Shown piece after piece: positions 1 through 64,000 of a stretch of 64,000 nt of DNA (positions within the stretch are counted from its first letter, which is position 1; the number at the start of each line of letters is the position of its first letter). The stretch is from Amphibalanus amphitrite. Its lineage: Eukaryota; Arthropoda; Thecostraca; Balanomorpha; Balanidae. Below the pieces are notes generated by a model. That model was given only the letters and a program-made list of their open reading frames with translations, was not told the DNA's origin and did no database searches. The stretch is taken from assembly GCF_019059575.1 (NCBI RefSeq), contig NW_024881519.1, forward strand, positions 558,001 to 622,000. Direction: 5' to 3'. Made by a program: the position numbers and the translations under genes.

Positions 1-802
1 AAATTTGAGCGCAATCGGCCGAGCCGTTCTCGAGATCTGGAAACGACCCCTGCACGTGCGCACGTGCAGCAGCGCCCCAACTCTGGCACATGGATATGCA
101 GTGCCTAGTGGGTGTCTACCTACATGCCAACTTTCAGCGCAATCGGCCAAGTAGTTACCGAGATATTGCAACAATTACAAAACGGACACCTCTTCGTTTT
201 GCACGTGGCACGTGCATAAGGGGTCACCCACATGCATCAGGAATAGTCCAATACTTGGTAGAAGGAATGAAGCTACCCTACAAAAATTACCCCGTGTAAA
301 TCGGTCAAGTGGTTGCTGAGATATAAGCCTCGCAAAAGCGTGACCACGGCCGGCCGGCCGGCCGGCCGCTCATACTCAGAAATTTCCGTTAATCTAAGGA
401 AAGACTACGCTCGCTTCGCTCGCTCCGTAACTACTCAGGCTATCCAGATAAAAAGGGCGTTTTGTGCGTCGCTGCAGCTGGTGTGTCAGTTATTCAATAT
501 ATAGCCTGACAACTAGTGCACCTACTGCTCCTTCTGCAGCTGGTGTATCCGTTGTCCAATATATATCCTGACGAATAGTGTACTGCTCCTTTCTTTCTAA
601 AGTAAAATGCGTTTTTACATAAATGTGTCGGAAAAATTTAAGGTTAAAGTGGCTGCAGTAAAATGACAAATTTCCAATAAGATTTTCGTAAGAAATTAGG
701 AATGTCATATTCTGCCCTAAAATGATTTAGCATACATATTGGCATGCGGCGATTTGCCGCGGCTGTGGCTGTGCCGGTGAGATTGTTGTGCGTGTTGGGC
801 AG
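1..802. other. Intronic repeat-rich DNA upstream of the first 4E-T exon
   Basis: No supported coding. A diverged ~130-base unit containing GCGCAATCGGCC recurs near 10, 137 and 298. A short CCGG-type simple repeat lies near 347-370. A ~60-base unit with CTGCAGCTGGTGT recurs near 472 and 534. The last bases before 803 read as a splice acceptor (TGCGTGTTGGGCAG). It is probably the intron preceding the exon. Confidence 0.45.
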
Positions 803-1140
803 GCCGGAGCGGCTCGACGAGAGGCGCACTGACCGTGAGCGACGCGGCGGCTTCGGACGCGACTGGGAGCGGCCAGCCAGCAGCGGCTTCGGCCGGGAGC
901 CGGGCCAGGGCGGCAGCGGCCGGCGGCGGCCGGAGCGGCCGGAGCGGCGCAGCCGGGCCGACGACCAGCCCGAGTGGTTCTCGGCCGGCCCCACCAGCCA
1001 GAACGACATGGTCGAACTGCACGGCTTCGGGGACGAGGGTGGCGCCGACCCGCCGACGGCCGCCGAGCCGGAGCACGGGCCGGCCGAGTGCAGCGCTCCC
1101 ACCGCCCAGCACAAGCAGGAGAAGGTTTCATCCGGCCCAG
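803..1140 (+). CDS. EIF4ENIF1: EIF4ENIF1 / eIF4E transporter (4E-T) homologue, internal exon
   Basis: 4E-T binds eIF4E, carries it into the nucleus, and acts in P-body mRNA repression. The exon encodes an Arg/Gly-rich stretch followed by QPEWFSAGPTSQ and then a VELHGF segment. This matches the conserved EPEWFSAGPTSQ...ELTGF block of animal 4E-T, which I recognise with good confidence. The acceptor is GGGCAG at 797-802 (phase 2), and the donor is CAG|GTACGAGT at 1140/1141 (phase 1). The frame stays open upstream of the acceptor, so the true 5' limit rests on the splice site alone. Base composition is very GC-rich compared with the flanks. The eIF4E-binding N-terminus is not in the window. Confidence 0.8.
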
Positions 1141-1522
1141 GTACGAGTCTGCCGGCGCCCGGCGCTCAGCGCCACTCACCGCGCCTCCCAGCGCCACGCT
1201 CACTCAGCGCTCACTCAGCGCTCACTCACCGCGCGCCGCAGCCGACCAACTTATGAAAAGTTAATTTGAAGTTAAGTAATCATCAGGACAGTGATCTTCT
1301 TGAAGGACATATACCACTTTCTTGAAAGTAGTTTGCCATAGTTTTATGATTTTAATGCTAAAAAAAATGACTGAAAGGGAAATAATTAATGATTACCAAA
1401 GGACTTTTGAAAAGTATTTTTCATATAGGAAGATCTATTTATCCGGAAATAGTTTTGCAGCGGAGGCTAATTGACCAATCATATTGCGTAGTTCAAAAGA
1501 CGCTGACCTCTGCGACAGGTGA

Positions 1523-1698
1523 ATGTGGGAAATACTCAACAGTTGTATAAATAAGAATCCTAGAAAATCTGAAGTATCTACTGCTTTCAGTGATACGCAT
1601 GGAAATCCCATTGAAGACACCAAACAAGTAGCTCACTTATTTAACAATTTTTTCATATCAATTGGTGAGAAGCTACAAAAAGAAATCCCAAATACTGT
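1523..1698 (+). pseudogene. LINE (CR1/Jockey-like) ORF2, piece 1 of 6
   Basis: This translates to the linker between endonuclease and reverse transcriptase of a non-LTR retrotransposon. It has a W-x-I/L-N-S-x-I-N-K opening and a hallmark FNNFFISIGEKL motif shortly before the RT domain. The frame is lost just past residue 55, where a foreign block begins. The matching continuation (DPLNS..., then the RT domain) lies at 9559. Similarity fades upstream of about 1450. Confidence 0.7.
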
Positions 1699-2589
1699 GA
1701 TGATGCCCCCTGGGGGTCCGGAAGCGGTGGGGAGTATGTTTCAAAAAAAATATTGTTTAATAAAATTTCGTTCATCGGGGGTGTTTTTCTTTCCGAGATG
1801 GTTGCCGACCTGCGCCATCCTCTGGAACAACTTCAGGTGAGTGGTTTAGGCTGGTAATTCCACAAATTGTTGATTAACTAGTTGACTCTCTTGCTGTTTG
1901 ATTTTTTTCTTGTTCAAACGTAATTACACACCCATTTCCAGTGATGATCGGTCCGTTGGTTTCAAGCTGACCGATTCCTTTCCGCCACCGTTCCTTGCGC
2001 CTGGGGCTCGTCACAAACAATATTTATAATGAGGCTGGCTTGTCGCTTGTCAACATATAGTCTTCACTGCCTAGGATGGTATCTGTCTCATAAGGAATTT
2101 AGGACACGGAAGTCTCCCCAAAGCATATAATTTTGATGTCTCCCTTGAGGACATAACCTGAAGCCACCATCTAATACCTGATAGCTACCCACCATTCTCT
2201 CTCCCTTTCTTATGCCTATCATCCCAAAGATAATCGAGTACATCCCTATTTAATGTCGCCCTCAATACTGAGATTAGATCTCCCGCTGGTCCTTACACTA
2301 TATGACGCATACCTCAATCTCCCTCCGACTCACTCTCTTTGTCATACCTCTCTCATCCCACTACAATAAATTTGACCCCGCGTTGACCTCTCAGTCCCTC
2401 CCAGCAATTGTTCTAACTCCCTCCAGCGGTACATATCAGGGACAATAAACGCAATTTGTTCAGTAGACTCCGTGATTAGTGTAAATTTCATCTTAGCTTA
2501 CTCTTACCTCCCAACGACTTATCGCGCCCCATTCCAACATTGGAATCGTGTGTGCTCTTCCTAGCACCTCTTGGGCTCCCTGGCCCAAT

Positions 2590-2840
2590 ATCCTCGAACA
2601 CCTACATCACTTGACCCTGATTACTTGTCTAAAGGTGCAACGCAGGTAGCGATTACATTATTAGCGTTCGTCAATGGGTGTGATTGGTTCAATCAATCTC
2701 TGCCGGCCCACTCTCTTCGAACACCTACATCATTTGACCCCGATTACTTGTCTAAAGATCGACGCGGGTAGCGTCAGTTATTAGCGTTCCTCGGTGGCTT
2801 ATGATTGGTCCGTCAACCTCTGTCGCTCACGGCACATCTC
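2590..2840. repeat. Two-copy tandem duplication, about 125 bases per copy
   Basis: The string CGAACACCTACATCA, followed by a TGACC-GATTACTTGTCTAAAG segment and a TTATTAGCGTTC segment, occurs twice in direct order, starting near 2594 and 2718, with roughly ten percent divergence. Confidence 0.7.
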
Positions 2841-5800
2841 TGTTTCCCTACTAAAACCCCGCGGCCGGACGTTGGTTACTGACCCTTGCAGCCCTTCTGT
2901 GAGAGACCGTCTTACGCGTTTTCACCTAACGAACCGGTGGACACAATCCTGCTACCCCGACGACCGCAGTCTCACCGGGCTCATAGACAGGTACCTACTG
3001 AGTACTCTCATGCAGTCATGGCACCCGCAAGTGGCGCCTTTGAATCATTGACCGGTGTGATTCGAAAGACTCCATGACTGAATCTATCCTGCAATTTTAT
3101 CCGACGCCGTGGAATTCTGTCCTGCAGATGTGTGTTCAAGCGCGTTAGCGTCATGAGTAATGCGTGCTGCGATCATTCCGACGGTGGACTTAATCACTTA
3201 CCTTATCCCGATTCCCGGCGGTATTACTCCTCGCCTCAACCTCTATCATTTTCGTATTTGTCACTCACCTCGGGCGGCGTGCTCTATCGCTCTGTCTCTC
3301 TCTCTGACTCACCTCTCAGCTTGGGCGTCTTATGGCGTTCTTCGTTCTGATATCTGCCTAACATACTTACTTCTTCCGTAACGTGAGACAGTTCCAATCC
3401 TAGTAGGCTTAGACGTATCAGCAGGGTCAAAAACACATGAAAGTGTTGCAACATACCTCCTCTTCGGCTAGCATCCATCCTTAGATCTGTTCCTCCTTGG
3501 GTAATTCCGGTTTCAATATCTATCGACTACTTCAGAGTCACTCCTTCTGTATCTCCTTACCTGTCTGATCCGTAGAATCCCTTCAGTCCATGTGCGCACC
3601 GCTGCGCGGTACGGGTCAATTGTTACCCGCGACATGAAAAAAAAAGTCATTTGATAGAGAAATCTGCGCCGCCAAATACTCAGACCATCTACTACTCCTT
3701 TCATCTACACGATATTTACGCCTATCATCCGAAACGTCTCCACCGTAGCTTTCTATATTCACTCAGTGACGTCATATTCCAGGAAACAGACTGTGTTTAC
3801 ACTTGTTGATCAGTAATGACGTCATAAGATCGTGTCGTCGGCGGGTTGGTACATCCTGACTTTTCATCGTCTAACCTTGGACACGCCAACTTTTGGTCGG
3901 AATTTCAACTTGACTCTCTTGGGTGTTCCACGCAGGCCCATGTCACTCCACTTTTGATGACATCATATGGGGGCCTCAGGACAATAATGGCGCGGCGCGC
4001 CACAATCGCTTCAGAGCTACTAGCCAACAGTTGCCGTTTTTGAAAATATTATTTTGAAATAAAGTTCCAAGTATTAAAAATATTGTAATAAAGTTGTTAA
4101 ATAAATCGATACCATATCTAAAAACTTCCTGAAAAATGATTTATTCATAGTAAAAATATAAGCTCGATGCGTTTTTACGTTGCTTTCCTGCAACTGCAGA
4201 GGGTTTTGAAATCGTCTTTATCTTCAAAACCGGCCATTTCTTAGCATATTGCCGCTCTTTTTTATCGCTAGAAAATTAGTTGGACTTTCCAATGACATCA
4301 ATGGTTGAGCGATGTGTGTAGAGTGTCACCAACAATCTTCAAATGAAGTTAGTCATTTTTACGTTGTAAAGGAATGGAGTACCCCTTTCGAGCATCAGGG
4401 GTGACGTCACTCAGGATCTGTCTCTGATTGGTCGGCGGGGGAGTGACTGTACCTTCTATAGATGGCCTTGGTTCCACGTGGTTTCAATGAAGCAATTCTC
4501 GGTAGTGCCCAATCATTTGTGATCATGAATATTTTTTATGTGGATTGTTGTCTGGCGTCCCTCGCCACGCTGTCGCAACTTTCTCTGGGGTCGTAAGTAT
4601 TTGCATCAAGGGAACTCTAAGGTAGTGCGCCGGATTAGTCTCAATTTGGCATTTCGGTTTTAAAGACAATCCAAATCATGTGATTTCATGTTATGCCACT
4701 GAACCGATTTTTAGAATCAATTTCATAATGCAGACTTTTATTGACATACTGGTCTAGATAATTTATTTAACTTGCAATTGACAATCGACTTGTGGTGTTC
4801 TAATTTAAGGGAGCTCGGTTTACCGATTACTATGTTGTTGAAGGTGTACAAATTTTGGCCAATGTGATATCCAATTATCTGAGTGGGAACATCAGCAATG
4901 AGAAGTGGTTATATCAAATCAGGGGGGGGGGGCTGTGTCCAGTCATGAGGACATGTTAAACTTTAAGACAAAATTATGCCATACAACTGGTATTGCGTGG
5001 TCGGGTGGCAGGTCGGTTCAGCACAACAAGCTATGCTTAGTGCGAGCTCTGATTTCACAAATCTGCCCCTTCAACCATTCAGAATAAATTTATAAAAAAA
5101 AAATGGCAAGAGCAGTAACTTTTAAGAAGCTAATGGGAACTGGCCATTGGAGAGTGGTGCTAATTTCAAACTAAATTAATGGCTCAACAAAGACTCAGAC
5201 TGGTATATCTTCATTGTATCTCTTTCGTCACCCGTCAAAGATTGTAGTCACTGATGCCTTATGATTTTCAATTCTAAGATACCCCTTTTTAAGTGAAACC
5301 ACACTGGTCCGAAACTGCGGTGCTAGCATCCCAGGCCAGATATGAGATCAGTTGTGACTTGAGACTGAGAGGTCAATGGTCATTAGCATTGAAATTCCAT
5401 GTTCAATAGAAACGGATGAAACAACCTTGGATGCGACTGGGAATAGTCTGACTTGAATTGTTGTATGTTACTGATTTACCATCTGAATTCATTAATTTCA
5501 GCGTGTCCCTCCAAAACTTTGTAAGTATAGTTGTCAGTAGCTTTCACACCACGCATGACATGAGATGAATGTCCTCCTAGCTTGGGTGGCAATGACCCTT
5601 GACATATTGTAGTACCTGTTCGTTAGGGAATGACACTAGAAAGGTGACTGGGGTTGGTGCAATTTCCTCATAAGTCCCTGGTGCTTGTTCAATTGAATCT
5701 AACACCATCTGACTCAGCCATGGTCTTTTCTTTCTTTGAATTTCTAAGTTTTAGTGATACACGCTCAATCATAACACAATTAATTCTTCATTCCTGCCTT

Positions 5801-6293
5801 TAGCCTATAATTGTCTGCTAATCTGATTTGGTGGCATGCCTTGCAATGCAGAGTTTGAGTTCGACTGACATAGGTAACCAGTTTCTCCCTGAATTAGACC
5901 AGGGTTATAGGGTTGTTCACCAAAATTTCCTAAAATTTGATCGTATGTTACTCTGCTCCCTCTTTCTCCCCTTTAACCACCCGCAATTGTGTCCGTCATT
6001 TTTCACTGAAGTCAGGATGGGTCAATAGTTGAATTAGGTATTCGTCCAGCTATCTTAACATATTAATTGTTTCTCTCAGCAGGTCCATATTCGTGTACTG
6101 CCCGCGGTTCAGCTGAGCTGAGGACTTCATGGGCCCGTGCTTTCTCCGATCCAGCGGCGGGGGGACCAGATCGCATTTGTGAGCTCCAAAGCATTCGCGT
6201 CATTGTCTTTCTCTGGTTTAAATTAGCATGAAGGTCGCTTTTGCCTACAGATATAAATGAAGTATTACACCTGGATATCTCACTCACTCACTC

Positions 6294-6296
<3 letters not shown>

Positions 6297-6354
<58 letters not shown>

Positions 6355-6415
6355 GTCTCTGTCTCTGTCTCTGTCTCTGTCTCTGTCTCTGTCTCTGTCT
6401 CTGTCTCTGTCTCTG

Positions 6416-6460
<45 letters not shown>
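6297..6460. repeat. Compound microsatellite CT -> CTGTCT -> CTCACT
   Basis: An uninterrupted CT run of about 25 units gives way to about 12 perfect GTCTCT hexamers, then to about 7 perfect CACTCT hexamers. The Ser-rich frames through it are artefacts. Confidence 0.95.
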
Positions 6461-6461
<1 letters not shown>

Positions 6462-8779
6462 GATTATCTGTTCGAACTCACTGTGGCAGGTCTTAAGATT
6501 GAACCATATCGTTGAGTCTTTTAGGCAAACGGGATTTATCGAAATTGTACAATATTTGTAAATTAAGCAAACACAAAGGGACAGGTGATAACCGGCCTTT
6601 AATTGATTGTAATGAAAGCTCTGCGGTGACCTGACCCTGCTTCAGATCTGATCGGCGCCCATTCTGACTCATCGGTGATTTTGGCAACTCCTAGCGGATG
6701 TCGTCAAGGCTACGTTAGCTAGGTGGCGGTAGGGAGTCACGGGTTGGTCTGGATTGTCGAACTTGTACCAAAATATTTCATGTATGAGATCGATCTTTAT
6801 AACTACTGATTTAGAAACTTCGACATCTTGCTCTCTTTCTCACATACATACCAACTCACGCCCCAATTTACTCATCCACTCCCGCACGCGTCCACTCATT
6901 CACTCATCACTCACTTAACTCTTTCTATCCTTGCCCGTGCCCGTCTGTCTCTTACGCATACTCGCATACGCGTCAGATTCAGGGTTATGTGGCGACCTCT
7001 CATGGCAGTTTTGGGAACCAGTGTGGCGTATTCCATGCTAGGTGGCACTGTTAGTATTGTCAGCTGCAGCTGAGCAGTGAGCACTGTCGGAGTCTGCACT
7101 GAAGGCATTGGATCTTGTAGGTGGCGCTAGTGGTGCTGTCGTCGGTGCGTCTTTATTCTACATGAAGGACATGAGCTGCGGTAATTTCTCGCTTCCCTCC
7201 GTAACCAACTCTAGATGTGTACAAGCAGGGTGACATTTGACATAGTCACGTCACATTGAACGGTAACTCGCTTGATGTTTATGATCAATTGCCTCAAATG
7301 ATGCATCGATTTAACAACCGTAACATTTCTACGTTAATCTTTGATGTACCTCGACGGGGGAGCTAGCATCAATATCAGTTAGGTACTGATAATGCTAGGA
7401 GAGAAAGGGGAATTGATTGACAGGTTACGAACAGCGATAAAATTTATAACGATTGAAATGGTGATTCAGATTTGTATCGGTTAGATGAACGCGAATCACG
7501 AAACGACTCAATGCTGATTTAATAACAACCCGGAAGGCAATTCAGACTTGTTCTGGCGCTGAGCTGCCGAAGGAGCAGAATAATGTTTGGTATTTACAAT
7601 GTTTACTCTCCTTATCCGAATGTAACTGAACACGTCACGACTTCTTGGGCCGCCTTCGTATCAAACCTTATCCCAATGATTAATCTATGCCACGGATGTG
7701 ACAATCCTACGCTGACCGTCGATTTATCTCGAATAGCACTTGTAAGAATTGAGAATCGATTGACAGACTTGGAATTAACACTAGATTAACAATGGATTGA
7801 TACGCTGGCCTACCGAGTTCAAACTAGTTAGATTATGAAACAACTTATGCTGACCTACTAGCTTGGAACAAAAAAAAAAATGTATCTGTGATGGTCGCGT
7901 CGTGAGGGGTGATCATTGCATTTCCGTTGATTGATGATCAGACGGCCGTGGCGTAGTCTCATTCAACTCCGGTGAGCCTGTGGTGCTAGGCCGGCGTGAG
8001 GCCGTGTGATCGACGATGACGACTCAAAGATAATTACGTTAGCGGTCTCTGTGAATCCGAATCAGCAACCTATCTGAAGTAACCCTCCCTTCTTTCCCAG
8101 ACAGATTGTTAAATTTTTCACGCTATATTTACAAACGGACGATACAATACTGGTCATTTTCAACCGGTGTACCACGATCGGTTGTCAGCTCGCCAATGAC
8201 AACTTAACCTTAAATCTAATCCTAACGCCCTAACCGCAAAAAGATTATTTACAAAGCATCGCCAATTGAACTGTCATGACGTCATCTGACGTAGTTTGAC
8301 GCGTCAATAGTGACCAGCGCCCCAAAAATGACACCATCTGGCCTGTTCCCCTCCCCTCTCATACTCATACTCATAATCCCACACCTCACTGCGCCGGACC
8401 GCGCGCGCGATGGCCGACGGATAGCGCTCCCCCCCAATACCAATGTAATGGTGAGCCATTAGCCTACACTGACCCTTACTGACCCGCCCCGGCTGTCCCT
8501 CTAACCCCTCTGTCTATCCCATAGCCAAGGCCGGACCAGTCAGGCCCATTAGCCCCTCCCCGCCTTTACAAACAGACGCCCCACTGCCGCGCTGCTCGGT
8601 CGGGAGCGGAATGTAGCGACCATCTGCCCTCCCCTTCCCAGTCGAGTAACACTCCCACGATGTTAAATCCATTACCCTCTAATGGTGGCTCAGGTTAGAC
8701 CCCAGGGAGTGGCATTTGTGATCCAGATCAGAGACATCCGATGGGTGAATGGGAGGTTGAATTGTCCATGACGGGGAGG

Positions 8780-9480
8780 CAGTCTTGATGAGGCGGACAG
8801 ATGAGATGACTCACTTGACAGTGTTTGATGATTGCTGTCCACTCCAGTTGAGGTCCGGTGCAGTGATGATCCGATCAGCAGAGAGGCCGCTCCGGCCGAA
8901 GCCGGGCGGGGCGGTGTCCCGCGCCGAGTCCCGAGGCGTTCTGTCCCTGGTGGTCGGCCTCCGATGGTCGGTCTCGGGTCTGTCTGAATCCCCTTCTCCT
9001 TCTCCGCTGAGTTTTTGTTCGCCTGTGATTTCCGGGCCGGAGGTTCCGGGCGTCGCCGGGCCTCCCCGACCGGGGCAGAAAATTGGCGACATCCCGTCTC
9101 GCATCCGGAGTCGAGACTGTCACCCTCCGCCCTCCATTCCGCCGGAACGTGACGTCATCCTCACTAGCACGGCTCATCCGTCTCAGCTGTCTCCTGCCGG
9201 ATGACGTTTTCACACTCGATTTTCGCCGGATGTCGGTCCCTGCCTGTGCCGGACGCGGCGTTTTTCGCACTAGCCAGCACCGGAGGGCAGGTGGTTCCGA
9301 CTGCGCCGCGTTCGTCGGCGGTAGCTGCGCCGGCCCGGATGGGTGTGTTTGTACTCCACCCTTCGGCGAGCCTTTGATCTTCGCTTAATGGTGACCGGCC
9401 GACGGGTCGGGGGATCGTATGGTCGACTCCCTCCCCACGCCGGCTCAGCGCCGCGGCAGGCAGTGCGATCGTCCTTACGT
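8780..9480. other. GC- and CpG-rich tract, function unknown
   Basis: This tract is distinctly GC- and CpG-rich next to AT-rich neighbours. Frames are open on both strands (8785-9204 +, 8875-9270 -), as expected from composition alone. I see no domain or convincing splice pattern. It could be a promoter-like island or part of the element filling 1699-9558. Confidence 0.35.
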
Positions 9481-9558
9481 ATAGAGTGTGAGAGATGTCC
9501 TTTTTGACGTACGGAGAAAAAAAATGTCACAGCTTCCAGCTGTTACAATACCAGAACT

Positions 9559-9934
9559 GATCCCCTGAATAGCGTCACTTCCAGTGAAAACACATTTGAT
9601 CATCTTCACCCAACAAATTCTGCAGAATTAGAGTCCATGATAAGAAATATGAAAAATGTTGGTGCTGGTATTGACAACATCAATTCAAAAATATTTAAAA
9701 ATACATATTCAGCAATACTCAGTCAATTGGTTCATTTAATAAACATATCGTTGAGTACTGGAACATTTCCTGAAAGTATGAAGATGGCTGTGGTGAAGCC
9801 ATTATACAAATCTGGAAGTAAAAATATATTTAGCAACTACAGACCCATTAGTATCCTTCCCTATCTTTCCAAACTTCTAGAAAAGATTGTACACCAGAGA
9901 ATCAATGCATACCTCATACAGAATGACATATTAT
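9559..9934 (+). pseudogene. LINE ORF2, piece 2 of 6 (N-terminal reverse transcriptase)
   Basis: This is RT fingers/palm, with the classic non-LTR motif N-Y-R-P-I-S-I-L-P followed by LSKLLEKI. It is preceded by a GAGIDNINSKIFK segment equivalent to the usual G-x-D-x-I motif. The frame runs cleanly to codons for NDIL, where the GGTCA element at 9935 interrupts it. Removing that element and one TTAT copy puts NDIL directly onto CKDQFGFQ of the next piece. Confidence 0.85.
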
Positions 9935-10939
9935 CCCGCGCACCGACGGGGGGGGGGGGCGGATATCCGCCCCCCCTGAGGTTTTTCGCAAATAGCGGGA
10001 AAACCGCGGCGCTACGCGCCGCGAAATTTGGTATGACTATTCCCTCATCAATTTTACACATGGTGTGTAAGTTTGAACTTCCTACCTTTCAAGGTCAGGT
10101 CACCAGGTCACTTTGAATGACCCAACCTCAAGTCACTTTTTTGCAACTTTGTCACCGTACCAGAGCTACAGTAGATGTCGGAGGCCTTTGAAAGTCGCAG
10201 AATGTTATTAGGTCATTAGTAGCTACAATTTGTATATCTCGGAATTTTGATATCGGTGACCTAAGGTCAGGTCAATTTTGCGACCTCCCCATTATAAGTC
10301 AATGGGGGAAAAATCAACTCCCTGTTTTTACCACTAAAACGGGTCGGAATGGCCCCATATACCATACATGACTTCATATACGATCAACCTTCACTACCTT
10401 GAGGTCTGTTTTGCTGTTGGGCAGCTGTGAGGTCATGTGACGTCATCAAAGGTCACCAAAGGTTTTTGGCCAATAACTCCGTACAGGAACAAGATACAGC
10501 CGCGTGGATGGTCTCATTGTGTTCAGCTCGTCAAGACGCATCGAATGATATACATGATGACCTCGAGGTCACGTGACCTGAGGTCAACCTTTGACCTTGA
10601 CCTTTCGAGGTCAACATATATATCATTCGATGCGGATTGACGAGAGGATCACGATGATGCCCTTAGTTTGTTCCTATCTTGACTAATTCGAAAGTTATTC
10701 GAGAAAAAACTCTCTCAATATCTAGCGCCGCCATTTTGACTTTTTCGACCCCTGTGACGTCATCTTTGACCTGACCTGAAAATGACCTTTGTAAAAATTG
10801 TAGATCTTGACCGTGCGTATCCGATGCCGTTTACCGCTTGTCGCTATCTTGCTTCGTTCTCGAGATCTCAGGGGGGGGGGCGGTCATCCGCCCCCCCCCG
10901 TCGGTGCGAAGTTGGCGCGGACCCCCGTCGGTGCGCGGG
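9935..10939. mobile_element. GGTCA-rich hairpin element, copy a (TTAT target duplication)
   Basis: The copy is flanked by TTAT at 9931-9934 and 10940-10943. Termini are the inverted repeat CCCGCGCACCGACGGGGG. Just inside each end is a G-run/C-run hairpin (GGGCGGATATCCGCCC at left, GGGCGGTCATCCGCCC at right), and near the left there is also GCGGCGCTACGCGCCGC. The interior is dense in AGGTCA/TGACCT. The core at about 10527-10634 is framed by the inverted repeat CGCATCGAATGATAT / ATATCATTCGATGCG. No coding capacity, so it is non-autonomous. A close copy in opposite orientation lies at 22849-23860. Confidence 0.85.
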
Positions 10940-11258
10940 TTATGTAAGGATCAATTTGGCTTTCAAAAATCCCTATCAACATACATGCCTATAGTAGGTA
11001 CTCCTGCAAGAACGAATAACAAAAAGCATTGAAAATGGGAAATTGTCTTCAGTGGTATTCACTGACCTTAAAAAAGCATTTGCTACAGTGAACCACAACA
11101 TACTCATCAGCAAATGTCGTAAATACGGATTTACTGGTTGTGCTTTTCGCTTTATCAAGTCATATCTCACAAACAGACAACAATGTGTAGAATTTAAAAG
11201 TACTAGATCCTCTTTTCAAAGTATTAAGCTAGGAGTGCCCCAAGGCTCTATCCTAGGT
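10940..11258 (+). pseudogene. LINE ORF2, piece 3 of 6 (RT palm)
   Basis: It begins with CKDQFGFQ, then a frameshift near 10980-11005, then LQERITKSIENGKL, FTDLKKAFATVNHNI and GVPQGSILGP. These are RT motifs around the first catalytic Asp (here TDLKKAF) and the template-grip GVPQGS. Coding ends abruptly at GP where CAGGGGCGGATCC begins. The FADD-containing segment that should follow is absent from the window, so the next insertion went with a deletion. Confidence 0.85.
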
Positions 11259-11596
11259 CCCAGGGGCGGATCCAGGAAAACTCCAAGGGGAGGGTCATGA
11301 ATCGAAGTGGTGCCCCTACCTATACCCAAAATTAAAAACTCAACGGATTTCGTCCACTTCATTTTGGTGGTGCCCCCATTTTCAGTTTTTTTCTTTTTAT
11401 TTTTTATTTTTAGTCAGTATCTTAACTCTTAGCCACAACCACATTTACCAATTGTAAGCAAGTATATATGAATGCGCTATGTGTATATATGTTGTGGACG
11501 CTGAGTAGTGAGTACTTACCAGGAACGTTATCAGGTAAGCAAATCGTTGTCAGTCCGACGAACTTGACCCTGGCGTCTAAAGGGTCTGTCCTTGAC

Positions 11597-12617
11597 ACTT
11601 CAGGCTTGTCAGGGGCACCAAAGTCCTTCCAGGGACACCACAAACCTGTCAGGGGCACCTACGGCCTTGTAGGGGCGCCACAGGCCCGCCAGGGGCACCA
11701 CAGGCCCGCCAGGGGCACCACAGGCCTGCCAGGAAGCAGGGGCACCACAGGTCTAGCAAGTATACACGACAAGCCTGTCAGGGGCACAACGGGCCTGTTG
11801 GGCCCATGAGCACCCCTAGGGGCAGGGGCACCACAGTCCTTCCAGGGGCACCGCAGGCCTGTGAGGGGCACCAGCGGCCTAGCAGGGGCACCAGTCAACA
11901 CAGGCCTGCCAGGGGCACCACAGACCTGCCAGGGGCACCAGAGGCCTGCCAGGAGCACCACCGACCTCGCAGGGGTAACTTGGGCCTGTCAGGGCCCAGG
12001 GGCACCACGGGCCTGTCGAGAGGCACTTCAGGCTTTTCAGGGGCACCATAGTCCTCTCCGGGCGCAGGGGTAGCAGGGGCACCAGAGGCCTGCCAGGGGC
12101 ACTACAGGCCTAGCAAGGGCACCACTGGTCTATCAGGGGCACCACGAGCCTGTCATAGCCAGGCATCTCAGGCTTGTCAAGGCCCAGGGGCACCACAGGT
12201 CTGTGAGGGGCACCAGCGACCTAGCAGGGGCACCAGTCAACACAGGTCTGCCAGGGGCGCCACAGACCTGCCAGGGGCACCACAGACCTGCCAGAGGCAC
12301 CAGAGGTCTGCCAGGGGCACCACCGGCCTCGCAGGGGCACCTTGGGCCTGTCAGGGGCACCACGGGCCTGCCGAGGGGCACTTCAGACTTTTCAGGGGCA
12401 CCAGTCCTCTCCGGGCGCAGGGGTACCAGCGGCCTAGCAAGGGCACCAGAGGCCTGCCAGGGGCACCACAGGCCTAACAAGGGCACCACGGGCCTGTCAG
12501 GGGCACCTCAGGCTTGTCAGGGCCCAGGGACACCACAGTCCTTCCAAGGGCACCGCAAGCCTGTCAGGGGCACCAGAGGCCTGCCAGGGGCACCACAAGC
12601 CTATCAAGGGCACCACT
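11597..12617. repeat. 20-bp minisatellite array, left part
   Basis: The unit is close to AGGGGCACCACAGGCCTGCC, repeated about 50 times with substitutions and small indels. The unit length is not a multiple of three, so frames rich in RGTTGLPGAPQ-like peptides are not genes. The array is cut at ACT (12615-12617) by the element that follows and continues at 14141. Confidence 0.95.
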
Positions 12618-14140
12618 GCACCGTAGGGATATTTCCGATCTAGCCTGTCTTAAGTCCCAGAACCGACTTTTCATTTCAATCATTCTTTCGACTTCATTTA
12701 GCGTAAAATTGTCTGAATTTTCACGTTATGTATCTCATTCTACCTAAAATAATATTTTTGAGCACAAAAAATGAGCCCAAAGTCAGGCCTCGCTTACCTA
12801 ACACGCCGGGTGAAATTGAATGCTAAAAACTAGTACTCGTTTATGGGGCTGATAACTCGAAAACAATCATTTACAGCATTATAAATCGCATATGGTCAAA
12901 AAACTACACTGTTTCGGATTATGCAGAGGCATTTCAATAACATATTTATCAAATTTTGAGACTCACACCGCCAAGTTTAAAATATGCTGTAAACGGGATT
13001 TAGCTCAGCAGTACGATTTGGAAAAACATAGAAAATCAACAACTTTCGACAAAAGTTGACACTTTAATTCTTATACCATTCGATTTGTCGCAGAATTCTG
13101 GTTCGGGAACATATTCAAACTTTTGCTACTTTTTACTCCTCTCGGAGTAAAGCGGTCTATAGTATCGAGAACGGTACTACGGCGGCGCCCGGCTCAGAGC
13201 GATGAGGAGCATGCAGGCTACCGCGCGTTTGACCCCTGACCTGACCTTTCATGACGTCACATATTTGACGTCATACCGTTCAGCCAATGAACGACGGCAC
13301 TTACTCTTGAAATGCATCCTATAGGATTACTCCTCCACCTGATATGACTGAACAACTGAATTTCGTCTGAATGCCAGCCCGACGAATATTGATAAGGGTG
13401 ATATGCAAAGGTGGATATCAACTGCTGGAAATTGTTAATCGGAAATGATTCATCCATTTTGGCTGGCATATCAGCTATTGATTTATTACCAATACGTGCT
13501 TATTTTCTATATTTTAAATTAACGATATTGCTTATAGCCGTAAGATAACAGTTCATCTTGTTAAAATTTTCTGTCACAGTAAATCGATAACGCGGTTTTG
13601 CGACGATCTTTATGCCTGATTTAATGTGCTTACCCTTTCCATCTTTCCATTTTTTTCGTGGCAGACGGTTGTTGAAATATTGATCAGTACTGAATTACTG
13701 ATATGTTAGCTGCATTACCTAAATGGTCTGGATTAACGACGGTGTGAATCAGGGCCTTGTTTCGCCGGTGATAGCAGCACGCTGCTTTTACACGTGTCAA
13801 ATTGGGTTTCCATGGAAACATCAACAGGCCCATTGCTCCAACACTACCACAAGTGTGACGTCAGCTCGCGCAATTTGATAGCAGCGTGGTAGCAGCATGC
13901 CGTGAAACACCGCACAGGTAGGTATTCAGAACACTCGGAGGATGTGCTCATCTTTACAGCCGTAGAGAGATTACTTGTGATGTTAGCATGGACTGTAACA
14001 GTACGTTCTAGGCTTGTTTAAAACTCAAAATGCGTTATATTTCATAGCACTTACTTTTATACAACATTTGAGGGCACTACAAGCCTGCACCCTTCACCCA
14101 GGAATAAAGACAGGCTAAATCGGAAAAATCCCCACAGTGC
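12618..14140. mobile_element. Non-autonomous TIR element inside the minisatellite (TSD ACT)
   Basis: The minisatellite phase is restored if this segment and one ACT are removed. The termini are inverted repeats, GCACCGTAGGGATATTTCCG at left and the complement of GCACTGTGGGGATTTTTCCG at right, continuing into GATYTAGCCTGTCTT. The same terminus bounds 14936-21680. There is no transposase. The interior is AT-rich with no recognisable gene. Three-base duplications suggest PIF/Harbinger or CMC types, which I cannot separate. Confidence 0.75.
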
Positions 14141-14505
14141 ACTGGCCTGTCAGGGGCACCTCAGGCTTGTCAGGGCCCAGGGGCACCACAGTCCTTCCAG
14201 GGGCATTACAAGCCTGTCAGGAGCACCAGAGGCCTAGCAATGGCACCACAGGCCTGCCATGGACACCACAGGCCTGCCAGGGGCACCACCGGCCTTGCAG
14301 GGGCGCCTCAGGCCTGTCAGGGGCACCACGTGCCTGCCGGGGACACTTCAGGCTTGTCAGGGGCGTTACAGTCCTGTCAGGGCCCAGGGGCACCAGGCCC
14401 GTGGTGTCCCTGCTAGGCCTGTGGCGCCCCTGGTGGTCCTGTGGTGCTCCTGTCAGGACTGTGATTCCCCTGATAGGCCGGTGGTGCCCCTGGCAGGTCT
14501 TTGTA
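14141..14505. repeat. 20-bp minisatellite array, right part, with internal inversion
   Basis: This continues the array of 11597-12617. At about 14396 the unit switches to its reverse complement (GGCCTGTGGTGCCCCTG-like units) until about 14505. The two arms therefore form an inverted pair. Confidence 0.85.
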
Positions 14506-14535
14506 CCAAGTATTTTACCAAGTATTTACCAAGTA

Positions 14536-14922
14536 TACAACCAAATGGGTAATATCATTAATTTGAACATTATGATACATGGTGAAAAAATTGAAATAGC
14601 AGAAAAAGTAAAATATCTAGGCATCACTATTGACCCTGCCTTGAAGTGGAAATACCACATCGATAACATAGCAATCATCATCAGTAGAAATATTGGAATC
14701 TTGAGTAGAGCAAAGTACTTTCTTCCCGAAAAATCATTACTCTTGCTCTACAACTCACTGATTCTTCCTTACTTAAACTATTGCTGCCTAATCTGGGGTT
14801 TCACATATCCAACTTATCTCCACAAAAATCGAAGTATTACAAAAACGAGCAGTTCGAATTATAGTAAATGAACATCGTCTTGCACATACTATGCCCATAT
14901 TTCGTAAGCTCAATGTTCTTAA
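14536..14922 (+). pseudogene. LINE ORF2, piece 4 of 6 (RT thumb and downstream)
   Basis: It encodes the post-catalytic region with KYLGITIDPALKW, then SRAKYFLP, SLILPYLNYCCLIWG and, after a frameshift near 14815, QKRAVRIIV. These segments sit in this order in CR1/Jockey-like LINEs. The frame runs into TTAA at 14919-14922. After skipping the element 14923-31729 and one TTAA copy it continues in register at 31734. Confidence 0.85.
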
Positions 14923-15775
14923 CCTTCGCCCCAGTGCACAGTGGGTATTTTTCCGATCTAGCACGTATTTATTCGTAGAGGGCAAACCATAGGTAGAATT
15001 GTAGCCAGATTGTGCACAGATGTTGGCTGGTGTGTCCTGGTGAGAATTTTACCTGTAAATGTGCATAATCAACATAATATAGGGGGTTCAATTGGACCCC
15101 CCGCTCAGCCGTTTGGCCCCTGATCAAGCTAGAGCTTCGCGGAAAAGTCAAGCGTGCTGCCTATGACGAAATTAGGCCGAATATATCCAATTTCAAAGTC
15201 CAAGGTCATAAGCTGACTTTCCAAGTCAGTTTAATGACCCAACTAAAGTTGGGAAATCGAGGCCTCTTGAAACTTCGCAAAGTTAGGGTGTTACGGGGTA
15301 TTTTGGGGTGCTGATCACGAATTTCATGTTAGTTTTGATCACAGACGATGTCTTTATGCATTTAGGCCAGGTCGGGTCAGGTCAGGTTAGATCAATTAGC
15401 AGGCATCGGTAGGATTGTGATTGCAGGATTGCAAAATCCTGATTGCATTCCTTTTTGGTGGACTGCACCTGGATTTGAAATCCATTAAAAAAAACAGGAT
15501 TTGATTGCGGATTGTATTGCATCATACTTCCATTTTTTGCAATCCAATCCGGATTGTGTTTGATTAGTGCTTTGAAATGGTTTGTTGCGATTGAAAATTA
15601 TTAGATCGGCTTCATCGGCTTAATGTACTTTGCTATTAGGAGCTTTTTTTCAGAAATTTTGTCCGAATGGATGAATGGGTGGCTATGGGCCCGGGTGCCC
15701 CGCTAAGCAGTGGCGCAGCCAGGGGGGGGTCAGAGGGTCAGCTGACCCCCCCGAAATTTCTGTCAGGGGCCCGCT

Positions 15776-15979
<204 letters not shown>

Positions 15980-16004
15980 GAGAGGTCCTAATCTAACCGG
16001 ACGA

Positions 16005-16621
16005 GAGAACTGGCTCGGGCCCCTGGGAGAACGGGCCCGGACCCCCTGGGTGGATGGGGCCCGGGCCCCCGTGGATGGGTCCGGGCCCCCGAGAGAACGG
16101 GCCCCGGGTGGACGGGGCCCGGACCCCCGGTTGGATGGGGCCCCGGCCCCCGGGAGAACGGGCCCGGGCCTCCCGGAGAACGGGCCCGGGCCCCCGGGAG
16201 AACTGGTCCGGGCCCCTGGGAGAACGGGCCCGGGCCCCCTGTGTGGATGGGGCCCGCCCCCTTGGATGGGTCCGGACCCCCGGGAGAACGGGGCCCGGAC
16301 CCCCGTTGGATGGGGCCCGGACCCCCGGGAGAACTGGCTCGGGCCCCCGGGAGAACGGGCCCGGACCCCCTGGGTGGATGGGGCCCGGGCCCCGTGGATG
16401 GGTCCGGGCCCCCGGGAGAACGGGCCCCGGGCCTCCCGGAGAACGGGCCCGGGCCCCCGGATTGATGGGACCCACTACCCAGGTCCCCTGGTGGACGGGG
16501 CCCGGAGCCCCGGGTGGACGGGGTCTGGAGCCCAAGGTGAACGTGGCCCGGGCCCCCATGTTGATAGGGCCCGCGCCCCCGTGTGGATAGGGCCCGGGTC
16601 CCCGGTTGAATGGGGCCCGCT
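16005..16621. repeat. GC-rich ~22-bp minisatellite
   Basis: The unit is close to GGGAGAACGGGCCCGGGCC(CCC), interspersed with GTGGATGGGGCCCGG variants. The Pro/Gly-rich frames open on both strands come from the repeat. It lies inside the hAT 15708-19687. Confidence 0.9.
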
Positions 16622-16919
16622 AGGGTGACCCGCTTGCGCCGCAACACGAATAAGGGGTATTTTCGATCGGTGGGCGTTTGGTTGGTCTTGTGTCCGTGGG
16701 TTATGTATCCATTTCGGTCGATCAGGCTAAGCATTTTGGTTTGGGAAAAAATATCCATCGCATCGAGGTGCTGGTGTCTGATAAGCATGTGTTCTACTAT
16801 AGAACATGTCATGTGTAGTTTATAACATAGGTTGACGTAGGTTATTAAAAAAATGAAAGCCATCGATGAGTTACTATGTAGAGGTTTGAAACATTTATAT
16901 TTTTAAGAATACTGCTGCT

Positions 16920-17702
16920 CGTCATGCAAAAGCGATGGTTGGATTTTGGACAAAATTGAATGGTCTTTCCAAGGTGCTTGGTCATTGGTTGACCTTCCAG
17001 GTCAGGTCAATGACCCAAAAATCGGGAAAATCGGGACCTGTTAGAACGTCGTAAAGTGTGACTGCTATAGGGGTTTTCGGGGTGCTGATCACGAATAGTT
17101 ATCATGTTAGTTTTGATAACAGATGATGTCTTTATGCATTTAGGTCAGGTTGGGTCAGGTCAGGTCAGGTCAACCAGTGGGGGTCCTGCCGGGTATTTGT
17201 AGTACCTACGTGTCAGCCGCCTCTAGCAGCTTCGTAACATGTTACGAAGGCACCAAAACTACTTCGTGAATGTTCAAATGGTTGCTAAATTCGAATTCAG
17301 CTCCAAAAACTAGCCTAGAAACATGTATAATTCGAAAAAGTACCGAGGTCATCATAGTTCAATGACCTGACCTGACCTTCAGGTGACCTTGACACCCACT
17401 CTAATGCATGGGAGCAGCATCAACCCACATGTTTGAACGCTTGAAACCACGAAAAGACTGCAAACGCGCGGCTAATGCGAGTCGGCATACGCCGAATCGC
17501 GATTCTGGCCAAACATGGTCTCGGAAAGTAGGTCACATGTGAAAGGTCATTTGAGTCAGGGTCATGCAATTTCTAGGGTAGGTGTAAAACTGATCAACGC
17601 TAGGGTACTGAAAGTGTTGTCGCGATCGGCCGCTTTTTACGCGAGTTTTTCACGAAAACCCTTAGGGGGTTGCATCATCCCCTCCCCCTGTGCCGGCGAG
17701 GG
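16920..17702. mobile_element. GGTCA-rich element fragment, copy l
   Basis: Homologous throughout to the body of 40539-41419 (GGTGCTGATCACGAATA, repeated GGTCAGGTCAGGTCA, GAATCGCGATTC). The right end CCGGCGAGGG abuts TTAA at 17703. No matching left terminus was found, so it is truncated. Confidence 0.6.
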
Positions 17703-18235
17703 TTAAAACTTCTTGTGAGCGAATTTACGTAATGAAGAAGGATAAAGGTACAATCTTCTACAGCAGCCAAACCCTTAGGGGGTTGCATCATCCCCTCCCC
17801 CTGTGCCGGCGAGGGTTAAAACTTCTTGTGAGCGAATTTACGTAATGAAGAAGGATAAAGGTACAATCTTCTACAGCAGCCAATAGATGACTTAGGACAG
17901 GCACATGGAACTATGTACTTAAATCTTGTCCGATGGAAGCAGGCAACAGCTCCGTTTGCATATATGCTATGCATATTGCGGAAAGGGCACATTTCGGCCT
18001 CGAAAGATACGAATTCATACGTAATAGTAACATATTTCTGTCGACACAATGTACTACAGCAGCCAATAGATGACTTAAGACAGGCACATGGGACTACTTA
18101 AATATTGGCCGATAGAAGAAGGCAACAGCTCCGTTAGCATATATGCTATGCATATTGCGGAAGGGGCACATTTCGGCCTCGAAATATACGAATTCGTACC
18201 TCATAGTAACATATTTCTGTCATGGTCAATTCGCG
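17657..18235. repeat. Two successive tandem duplications
   Basis: A ~112-base unit beginning CCCTTAGGGGGTTGCATC appears at about 17659 and 17771 with near identity. A ~181-base unit beginning CAGCAGCCAATAGATGACTT appears at about 17875 and 18057 with moderate divergence. The first unit includes the terminus of copy l, so it duplicated after that insertion. Confidence 0.85.
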
Positions 18236-18343
18236 TAGAAATTGAACACCGGGTGATTACCGAGCTATTGTTCTATCAAAATTTTCCGATTCAAACTCGC
18301 TCAGGGTTATCGTGTAGGTAAAGGGGGCCCGCTCAGCAGAATA

Positions 18344-19577
18344 GGGGAGAGTGGGGTAATTTGGCCGCTTTTTTTAGAAAACGATATAACTTAAAATTGA
18401 CGACACATTTCTGCATTTTCTCAACGCTGGCAGGTGTCGTATTCATTTTACTTTACTGGACAGTGAACTTGAAATGATAGAGTAATTACTTATATTGAAA
18501 TTGTGACGCATTACAAAGGTCTGCAAGGCGGCCAAATTGCCCCACTAGCAGGGTTATTTGGCCGGGGGTGTGGGGCAATTTGGCCGGTGTTAGTTTGCGG
18601 TCGGGATTTTCTGTTATATTGCGAGTCAGCTTCAGATTCAGCAATGATGTGTGTCCTATGACGCATTTGCCGCATTTTGGAGGTTGACTCAGGGGTCACA
18701 GGGGTCAAAATAGCCAAATTAGCGGCTCTAGATGCGAAGACAGTTTTTTACGAATAACTTTTGAAGTAATCAAGCTAGGCCAAAACTTCGAGTACCATCG
18801 TAATTCTCTCGTCAGTCCGCATCGAAAGATATATGTGTTGACCTTGAGAAGTCAAGGTCAAAGGTTGACCTCAGGTCACGTTGCATATGGTCGCTTGACC
18901 TCAAGGTCACGTGATTTCAAGGTCATCATGCATATCATTCGATGCGCCTTGGCGAGCTGAACAGAATGAGACCATTTGTGCGGCTGTACCAGTTTTATGT
19001 AAGGATTTACTAGCAAAAAACGTTTGGTAACCTTTGATGACGTCACATGCTCTTACAGTTGACCAATCGGAAGTAAGGCATCAAAGTAGTCAAAGTTGGT
19101 CATGAATCATGTCATTTATGGTACAATTGACCATGAAAACTCGGCCGTCCCAGTATATAGACCATGAGCGCACCGGCCAAATTGCCCCGCTAGTCCCGGC
19201 CAAATTACCCCATATTGTCATTCTGAAAATTTTTGTCTATAAAGTCATCACGGCTATACAGAATTAGATAAAATTGCTCTTGGAACCGCTGAACACCCCC
19301 AAGAATGGCGCTATAATGTCTGAATTCGTTTTTAGCCCAAATCCTACATGTTATACAACTTTGTAAACAGAAGTAAAAGTTACCATTTTCTAACGAAATT
19401 AACGTTTTATTAATTTTGAATAAAACTACGAGGGGCAAAGTTTCGACATTTGTCCTCCAGTTATTTCTACCCATGACAAATGAATAGAAACTAGAGCTAT
19501 TTCACTCACTTTTATTAGACAGCGTACAGGTGGGGGCGGCCAATTGACACCACCGGCCAAATTACCCCACTCTCCCC
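18344..19577. mobile_element. TA-flanked MITE, copy A, carrying a GGTCA core
   Basis: TA lies at 18342-18343 and 19578-19579. The perfect terminal repeat GGGGAGAGTGGGGTAATTTG continues into GCCG, and GGGGCAATTTGGCC motifs recur internally. TA duplication suggests the Tc1/mariner superfamily. There is no transposase. The middle (about 18800-19100) is strongly homologous to the core of the TTAT/TTGA elements. A second copy in opposite orientation is at 23867-25102. Confidence 0.85.
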
Positions 19578-22117
19578 TACGTATGAAATATGGAAAGATT
19601 CTAAAAAATGGGTGGGGGCCCGCACACTAGGGGGCCCGCTTTGGAGGCGATGACCCCCCCCGAAACCAAATCCTGGCTGCGCCACTGCCGCTAAGCAGAG
19701 CTTGTTGCGAATGACACCACGGACCCACCACCCCACCTTGCCCGCGCCCGGTTCACCGGTGATAATTTGGATCGAAAGTTTAACGTGCCGCAGGTAGATG
19801 GCGGCACGGTCCTCCCGGGTCTAGGGTGGCCCTCTCTCGCCAGTTGCCAGCTGGCTTAATATAGGAACGCGGGTCAAACGACGTGGAGCTTCCCGGCCGC
19901 GAACTCGCTGCCACCGAGTTAGGAGACGGACGCCTTATCCACTAGGCCACGGGGAGGACATCTAAACTTGAAAGAGGAGGCTTTACATCTAAACTTGAAA
20001 TAATTTAAACGCTTTTAATTTAAACGCTCAAAATAATATACGCTGATGAACTACATAGGAAGGCCAAAGTTACGTATTTGAGGGCGAGTTCAAAAACATA
20101 AAACACTGGTTGGGTAGAGGTTTCAATGTGGGGGTGTTTGAGGCAAAAAATATTTCCCATAAAATACCTGTGCCTTAGATAGGAATTACTCGCAAGACTA
20201 GGTACTAGAAATGGGTGATTTGGGGATGGAGGCATGGCCCTATGCCCCCCTCCCTCCCCCAGACCCACTAGTGCACATAATAATACAAAAGGTTTGCAAA
20301 AAAGGATTGCGGATTTGATCTCAATCCAAGTGAAAAAGGGGATTGCGGGTAGGAATGCAATCCACTTCGGCACTAGGAATGTGGATTGGGAATGCAATCC
20401 TTTCAAAAAGGATTTTACCAATGCCTGTCAATTAGTAGGCGTCCTGCCGGCCATCCATAGAAGTGTCACCTACTACTGATAGCTTCGTAACATGGAACGA
20501 AGGCACTAGAACTACTTCGTAAATATTCAAATGCTGCTAAAATCGAAATCAGCACCAAAAACTACCCTAGAAACAAGTAAAACTCGAAAAAGTGAACCAA
20601 GGTCATCAAAAAGTCAATGACCTTGACTTGACCTTTACGTGACCTTGACACCCACCATTATGCATGGCACCAACATCATTTCACATATTTGAACGTTTAA
20701 AACCACAAAAAGACTGGAAACCGCGGATAATGTGAGCTGGCATACGCCGAATCGCGATTCCGGCCAAACATGGTCTCGAGAAATATGCCACAGGTCAAAG
20801 GTCAGTTGGGTCAGAGTAATGAAATTTTTAGGTTAGATGTAAAATTGATGATCTCGAGGGTACCGAAAGTTTCGGCACGATCGGCCGCTTTTTGCGCGAG
20901 TAATTTGCAGAAAACCATGGGGTTTTATCCGACCCCTTCCCCCTCCCCCTCCCCACAAGTGCGATGGTTAATAAGGTTACGGTATGTATAATTTACGCTT
21001 GTCATCCTATTCCTAATGAATGTGTCTCAGAAAATATGCATCATATAAATCACGAAGTAAAATTATTCGCCTATGTCCGGAACATACCTATATCGTGCTG
21101 TTTGCCCTAGCGCTCCTCGAGTGGGGTGTTAAGATACTCTAATGTGAATATTCCGTGTTCAGGCAAGTTTCGGCAGCCAAACAAGGCGTTGTCTTGTGCA
21201 GAAGAAAGTGGCGAATTCGATAGGATATATTTCGGAGTGGAAAAGTGTGGAGAACATTGTTGATTTCCTACATTTATTTAGAATACCATTCCTTCAATAT
21301 GGTGTCTAAGGGTTTTTTTGTAAAGGGCATTTTTGTGACCTTAGTAAGGTTGTGGCATATTTTCTGTTTGCCATTCCATTCCTAATAAAGGTGCCTTTCA
21401 GACGATATGCAACTTTAAGACCTCGCAAGATTAAAACCAACAGGACAGGACAATGAAATTGAGCTATACTTTCGGGCCTTGCTGAGCCCATTGAGTAATC
21501 ACGCATGAGTGTGAACTTTGGGCGCATTTTTCCTAGTTTTGCTGTGGACATACAGATAAAACAATGCCATATATGAAAAATTCAGACATTTCTTAGCCCT
21601 ACTGACACAAAAAATAAACAAAAATCCAAAAAATATTTTTTGAATTAATAGGGGCTAGATCGGAAAAATCCCCACTGTGCAGTGGGGGGGGGCATATGTT
21701 ACCACCCTGTCGCGTTTTTTGCGTGTAAATAAAAAACCGCGGCGCGTAGCGCCGCGCCGCTTGGGGTAGCTTTTTGTACATCAATTTTGGACAATGTGTG
21801 AAATTTTTGAACCCAGGTCATGTCAGGTCAGGTCACCAGGTCAAGTTAACTGACCAAGCCTAAAAAAGTTTGCAATCCTCTCCAGCCTGCAGTGTTTGTC
21901 AGAATGGTTTGAAACTTGGTGGATTGCATGATGGTATGGGCGCCTATAATTTGTATATCTCGGATTTTTTATATCCCTGACCTAAGGTCAGGCCAGTGGC
22001 GTGACCTTACCATTATAAGTCAATGGAGAAAAATGAAAATGCCTCTAAATCCGTGTGTACGCATAGGAACAGTCCAAATACTTCAGAATCACAATGATTT
22101 GGACCACCCGTGACGAC

Positions 22118-22434
22118 TGTAATGGAATGAAAGTCAGCCGAATAGAAAAGTGTATATAATCGCAAACTGCTCAATTCATTCAGTTCACTAAACTAGGTAC
22201 TCGTATTCATTCATTCAATCGACAAGTTATTCTCATATCATTCTAGTTCAGAAATCAGTTCACTGCTTCGCAAAGTCTTCACTCTTACTTCATTCTAATC
22301 AATTCAAATCAATTCATCAATTCTAAGTTCCAAGTCATTCTCGTCGTTCATTATCCGTCCTTATTTCGGTCTTTCAATTCGGTGCGCGCGCGTGAACTAA
22401 ACTGCCAGGATCCTCGTCATAATAATCCTCAACA
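22118..22434 (-). repeat. 3' LTR of the minus-strand retrotransposon
   Basis: On minus it starts TGTTGAGGATTATTATGACG and ends CATTCCATTACA. It is 317 bases and differs from its partner by about six substitutions or short indels. The canonical TG...CA ends are intact. Confidence 0.9.
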
Positions 22435-22448
22435 CCCTCCCCCCGCGG
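22435..22448 (-). other. Polypurine tract of the minus-strand retrotransposon
   Basis: On minus, the purine-rich CGCGGGGGGAGGG immediately precedes TGTTGAGG of the 3' LTR, the expected place for plus-strand priming. Confidence 0.7.
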
Positions 22449-22848
22449 GAACACGATTACTCTCAAATCCGACATTTTTGCGCCCCCATGCAACACGATG
22501 CGCTCAAATCCGACAGCGCTATGAATCGACTGTCGGGGCGAAATTGCACATGGAGATTGCGGCTTGCGCTGTTTCTGGACATTTGATAAAAACGTGATTT
22601 TATCGAAAACCAATGCCAAAGTATAGGGTAAGGGCGGGTAAGAGTACGCGGGCGATAAGAGTACGCATCAGCTGTTTCGGTTGCTTAGCAACGCAGGTTT
22701 GTCGAGTTCATGAAGTGACATGAAGCCGCCAGTGCGTGCATGTCACCAACGGAACGTGGGCGTTGAGCGGCGACGCTGTTGAGTTTAAGGCGATGAATAT
22801 TATTTTCGAACGTTATGATATTATTATGATATGGTACAATAATTTTGA

Positions 22849-23860
22849 CCCGCGCACCGACGGGGGTCTGCGCCAACTTAGTACCGACGGGGGGGGGGGG
22901 GCGGATGACCGCCTCCCCCCTGAGATCTCGAGAACGAAGCAAGATAGCGACAAGCGGTAAACGGCATCGGATACGCACGGTCAAGATCTACAATTTTTAC
23001 TGAGGTCATTTTCAGGTCAGGTCAAAGATGACGTCACAGGGGTCGAAAAAGTCAAAATGGCGGCGCTAAATATGGAGAGAGTTTTTCTCGAATAACTTTC
23101 GAATTAGTCAAGATAGGAACAAACTAAGGGCATCATCGTGATCCTCTCGTCAATCCGCATCGAATGATATATATGTTGACCTCGAAAGGTCAAGGTCAAA
23201 GGTTGACCTCAGGTCACGTGACCTCGAGGTCATCATGTATATCATTCGATGCGTCTTGACGAGCTGAACACAATGAGACCATCCACGCGTCTGTATCTTG
23301 TTCCTGTACGGAGTTATTGGCCAAAAACCTTTGGTGACCTTTGATGACGTCACATGACCTCACAGCTGCCCAACAGCAAAACAGACCTCAAGGTAGTGAA
23401 GGTTGATCGTATATGAAGTCATGTATGGTATATGGGGCCATTCCGACCCGTTTTAGTGGTAAAAACAGGGAGTTGATTTTTCCCCCATTGACTTATAATG
23501 GGGAGGTCGCGAAATTGACCTGACCTTAGGTCACCGATATCAAAATTCCGAGATATACAAATTGTAGCTACTAATGACCTAATAACATCCTGCGACTTTC
23601 AAAGGCCTCCGACATCTACTGTCGCTCTGGCACGGTGACAAAGTTGCAAAAAAGTGACTTGAGGTTGGGTCATTCAAAGTGACCTGGTGACCTGACCTTG
23701 AAAGGTAGGAGGTTCAAACTTGCACACCATGTGTAAAATTGATAAGGGAATAGTCATACCAAATTTCGCGGCGCTACGCGCCGCGGTTTTCCCGCTATTC
23801 GCGAAAAACCTCAGGGGGGGGGGGGGCGGATATCCGCCCCCCCCCCCGTCGGTGCGCGGG
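22849..23860. mobile_element. GGTCA-rich hairpin element, copy b (TTGA target duplication)
   Basis: TTGA lies at 22845-22848 and 23861-23864. Same family as copy a but in opposite orientation, with the same CCCGCGCACCGACGGGG termini, G/C hairpins (GGCGGATGACCGCC and GGCGGATATCCGCC) and palindrome GCGGCGCTACGCGCCGC. The AGGTCA core at 23156-23253 has the same CGCATCGAATGATAT frame. It is estimated by eye at over 90 percent identity to copy a. A TA-flanked MITE inserted two bases beyond its right end. Confidence 0.88.
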
Positions 23861-23866
23861 TTGATA

Positions 23867-25102
23867 GGGGAGAGTGGGGTAATTTGGCCGGTGGTGTAAA
23901 TTGGCCGCCCCCACCTGTACGATGTCTTATAAAAGTGAGTGAAATAACTCTAGTCTCTATTCATTTGTCATGGGTAGAAATAACTGGAGGACAAATGTCA
24001 AAACTTTGCCCCTCGTAGTTTTATTCAAAATTAATAAAACGTTAATTTCATTAGAAAATGGTAACTTTTACTTCTGTTTACAAAGTTGTATAACATGTAG
24101 TATTTGGGCTAAAAACGAATTCAGACATTATAGCGCCATTCTTGGGGGTGTTCAGCGGTTCCAAGAGCAATTTTATCTAATTCCGTAAAGCCGTGATGAC
24201 TTTATAGACATAAATTTTCAGAATGGCAATATGGGGTAATTTGGCCGGGACTAGTGGGGCAACTTGGCCGGTGCGCTCATGGTCACTATGCTGGGACGGC
24301 CGAGTTTTCATGGTCAATTGTACCATAAATGACATGATTCATGACCAACTTTGACTACTTTGATGCCTTACTTCCGATTGGTCAACTGTAAGAGCATGTG
24401 ACGTCATCAAAGGTTACCAAACGTTTTTTTTGCTACTAAATCCTTACATAAAAATGGTACAGCCGCGCAAATGGTCTCATTCTGTTCAGCTCGCCAAGGC
24501 GCATCGAATGATATGCATGATGACCTTGAAATCACGTTACCTTGAGGTTAAGCGACCTGATGCAACGTGACCTCAGGTCAGCCTTTGACCTTGACTTCTC
24601 AAGGTCAACACATATATCTTTCGATGCGGACTGACGAGAGAATTACGATGGTACTCAAAGTTTTGGCCTTGCTTCATTACTTCAAAAGTTATTCGTAAAA
24701 AACGGTGATCGCATCTAGAGCCGCTAATTTGGCTATTTTGACCCCTGTGACCCCTGAGCCAACCTCCAAAATGCAGCAAATGCGTCATAGGACACACGTC
24801 ATTGCTGAATCTGAAGCTGACTCGCAATATAACAGAAAATCCCGACCGCAAACTAACACCGGCCAAATTGCCCCACACCCCCGGCCAAATAACCCTGCTA
24901 GTGGGGCAATTTGGCCGCCTTGCAGACCTTTGTAATACGTCACAATTTCAATATAAGCAATTACTCTATCATTTCAAGTTCACTGTCCAGTAAAGTAAAA
25001 TGAATGCGACACCTGCCAGCGTTGAGAAAATGCAGAAATGTGTCGTCATTTTTAAGTTATATCGTTTTCTAAAAAAAGCGGCCAAATTACCCCACTCTCC
25101 CC
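23867..25102. mobile_element. TA-flanked MITE, copy B, carrying a GGTCA core
   Basis: TA lies at 23865-23866 and 25103-25104. Termini and content match copy A at 18344-19577 but inverted. It has no coding capacity and sits inside the LTR retrotransposon. Confidence 0.85.
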
Positions 25103-25881
25103 TACTTGGCAGTTGAGATGAGGTACATTTCCGTGATTGTTGTGGGAAACTTGTGAGGTTATCTGGGGAAATACTGTACAGTGCAATATTCTGTTTGCGA
25201 AGTTTTGCACAACGTTTCGGGGTTGTTTTGTTAGCGAATTGCATGTACGGTAAGAGGACGCACTGTTCAGGAGGGTAAGAGTACGCAGAATTATACATTA
25301 AATCGAATATACAGAAATATATAATTATTAATCTATCGCTCAATGACGGGGGGGGGGGGGGTAGGGAGCGGCATCCGAGCGGAGGCTCATTGCCAGCTTT
25401 GAGGGTGTACCATGTCGAAAAGGTAAATTCATTTTGAAGCATAGGTGTAATGTCAATAATTGACGCAACTGTGAATTGACTACCGGCTACCGCAAAAAGT
25501 AAAACCGGCTAACTTAGCCATTTTCGAAGATATCGTGCTAAAACTTTTGACAGTGGGTCATCGGTATGTGTTCAATCACATGAGTTCCGTTTCTTATTTT
25601 TTACTTGAGCACAAATGTAAGTTATGAAGACCATCACAGTAGCAAATGCATCGAAAGATGGATAGTAGTGGGCAAAATATCCTTAATTTGTCGTGCTGCA
25701 TCGAAAGTAGTGTTGATGAGAAAAGGGGTTTTTATTCCAGATTATCGTGGGTGCAGAATACATTGTCTGCACCCACTGGAGAATTATTGTTGGTGCAACT
25801 GCACCCACTGCACCCATGGCTCCTACACTTATAGGCCCATGGATAACGCTTCGGCGATACCTATCGCATAGAGGCTGCAAT

Positions 25882-26681
25882 GTGGCCCTTAGAGTACAGT
25901 GTCAGACCCCCAGAGGCCGGATTTGGACCCAAGGGTCAACGAAGGGCCTCAAAGGCCCCAGAGGCTGATGTGGGCCCTCAGAGGCAAGTGCGTGACGCCC
26001 AAAGGAAAGTATTGGGCCCCCATAGAACATAATAGGGCCATCAGTTGCTGGTGTAGAGACCTCATAGGCCAGTTGGGGGCATATAGAGGCCAGTTTTGGG
26101 CACCTCAGAAGCTAGTGTGGGGCCTCAGATGTCGGTGTGAGGCCCTTAAAGACCGGTATGGGTCCTCAGAAGCCGGCATCGATCCTTCAGAAGCCAGTAC
26201 GGGGCCCTCAGAGGCACATAAGGGTCAGTTTGGGTCCCAGAGACAGAAATGGGACCATCAGAGGCCGGTGTGGAGCCTTTAGAGGCCGGTTTGGGCCCTT
26301 AGAGGCCAGTTTAGGGCCATCAGACACCAGTACAGGGCCTGCAAAGGGCAGTTTGAGACCATCAGAGAACCGACTTGGGCACTCAGATGCTAAGGTGGGT
26401 CCTTACAGGCCAGCATGGGGCCCTCAGAGGTTAGCGTGGGGCCCTAAAAGACCGGCATGGGTCGGCGTTGGACCCCAGAGGCAGCCTCAAAGGCCAAAGA
26501 TGGGCCCTCAAAGGTGATGCGGGCCCTTAGAGGCCGGCATCGGGTCTTCATAATCCAGTGCAGGGCCCATAGAGGCTAATATGTGTCCTTACAAGCCAGC
26601 ATAGGACCCTCAGAGGTCAGTGTGGGGCCCTAAAAGACCGGCATGGGCTGGCGTTGGACCCCAGAGGCCAGCAGAGGGCCC
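25882..26681. repeat. GGCCCTCAGAGGCC minisatellite, left part
   Basis: Loose ~30-base units contain GGGCCCTCAGAGGCCAGTGTG with many variants. A higher-order repeat of roughly 200 bases is visible: CCTAAAAGACCGGCATGGG then GGCGTTGGACCCCAGAG recurs near 26446 and 26631, and again near 27753. Frames across it are spurious. Confidence 0.8.
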
Positions 26682-26685
26682 TTAA

Positions 26686-27610
26686 CCCGGCAGTTGCTGG
26701 GGTATTTCGCCACCCACCGTTTGCTGGGGGGGGGGGGGGGCGTTAAACGCCCCCAGCCGATAACTCGAGAACCAATAAGCGCAGCGAAACGCACGAGGCG
26801 GCAAACGAAAGAGCGCGACGAGACGCTTCAGATGAGTACTTTAAAGTTGAATTTTGAGGTCACAGATCGGGTCAAGGTCAGGTCAAACACCTGAAATCGG
26901 GCATTCAATAGCATGTATTTCAGGACTTCGCAATGGGCGCCTCTCGTCATAAACTCTGTCAAAACGGTGCACAATCCATCATATAAGGCCTACAAGAGTG
27001 TCAGCTCCATGTAGGGGTCAATCAAGCATAGGTCAGGGTCAAGGTCAGGTCAACCGGGTAGGCACATATCCCCGAAAATCAAAACTGATATTCGCAGCCT
27101 GTGACACATGTTTTATGGGTACTTCGGGGCGAAGAACACGATGGTAACATTCATTTTATCATATGTGTACGTATTTGGCTCAAAAACTTCAATTTAAGAA
27201 ATGCATGTATCATGGTCGTGAGGTAGTCACGAGAAATTGCCAAGATTCAGTTCAAGATTTTGGAAAATGCGGAACGATAATCAATAATCGAAGATAGCCA
27301 TTTGATTGTTCATGGTATTGGCAGTCTAATGGCGTTTACGGCATGTCTGTATGTCTATTGTGTGATTTTATATGGTTTTTTGAACATATGCCGTTTTTGG
27401 TCGAAAACTCAGAAATCATGACGTCACTAAAACCTCGATATCTCAAAAAATTTTCGACCGATTTTTTTGAAACTTTGTCACAATAAACTTCAATCAATTC
27501 CCTACAGGTACATAAAGTTTGGCGCGCCTGCGGCGCGCCGTTTTTATGCTATGGCCCGGCGAAAAAAGTGGGGGCGTTTAACGCCCCCCCCCCCCCCAGC
27601 AACTCGCGGG
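26686..27610. mobile_element. GGTCA-rich hairpin element, copy c (TTAA)
   Basis: TTAA lies at 26682-26685 and 27611-27614. Termini are CCCGGCAGTTGCTGGGG and, inverted, CCCGCGAGTTGCTGGGG. Both inner hairpins carry GGGGGCGTTAAACGCCCC-type stems. A GCGCGCCTGCGGCGCGC palindrome lies near 27520. It has AGGTCA clusters but fewer than copies a and b. It split the minisatellite cleanly. Confidence 0.85.
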
Positions 27611-28105
27611 TTAAAGGCCAAGATGGGTCCTCAGAGGCCGATGCGGGCCCTTGGAGGCTGGTATTGGGTCTTCAGAATCCAGTGCGGGGGCCTCAGAGGC
27701 TAATGTGGGTCCTTACAGGCTAGCATGGGCCCTTAGAGGTCAGTGTGGTGCCCTAAAAGACCGGCATAGGCCGGCGTTGGACCCCAGAGACCAGCGGAGG
27801 GCCCTCAAAGACCAAGAGGAGCCCTCAGAGGTCGATCCGGGCTCTTAGTGGCCGACATCGGGTCTTCAGAATCCAGTGCGGGGCCCTCAGAGACAATTAA
27901 AGGCTAGTCTTGAGACATAAATGAGGCCACCAGAGCCTGTGTAAGGCCCTCAGCCGCCGGTTGGGCCCCTGAGACCGGTTTAAGGGCCCTCAAAGGCCAG
28001 TGGAGGGCCCTCAGAGGTCACCGTGGGTCCTCAGAGGTCAATGTGGGCGCTTGACCGCCACTGAAGGGCCCTCAGAGGTCAGTGTAGGAACCTCAAAGAC
28101 CGGTA
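27611..28105. repeat. GGCCCTCAGAGGCC minisatellite, right part
   Basis: Continuation of the array of 25882-26681 after copy c, including another round of the ~200-base higher-order unit (CGGGTCTTCAGAATCCAGTG near 27664 and 27857). Confidence 0.8.
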
Positions 28106-28129
28106 TGGGATCTGCTAATATGTAGCTGG

Positions 28130-28292
28130 CGTGGGTTTCTCGAGCCTCGTGACAATCGAATACGGGCCAGGGCCCATACGCCCATGGGGGCCCATCGGTT
28201 GTTGGGGGGGGGGCAAATGATATGATGGCCCCCTGATTTGCCTTTGGGAGGGCATGGCCCTGATGCCCCCCCCCCCCCCTGCGACCGCCACT
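28130..28292. mobile_element. hAT-MITE remnant
   Basis: The right end reads CGACCGCCACTG after C-runs, the complement of the CAGTGGCGG-type hAT terminus used elsewhere in the window. No matching left terminus or duplication was found, so it is probably truncated. Confidence 0.4.
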
Positions 28293-28722
28293 GCACCAAT
28301 CTGAGGCTGTTGACAAAGCTGACATCTGGCGAGCAGGCTGAAAACCAAAACTTTAGTCCAGACAAAGCGCGCCCTTGAAGAAGTGCGCCTAAAGCGGTCA
28401 AAAGGTGTCGTCTGCCGGCGCAATCGTTGAATTTAGAGTGCGCTCACGTCACGTATAATGGCTGAATGCCAACTCGTTTCCAGACAAAAATATTCGATCT
28501 TTTGAGTTGTTTCTTGTTGGACATGAGATTTAGAATATTTATAGAGGTTGTGTCAAAGCGGTGAATGGCAAAAACGGTTCTAAGCACCTTAAAAGCCTTT
28601 TAGATTCAGTACTTTTTAAGCGCACCATGCTGTGTATCGGCGCAGTGAAAAGTCACGTGACCCGACCTGGTCACGTGACTGCGCTTAAAACCAAAATCGT
28701 GATCAGCGGAGTGACCAGGAGG

Positions 28723-30675
28723 TCACTTAACCCCCATGCGCCTCCACGAGGTAGAGTCTCTGAGCCAGCTGTCGCCGATTCCTATCCGTGGCGCGCAGCG
28801 CTGCCGCCAGCATCTGTTCATCCCTGCCGGGGTGCAGCTGTTGGATGACATCCCGGTTATATTCCCGTCAGTTAAGTCTATCCGTCCAGCAAGTATCCAG
28901 CCGAAGCAGGAGCCAATGGCCACCGGCCCGGCTGAGCTGACTCTCATTCTTCCGTCAACTACTTCTTGGAAGTGGTCCAGTCCGATTAAGATGTCCACAT
29001 CCTGGCTGGTGCTCGTTCCATCTGACAGCTCCGCGAGTTGTAGACCGGCGAGGTGAGAATATTGGTTTATCTCTGCAGCTGTGACCGTGGGAGGCGCAGC
29101 GCAGATGTGTGGCACCTCATACGCCGCTATTGTCACACCAGGTTTGCGGTCAGCCTTCAAAGATAGATCCACTCTTCGAGTAAGATCAGTCGTCGTCTGA
29201 CCTCCGCCGAACGTCTCAACTCTCAGTGGGTCGCTACTGAGAACGCGGCAGCCCAAGTCACGAGCAACCGCTGATCTTACGAAGCTCTGATTACTACCCG
29301 AATCGAGCATGATTCGCACCGTCCTCGAGTGACCTTCTCCGGTTGCTCTCACTTGGGCAGTCTGCATCAATATCTTGCTCTGTTTGACGTTGCTTGCTGC
29401 GGTGACGGTGACTCTGGCTCCCACGTCTTCTGACTCCACAGAGGTCATATCGGTGGCCGGGGATGACGAGCTCTCCGCGGCAGCAGCGTTGACTGTCGCA
29501 CTGACTGAGCCACTACAAAGGAGCGCGTCGTGTCTTCCAGAGCAGGTAGCACAGCGTGACCTGGCCGCTGCGCAATCCGCCGCGCGGTGACCTATTTGGA
29601 AACACCAGTAGCAGGCACCGATGCGTCTCAGACGGTCGCGTCTTTCCACCACTGTCCAATTGTTTGCTCTCCGGCACTCCTCTGTGGCATGTGGAAACTG
29701 ACAGAAGGCGCAGGCAGCGCTGTCAGGCGCGTCCTGTCGCGGGCGGCTGGCAGTGCCGTAGCTGAGCCGGTGGTGCCCACTCGCCGTTCTGGCCGATCGC
29801 GCTCAGCGGTAGCTGGGAGAGTCCTACACAGACTATGAAAGGATCGGCCATGTGCTTCCGAGTACATTGTTACATATGAGGCCATTTCCTGAAGGTCATC
29901 CACGTCTTTTTCCTTGATGTATGTTTGAAGCGCTTGAGGGCAGCAATCTAAGAACTGTTCTCTTAAGAGTAGATTCCGAAGCGCTTCATACGAGCGGGGA
30001 GTGGAGTGCCAGTCAAGTTGACCCAGTGGGTGACGCAGCTGGTCAGGCATGTAATGAACTGTCCAGCGGCTTCTTCTTGTTCTGGTTTCGCTTCGCGTAG
30101 CCTTTTACGATAACCTTCACCGGTTAGACCGTATCTCTTCAGAAGACTGTCCTTCAAGTGGTCATAGTTGCTAGACTCTTGCCTATCCAGCCGAGAGTAC
30201 GTGTCGTGTTGAGGGCCCGGCCAGTTAAAAGCGCACTTAAATTCGTCGCCCATTCTTCACGAGGCCACTGGTTGGCTTCAGCAATTCTCTCGAATCGGTG
30301 GAGATAATTGTTCATGTCGTCTTTTCCATCCTCGAATATGGGCATCTTTGGTCTTCTCGCTCCCATTCTGGCTTCGATTGCTCCGCTGTTTTCACTGTTC
30401 CTTCCTGTCTCATTTCTTATTCGCTCCATTTCTAATTCGTGCTGTCTCTGTTTTTCATTTTCTGTACGTTGTCTTTCATTTTCTTCCCGCTGTCTTTCTC
30501 GTTCTTCCCTCCGTTCCTCTCGTTCTCTTTCAAGTTCAAGTTTTCTTTCTTCTTTTTCCATCTGTTTTTCAGCAAACTGCAGGGCATCGGCGCCCGATAA
30601 TCCATGTTTTTGTGCAATTTCTATAAACTGTTCCATTGTCTTTACGACTTCTGAGTGTCCTGTCACGGTCGCCAT
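28723..30675 (-). pseudogene. Retrotransposon gag-protease, frameshifted and truncated
   Basis: Gag would supply the particle and the protease would process it. On minus, residues 1-115 are a Glu/Arg/Gln coiled coil. Then comes a SCAN-like gag domain (PIFEDGKDDMNNYLHRFERIAEA, SALLTGRAL, LLKRYGLTGEGYRK, LLREQFL). Then two zinc-knuckle-like clusters (CAFCQFPHATEEC; CYWCFQIGHRAADC) and an aspartyl protease of the BEL/A17 (DUF1758) type with LDSGSNQSF and ILIGLDHF...FGWILAG. At least three frameshifts exist: near 30210 (a 5-base ACACG tandem repeat), near 30005 and near 29770. The frame stops shortly after the protease and no RT follows. The Gypsy-type gag with BEL-type protease is unusual. Confidence 0.8.
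30657..30674 (-). promoter_or_regulatory. Primer-binding site (tRNA-Arg) overlapping the gag start codon
   Basis: On + this is CCTGTCACGGTCGCCA, the 3' end of an animal tRNA-Arg including its CCA. On minus, TGGCGACCGTGACAGG starts at the second base of the ATG, so the primer site encodes MATVTG of gag. It is separated from the LTR by only a few bases, as expected. Confidence 0.85.
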
Positions 30676-30678
30676 TAA

Positions 30679-30994
30679 TGTAATGGAATGAAAGTCAGCC
30701 GAATAGAAAAGTATATAATCGCAAACTGCTCAATTCATTCAGTTCTCTAAACTAGGTACTCGTATTCATTCATTTAATCGACAAGTTATTCTCATATTCA
30801 TTCTAGTTCAGAAATCAGTTCACTGCTTCGCAAAGTCTTCACTCTTACTTCATTCTAATCAATTCAAATCAATTCATCAATTCTAAGTTCCAAGTCGCTC
30901 TCGTCGTTCATTATCCGTCCTTATTTCGGTCTTTCAATTCGGTGCGCGCGCGTGAACTAAACTGCCAGGATCCTCGTCATAATAATCCTCAACA
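30679..30994 (-). repeat. 5' LTR of the minus-strand retrotransposon
   Basis: 316 bases, TG...CA on minus, partner of 22118-22434. It differs by a 2-base deletion in the TATATAATCG region and a few substitutions. ACGAC follows it on +. Confidence 0.9.
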
Positions 30995-31733
30995 ACGACC
31001 ATGGTGTCTTTTTTGCTGATAGCCTCTAGTAAGGTCATCCGAGGTCATTAGAGGCTACAAACAGATTTTTGCCAATAACTCTCGATTGGAAAGAGATAGG
31101 ACGCTGGGGATGGTCTCATTGTGTTTGTCTTGCCGAGACGCATCGACTGATATGCAACATGACCTTTTCCGGTCAGGTCATGACCTTGAACTGAGGTCAA
31201 ATTTTCAAGGTGACCTTTCAAGGTCAAATTATAGTTCATTCGATGCGTCTCGGCGAGAGGAACACGATTCTGGCAATAGAAATGTCGTACCCCTTTTCAG
31301 TCAAAAGTTATTGTCGAAAAACACTTTTCGAAAAACAGCTATTTTTGGGGTTTTTGCCCTCTGGAGGCTAAACCGTTGACCTGAGGTCAATTTTGATGAT
31401 CACCTTATCGAAAGAAGAGTTTAAGAGCTATCGATTGCGTTTCAATGCGTTTTTCTGGCTATCATAGTTCCTGAGATAAATGCATGTTTTCTGAAAAATA
31501 TGATGACTTTTGGCAAATTATGACCTTTGATGACCTCCAGTGACCCCAATTTTGCTCTAAGATGAAAAATGACCGAAATACTTTCAAACGTACGCATTGA
31601 GAGCTATCGACTGCTTTTTACTGCGTCTTTCTAGCCCTCTTAGTTTTTGAGTTAGAGGTGGGTGGTAACATATGCCCCCCCCCCCCCCCACTAGGGCGAA
31701 GTTGGCTGAGACCGCCACTGGGGCGCGGGTTAA

Positions 31734-31888
31734 AGTAAATGCACTAGCTAGACAACAACTTATCATGTTCAGGTATCGAAAAGTCGCTTCACACTTACCA
31801 TCACAACTTAACCAATTGGTTACTACAGTAGATCAGGATAATATAAGAACAAAAAATAGACAACATTTTCACGAACCCTTCTCGGCAA
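31734..31888 (+). pseudogene. LINE ORF2, piece 5 of 6
   Basis: The frame continues directly from piece 4 through the shared TTAA. It encodes the C-terminal domain of the LINE protein with a FRYRKVASHLP segment and NIRTKNRQHFHEPF, equivalent to the common Y-N-T-R-N motif. It is interrupted at TCTCGGCAA by the hAT MITE. Confidence 0.75.
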
Positions 31889-32245
31889 CAGTGGCGGATC
31901 CAGGGGGGGGGGGCTGCGGGGGCTGGCAGCCCCCACCCGAGGAAAACTGGCGCCACTACGCCGAAGGCGCAGTGGCGCCAATTTTCAATTCGCAACTCAT
32001 CGGAGTGCCGCATACTAGGACTAGGATGCAAAAATCAGTCGAATAACGTCGTTTCAGTACGCTTCGCACCGATATTTCCAATCGTGTGGTGTCACTGTAC
32101 ATACTGATCCTGGGCGCCTCTTGTCAGGGCCACTGGGCGCCAATATTTCAGCGCCAATACGATGCGACTATGGCGCCCATCCGGGGCGTGGCGCCCAATT
32201 ATGACCTGCAGCCCCTCCCCAGTGAAAATCCTGGATCCGCCACTG
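31889..32245. mobile_element. hAT MITE with 8-bp duplication CTCGGCAA
   Basis: CTCGGCAA lies at 31881-31888 and 32246-32253. Terminal inverted repeat CAGTGGCGGATCCAGG with an adjoining G-run. At 357 bases with no coding, it is a typical MITE. The subterminal repeats GGCGCC recur. Confidence 0.9.
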
Positions 32246-32253
32246 CTCGGCAA

Positions 32254-32402
32254 AACGTTATCGTGCACAAATAGCATCATGGATAGGACCGCGTGTCTAG
32301 AATAATGTCGTTGCATCCCAATTCTCTATAACAACCATTAATCAGATATCTAAATCTCAGCTGGAAAGATACGTCAAAGCATACTTCATACAAAACATGT
32401 AA
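32254..32402 (+). pseudogene. LINE ORF2, piece 6 of 6 (C-terminus and stop)
   Basis: After a frameshift it encodes IGPRV-stop-NNV, where TAG replaces the Trp of the usual GPRVWN motif, then SKSQLERYVKAYFIQNM and TAA at 32400-32402. This is the normal end of the LINE protein. Confidence 0.7.
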
Positions 32403-32949
32403 GCTTTGCGAAAATTTCCTCTGGAAGTCTCGCTATCCTTTCATTGCAACTTAATTTCAAATGCATTTGCCTCAAAACTGCACTAATTGCAAGTAAATCA
32501 CGTTTCTTCGAAATTATTTTCATCATCGTCACCATGAATAACTCTGGCGCTGGAGCAAGGAGCCTGTCTAGCAACAAGCTTCGTTTAGCTGGAAAGGCTT
32601 TTCTGCCCTCAGCATTGACCGGCCGAATTTTGACCAGAGCGAATCCCCACGTATGTTTGCATGACGTGTGAATGAGCGATTTTTTTTTCTACTCTAGATG
32701 AATGCATGCGCTTCTGAGTGAAAGTTGCTTTCGGTATCGTAGTAGAGAACAGTCATCTGTCTGGTTTCAGCAGTGGCTACTTTCGCATTCTGTTCTTGTC
32801 TCCGCCTAAACCCGCTACCCCTTCTCTCGTTTGCTTTTTTAGTTTTATTTCCTTTCTTAGCAGGGAGTGCCGCGACTTATCAGTTTATTTTATCTGGTGT
32901 TAACGTAAGGTTCTGCTAGTCGCTGGGTTTGGGGGCGGGGGCACTCCTG
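32403..32949. other. LINE 3' region or unassigned intron
   Basis: AT-rich, no domain or repeat boundary recognised. The first part may be LINE 3' UTR. No clear poly-A or tandem-repeat LINE tail was found. Confidence 0.4.
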
Positions 32950-33062
32950 GGCCCAATCTCACCAAGTGCGGTAAACTCATTTTGCGGTAACCTACCCCAA
33001 AACGAATCTCACCACTGCACTGCCGTAATTTTTTATGTTACCGCATCGAAATAACCCCATGG

Positions 33063-33288
33063 TGTCGTTGCGAACGACAGCTCCCTGCCGGAATAAGCGC
33101 GAGGATTTGCATTCTCGTGATTTGTGTATTTTTGTCGAAGCAAGTAAAAAGGGAGAATTTCGGGAGGTGGATTCGGAACTTTGAATAGAATCATGTAGAA
33201 TCTAGCATATGAGTAGTTATTTGCAAGTAAAGGCAATATAAGACATGAGAAAAAATGATTTTGGCTTTTTAATGTTTGAATCATAACA
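33063..33288 (+). repeat. BEL 5' LTR
   Basis: Starts TGTCGTTGCGAACGACAGCT (itself containing the small palindrome GTCGTTGCGAACGAC) and ends TTGAATCATAACA. TG...CA ends, 226 bases. Confidence 0.97.
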
Positions 33289-33291
33289 TTT

Positions 33292-33310
33292 TGGTCCTCC
33301 GGGCCGGATC
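33292..33310 (+). promoter_or_regulatory. BEL primer-binding site, tRNA-Tyr type
   Basis: TGGTCCTCCGGGCCGGATC begins three bases after the LTR. Its complement, ending GGAGGACCA, resembles animal tRNA-Tyr 3' ends. Confidence 0.65.
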
Positions 33311-33352
33311 AGGCCAGTAAAGTAAACTTGATTATCACTAACGTAACGTAAC

Positions 33353-35479
33353 ATGTCGTCCAAATCACAAACCAGTTTGAAAACGAGAAGTGTAGCAGGG
33401 TCGGGCACATCGACTCAGAGTTCTGTGCGTAGAAGAGCACGGGTTTCACAAGTGAAGGCCGCTCAAGCCCAACGGGCTCTGGAAGATGTGGAGCGGGCTG
33501 CTGCGGCCCGACAGGCCGCGTCGGCAGCAGCGGCAGCAGCGGCGGCAGCAGCAGCCGCTGCGGAAGAAGCCCAAATCCAGTCAACATTAGAGCAAGCACG
33601 AGCAAATGCACGTCAAGCTGCTGACGCAGCTGAGGTGGATGCCATAGAGTTGCAGCTCGTGGAGGATGACGATGCAATTTCTCAAGGGACAAGAGAGGAT
33701 GTGGAGGACTTCCGGGACGGCAATGGCACCGGGAGCGGTCTTGTGGCTCCAGCTGTAGAGGAGCGGGAACCTGCCGGCGGTGACTCGCCGCGCAGGGAGC
33801 CTGCTGCGAGGCTCCGACGAGTCTCCGAAGACCCACAGAATCGCACCCGGAGCTGGATAACGGCCCTTCCCGGCGGACGGGTCGAACACCGAGAAACAAC
33901 AGCAGCACTCCCTAGGATATCTCTGGAGAAATTTGACGGCTCTCCGCTAGACTGGCCTAGATGGAGTGGTCTTTTTAAGGCACTGGTACACGACAACGGT
34001 ACTCTGACCGATACGGAGCGTCTAACGCACTTGCAGTCTTGCCTCACTGGAGAGGCAAGAGAGGCAGTGAGGGGGCTGCTGTGCGATGGTGCACTCTATG
34101 AAGAGGCGCTCCGAGAGCTGGAACAACAATTTGGAGACCCAGCAGCGGTAGTGCAGCAGACTCTGGGGAGTGTACTGCAATCCCTTCCCGTGAGACCCAA
34201 TGACCTTGCGGGGCTCACTCAGCTCTCCCGTTCGCTTCACGCGGCTGTTTGCACCCTGACCACCTACCGCTTCGACGCTGATCTCGCGGCCACGACCAAC
34301 CTGCGCCAAGTGGTAGCAAAACTGCCAATGAATCTGGCGTGGCAGTGGGGACAAGCAGAACTGGAACTTGGTCACAGCGTGTCGACCCTGTCAGATCTGG
34401 ATGAGTGGTTGCGAGGAGTAGTGCTCGCGGGTCGGCGCGCCCTCCCAGAGCTGGGCGCCGCGCGCTACTACCGGAGACCCAGTCAAGGAAGGGAGACGGG
34501 AGGATCAGCACGGACGACTCGACGCCCCCCGGCAGTGAGCAGCGGTGAGCTTCAGCGAACTACGCTGGCTACTCAGGACGCAGCCACACCTGCAGCAGTG
34601 TGCGTAATCTGCCAGAGAGGGGCACATCGACTGGACGAGTGTGAACAGTTTCGAGCCATGACGGCGGACGAGAGATTTCAGGTGGTTCGTGCCAGCAAGC
34701 GCTGTTTCAGATGCCTCGGCGAGGGTCACTGGGCTCACCAATGTCGCAAGAAGTCGCTGTGCGGGAAGGATGGCTGCCGCGGGCGGCATCACAGTCTGCT
34801 CCATTCACCGGCATCGGCGGTGAGCAAGCTGGAAGAAGTGGACGTGGAAGACCCGCGCAGGGTGCTCGCTACCAATTCAGCGCCTGTGAGCAGCCGCGTG
34901 TCAACACTGCTTCAGGTCGTGCCGGTACGGGTGCATGGAGATGATGGCGCGTATGTTGACACATGCGCTCTCTTGGACTCCGGCGCCGACACCTCTCTCT
35001 GCACAGAAGACGTGCTGCGGCGATTGGGGATTACCGGTGAGCCAGAAGAGCTGCGTCTCAACAATGTGGAAGAAACTGGCGAGAAACGGATGTCTGTTCG
35101 GACCACACTCACGGTTTCACCAGTTGCTGCGGCTGACGGAGAAGAGCGCCTGACGGTGCCAGAAGTTTTTTTCGTCAAGAAACTCAACTTGCGTCCGCAG
35201 AGGATCGACTGGAGGGAAAAGCACAACTGGAAGCATCTGGCAGGGATCTCGATCCCGGACACAAATGGCCGGCCCGTGGAGCTGTTGCTCGGTGCGAATG
35301 TGTTGGAGGCCATGCTGCAGAAGGAGGTGCGTGTCGGCCCTCCAGGCCAGCCGACGGCCATAAGAACGCACCTTGGCTGGTGTTTGACGGGAAATGTGCA
35401 GCAGCTGCTACCGGTCGGTGCTCGAGAGGTTCTCCACATTGGACCGAGCGTTCAGATCGGGACTCGCTGTCAGAGATGA
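33353..35479 (+). CDS. gag-pro: BEL gag-protease polyprotein, 708 codons
   Basis: Builds the particle and processes the polyprotein. The N-terminus has an Ala/Arg/Gln coiled coil (about residues 20-85). From about 186 comes the BEL-type gag domain (LPRISLEKFDGSPLDWPRW, DUF1759). A Cys/His cluster is at 417-430 and the CCHC knuckle CFRCLGEGHWAHQC at 451-464. The A17/DUF1758 protease has LDSGAD with the catalytic Asp at 542, ending in LLLGANVLEA and HLGWCLTG. The ATG follows the primer site by about 40 bases. The frame overlaps pol by 100 bases in the +1 relation, so a -1 change is needed to continue. Confidence 0.93.
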   Translation: MSSKSQTSLKTRSVAGSGTSTQSSVRRRARVSQVKAAQAQRALEDVERAAAARQAASAAAAAAAAAAAAAEEAQIQSTLEQARANARQAADAAEVDAIELQLVEDDDAISQGTREDVEDFRDGNGTGSGLVAPAVEEREPAGGDSPRREPAARLRRVSEDPQNRTRSWITALPGGRVEHRETTAALPRISLEKFDGSPLDWPRWSGLFKALVHDNGTLTDTERLTHLQSCLTGEAREAVRGLLCDGALYEEALRELEQQFGDPAAVVQQTLGSVLQSLPVRPNDLAGLTQLSRSLHAAVCTLTTYRFDADLAATTNLRQVVAKLPMNLAWQWGQAELELGHSVSTLSDLDEWLRGVVLAGRRALPELGAARYYRRPSQGRETGGSARTTRRPPAVSSGELQRTTLATQDAATPAAVCVICQRGAHRLDECEQFRAMTADERFQVVRASKRCFRCLGEGHWAHQCRKKSLCGKDGCRGRHHSLLHSPASAVSKLEEVDVEDPRRVLATNSAPVSSRVSTLLQVVPVRVHGDDGAYVDTCALLDSGADTSLCTEDVLRRLGITGEPEELRLNNVEETGEKRMSVRTTLTVSPVAAADGEERLTVPEVFFVKKLNLRPQRIDWREKHNWKHLAGISIPDTNGRPVELLLGANVLEAMLQKEVRVGPPGQPTAIRTHLGWCLTGNVQQLLPVGAREVLHIGPSVQIGTRCQR

Positions 35480-38400
35480 TGGAAGACTGGTGGTCAACTG
35501 AAGCATACGGGACTAGATTTGACTTCAAGGCTCCCCGTTCGGCCGATGATCTGGAGGCTGAACGGATACTGGAAGGAACGACCCGTTGGAGAGGTGACCG
35601 TTATGAGACCGGGCTGCTGTGGCGCTCTGACGGTATCATCTTGCCAGATAACTATGGAATGGCACTGCGTCGGCTAGAGAACACAGAGAGAGGACTGAAG
35701 AGAGCGCCAGAAAAGGCTGACGCCTATCAGAAGGTCATGCAGGAGTACATAGAAAAGGGCTACGCGCGGAAACTGTCTGAAGAGGAGCGGCGTCAGTCTC
35801 ACGATCGATGCTGGCATCTCCCTCACCATGCCGTCACGAGCCAGAACAAACCAGGGAAGATCAGAGTCGTCTTCGATGCCGCGGCTAAGTACGGTGGCAC
35901 CTCTCTGAACGAAAACCTGCTCACAGGGCCAGACTACCTGCTAACCATCCCAGCGGTACTCATGAGATTCCGACAGGAACCAGTGGCCTTGAATGCAGAT
36001 ATCGAGAAGATGTTCCTACAAGTGGCAGTGAGGGCAGAGGACCAGCCGGCGCTGAGGTTCGTCTGGCGAGGTCTGGAGGTGCACCGACCCCCAGACATTT
36101 ATCAGATGGATCGGGTGATTTTTGGTGCGCGCTCGTCTCCAGCCTCAGCCAGCTATGTGCTGAACAAGACAGCAGAGGAGAAGTGTTCTGAATCAGCGGC
36201 AGGCCTAGCCGCAGCGGCCACCGTCCGAGACAACTTCTACATGGATGATCTGGCGACGTCAGAGAAGGACATCTGGGCAGCGAAGGAAATGGTTTCTGAA
36301 GTATCAGCGCTGGTCTCTAAAGGCGGATTCTGCCTCCGGAAGTGGCCGAGTAACAGCAGAGAGGTGCTGGCCGGGATCCCGACGGACGACCGGGTGTCAA
36401 GTGCGACTGACTTGCGAGGGCCGCTGCCGACGGAGAAGGTGCTGGGCGTCATGTGGGACGCAGAGCGAGACAAGCTGTCTGTAAGCCAGCCGCCAATAGT
36501 TACTGAAGATGCAGAGACAAAACGCTCAGTTTTACGTGTGGTGGCTTCGATCTATGATCCCATTGGCCTGCTCTCTCCATTCACGCTGCTGGCGAAGCTG
36601 CTCCTTCAAGACCTCTGGTCTGTTCAGCGTGACTGGGACGAGCAGCTCGACGCAGATGAATATCGGCGATGGACTGCATGGCTCACCGAACTGTCACGAG
36701 TCTCAGCGGTCACGGTGCCAAGATGGTACGGAAGACTAGAAGAAAGGCCACGTCAGACACAGCTCCACGTGTTCGGTGATGCCTCGGAAAAGGCATTTGG
36801 TGCGGTAGCATTCCTTCGAACAGTGTACCCAGATGGACTGGTGCATTGCTCCTTGGTTATGAGCAGATGCCGGGTCGCCCCCCTGAAGAAACTCTCCATT
36901 GTGAGACTGGAGACACAGGCGGCTGTCATGGCTGTACGGCTGGCCTGCTGTGTGAGACTAGAGCTCACACTGGACATCCACGAGACAATTTACTGGAGCG
37001 ATAGCCGAGTCGTGCTTGGCTACATTTTCAACACCAGCCGGCGATTCCACACATTTATTGCGAATCGTGTCGCAGAGATCCGGAGTGTTTCCGAACCGTC
37101 CCAGTGGCGATTCGTACCCGGAGAAGAAAACCCAGCCGATGACTGCACTCGTGGACTGGTGGCATCCGAGATGACTGAAGACTGCCGCTGGATCCATGGG
37201 CCCGACTTCCTATGGCAGCCTGAGAAGATGTGGCCGGAGGATCCTCTACCACGGTCAGTCGCAGAAGAAGATCCTGAGGTGAAGACGGTTCTGAGCGTGA
37301 GTTATGGGAGCGAGACAACGTCTGAAGTGTTACCGGACCCCAGCCGCTTCTCTAGTTGGAACCGGTACCGGCGCACGGTGGGTTGGATGCTCCGATTCTG
37401 CAAGAATCTGGCGGCCGCACGCACGACTGGTAGGCGCGGCTCCGGCCCCCTGTCGACACCTGAGCTCCGAGAAGCAGATGCCGCTATCATTCGCCTGCTG
37501 CAACGCAAGGAATTTGGTCGGGAGTTGGCTGCGCTGAGAAGAGGAGCTCCCATAGACAGCAGCAGTAGCCTACTGCCTCTGTCTCCGCAGCTGGGTCAAG
37601 ATGGCCTGCTACGTGTCGGAGGCCGCCTGGACCGTGCTCCGCTATCAGAGACGGCGTGCCATCCACTCATCTTACCAAGAGAAGCCGGTGTGACGTCACT
37701 GCTGATCGCAGCCACTCACGAGCGGCTGATGCACGCCGGGACAGATCACGTCCTGAACGAGCTCCGTCAGCAATACTGGATCCCGAGGGCAAGACAAACA
37801 GTGAAGAAGGTCGTGCGCGCCTGCGTAGTCTGTCGCCGTCGACGGGCCAAGCCATGCCAGCCGCTCATGGCCGATCTCCCGGACTCGAGATTTGACACCC
37901 GTCGCAGTTTCAGCTCAGTTGGGATTGACTTCTTCGGGCCTCTGGTCACCAGGTCGGGTCGGCGCAGCATGCAGCAGAAGAGATACTGTCTGCTGATAAC
38001 ATGTCTAACTACCCGAGCCGTCCATCTCGAAGTAGCAGAGTCTCTATCTACGGACAGCTTCCTCATGGCACTTCGGAGGTTCATCGCGAGGAGAGGCAAG
38101 CCTGAAGTGATCTACAGCGACAACGGCACGAATCTGCGAGCTGGCGAGAGAGAGCTCCGCCGGCTGATCCACGAGTGGAACCAACAAGACATCAGCGACC
38201 AACTGTCTCAGGCTGACATCATCTGGCGCTTCAATCCGCCGGGGGCAGCGGACATGGGCGGCATCTGGGAGAGGATGATAGGAACGGTGAAGAGGGCACT
38301 CCGCACCGTTCTCGGAAAGCTGATTGTCACTGACGAAGTCCTACACACTGTCATCACGGAGGCTGAAGCCGTGGTGAACAGCCGACCGCTGACCTACGTG

Positions 38401-38811
38401 TCCTCTGAGGATGATGGCCTGGAGGCGCTCACACCCAACCACCTGCTGCTGGGATACCGGACCGTCTGTCTTCCACCGGGTGTCTTCAGCGACAGAGACA
38501 CGTCCAGCCGGCGGCTCTGGCGTCAGACACAGGCGCTGGCGGATCAGTTCTGGGCCCGCTGGTTGAGAGAGTATGTACCCAGTCTGATCTGCCGCCAGAA
38601 GTGGACTCGTGAGACAAGAAATCTGGCCCGTGGAGACCTGGTCCTACTGGTGGAGGAGAACATGCCACGCGGTCGGTGGCCACTCGGTCGCGTGGTGGAG
38701 GTGATGCCAGGTCCGGACGGTCGTGTGCGCTCTGCCCGCGTGCGGGTTCACGGCGGTGAAGTGCACCGCCCGGTGCGACGGATCTGTGTGCTGGAGGAGG
38801 ACACTGTCTGA
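35380..38811 (+). CDS. pol: BEL pol: reverse transcriptase, RNase H, integrase, 1143 codons as reported
   Basis: Copies the RNA to DNA and inserts it. RT has RVVFDAAAKYGG (about 162), catalytic NADIEKMF (Asp 207) and YMDD (287-290). RNase H starts at VFGDAS (Asp 467). Integrase has the zinc-binding His780, His784, Cys815 and Cys818, then catalytic Asp850 (GIDFFGP), Asp914 (SDNGTN) and Glu964 (GGIWERM). The C-terminal DUF5641 region ends near EGD-like LARGDLVLL. All catalytic residues are present and no internal stop occurs. The first codon is GTG and is not a credible start; expression probably depends on frameshifting from gag-pro. The tail stops 50 bases before the 3' LTR. Confidence 0.95.
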   Translation: MFDGKCAAAATGRCSRGSPHWTERSDRDSLSEMMEDWWSTEAYGTRFDFKAPRSADDLEAERILEGTTRWRGDRYETGLLWRSDGIILPDNYGMALRRLENTERGLKRAPEKADAYQKVMQEYIEKGYARKLSEEERRQSHDRCWHLPHHAVTSQNKPGKIRVVFDAAAKYGGTSLNENLLTGPDYLLTIPAVLMRFRQEPVALNADIEKMFLQVAVRAEDQPALRFVWRGLEVHRPPDIYQMDRVIFGARSSPASASYVLNKTAEEKCSESAAGLAAAATVRDNFYMDDLATSEKDIWAAKEMVSEVSALVSKGGFCLRKWPSNSREVLAGIPTDDRVSSATDLRGPLPTEKVLGVMWDAERDKLSVSQPPIVTEDAETKRSVLRVVASIYDPIGLLSPFTLLAKLLLQDLWSVQRDWDEQLDADEYRRWTAWLTELSRVSAVTVPRWYGRLEERPRQTQLHVFGDASEKAFGAVAFLRTVYPDGLVHCSLVMSRCRVAPLKKLSIVRLETQAAVMAVRLACCVRLELTLDIHETIYWSDSRVVLGYIFNTSRRFHTFIANRVAEIRSVSEPSQWRFVPGEENPADDCTRGLVASEMTEDCRWIHGPDFLWQPEKMWPEDPLPRSVAEEDPEVKTVLSVSYGSETTSEVLPDPSRFSSWNRYRRTVGWMLRFCKNLAAARTTGRRGSGPLSTPELREADAAIIRLLQRKEFGRELAALRRGAPIDSSSSLLPLSPQLGQDGLLRVGGRLDRAPLSETACHPLILPREAGVTSLLIAATHERLMHAGTDHVLNELRQQYWIPRARQTVKKVVRACVVCRRRRAKPCQPLMADLPDSRFDTRRSFSSVGIDFFGPLVTRSGRRSMQQKRYCLLITCLTTRAVHLEVAESLSTDSFLMALRRFIARRGKPEVIYSDNGTNLRAGERELRRLIHEWNQQDISDQLSQADIIWRFNPPGAADMGGIWERMIGTVKRALRTVLGKLIVTDEVLHTVITEAEAVVNSRPLTYVSSEDDGLEALTPNHLLLGYRTVCLPPGVFSDRDTSSRRLWRQTQALADQFWARWLREYVPSLICRQKWTRETRNLARGDLVLLVEENMPRGRWPLGRVVEVMPGPDGRVRSARVRVHGGEVHRPVRRICVLEEDTV

Positions 38812-38848
38812 GGGAGCTGCCACCTCGTTCCTCGTGTCGTCAGCCCTT

Positions 38849-38861
38849 GGGAGGGGGAGGA
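38849..38861 (+). other. BEL polypurine tract
   Basis: GGGAGGGGGAGGA directly abuts TGTCGTTGCG of the 3' LTR. Confidence 0.9.
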
Positions 38862-39087
38862 TGTCGTTGCGAACGACAGCTCCCTGCCGGAATAAGCGCG
38901 AGGATTTGCATTCTCGTGATTTGTGTATTTTTGTCGAAGCAAGTAAAAAGGGAGAATTTCGGGAGGTGGATTCGGAACTTTGAATAGAATCATGTAGAAT
39001 CTAGCATATGAGTAGTTATTTGCAAGTAAAGGCAATATAAGACATGAGAAAAAATGATTTTGGCTTTTTAATGTTTGAATCATAACA
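38862..39087 (+). repeat. BEL 3' LTR
   Basis: Reads the same as the 5' LTR over all 226 bases as far as I can see, and is followed by CATGG. Confidence 0.97.
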
Positions 39088-39679
39088 CATGGGATAGCTT
39101 CGGTTTTACTGCAAATTCTTCATGTGCGCAGCTGCTCACGGCCCGAAAGCAAGTAAACAAACCAAACAATCAGCTGATTGCCCCCAAATGTCGGACAAAA
39201 ATTACTGCAGACATTTGTGCCGTAATCTCTAAATTTTATACTTATTGTGAGCAAGAATCAACAATTAAAGATGTAATAAGAACTTTATAAGAAAGAAAAG
39301 AAATAAGTTTCTTTTTTAAGATTATTTTTATTGCAGCCTGCGCCACCTATGCTTCCTATTTGCAGTACCCAAAACAGCATGTAGATGTCGCCCGTGAGTC
39401 TTGGAAACTGAGGTGCTGCTTGGAAAGAAGAAACACGCTCTCGTTGCCATGGCGACAAAACAATTGCGTTCTTTATATGGCGCCGGCGTGATTAGCAGCT
39501 TTTCTACCAATCCGAAGCGTCGAAAAATGGGGTTCTTTTGCAGGATTTGCACAAAATGCGGTAAATTACAGCATGGGGCAGTTTGGGTTGGTGAGATTGG
39601 ATTATTTGCTTGGGGTTATTTCGGTGCGGTAACTTACCGCAACCCCAAACGAGTTTACTGCACTTGGTGAGATTGGGCC

Positions 39680-40534
39680 TGTCGAGGGCGCGCCTGTTGA
39701 TGCGGCGCCTTTCAGGTGACCTTGGCCTGGGCCGGTCACGTGGTGCTCGGGTCGGCCGCGAGCCGGGCGGCCGGAGTCAGTGGTTTTCGGAATACAGTGA
39801 CGGCCGGATGCGCTGTGTGTCCGACTGCGACGGGTCCGGTCAGCTGCCGCGACAGGGCCCTGGTCACCTGATCATGGGTGGCGGAGTAGAAAAAAAGGTG
39901 GCTTCATTCTTGGCATTCTTCTACAGGGCCCAGGGGAATCTTTTCGAAACGAGAAATGCCTAGGGGGCATTCCATGTTATATCGGACACCGCATCAAACA
40001 TAGGCTTATGCCGAAAACTCAGGACATGCATTAAGACATAAAGTACAATTAAAGCTAAAAGCAAAACTCGTAAGCTGTTTTACTGCAATGTAGAGCAAGG
40101 GTGAAATTGACAGCACGAAAGCAAACGTCATTCGACTTTTTTACTACGGCACGTGCTCTTATAAAACACAACCCAGAATCTTCCTACTGGTCACCAGTAA
40201 AACTGCGCTATAGTAGTCTAGTAAATTTGCAACTCTAGGTAAAAGTAATTTTTGCTTTATGAAACATAATTTTACTGGTCAACAGTAAAATCGTGCTTTT
40301 TACTATTACTTTTTACTAGACAAAGCTTTATGAGAAAGGCTAATGATGTGCTGCTATATACACATCATATCAAAGGCCGCTCAGCACGTTCACCGGTTGG
40401 GATTTTTCGGCTGCAAGAAGAGGTTCTTCCATTGCGGGGCAAGCCATGAACTCTGACACAAGCTCATGACGGTTCACCTTCAGGACATCCTCCGAATACG
40501 CCGCACAGATCTCCGTGTGGTCATGTAAATCATG
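39680..40534. other. Unassigned intron DNA
   Basis: The first 200 bases are GC-rich and open on +, but show no recognisable domain. The rest is AT-rich, with a pair of related stretches TACTGGTCACCAGTAAAA (near 40187) and TTACTGGTCAACAGTAAAA (near 40271). Confidence 0.4.
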
Positions 40535-40538
40535 TTAA

Positions 40539-41419
40539 CCCTCGCCCGTATTGGTGTTTTTCCAGCCGCGAACGTATAAGGGGGGGGGGGGGTCCGTTGG
40601 ATCCCCCTTGCCGTTTCGCCCTTGATCGAGTTAGTTTGCGAAAAAAACGAGCGTGCTGCCCGTGACGAGAGGAAGCCGATGATACCCAATTTTAAGGTTC
40701 TAGGTCATTGGTTGACCTTCCAGGTCAGGTCAATGATCCAATCGTCGGGAAACTCGGGACCTGTTAGAACGTCGTAAAGTGTGGCTGCTATGTGCTTTTT
40801 CGGGGTGCTGATCGCGACTATCAAGTTAGTTTTGATCACAGATGATGTCTTCATGCATTTAGTTCAGGTCAGGTCAGGTCAACCAGTAGGGGTCCTACCG
40901 GGTAGGTATTCGTAGTAGGTGTCAACCGCCTCTGACAGCTTCGTAACATGTTAGTAAGGCACCAAAACTGCTTCGTAAATATTCATATGGTTGCCTATTT
41001 CGAATTCAGCTCCAAAAACTAGCCTAGAAACATGTAAAACTCGAAAAAGTGAACCGAGGTCATAAAAGGTCAGTGACCTGACCTGATCTTCAGGTGACCT
41101 TCACACCCACCCTAATGCCTGGGGGCAACATCATATCACGTGTTTGAACGCTTGAAACCACGAAAAGACTGTAAACGCGCGGCTAATGCGAGCCGACATA
41201 CGCCGAATCGCGATTCCGACTAAACAATGGTCTCAAAAAGTAGGTCATAGGACAAAGGTCATTTGAGTCAGGGTCAAGAAATTTACAGGGTAGGTGTAAA
41301 ATTGAATAACGCGAGGGTAATTAAAGTTTCGTTGCGATCGGACGCTTTTTACGCGAGTTATTCGCGAAAAAAAACCGAGGGGGGTCTGTTCGACCCCTTC
41401 CCCCCTATACGGGCGAGGG
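40539..41419. mobile_element. GGTCA-rich hairpin element, copy e
   Basis: Termini CCCTCGCCCGTA and, inverted, the same at 41408-41419. The left hairpin is GGGTCCGTTGGATCCCCC. On the right, GGGGGGTCTGTTCGACCCC is an imperfect hairpin. Left flank is TTAA but the right flank is TCTA, so the duplication is degraded or the end is misplaced. Many AGGTCA copies, and GAATCGCGATTC near 41207. No coding. Confidence 0.75.
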
Positions 41420-41509
41420 TCTAAGGGTGTTTGATCGATCATCCCCCAACCTGGAAACTCATGTATATGATGGAAAATGGGGAAATTGGATGTCAGTGTT
41501 TTGCTAGTT

Positions 41510-43770
41510 GGGGCATTCCACGATAGATCGTACCACATTTTTCCAATTTGACACCCTCATCTCTCGGAATTTAACGAGAATTGGTCTTAGGGGTAATCAG
41601 GGGCTCTGAATCTTCCTGTAACAATTTCAGGCTTATCAGATGAATAGTTTTGAGTTATAGTGTATAACATGTTTTGGATCTTGCTTTGCAGCGCTATGTT
41701 TGGCGGGCTATAACTCTAAGACGGATTATTCAAATGCCAAATGTTATATAACATTGAACTTGCAATGAAACAGATATTAATATGTTTTTTTTTTGAAATT
41801 TCGAAAAATACGCTTCTATGGATACATGACATATCTAGTTTTTTTTTTTAATTTAGTCCGAATGGCTGAATGGGCGGATTTGAGGAATCAGAGCCCGCAC
41901 TAAGGATAGCTTGTGCTGACCCTGACCCCACCACCCGATCGCGCAATTCCAGTTGCATGGCAGAAATTTGTCCGAACGTTTAACGTGCCCTCACGACTGG
42001 ACACGGTCCCCTCCGCTCACTCACGTTACCTGGCCTCTGTGCGGCCCCTGCCACAGACACGCACGCCATTACACGTAGGAGCTAAATGTGGCCGCCCGCA
42101 CCGGGGCTTGAACCGGGCTCTCACTTCCGGCTAAGCGTCGAATTCCGGCGCTTTTATCCACTCGGCCACGGAGAGGACACGGCCATGGTCACGGAGTTTT
42201 CTTTCATTTGTATTTTTTTGGACTTAAGGACCATTTTTTTTTTGAATTTTTATTTCTTTAAAAAAATATTTGGCTCATTGTTTAAGAAGTATGCAAAAAA
42301 TTAGAAAGGTGTTCTTTCTATAAATGTATTTATTTTTCGTCACAATAACGGTCTCGAATAGTGATTTCGGGAGGGGAGCTTACAAATGGCGTGGTAAAGC
42401 TGCCTAGTGACCACATGGGCTACTGAAATTTCAATTGAAGTCTGAGTCATCTGGAAAAAAAATGAAAAGAGGGCTCATCCAACCCTCATTCCTATAAGCA
42501 CGAGAGTGAAAAAGGCTGTTTGGTTCTTACATTGTTTTGGACGCCAATGACCATAGCTGTCCGAGATGAAAATTACAGGACGCATACATGGTGTCCTCCA
42601 GAGGTCTCACAACTTGTATATCTGTGAATTTTTGAAGGTCACATGAGGTCAGGTTGGTCACGTGAGATCACTGTTATAATTCAATTGGGAAATATAAAAA
42701 ACTGTTATTTTGGCGCCGAGAATGATATAAAACTATCTCACGTGCATGGTATCGTGATTTCATGCACTCCTTGCAAAGTCCAGTGCTCCACTTTTGCATT
42801 GTTAACCTTGCGTGACGTCATTCATGACGTCACTAGGCTTGTACGAGTTTTTCGTCAATAACTCCCGATCGAATTGAGCTAGAGAGTCGGGAAAGCCACC
42901 AATGAACTCGGGAAGACCTTCCGAATCGAATGATATGCCATATGATACCCTTTGCTCAGCTTCGTGAACTGAGGAGCTCTGACCTGACCTTGACCCGAGG
43001 CCAATTACTTAAGTTGACCTCACCCTAACAAAAAGTATACCATTCGACGCACCTGAGCTAGGCGAACACAATGATGCCAAAATCGCGGCTCTGCGGCCAT
43101 TTTTTGCGAAGTTATTTACTTAAAACCGAACCCGTAACTTCAGTCACTTGACCTGACCTCAGACGCTACCGGCTAACCTGAGACCTTAAAATCGGGTACC
43201 AATCGCTGCAACTTGTAACGGCACACACGCTCGTTTTTTCCGCGAGGCTCTAGCTCTATTAGAAGCAAAACGGCGTGCTGGGGTCGTATCAACCCCTCCG
43301 AAACCCATTTTGTTTGCGGGAAAATGAGGAACCTATAGAAAGAACACCTTTCTAATTTTTTGCATGTCGATTTACAATACATGAAGTTTATTTTGAAAAA
43401 AAATAAAAATTTGAAAAAGTTTGGTCCCAAAAGTCATTAGAGGCAAATGAAAAGATAAGGTTTTTGTTCAACAATCAAAATTTTTCTTTGGAATTTTAAA
43501 AAGTAATATTTAATTTTTGATTCATCGCAAGCTTAGTGTTGTTTACCGTTTGTTGGTTGCTCAACCCGTTCTTGAGTTATAGGCCATCAAACTCACCGTT
43601 ACAAACCGAAGTTAAAACAATGTAATGCAATATAACTAAAAAAGTTTTGATCTGAGAAGTCTGATGTTTTGCCAGGCGTCTTTGGGGCATATGATTACCC
43701 CTAGGACTGATTTTAATTAAAATCTGAGATGAGGGTGACGGGCCTGGTACGATCTATCGTGGAATGCCCC
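41510..43770. mobile_element. Fold-back element with AGTT duplication and a GGTCA core
   Basis: AGTT lies at 41506-41509 and 43771-43774. Perfect terminal repeat GGGGCATTCCACGATAGATC continues into GTACCA, then GACACCCTCATCTC-like. Long inner arms also pair (ATTAGAAAGGTGTTCTTTCT at 42301 and inverted near 43334-43354). The centre (42600-43170) carries TGACCT/AGGTCA clusters framed by GAATCGAATGATAT at left and TATACCATTCGACGC at right. The left arm contains a SINE. Confidence 0.8.
41838..42180 (-). mobile_element. tRNA-derived SINE, minus strand
   Basis: On minus from about 42180, GTGGCCGAGTGGATAAAAGC (A-box) and CCGGTTCAAGCCCCGG (B-box) resemble a Ser/Leu-type tRNA. The body shares GTTAAACGTTCGGACAAATT and a 3' CATTCGGACTAAATT segment with the SINE at 15650-19961. 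The A-rich tail appears as T-run on + near 41840. It is not a functional tRNA gene, since the cloverleaf is not closed. Confidence 0.75.
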
Positions 43771-43774
43771 AGTT

Positions 43775-44382
43775 GTGTGTGTTTTGTTAAGAATTAAAAA
43801 TTAGTCAAGGGGGGGGGGGGCTCTAAGCTTCCCAGGGGGGGGGGCTCAGTTCAGCACAGGGGGCTCAAGCCCCCCCCCAAAGAGATATAAAGTTACGCCC
43901 CTGTCCGTTAATAAACTGTGCGTCGCTCGTGTGGAGGTATGGTGCTAGCCTTTCATGTAGAACTACAGGGTTATTTTTTTTACAGGGCAAAAAGTTTTTT
44001 AACCGAGAGATAACGAAACATATAACAAACGCGAAAAAATATATTCACGTGAAAGAGAATTGTTTGTCATTTTGTTTTCAGGAGCTTTTAGAGACTTATT
44101 GGAACTCATTCTGCCATAGTGAGCTTAGCGGGTACGCTGTCATCCGAGCAACGCAGCACATTAAAAGAAGAGCTCAGGCTCGCGCGCATTAAAACGGTGC
44201 TCATTTCAAGCACGCTCTGTAAGCCTAAACGGAGCTCAAACTCGAACGTTTCTGTGCAGATGAAATGTCAGAATATGCTTATTACAAAAAATATGAATTT
44301 TCTGGCAGTTGATATGTTTTCTGGGACCACCATTCCTCTTCACTTTTGCCCTGTATAAAAAATCACCCTTTAGTTCCAGTAC
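43775..44382. other. Unassigned DNA with a G/C-run hAT-like remnant
   Basis: From 43808 to about 43903, G-runs and a terminal AAGTTACGCCCCTG resemble the right end of a CAGGGGCGTAAC-type hAT MITE, but no partner end or duplication is clear. The remainder shows nothing recognisable. Confidence 0.4.
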
Positions 44383-44708
44383 TTTGTATACACTCGTTGA
44401 GAGGCCAATGGCTCGACAGTTCGACTTATCATCCAAATCACCGGCCTTATTTTTTACTAAGGGTACGATAATTGAATGCATCAAACTCTGTGGAACACAA
44501 GCATAGCTAACAAAGGTGTGAAATAATTGCACCAATATTTGCTTAATATCGCCATCCAGATGAAGGAGATGATCAGGGGATAGACCGCTTCAGCTTGGGG
44601 TCTTGCCATTTTTAAGCAAGTCGTCAGGAGTAAGTATAGCAGCACTGATCTCATCATAACTGATTTCGGGGAGATCATCTGATGGTGTACTGTAAAGCTG
44701 CTCCAGAT
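44383..44708 (-). pseudogene. Second LINE reverse transcriptase fragment, minus strand
   Basis: On minus the frames give GLSPDHLLHLDGDIKQILVQLF, then IIVPLVKNKAGDLDDKSNCRAIGLSTSVYKVLE, the RT N-terminal motifs of a non-LTR element (VPL-x-KNK-x-G-D and N-Y-R-P-I-x-L-x-T). A stop and a frame change interrupt it, and the 'YRP' is altered to CRA. It differs clearly from the first LINE. Confidence 0.7.
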
Positions 44709-44814
44709 ACTAATATCAAAGCAAAACATTTTGGCTACATTCACGACCAAAGCACGCGACAAAGTCCCGTGCTTTGGTGAAGCACGGGTTATGGTGAACG
44801 CTGGAATGAAGTAT

Positions 44815-45030
44815 GAAGTCAAATCGAATCCTCTGTCCTAATCCCAATCGAAAACCTATGGGGTAATCATGAAGGAGGAGCTCAGCAAAATTGAACCCGC
44901 TCCCACAGAAAACAGACTTTAGAGGAACCTGTGAAAGGTGTGGCTGAACATCAGCGCGGATACTAGACATTTTGATCTATGGAATGCCAAAGCGGATGAG
45001 GGAATGGGTAGGATAGGGCAGGGGATAAAT
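44815..45030 (+). pseudogene. Tc1/mariner transposase C-terminal fragment
   Basis: Across two frames it reads LIPIENLWG and IMKEELSKIEPAPTENRL, matching the SPDLNPIENLW (final catalytic Glu) and following helix of Tc1-like transposases. Stops and frameshifts abound. TTTCCGGACACCCTGTAC at 45103-45120 may be its terminus. Confidence 0.65.
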
Positions 45031-45264
45031 GGGTAAATAAACCATGACCCGGGGGCTCTTTGTTTATTTATTATGGCGGCGGGCCGATGGAGGGGCATAT
45101 TATTTCCGGACACCCTGTACAAAATCACATGCAATCTGTGTGATGAAAACCCTGCGGTGTACATAGGCGAGTCAAAAAGACAAGTCCGCTGTGCTGCCGG
45201 CGCTGTGGGTGGCCACTAGGCAGGCGGCCGTCACTGGTCAGTGCCCCTGTGGTGGCTGCCGCAG

Positions 45265-45531
45265 GTGGAGGCGGGCCTTTCCTGGACGACCCGGCCATCC
45301 AGTCGACCATTCAGCACCACGGCGCCCCCGGCGCGCACCTCGACCTGGACGCCATCCTGCGCTGCGACATGGACGCACTGCCCGGGCCGTCGGCGGTGGG
45401 CGGAGCGGCCGCCAGTGTCGGCTTCAGTCGCTGGTTCCGGCGCCAGTCGCCTCCGGCAGCCGCCGCCGCCGCTCCCGACCAACAACCGCGCTCCAGCCTG
45501 CACCACCAGCTGGTCGGCAATATTATCAACG
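45265..45531 (+). CDS. EIF4ENIF1: EIF4ENIF1 / eIF4E transporter homologue, next internal exon
   Basis: After the acceptor CTGCCGCAG the exon enters in phase 1, agreeing with the donor phase at 1140. It encodes an acidic/hydrophobic stretch (FLDDPAIQSTI, LDLDAILRCDMDALPG), then GFSRWFRRQSP, an Ala-rich spacer, and a SSLHHQLVGNII segment. This matches the region of 4E-T with the FSRWF motif downstream of the WFSAGPTSQ block. The donor is G|GTGAGCC at 45531/45532, phase 1. GC content is very high. Identity rests on motif order across two exons, so confidence is good, not certain. Confidence 0.75.
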
Positions 45532-47389
45532 GTGAGCCAGCTCTCTCATTCAGCGGTCCGCCGACGGCCGCTCTGCCTGCGCAGTTACTGGTTTTGTTGC
45601 TATTAGCCGGCGACTTGTAGTTTATAAGGTACGAATTGGCGCCATTTTTTACCCTTTAAACCCGTGAATGACTGCGGCATTTTCCATTAATCGGTGGGGG
45701 GGGGGGGGGCAGGCTATGTAGAGCCGTCGAAATTTAAATGGCTTTTTATAGCCCTGGAAAACTGTTGAGTGAAACTTAATTTTATTGACCTCAAACTCAC
45801 TGATGACGCCACAGGTCAGGCCAAAGAAGAAATTATCAACATTTTGGCTTTTTCACGATTTGGGCTCTGGCCGCCAGTTAACAAGTAATGCGTGGTTCAC
45901 ACCGGATCCGTAATGATGCCGCAAGTCGTAACCGTTACGGACGTAATGAGATGGAAATTTCTCAAGATTTCCCAAGCATTGCGACTTTTGTAGACGAAGT
46001 TGAAATGTGGCAACCAGTCCCCGTAAACTGGCAGCGTCCACCATACTCGTTACGGAACGTAATAGAAGCTGGGAAAATTGAACTTTTCGGCCCGACTGAC
46101 CGCCGTAATGACTTTTGTCGACATGTATCTCCAAAACGGGTTGACTGTTTGATGAGCGGTCTTGAGGGGTTGCACCCTTTCTACCCTAAACTGTGCTGTT
46201 GATAACACTTATGAGTACCTGTTACAGCACGTGCCACGTGCGACGCGAAAGGTTCCAAAAGAGCTCGTCATGCCTTAACTCGGGAACTGCGGAAGCCTAC
46301 CAGCCTACCAAACCACATACCACTCTGGCTTCATCTTCAGCCTTCACATCTTACCTGGTGTGATTGAGAGTGGATTATTCTATGTATGCATTTTGAAAAA
46401 TTGCACTGATAGCGTCTTAAAGTTTAGTGGTGAGTAGATGTAATTTCTGTTATGACTAAAACACATGGAAGTGATGGATACTGTGTTGCACCCGACAGTC
46501 AAGCAATGCACATACAGGTCACATCTACTACACAATTCACCTAGTACTGATGTGACCCCTGTCTTTGAAGAACTGAGCAGCTAAAAGCAAAAAATGAAAA
46601 TAAAATGCTGGAATACCTATTCAAGTGCTTCAAATGTGTCAACCAAAAATGTATACACAATCCCGCACCACCCACTTTCATACCAATGTTTTCTGATGTG
46701 TGGCACCATCCTGCACATCCTTTCATGCATTTTCATTTTGTCAACTTACTGGAGGTCCATCATGATGAGCTATGACTATTATGAGCTGTCTTAGCCTTTT
46801 TCTGAAACCAAAAAGACTTTTAATATAGATGTGCTCTTCAATGTTGTCCAAGACCTCAATTGTTTACTTGCTTTCTGACAGTTAATCACACTTCTTTTAC
46901 AGCACACAAGTAAAATAATGGCTTGTGCCATGATTATTTCCAATTCTACACACAAAACTTTTAAGAATCAAGTAAATTAAGCCTAAAACAAGCACAAACA
47001 ATGCTTGATAGGAGCTGCGCCAGACATGTAAACATGCGCAAAATATCCGTATTTTTCGGGCTGCCGGCGTAAAGGGAATTTTCCGTTCCGGAACGGATTT
47101 TTCCGATAAGGCTTATGTAAACGGGGCCACCGAAACGCATTTTTCCGTTCCCTGGCTAATCGGATATTTCCGTTTAGGCTGAATGACTCATGTAAACGGG
47201 GTAAATGGGAGAAAATTCAAAAGCGTCTGTTTTGCACGAACGCTATTCTGGACACTCTCAAACATCGAGATATAGGTATATAGGTAAAATTGACACACTG
47301 AACCGGAAAATGGCAACTGTGACCCCTCGTTATGTCCCCGAGGTCATCACGGGTCACGAACAGAATCTAACAGTTTTTCGCTAACAGTA

Positions 47390-48530
47390 ACAGTTAGAGA
47401 GGTGCTAGGGCGCTGAAAACGCCTTAGATGTATTCGGCTCGACGTTGCGGATCGACTGATATGCAACATGACCTTTTCCGGTCAGGTCATGACCTTGACC
47501 TGAGGTCAAATTTTCAAGTTGACCTTTTAAGGTCAAATTATAGTTCATTCGACGCGTCTCGACGAGAGGAACACGATGCTGGCAAAAGTAATGTCATGGC
47601 TCTTTTGAGTCAAAAGTTATTGCCGAAAAAACGCTTTTCGTAAAAACAGCTATTTTCTGAGTTTTTGCCCTCTGGAGACTAAACCGTTGACCTGAGGTCA
47701 AATCTGAGAACATTAAAGGGACTATCCCACCTTCTAAAATGTTGTTAAAACCAGTAAAATTGTGCCCGACTTTATAGATTGGATGACCAGGAATACGGTT
47801 CTGGCATTTATTTTTCATTAAACATCTTAGGCTTTCCATATTCCAAACACAAACTTTCAAATATGTGACGTCACAGCCCAAAATTACCTCCTTGCCCAGG
47901 CCACATTACTGTCATAAAGCTGATTCTTTTTACTCTGTAGGCACCACAACAAAGTTCAGACCAAGTTTTAAGCGATTTTTCAACGAACAAACCCATTTAA
48001 ATCAGAATGACTAAACGAGGTGACGTCACACTAACGGTCGCTCCATGTTGAAGATAGGGCCTTGCGCAAGGCCCATTTTCAAATGAAGGGAACGAATTTC
48101 TTCAACACCAAGAGGTCGCGGAGTTGCAACCTAGATAGATAGTGGTTTCTGAACCTCGCCGCAAACTTGGCTATCTCAACTCAAACCCCATGTTAAAGGT
48201 GGGATAGTCCCTTTAATCAGAAAGGTCTGTAAAAGGGCTATCGAATGCGCTTTTCCGCGGCGCTGTAGCTCTATCGGTTCCCGAGATAGTCGTCGGCAGT
48301 TTCCAAAATGTTGAAATAGTCAACATTTTACCTTGGGTGACCTCTGGTGACCTGAGCTTTGACCTGACCCAAAAAATGACCGAAGTGTTTTCGTCCTTAT
48401 TTTGGACGTTCTTTCGATTGCCGCTTACCGCGTGTCGCTACATGGCCCAGGAGCCGAGTTAAAAGGGGGGTGTTCAGACCCCCCCCCCCCCGGCCCGGCG
48501 AGGAATCTCAGAGCACCGGCCCGGCGTGGG
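47390..48530. mobile_element. GGTCA-rich element, copy i (right part; left end not found)
   Basis: Homologous to copy d core (31070-31390): GACTGATATGCAACATGACC, TTTTCCGGTCAGGTCATGACC and CATTCGACGCGTC. The right end has the hairpin GGGTGTTCAGACCCCC and the terminus complement CCCACGCCGGGCCGGTGC abutting TTAA at 48531. No left terminus is seen. A small MITE interrupts it. Confidence 0.65.
47716..48213. mobile_element. TA-flanked MITE (AAGGGACTATCCCACC)
   Basis: TA lies at 47714-47715 and 48214-48215. Perfect terminal repeat AAGGGACTATCCCACCTT. 498 bases, no coding. Removing it rejoins copy i. Confidence 0.85.
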
Positions 48531-48639
48531 TTAACATTACGAGGGGGTATCGAAAAGTCCTGATCATCACCATGAATTAGATGTGATAGAAATTTGATTT
48601 TTTACATTATGTTCATTACTCCTTTACAAGTCACCACAC

Positions 48640-49490
48640 ACGACCGCAAATTTATTGCATCGTTTCTTGAGCTGCCTCAGGCGGCCATTGTAGGACCTTC
48701 GCACTGTCCTGTAAGTCACTGCTCCACCTCATCAATGACGTCATTTCTGTCCTTAAGTCACCGGCCATACAGTGGATTCTTCATCTCCCGTAACAATCAA
48801 GAGTCAGGTAATACCTACCCGGTCAGGTGAAATTCTTAGATGCGGTTGGATTTAATGTCCACATCATGTTGTTTCTTCAATCGCAGCTCAGGACGAATTG
48901 GCGGGGGCGCTGTCGGTGCGGATAAAACATCTTTCTTGGGCTTTTTGGCGGCGATTCTGCTTGAGGCCATCTCGCAAGTTCTTCAAAAGTGTGCAGTAGT
49001 GCTTGCTTATCATTATCCGACCATCATCAAGACAGTCGGTAATGACTATCCTACGCCAGATCCAGAACACGGATAGCATTGACCTTCCATATCGGCTTCT
49101 GCATCTTCGCCTTTTAAGAAGGACAGATGTGCCGTGCTTAAACTTCTTGATCATCTTTTTGTCTCTGGATCATACACATAGACCCAGCATTCGTCACAAG
49201 TCATCAAATGATCGAAGATGTCTTCAATTTCCTAAAAAAGGCCTAGTTTTCATTTCGAAAGGCCAAGACGCATTTTCTCTTGAACAAAGTAGACACACGA
49301 ACTTCTAAGCGGGCTGACTGGTTTATCGTCTATAGTTCTTCGCTGATAATATTTTCAGGCACTGCCAGCATTGAGACCTTTCTGTTGCACAATCATCTGA
49401 AAGGCCACACGACGATCTGTAAGGATGAGGTCCTCCACTTCCTTCACAGTCACCACCTTGTCAGTCACTGGTAGTCACCCACTTCTTGAC
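48640..49490 (-). pseudogene. mariner transposase, degenerate
   Basis: Cut-and-paste transposase remnant. On minus: CDECWVYVYDPETK (first catalytic Asp; compare the G/D-E-x-W-V-x-x-Y motif), then ITDCLDDGRMISKHYCTLL, RTDSAPANSS (second Asp), and at the end EMKNPLYGR and NDVIDEVEQ, the usual C-terminal helix. The N-terminal helix-turn-helix is barely visible. Several stops and frameshifts are present, and the third-acid motif is not clear. Confidence 0.75.
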
Positions 49491-50182
49491 TCCCCTGCAA
49501 GGGCCATGCAACCAAGTTGAAAATTATTTCTTCATTTTCGGTAAGTGCATGAGATGGGCTTTCCTCGCCATAAACTAATTTCACGTTCCTGATGTATTTT
49601 CTCGGTGTGATTCCGTTTCAAATGCATTAGATGGATGACGGTTCGGTCCTCAATGGGTCCAATACTCATCTTTTTTACTTCTAAGTCTCTCCTACATAAG
49701 ATAAGACCACTTCTAAGGATTTTCTTTGCGGGAGCATTGTTCTTAAAGGGAGATAATGACCCTTTTCCACAAAATCTGAGTTAGGACCATTTTCTGACAA
49801 AACACAACAAGTTATAATGTAAATTAAAACCATTTTGCTCAATTCGGTACCTTGCCGCAAATATCTCAACTTGAAGTCACGTTAGCGGGGAGCGCTGAAA
49901 ATGACCGTTGAATAAGTACTTACATCACTTTTTGGTACTTGCATGTAATTTTGTGAAATGAGCGTATTCCTTACATTTGATCTTCATCACATCTAGTTAG
50001 TTAATGGTCGTCTATAGTGCCTTCAAAAGACATTCATGGTTTGGGGGTGGTTTATGTCTAAATTTACGCAACTTTTTTTCCTGTTCATCATCTGACGCCA
50101 TATGCTGCTATTTTAGTAGCAACGACTCAATTTTGAATCGGTCCCGCCGACTGCACAATAAAAGAAGATAGATACAACCATA

Positions 50183-52230
50183 GACCACTATATATCTGGA
50201 CTGTGCACGGATTTTGCCGACTGCTATTAGGGCCCTGCTGGGAAATTCGACGTAGCACGCGGAATTGTGTATTGACGCTCTAGTAAGCCCATTTAAATGA
50301 AAGTAACTTCTTAAATGTGATGTATATTTTAATAAATGTATAATTTATAGCATGATTTTTAACACGATAAATAAATAAAAGCACTTATAGACAGGTATAT
50401 CACACTGTATTAAGTTCAAAGCATCAATAGACAGGAACAATCCGTGATCGGTCGTTTTTGACAAGAGACAGTCTGACGACATATTGGACACACTGCAGAT
50501 TAATTTGCCTGTCTAAATCAGACACGCACCCGGCTCAATGCTTTGAAAGCCCACACGATCTGCGCCACGGAATTACGAAGATTCCTATGGGTAAATAACA
50601 AAGCTGCCGGTGCTGCGTTTTTAGCGAGACCGTCCGAGGTGACCTGCTGGGCCACAACTGTTCCCTGCTTCCACTGAGGCCGATTTCATGCTCAGCATAG
50701 GGACAGACGGGTTCTGTCATCTGTCCCTCTCGAGAGAAGGGGACTTTTGAACACCGTTGTCATTGACGGTGGCCGCATTTTGCAGCGGGTGATGGCGATC
50801 GAGATTCGAGATTTAGACGGAGTCACGAGATCTCGGTTTACTGGACACTGCAGCAGAGCTTCGCACTTAGGAATGCACTTTCTTATAGTTCTTGTGCTAC
50901 ATTTGCCTTTAGTTACTATTCGAATTGTAAATCCACATCTGAAATTATCAGCCATGTAGGTATCTTACACATCGACGAATAGGATCGTAGTTATTGATTG
51001 CATAGACAAACTGATCCCAGGAATGTTGCATTGTGTTTACGTCCTGCGGCTCAACCTTTCTCATTTTCATGAAGCTTTCTTATTTCATGAAGCTCTGTTC
51101 GCGCATCGCTGGTGTTGAGTGACGGTATACTGTCCATATTGACTCCATGAATTGCAATGTTTGTTTTTCGCTCAACTATACACATCAATGTGTTGAGGGA
51201 ATGCAGGTCGTAGCGTTGTAACTTGAGGTGCTTCCCGACAGTGTGACTCCCTCAGCGAGCAATGTGAAGAAAGTTATCGTTTTCCTTTACAATGGTAGTC
51301 GCGCTGTCTTGAAACACACGTTTGAAGCTATACGTGTGCCGAAGAGAGAGCGACTCGGCAGCTGTTACCAGAGCAGGACCCATTGCTTGCATGCAGGAGC
51401 GGAACACAGATTGCTGATGTGGGCACGCCAGCTCTCCGCAAGCCATAACATATGTGACCATCACTTGACCAAATTGCAAGACTTTAGCTAGTTTTGGGCT
51501 TCACTTGTGACTGATATTATATAGGAGCCGCCAGTCTGGGAACGGATCCGCCACCTCTCCTTACAGTTGTCTTCTGCTCAATTTTTCGGTCTCGGCCAGC
51601 GTCACAGCATGTAATAAAACTCACAGGGAGCCCAGTGGTCAGAATTCCAAGACATTTTCAGCTTTAGGGCATATAGAAATTGACTTCATATTGACGCCTT
51701 AGACAGGAACCGGAAAACTGACATTGTTGCATGCACTGTCTTGGCTCTTTGAATATGCTCACTCCCTGTTCTGTTCATAGGATATTCTGAAGTGATTATC
51801 ACTAGCGGCACATTTTACTGTATTTCAGTGGCATGTATGCATTAAAAGGTTTCATTTTATTTAAAGACAAAAGAGAACTATCCCGCATGTCAATGATAAA
51901 CAACAAACAACAATAATCTTGCAAAAATCTTCGCTACATGTCTGTGAAAATTTGCTAATTCTCGTGAAAATTAGCTGGGAACCATCATCCACACCATGTT
52001 AAATCATGGAAGAAATGGGCAGAAAATGCCCTTCTTTTTTCGATGATTGCGCTAATATTATATATTTTTTGCTCAATGTAAGATATAACTCAGATTACAA
52101 ATTGACTAGTGGTGATGTTTCCCAAAGCACATCATCATATGGCGAATAAGTTGGCTGTGACGACCTTCGAAAGTTAGGGCCCTAATGGCAGGGCCCTAAT
52201 TTCCGTGCACAGTCCAGATATATAGTGGTC
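50183..52230. mobile_element. TA-flanked element GACCACTATATATCTGG
   Basis: TA lies at 50181-50182 and 52231-52232. Near-perfect terminal repeat GACCACTATATATCTGGACT continuing to GTGCACGGA. 2.05 kb. Open frames at 50692-50955 (-) and 51228-51491 (+) show no known domain, so I assign no function. Confidence 0.8.
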
Positions 52231-52793
52231 TATGATACAACACTTTTGCGGCATCACTGAAAAACTTATGCAGTACTGTTATCAAAATTCTCATAACACC
52301 GTTCGACAAACCTGAAGTCTTTTTGAAATAAATATGCTTGTATTTTTCGCTTCAGGCTCTGACGCCAAAATAATGAATTTCGTAGTCGCAATCGCAAGAT
52401 TTGGCTGCGTTTCTGGCGCATGCCGTTCATTTGTGGCGCAAAATAATACTTGGAAACAAAGAAGAGTAGGCACTATGTACCCCCGAATTAGAATCTAATT
52501 AATTCTAAACCGAATTAACTCTAATTCAAATTAAAATCCTTACAACCAAGCAACGACAAGGCGATAACATAAACAAAAACCCAAGCGTCGCTGTTTGAAA
52601 CAAAAGCGCCATATACTGCGACTTTTTTATTGAGAAGGACAACGCATTTCGGTGGGTGTTACAAGTACTGCAAGTACTGCTTCTTTTTTGCAAAAATAAA
52701 AACCCTTTTCACATACGAAAATGTGCTAGGAAATTTTCATATTTTATAGAAACTACAGTAGAAATAGTATAGATGTCGAGTATTTTTTATTTA

Positions 52794-53578
52794 AAGGGAC
52801 AGTATCATCGAAAAAAATATCCATGTATGGAGCTGATTTTTTTTTTACTAGCATTTCTTATTTTTCTGAATCAGAAAAACATAGTTTGAGGACCGAACTC
52901 GGTGAAAAATATTGCAACCACATTTCATTTTCATGATTCATTTTCATGAGCGAACCACCACTATACAAGCATGGCCGCCAGTTTGGAAGCATGCAAAATT
53001 ACTACAGAACTGGCGCAGATAATACATTATTGACGCTACGCTTACGCGGTCGTTCTTCTGATTGAGTTGTCCTTAGGGAGAGGTAGCCTTAGGTATTGCC
53101 TATAAAAATGTAACGTGACAATTGGAGGGAGTGACAATTGGACGTGACAATTGACAATGGGAGAAAATATCACGTGACAATCACGTGATAAACGTCATAC
53201 ATTGGAGGGAGATTGTGATTCAAGCTGGAGGAATTCCTTTGTTGAGCCGCTAGAATCCGAAGGAAACAGCGGAAATTGCCTACGACTATTTAATGAATTT
53301 AACGGTGATGAATAAGTGCGAAAAACGTTTTGGCCTTATAAAATTTGATGAAATGACCAGGGTAAAAGTTTTATTACTGGCGGTCAATTCAAAACGGCGC
53401 AAACATTTAAACAGTGAAGATAGTGAAGCACGATTCAAAGTGTGGTACACCTTTCGTACTTTGAGCGGCGATAGCGGGAAAACGGTGTGGAGCTTCGAGG
53501 ATCGGTCTTCAGTTCCCGGACCAGAAAGGTGGGGCCTATGCAATGTCAAATTTCATCAAAATGGTGATACTGTCCCTT
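52794..53578. mobile_element. TA-flanked MITE AAGGGACAGTATCA
   Basis: TA lies at 52792-52793 and 53579-53580. Terminal repeat AAGGGACAGTATCA. A 110-codon frame on + (53293-53622) runs out through the right end and has no known domain; I consider it chance or a MITE-borne remnant. Confidence 0.75.
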
Positions 53579-54203
53579 TAAGAAAAAAGAAAGCTCATTA
53601 TCTCCCTTTAAGAACCAAATAGAATACCAACCAAAAATCATCAAAATCGGTCTATATCTAAGTGATGATCAGAACTTTTCGATACCCCCTCGTAAAGTCT
53701 CTGAATTTAGTAGAATTTTCATATCCGACTAAGTTTTGGCTACCATCTCTGTTGACCCGGGGCCGCCAGTAACCGTCTTAGATTTTCGGCAGCCACTGCA
53801 TTATAGAATCGGTATGGGTCTTTAGCCTATTCTCATGTCTCACGTATATGACACAAATAACGGGCACTTCATGGCTTCTGATTAGATGTTTAAATTAATG
53901 ATGATATACCTTAGTTTGTCAAAAATTGTAAATGCCTACACACTACCGTAAAGTGGGGCTATTTGAGACAGTGGGGCTATTTGAGACAGTAAGGTAATGG
54001 TATAGTAAAATCGCTGTAAAATGAAAACCGTTTGATGTTTTTTCGTCATTTTTGCTTAGGCTAATGTGGAATTGAACAGTGAATGCTCTGAATAACCTTT
54101 TTGAAAATTTCGAAAAGTTCTGAAAGAAATTTGCAATAAAATACGAAATACAGAAAAACGCACAATTAAAGTTGCTCGAAAAGGACCCCTACCTGCAGCT
54201 TAA

Positions 54204-55401
54204 CCCGCGCCCTGGTGGGGGGGGCTATTTTTTGCCCCCCTCCAGACTTTTCGATATATCTCCAGAACCGCTGCGCCGATCGTCACCAAACTTTCAGTAC
54301 CCTCCCGGACATCAATTTTACACATGGTGACCAAAAATTTTTCCAAAGGCTATGATAGGTTGGCCGGAAATAAATGACGTCAGAGTGACGTCATGTTCTG
54401 CCGTTTTCGACCCAAAAAAGGGTCTCGCGGGAAGAGCTGTCAGGCCTATAGCTTTGCAAATACAGAAAAATGATAAGGACATAAAAGCTGTAGAATTGAC
54501 AGGGCTACAAAACTGCTATCTCGGATTTTTGAAATTTTTTGATTTTGACCCCCAAAAATCAAAAAATAATTTTTTTGGATATAATGATCGAAAAATCCAA
54601 AAAGTTTTTTGAATTTCGCAAAAACCGGAATATATGTGATAGTCCTTACCACCTTTCATCCACATACCAAATTTGAGAATGATACCTCTTTTTTTTGGCG
54701 AAGTTATAGCGAAAAAACTTCAAAATTGATGACGTCAAATTTTCAAACTCAATTTTTAGCAGTTCTAGACCCCGTAGCGCAAAACAAAGACCACCATTAG
54801 ACTCCCCGTGACGAGCTGCATCGAATCAATACCCATTTTATGCAAAACTATCAGCTTTAAAATTTGACCTTTTTTGGCCTGACCTTGACCTGACCTTGAC
54901 CTGAACTTCACCAGAAAGTGACCTAAGCTGTACCTGATAGCCTTATAACCAACACCATTGAGTTGGAAATGAAAAATTGGCCATAAAACATGCATCACAC
55001 AACCTTAGTAAAGTTGGGCTCATGTGACCTGACCTGTGACCCTTGGTGACCTGACCTGTGACCTGACCTGGTATTGTCAGTGACCTCTAATAGCAACATA
55101 TCTACTAGGCAACCGACGCCCTATCGCTGATTCTCGAAAAATGCGTTTTCCTCGGTGTTATAGCGCATTCCCTAGAAGACCCGTGAACGGTGAAACATTT
55201 CATCTTTGACCTGACCTGTGACGTCATCGGTGACCCCGAGGTCAATGAAATTTGATTTCCCTTGACAAATTTGACAGGCCTTTCGAACGCCGTTTGAATT
55301 TTGCGGATCCGTCCAGTAGTTTCGGAGATACGAGGGGGGGGGGGGCAAAAAATAGCCCCCCCACCAGGTCGCGTTATAAACAGACCCCACCAGGGCGCGG
55401 G
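54204..55401. mobile_element. GGTCA-rich hairpin element, copy g (TTAA)
   Basis: TTAA lies at 54200-54203 and 55402-55405. Termini CCCGCGCCCTGGTGGGG at both ends, inverted. Hairpins GGGGGCTATTTTTTGCCCCCC at left and GGGGGGCAAAAAATAGCCCCCC-like at right are near mirror images of each other. Interior TGACCTGACCTGTGACC clusters at 54890-55080. Confidence 0.88.
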
Positions 55402-55605
55402 TTAAAAAGTTGAAGTTTTAGCAGCTTCGCCACTGTATCCATCGTTACTACCATTTTGCTTATAGGCTAAGCACATTTTTCATGAAAATATTATATATTG
55501 TTAACGGTACTGCCGATTGCGTAACCCATTGTCTCAGAATCCCGATGATGCCCACCTGGTCAAACCTCAACGGATATGCCAAATAGCTGATGATAGCGAT
55601 GATGC

Positions 55606-55898
55606 CAGGGGTGGAGCTTCCTATTCACTTAGTGGGGCGCCTGCCCCACCAACTTGCCATTTTCCCCCACCAATAAGCGTTTTGCCCCACCAACTTAAGC
55701 CGATTTGCAGGACTTTACTGCTTAGCAAACCTATGTTTTTCGCATTGAGGAGCTTTGAAATGTCTGTGTAATGCAAAATATTATCTCTGTAATGAAAAGA
55801 ATTGATTCATTGTTGAATTTTATCTAACTTAACAATCGGACATTGTAGGTTTGACAACTTTTTGCCCCACCAACTTTCCTGGAAAAGCTCCACCCATG
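55606..55898. mobile_element. hAT-like MITE CAGGGGTGGAGCTTCC
   Basis: Imperfect 8-base flanks GATGATGC and GGTGATGC. Termini CAGGGGTGGAGCTTCC and, inverted, CATGGGTGGAGCTTTTCC. The unit TTGCCCCACCAACTT recurs inside. No coding. Confidence 0.7.
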
Positions 55899-57246
55899 GG
55901 TGATGCGATGCACCCGAGAAGACTTACCGCCATCTACTTGAAGTGCATCGAACGTTCGACATGAGCAACACCGATGAATCGGTCGTGGTCATAAACGTGC
56001 AGTGGGTTCATGGTAGGTACCTACTTCAAGCAGCAAGCAATATTTACATGTTCGTAGTGTAACATAATAACCCTTTAGCTGGTGACCAAACTAGTTGTTC
56101 TGATGAATATGTGCTTAAAATGTGCTTCATCAGTCACTGACTCAGTCGACAATCAACATATGTCTACCGTGGTTGACCAAAAAACACCACTGAATGTTAT
56201 TTAACACATGAACGTACTGTTAGGTGAGCCTATCCAAGTACTTGATGTGGTAGGGTAACCGGCCAATTGATACAGCATGCAGCGATCGAGGAAAATTGGC
56301 ATAAAATCAAAACCGTTAAACATTTTTCTGTTATTTCTTCGCATGGAGATGTACAATGGAACAAACAATCATGCAGACCATTCACTCAAATGTTTTCGGA
56401 AACCTTTTGCCTTGTTTGATTCATTACAGTGTGCTTCATAAGGTAGCGAGACTGTCTCAAATAGCCCCACCGACTTTCGGTATATCTGTTTTCACGTCAC
56501 CGGGGCTATACACAAAAACTTACTTTCAAAATTTTACTGTCGATGACTTTAAAATAGTCCTTGATGATCATCCTGTCATTTTGAAAGCTATGGGTCACAT
56601 CATATTATGATAGCCTTAGCATATAATGATGCAATTTTATACCCTACCGAAATGAAGTGTCCTACGAAAAAGGAAAAGATTGAATATAAAGGTCATATAA
56701 CAGTCTTTGAAAAAAACAATTTTTGCCAAAATGATCAAAATTCAATTTTCAAACGCATGGCGTTTAAAAAATTATCTCTAGCGTGACCGATTTTCTTTAA
56801 TTCCTTTGCAACTAAAATTGTCTTAAATAGCCACACCCTATGGGGCTATTTGAAACAGGCTTTAACATAAAAAATAACCTTAATCATTATTACTAGCTGA
56901 ACCAAAATGCACCTATATTAAAGAGCTCACAGAGAACTACATTTTTGCAATTTACATGCTATAAGAAATATGAACCGTCTTAAAGGGAGAGGCCAAAAAC
57001 TGTAAAATCCGTTTCAAATAGCCCCACTTTACGGTATTCGTAATTCCTCACTTTCTGTCTAGCACAGTTACGGATCAATCTGTTGTTTCTCGTCCTGCAT
57101 CTCGATCTGACTTCTGAACCGAGTGTTTTTCTTGATATAGCTTTGATATGTAGATTGGGTTCTTCAATCTTTTGAGGATTTGCTTTTTAGCTTTAGGTTA
57201 GGTAATAGGTACTATTGAGCGCAGAATCCGCGCTCATACCGGGACC

Positions 57247-58166
57247 GAAGCGGGACAGGTCTGGTGTATCAGAGAGTGTACCGATAGTGCGCTGCGGAAC
57301 AGTATCCCATCCAGGCGGCTGCTGTCTGGTGAACTTGGGTCAGCCGCCGCACGGAAGGCAGCCGCCCCGGCCTCCCTCCCCCCGAGTGGGGGAGGGAGGC
57401 CGGGGAAGGGGAGCTATTCATGCAGTCGCAGCCCGCGCGGAGTTAGTGCGGCAGTGTGTACTGTGTATATTGGGATTATTTCTCCAGCAAAGTTTTGGGT
57501 TTGCTTGAAGTCTACTGATCACGGTGGCTGTTTGCGGGGAGCGGGCCCGGGCGGTGTAGCAGATAGCTGTTCCCCTACACAGGCAGGCCACAGACATGGT
57601 GAAACGGTGTATTACTGTAATATGGCCGACCAGCCGGGGAAAGACCCCTTTCTGTAGGAATGCGATTAAAGAGGCTTCTGTATTTTAAGGTGTGCCGTTA
57701 CGTAGTTTCGGATCATTCTTAAATTCCTCGCCCTCTTTGCTCTCACCGCAACGTTTTATAGAAAAACTCCTGATGTTTTTGGCCTTGCTCCTTGCTCTTA
57801 ACCTTGCTCTTCCAGACCACGAGCACACTTTTTATTAACTATAAATGGAAGTTTGCCATGTTTCTCAAAAATGCTCATCTCACCTTAATAAAAAAAAATC
57901 CGTCCCTATCAAATAAGTACCGGAAGCACAAATCTCACCGTAAGTCTGAACCGAACTAACTATAAGCGAAAATGCCACAACTTCCCTATGGCCACCGGCA
58001 TTCTGTCTGAACTAGACTTCAATGTGACGTCAATGTGAACGTCAATAACGTCAATGTGACATAACAATTCACATTTATTGGGCATGCGTCACGAATGCGT
58101 GCCCCTCGGTATTACCGTTATGAAAGTTGCCCGAATCGGCGCTTAAGAACTTTGTAATTTAGAAAT
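57247..58166. other. Subterminal zone of the Tc1-like element with a strong hairpin
   Basis: A GC-rich inverted repeat with stem CCCCGGCCTCCCTCCCCC and loop GAGT lies at about 57370-57409. The 97-codon frame beginning at 57215 derives from the terminal repeat and is not a gene. The rest shows nothing recognisable. Confidence 0.5.
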
Positions 58167-58170
58167 TTAA

Positions 58171-59086
58171 CCCTCGCCCGTGGACGGCATTTCACCATCC
58201 TTTCCAGTGGAGGATGGGGGGGGGGGGGGTACGACCCCTTCTGCCGTTTCGAAACGCGTCGTCGTAGAGCTTAGCGGAAAAACAGCGTATTGCTCTCGAC
58301 GAGAGCTCGCGATTGCGCATATTACTTTTGACCATAGGTCAATATATGACCTAGGTTTGGCAGGTTAAAGATCAAAGTTCGGGAAAATCGGCATTTTTAA
58401 CTTTGCGCGCCTGTAGCGTCGCCGCTATGGCAGATATCGTCATGGAATTTTCACCATCGTATTTCTGGATGAATGTGGTGCATTTTGGTGTATAGTTTGT
58501 CACATTTTACGCGATAACTTCCGGGGCAGAGCGCCCGAAAGCCGGCGGGGTCGCGTTCGCGCCCCGGGTAGTCGAAAATGCCGTCTGACAGTTGGGGTCG
58601 GAAATGTGATCTAACCTGTCGACGACTTCTCTTTGACCCTGAGACGCTCAATAAACCAAGTGCCCGAGCTTTATTTGGCCGTCAGATTCGAATTCAGGGC
58701 CAAAAATTACCGCCGGAAAGTCAAACTTCAAGAGGTCACCAGAGGTCACTGACCTGAACTAGACCTGACCTGACCTTAACCCTACATAGGTCAATAGAGG
58801 GTGTGTCAGTGCCATGTCAGTCACTTTTGACCCAAACAATGCCAAAGTGTAACCGACATCATCGTTAAAAGCACGAAAAACTACGATTTCGTGCAAAATC
58901 GGCCTGACCTTGTTACCCTTGTGACGTCATAGCTCTGTTACCTGTCCTGACCCGGTCATTTTTCCGCCAAAAACTGCGCAAAGGATGGTCCATAAGGCAG
59001 CCGGAAAGCTGGCGGCACTACGTGCTGCCTTTTGTCGCTATTCGTGAAAACCCTCAGGAAGGTGCGGCCCTTTCCACGGGCGACAA
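58171..59086. mobile_element. GGTCA-rich hairpin element, copy f
   Basis: TTAA lies at 58167-58170 and 59087-59090. Left terminus CCCTCGCCCGTGGA, right inverted TCGCCCGTGGA with a damaged tip. Left hairpin arms GGAGGATGGGG... and CGACCCCTTC; right AGGAAGGTGCGGCCCTTTCC. Palindrome-like GGCGGCACTACGTGCTGCC at 59011. AGGTCA clusters near 58740-58800. Confidence 0.75.
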
Positions 59087-59700
59087 TTAAAATAAATATC
59101 ACATAGTGCACCAATCTTCCTTTTCATCTTTAACACAACCGTTTTAGGAATCCTCAATGCAAAAGATGTCGAAGCCGGAACCGTAGTCGGTCGGAGTGAA
59201 CAGTTTTATTAGTAGTCGGAGTCCTTCAAAATTTGTCGAAGCCCTGGGTGCTGATAAAACTCTCGCTGTCAATGAATTAGAGTTGACTAATTCATTGTTA
59301 GAGGAAATGACTGCAATAGAGGAATGACTGCATGCTAGTAGCAGCTACGTCTAAAAACGAAGGTTAACAGTTTTTCAAATAATAAAACAAGACATGCCAG
59401 GAGTGTCAGCTATATATTTCTTCAGGTGAAGTCCTGGGGTTTGTCGGATAAAAGGTTGAGTAATCAAGTCTATTCTCATTGCACATAATCCAGCGATGCT
59501 ATATACAAGTGCTGCTGATCATAGCACTCCTAGCTCGCACTAATAGTTGAGACGTTTCAAGCCCCCTGAATATCACATCACGAAAAAAAATCAGGCATCA
59601 GCCTCTTGTCACTGAGTCACATTGGTACTAATATACATCTTGCACACTAATCACATGTAGGTAACATAAGTAAAATTTATAAACAAAACACTGTTCTTTA
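59087..59700. other. Unassigned interior of the Tc1-like element
   Basis: AT-rich, no gene, TIR or tandem repeat recognised. Confidence 0.4.
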
Positions 59701-60368
59701 ACATAAGATGACTAACAAACAGAACGGTTTAGTAGGAAGTGTGGCCGCCCGCTGCCTCGGAGCACGGCCTCCAGCCGCTGCCTCATCGAGGCCACCAGGC
59801 TCCGGAAGTAGCCGGGGCGGCGCGGCGGCGGAGCTCCTCCCATTTCGCCAAGACGGCGGCCCAGAGCTCGTCCTGGTTGAGCTGCCGGCCGGCTGGCGCA
59901 GCTCCTCCTCCAGCTCATGAACCATTAGAGACCACACATTTTCGATAGGGTTCAGGTCTGGGCTCATTGAGGGCCAGGGGATGGCAAGAACCTGCGAACA
60001 AAACCATATTTGTTACTCACTGTAACGTGATATAGGTTGACACATCGGTCATGACTATGAAGCTGTATGGTGCAACGAATAACACCTGTTGGAAAGTGTT
60101 TGATCATTACTGAGCAATTTTGTAAGGTATCTTAACTTTTTAAATAATTGTTTAAGTTATCTCAATAAGTTTATAACAGGCGGGGACGAGGCGACCAGGG
60201 GCAAAGCGGCCTCCCGCACATAGCCGTAGGCCTCGCCTTCTCTAATTGGGATGCATTGTCGTTGGGGTGAAAATGAATAAACAGATAAATAAATAAACAG
60301 CATCTCAAGATTTTTTTTTTTAAATAATGCCATTTGGTCACCGGTCACCTAGCTAAACCATACCACAA

Positions 60369-60785
60369 CAGGCCGCCCCACACTGGACCTCGCATGCGGG
60401 TTTTGAGTTTGCGGGCATAATACTAACTCATAGAGTAATTAGACCGTACCCTCATGGTCACTTCATGAATGCTGTGAAGCCGGTGCACCTTCAGAAAACT
60501 ATATATGGTCGCAATACCAGCATGAACGAACTAAAATTCGACTCCAACGAAAAACTCGCAAACCTCGTAGAGCTTGCAGACCTCGCAGCGAGTAAAATCG
60601 AAAGTTGACTCAAAATCAACTTTTGGAATGCGATGCAAGGTAGCTCGGAAGCTAAAAACATGCAGACTCGCTTGTTAGATAGTAGCGTGGGTCGCTCAGC
60701 TAGATTGTATTATTTGATTTTGAAAAAAAACCCGAAAACCCAAAAACTCGCAACCCGCATGCGAGGTCCAGTGTGGGGCAGCCTT
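60369..60785. mobile_element. MITE GCCCCACACTGGACCTCGCA within a transposase intron
   Basis: Inverted termini GCCCCACACTGGACCTCGCA continuing into TGCGGGTT, about 415 bases long, no coding. I could not define a target duplication. Confidence 0.7.
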
Positions 60786-61074
60786 CAGAGTTAGCAGCCA
60801 TGATAGGTTTATGATGCCACTTACTGAGTTTGCGTGGTCTTCAAACCACTGCTTGACTGCCCTCGCTGTGTGGATAGGGGCGTTTTCTTGCATTATAGTC
60901 CAGGGTCGCTCCTCGTCGGGGCGCATTTCCTCCACGGAAGGCAAAAACACCTGCCGGAGTAGTGAAGACATATTTAACAACAATGAAAAATGCACATGTT
61001 CACAAGGGTATACGGTCAACTCAACCAGTGACAACTTAACCAACGTGGTTTGTGACAATAGAGCCAATGCATTT

Positions 61075-61250
61075 AGCACACTGGTTGAGTTGTCACTAGT
61101 TGTCACTGGTTGTCACTGGTTGTCACTGGTTGTCACTGGTTGAAATGTCGCTGGTTGAGTTGTCACTGGTTGAGTTGTTACTGGTTCAGTTGTCACTGGT
61201 TCAGATGTCACTGGTTCAGTTGTCACTGATTGAAATGTCACTGGTGGAAT
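61075..61250. repeat. Minisatellite TGTCACTGGT / TGAGTTGTCACTGGT
   Basis: Perfect 10-base TGTCACTGGT units (61101-61140) are followed by about seven 15-base variants (TGAGTTGTCACTGGT, TCAGATGTCACTGGT and the like). The Ser/Leu/Val frames here are artefacts. Confidence 0.9.
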
Positions 61251-62377
61251 TGACATGGAACCGTTTGCAAGAGTGCGGGGAAGACGGCGTGCTGGGCAAA
61301 AACGATATCTACCTGGATATGACTTGTGCCATCGAACGTTTACTGGCATTTGACCTGTTGCACAAAGACCATAAAACGTTTATCTTAGGTTTTGTCTCTT
61401 AGACACCCAGAGGGCAGGAAACCGCCAACCATTGTTCAGTTGGTTCGATTTTTTTATGTGCTCTGATTTTGTCTCACAAACTTTACAAGCATTCAACGTG
61501 AACATAAAATGTTTGAGCTGTGGCTCTTGCGACATTAAGCGAGATCCGAAAAAACACTCGCTATTATTATCAATCCTATCTTGAAGTAAATAGTTTGACA
61601 CTTTTCTAATTTGAAAATGTTTGAAAAAGACCTGTGGTCGAAATAAGTATTACATTCTGTCAAGTAAAGTATATATTTGTACAGCATTAGTTTTGGTAAT
61701 TATCGAGGAAAAAAGGTCATGTTTTTACATTTTCTGCTATTTATAAACATGTTCCTCGTACAAGCACTAACCTCATTAAATAGTTTGACACGTTTGATCA
61801 ATTAGACATGCTGTTTAATCGACATATTATCATCTGGCCCGATTAGTCATTATGGCCCGATATTATCATTATGCTGGCCCGATTAGTCATCTGATACTAC
61901 ACGCTCGTCTTGACCGAGAAATGCAGAGACAACAGCAACAAATAATAAAAGAAAAGTACGAACCTCCACCATGCGCCTGTCTTCCTCCTCCGTCGTCTTC
62001 CGTTTTCTTCCACACTTATCATAGCGCGCTTTCAAACCCCTTTTCCCTTCCTGCTCATAACGGCGTTTCCACCGTCTGGCAGTAGTTAGAGCTACACCGA
62101 GAATCTCTGCCGCCTGCTTGACAGAGTGACCTTGATCGAAAAGCAAGATGAGCCTGCCCTTGTCAAGATCACTGAGGTGTGCCATCACGCTCACGTTGAC
62201 GTCTAGCCGCACACACTCCACGCGGGCTGCGGCCGCATACTGCGGCTCTCCTTTCCCGGCTTTCCGCCCCACTCGGAACAGAAACAGCCAGGTCATGTTA
62301 TTCCGTGACCCTCCTAGGATACTGTGCCGCATCACACTGATCGGTACACTCTCTGACACACCAGGCCTGCCCCGCCG

Positions 62378-63908
62378 GCGAGTTACCTAAGTGTGGAACT
62401 ACCCAGCGCCGAGCCGGCCGGATGACGTCACACCACGGCCATTGCCGGCGCGGCGGCAGACTGGCCGAGATTGGCATGGTCTTAACTTGGCGAAGAGGCA
62501 TCGGACGCCAAACTTCTGCTGCAGCTATTAATCACATTTCATGCGTTTCTTCCATGTGTATGAGCTATCAAGTCCTTCGAATACCTAATGTGTAGGTGAG
62601 CGTACCTGCATTTAGCAGTGTATGCTATGCTATGTGGATGGGCACATCCGACAGTCGACACACTGCGCAATGGATTCCGATATTGCTTGGCTGATTCTGG
62701 CTTTGTGTCTTCGAACGAACCATTGAAAGGGAGGACGTCATTTTTAAAGGTTGTTAGGTGCACTCAAACGTTTTAAGATAAGCAACTGCTGATTGAATTT
62801 CTGGCGAGGGTTGGTGGAACGCTCTGTTTACAAATGAGTATCTACCTACCTACCTAGTACCTACCTGCAATGGCAAATAACTGGGTCGCGGTCAGTTAGG
62901 CATGATTCACGAAGTCCCTTATCTTTTATTAGACTTATCAAGCCCAATGTGCAACATTTGCGTCTTTTCGCGTTGTATCGGGTAGCAAATGAGAAAATCT
63001 GCTTCTTCTCCACAGCCCTCAATTCAAGAAACCGTCCTTTTCCTTATCGCATCATTCCGGAACATAATTTTCAAACATGGGTATCTTCCCCACAAAAAAA
63101 ACTGAAGCAGTTTCCTTCGGCTCCAATGCGCCGCTCGCCCAGGGAGACGGAAGTGCTATAGGTATTCTCGGCGGTCCAGTCTGCATTCTGCAGCACACTC
63201 AAACTTGGCGGACCCCCAGCGCACGACTGAACGATTCGTATTGTTGTGAGTGACTGTGACAATTCACTGGTGGTTTCGGAATAATTAACAGGCGGCGCAG
63301 CCCAGTGCCTCTTACAAAGAATTACAGTGGCGAATGCACTATTGCAGAGAAGAAATGGATTGAGCAGATGCCCAACCTCGCTGTATTATCAACTAAACAT
63401 TAGGTACGCTTTACATTTTAATCAGGCAATCATGTAAACAAACGACTTGCGAGTTGCGACCCTTCCGCCTTACATAACTCGGCAGAATGCCCCTGAGTCG
63501 GCTAAACTACACTGCATCTCTTCAAACCTTAAGTATTTTACAATTTACCACTCAGCTATGCAACAGGCTTATAATTCACTGCTCAAGTCTCAACCCCTTT
63601 TCCCTATCATCTTTTTGGCACCGTCAATCGCCATCTGCGCTGCCCACTGTCCAGCAAATAATCCGGCCGTCTCCAGTTCTCTGGCAGGGGCTTCCAAACT
63701 CAAGCGAACTCGCCGAAGTTTCGCCATTCAATGCGCAGGATCTGTACAATTGAGTTTGAGAGCCTCTGGGTTGGCTCGGCGCGCCTGCGCCGCGCCGTTG
63801 GTCCGGCCAAGTACGCGAGTGACGTCATGCTATAAGCGTCATCCCCCGACCAAAGTCACCAATCAGAGCCCTAGAATCGACTTGTAGTTCCACACTTAGG
63901 TAACTCGC
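62378..63908. mobile_element. MULE-like TIR element with 9-bp duplication GCCCCGCCG
   Basis: GCCCCGCCG lies at 62369-62377 and 63909-63917. Terminal inverted repeat GCGAGTTACCTAAGTGTGGA then ACTAC, 25 bases perfect. Removing it restores the Tc1 subterminal repeat. Nine-base duplications are typical of Mutator-like elements. No transposase is visible in 1.5 kb, so it is non-autonomous. A GGCGCGCCTGCGCCGCGCC near-palindrome lies at about 63778. Confidence 0.75.
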
Positions 63909-64000
63909 GCCCCGCCGTGGCCCAGCCCCGGTCCCGGTATGAGCGCGGATTCTGCGCTCAATAGTACCTATGCTTGAATAAGAAGGAAAATAAGCTGTAA

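Follow-up and report, generated by a model that had tools for sequence, protein, structure and literature searches.

Non-autonomous piggyBac-lineage elements of Amphibalanus amphitrite carry arrays of a constrained AGGTCA unit

The window, that is, the whole 64-kb stretch of Amphibalanus amphitrite DNA that was analysed, contains a series of elements placed mostly at TTAA or related tetranucleotides, together with two copies of a TA-flanked transposon (T1). Their positions are the following:

9935..10939, forward strand: element a, non-autonomous and of the TTAA type, with TTAT as its target-site duplication (TSD) and 19 AGGTCA/TGACCT hexamers
9935..9976, forward strand: short end of a, with the terminal inverted repeat (TIR) CCCGCGCACCGACGGGGG followed directly by a G-run/C-run palindrome, the centre of which is 30 bp from the tip
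10514..10657, no strand assigned: core of a, an imperfect inverted repeat with arms of 53 nt (85% complementary) and AGGTCA in the loop
10867..10939, reverse strand: long end of a, with the TIR, a spacer, a second copy of the inner TIR (GCACCGACGGGG) and the palindrome, centred 54 bp from the tip
14923..15400, forward strand: fragment d, TTAA on the left, with no clear AGGTCA excess
16967..17702, forward strand: element k17, a relative of e (83.8%), left limit uncertain, right short end adjoining TTAA
18344-19577, forward strand: T1, a TA-flanked transposon with ends GGGGAGAGTGGGGTAATTTGGCC, carrying a homologue of the core of a
20427..20967, forward strand: element k20, related to e and k17 but decayed, with an uncertain left limit and TTAA adjoining its right end
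21645..22117, forward strand: element l, left part, with a disrupted left tip, homologous to a and to the right part of the transposase-bearing element C33
22849..23860, reverse strand: element b, of the family of a, TSD TTGA, adjoining a TA-type element at 23867
23867-25102, reverse strand: second copy of T1 (T1b), TA at both ends
26686..27610, forward strand: element c, TTAA at both flanks, long end on the left and short end on the right
30995..31729, forward strand: element l, right part, beyond an LTR-flanked insertion, its long end adjoining TTAA (31729)
40539..41419, forward strand: element e, TTAA on the left and TCTA (decayed) on the right
42590..43310, forward strand: element i, an AGGTCA-rich fragment without clear tips
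47290..48530, forward strand: element n47, with an uncertain left limit and TTAA adjoining its long end on the right (48530)
54204..55401, forward strand: element g, TTAA at both flanks, with 16 AGGTCA
58171..59086, forward strand: element f, TTAA at both flanks, with a decayed right tip whose coordinates were set by eye

Element a has a perfect TIR of 18 bp with TTAT at either flank and sits inside a reverse-transcriptase frame, which a precise empty site restores (...QNDILCKDQFGFQK). When a and one TTAT were removed in silico, the frame became continuous (...LIQNDILCKDQFGFQKSLS), and the insertion with its 4-bp duplication can thus be read directly from the sequence. An empty site could be deduced in this way, from a restored frame, for a only. 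Element b, flanked on either side by TTGA, is 96.6% identical to a in inverted orientation. An earlier note on this DNA had proposed a family of elements with a common plan. This is confirmed for a and, with the plan decayed to a varying degree, for b, c, e, f, g, l, n47, k17 and k20. Fragment d, which the note had also included, is still bordered by TTAA at one end; the number of AGGTCA hexamers in it, two, is inside the range of its own shuffles (mean 0.26, maximum 3).

Two of the elements are interrupted by others. Element l is split by an LTR-flanked insertion (22118-30994), the LTRs of which are 97.8% identical, and a second TTAA-flanked element with ends AAGGGACTATCCCACC is nested in n47 at 47717-48212.

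The copies of these elements were examined in an assembly of 807.55 Mb (2,644 contigs). The DNA search with a gave 3,001 candidates, the best 40 of which were scored. These include the copy of the window, and each of them is full length, with an identity of 97-100%. The 39 others were fetched, three without strict ends were dropped, and among the 36 kept, 35 have TTAA at both flanks and the remaining one TTGA/AAAA. For g, 10 of the 39 other scored copies were fetched, with ends based on coordinates: six are flanked by TTAA/TTAA, one each by GTAG/GTAG, CTAG/CTAG and ATAA/ATAA, and one by TTAA/ATAA. The family related to e (12 of 39 other scored copies fetched) has TTAA/TTAA in nine cases, in which L104 and L108 represent a single duplicated locus, and TTAT/TTAT, CTAG/CTAG and CTAA/TTAA in one case each. 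Matching flanks other than TTAA are those of L098 and L114 (CTAG), L096 (GTAG), L101 (ATAA) and L109 (TTAT).

Identical insertions with identical flanks were found on two contigs (L011/L025, L016/L036 and L104/L108). Both haplotypes are thus probably represented in parts of the assembly, and the genome-wide counts given here are inflated to some extent: TTAACCCKCGC ends number 90,832 (734 reversed), the short end CCCGCGCNNNGNNGGGGGGG 14,645 (26 reversed), with TTAA directly 5′ of 12,392 of them, AGGTCAGGTCA 258,952 (1,178 reversed) and AGGTCA 1,943,084 (378,140 for the reversed control). The genome-wide tabulation of target sites that the earlier note had called for shows TTAA as the usual four-base target, with the TTAT of a and the TTGA of b as exceptions.

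In some loci (L082, L103, L104, L107 and L113) elements lie end to end with one TTAA in common, as if new copies often inserted into the TTAA left by older elements.

The two ends of an element are unlike in every well-preserved case (a, b, c, e, g, L068 and the transposase-bearing C44 and C33, the ends of which were readable by eye), a point absent from the earlier note. The short end consists of the TIR and the palindrome, and the long end of the TIR, a spacer, the second copy of the inner TIR and the palindrome. TIRs start with CCC or CCT, and their tips read CCCKCGC. According to a simple palindrome search without a null, which picked another stretch at the short ends of e and k17 and at the long end of f, the palindrome centres at the short/long end are 30/54 bp from the tip in a, 29/58 in b, 31.5/59.5 in c, 30.5/54.5 in C44, 25.5/54.5 in C33, 26.5/51.5 in L068 and 26.5/51 in g, where the palindrome is weaker. 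The centres span 25.5-31.5 bp at the short end and 51-59.5 bp at the long end, and are 24-29 bp apart. The inner letters of the palindrome vary by subfamily (CGGAT/ATCCG, CGTT/AACG, CCA/TGG, TTG/CAA), with the symmetry kept.

Ends of the piggyBac type have an internal palindrome near bp 25 on one side and, on the other, about 28 bp deeper. In the T. ni piggyBac, the left end has a palindromic repeat, bp 17-33, on which a dimer of the CRD, the C-terminal zinc domain of the transposase, is placed; bp 7-35 of this end recur nearly unchanged as bp 34-63 of the right end (PMC7351741). Since the positions of the palindromes found here match this CRD repeat, the terminal hairpins are most simply explained as the CRD palindromes of the lineage. 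The G-run/C-run hairpin would then do the job of the CRD palindrome, judging by its position and symmetry.

The genome contains 116 matches to the transposase domain PF13843, of which 34 (30 + 4) were checked together with their surroundings, as was C431. Among the first 30 loci, 18 gave a TIR pair; their tips, such as CCCATTAGTGCCCA, show that they are not the partner. In detail, C44 (C44:1060846-1064812; 3,967 bp) is flanked by TTAA on both sides, its tips read CCCT and both palindromes are present. It contains 12 AGGTCA and a frame that matches PF13843 (E 6.5e-70); the zinc domain and the DDE domain of this copy are in different frames. The C1173 copy is located at a different TTAA, and one of its ends abuts another element. 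C33 (447036-451750) and C431 (240291-245014) are 4.7 kb long with TTAA at both flanks and an uninterrupted frame of 666 aa, the protein of which shows 38% identity to that of C44. The non-coding parts of C33 are about 70-85% identical to d, e, k17, l, n47, a and b, and those of C431 contain 30 AGGTCA in the 2,325 bp read, the middle of the element being left out. The core of a is homologous to C33 and C431, as well as to l, n47 and T1, and the left end of f is homologous to C44.

Long protein matches separate this clade (at least 38% identity) from the other piggyBac families (30% at most), with fragments in between. AGGTCA-dense flanks were also found at C778 (58%; L076, partly those of a neighboring element) and C702 (39%; L083 and L084); the ends of these two elements were not found. 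By contrast, the number of AGGTCA is 0-4 in each of seven sampled piggyBac elements of other clades (six families; 2.6-3.3 kb each), compared with 12 per 4.0 kb in C44. The transposases with the TIRs CCCATTAGTGCCCA, CCCTTTACCGGGCA and CCCAGATCTGCCCA were considered as partners and rejected, as their ends are without the plan and their interiors without AGGTCA arrays; some of them are merely located inside or beside AGGTCA elements.

The piggyBac mobilisation that the earlier note had read from TTAA is therefore borne out by the flanks of the a copies, the genome-wide short ends and the PF13843 relatives. As for the transposase source with the same termini that it had proposed to look for, the relatives have the plan of the ends and homologous cores in common with the elements of the window, whereas the exact TIR of a was not found around the 34 of 116 PF13843 matches and C431. 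By the features tested, the elements are members of the piggyBac superfamily with an added component. They resemble piggyBac (T. ni, piggyBat) in the TTAA targets, the CCC tips, the PF13843 transposase of the relatives, the palindrome inside the ends, and the asymmetry of the ends with an inner repeat displaced at one of them. They differ in that the palindrome is within G and C runs, the interior contains AGGTCA arrays and the two flanks of some copies agree with each other without being TTAA (TTAT, TTGA, CTAG, GTAG, ATAA). The right end of piggyBat is without such a palindrome (PMC11707139).

The added component is the AGGTCA array. In a count of 6-mers, AGGTCA was the top-scoring word, with 145 observed against 4.8 expected, and it was present in all 10 family labels (12 stretches). 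The listed stretches hold 2 to 19 AGGTCA each, against dinucleotide-shuffle means of 0.18-0.63; most elements have 6-19 half-sites, and d is the one with two. The excess over shuffled controls, for which the earlier note had suggested a count, is thus large, and it also holds against the reversed patterns; the "dozens" of hexamers per element claimed there are not found in a, which has 19. Over the window, 154 AGGTCA fall in the 13.0 kb of elements (the two T1 copies included). The remaining 51.0 kb contain 38, above the maximum of 34 in 20 shuffles (mean 24.6), which indicates a slight enrichment outside the elements as well. The clearest second motif is the CRE-type TGACGTCA, with 14 against 0.2 expected, and its enrichment is seen in a, c, f, g, i and C44.

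Between diverged relatives, 198 of 268 AGGTCA (74%) are intact, against 28% of other hexamers, in 19 pair alignments with a pooled identity of 0.81, whose members recur and are hence non-independent and in which the alignment may favor repeated hexamers. The pair k17-d is exceptional, with two of nine AGGTCA kept. The conservation profile (17 pairs) is 0.91-0.96 within exactly six bases and 0.58-0.84 outside them. The conserved footprint is thus AGGTCA itself, which is the six-base half-site of nuclear receptors, with unconserved flanks. The extended site TCAAGGTCA (FTZ-F1/SF-1 type), noticed earlier, for instance in copy b near 23187, is no general rule, as TCA is directly 5′ of 14 of the 166 hexamers.

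It could be supposed that AGGTCA is a passive leftover, that is, an AGGTCA-rich ancestor was amplified and GGTCA units multiplied by slippage. Many subfamilies and T1 are indeed linked by core homology, and the overlapping AGGTCAGGTCA runs appear slippage-prone. However, the hexamers outlast the neighboring bases both between and within TTAA families, but not within T1, and this explanation is already disfavored and considered improbable. Even less probable is that the hexamers serve a folded RNA or a single-stranded DNA structure. Element a has a long inverted repeat and folds with a z of -7.2 against 25 shuffles, but the cores of e, g and c (z of -0.9, -2.8 and -0.5) are inside the range of three control stretches (-2.9, -1.4 and -2.5), and the hexamer itself is constant, beyond what mere pairing would ask for. 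RNA folding was thus rejected as a general cause of the hexamers.

T1 offers a comparison among young copies. Its middle is homologous to the core of a, so the AGGTCA core is also present in an element outside the TTAA kind. At least 40 scored copies of it have an identity of at least 97%, and TA is at either end in all 12 copies fetched. From its sequence, T1 appears to be a chimeric element with an interior taken from, or common to, the TTAA elements, and its TA flanks imply another transposase.

Variable columns were counted in alignments of the best-scoring (not random) copies, with CpG and homopolymer columns excluded and the ends trimmed by 60-85 bp (25 bp in T1). In a (36 copies), 3/111 columns are variable in the hexamers and 51/578 elsewhere; the respective counts are 1/85 and 59/713 in g (11 copies), and 10/91 and 117/476 in e (12 copies). 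Pooled, the three families have 14/287 against 227/1767 (one-sided p 1.8e-5). On the contrary, T1 (14 copies) shows no depletion, with 6/42 variable hexamer columns, a class of 42 columns only, against 105/898 elsewhere. The difference between the TTAA families and T1 is supported by a one-sided p of 0.005.

These counts bear on the possibility of a mutational cold spot at AGGTCA, or of its being shielded by a bound protein. In accordance with it, singleton variants of a and g are also depleted in AGGTCA (4/196 against 94/1291). However, the hexamers of T1 vary at the ordinary rate, which makes a cold spot less credible and points to selection linked with the TTAA elements, and CpG and homopolymer columns did not enter the counts. 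The cold spot was therefore rejected, and the explanation as a whole is held to be very unlikely. The avoidance of AGGTCA by private variants in a and g is not predicted by simple mobility selection; the singleton depletion fits such selection only if many of the sampled copies stem from different sources.

In conclusion, insertion, ends and relatives are of the piggyBac type, and the six-base unit is under constraint. The preferred reading, to which a probability of about 0.7 is given, is that these are non-autonomous elements of the piggyBac lineage, of about 0.9-1.2 kb, in which an AGGTCA array kept by selection would be an extra cis part in mobilisation. A role in cis is the most likely one for the array because the hexamers are constrained in the TTAA families and no constraint is seen in T1. 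The action would be on mobilisation at the DNA level, as the constrained elements carry no gene and can move without being transcribed. The array may thus be an added cis-acting part of this piggyBac lineage, with selection on the TTAA elements presumably keeping each six-base unit, and it may recruit the transposase or a cooperating host protein, for instance a nuclear receptor whose half-site matches exactly.

The first of these candidates is the transposase of the clade itself, binding AGGTCA without any involvement of a host protein. Transposases of hAT and En/Spm elements bind short subterminal repeats. Such a putative binding fits the restriction of the array to one clade (C33 and C431, and the dense flanks of C702 and C778, but not the seven elements of other clades) and the lack of visible selection in the TA-flanked T1. 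The CRD site of the T. ni piggyBac also begins with TGAC (TGACGCATG; PMC7351741). On the other hand, the palindrome and the inner TIR differ by subfamily while AGGTCA is constant, and the array is found throughout the interior and is not confined to the ends. Moreover, Pfam detected in the C44 protein no DNA-binding domain besides DDE, and the zinc domain was unmatched. Overall, the chances of this explanation are rated at a little below even.

In the second, the array would be bound in the germ line by a nuclear receptor of the host, which would make the chromatin accessible or anchor the transposase. This putative binding fits a conserved unit that is exactly the half-site and that stays constant while TIRs and palindromes change. 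The genome has 77 exon-level matches of the zf-C4 domain, and the CRE-type motif is also in excess. On the contrary, the commonest arrangement of hexamer pairs is AGGTCAGGTCA, with a one-base overlap, which to our knowledge is not a receptor dimer geometry. It accounts for 26 pairs, followed by ER1 (10), DR4 and IR5 (six each), and DR0 and DR5 (five each), counted without a null and with the duplicates a/b and T1/T1b all included. T1 is unconstrained, although any general chromatin effect would reach it, and the rarity of TCA directly 5′ also weighs against a receptor. Binding by a host receptor is thus a tentative explanation, with appreciably less than an even chance. In its more specific form, the receptor would be a partner in transposition: the arrays recruit it, it brings or positions the transposase, and jumping could follow the hormone state. 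This form is rather unlikely.

Internal repeats of a short motif, in either orientation and required in cis, are familiar from hAT (Ac/Ds) and En/Spm transposons. These transposons belong to a different superfamily with a different target, whereas here the motif fills the interior and is constant across subfamilies of different TIRs. PiggyBac transposition is known in terms of its ends and its transposase; an array acting in cis would be a third, internal component, apparently under selection. T1 serves as a built-in control, with the help of which mutation bias can be told apart from selection for piggyBac mobilisation. Among the literature matches listed, as far as their accessible text goes, no description of AGGTCA-rich piggyBac elements was found; the family may bear a name in Repbase or Dfam.

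The dispersal of nuclear-receptor-like sites over a genome by a mobile family has a parallel in Alu repeats, which are reported to carry DR2 retinoic-acid response elements or HNF4 sites (PMC1785376, PMC3252374). Alu repeats, however, are primate SINEs, whereas the elements examined here are DNA transposons with the half-site constrained inside the element. The genome-wide excess of AGGTCA over the reversed word is about 1.6 million, a number inflated as noted above. Since most AGGTCA of the window are inside elements, by extrapolation one lineage may have spread the half-site on this scale. If this is true and the excess is mostly theirs, these AGGTCA could be a sink for host receptors. Receptor sinks and hormone-linked transposition thereby become directly testable in this species.

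Regarding other content of the window, Rfam at the gathering threshold gave no matches. A source in IMG/VR was considered and rejected, as the single match to AGGTCAAGGTCAAAGGTC is a contig without BLAST similarity to the window; the search with the core pattern in IMG/VR gave no match. The segments 11596-12643 and 14119-14500 consist of degenerate repeats in which long frames are open (GAPQACQGHHRP-like) and are probably not a gene. At 33063-39087 there is a BEL/Pao-like retrotransposon, labelled so by eye from its protein, with identical LTRs of 226 bp and an open frame of 1,224 aa, which is probably very recent.
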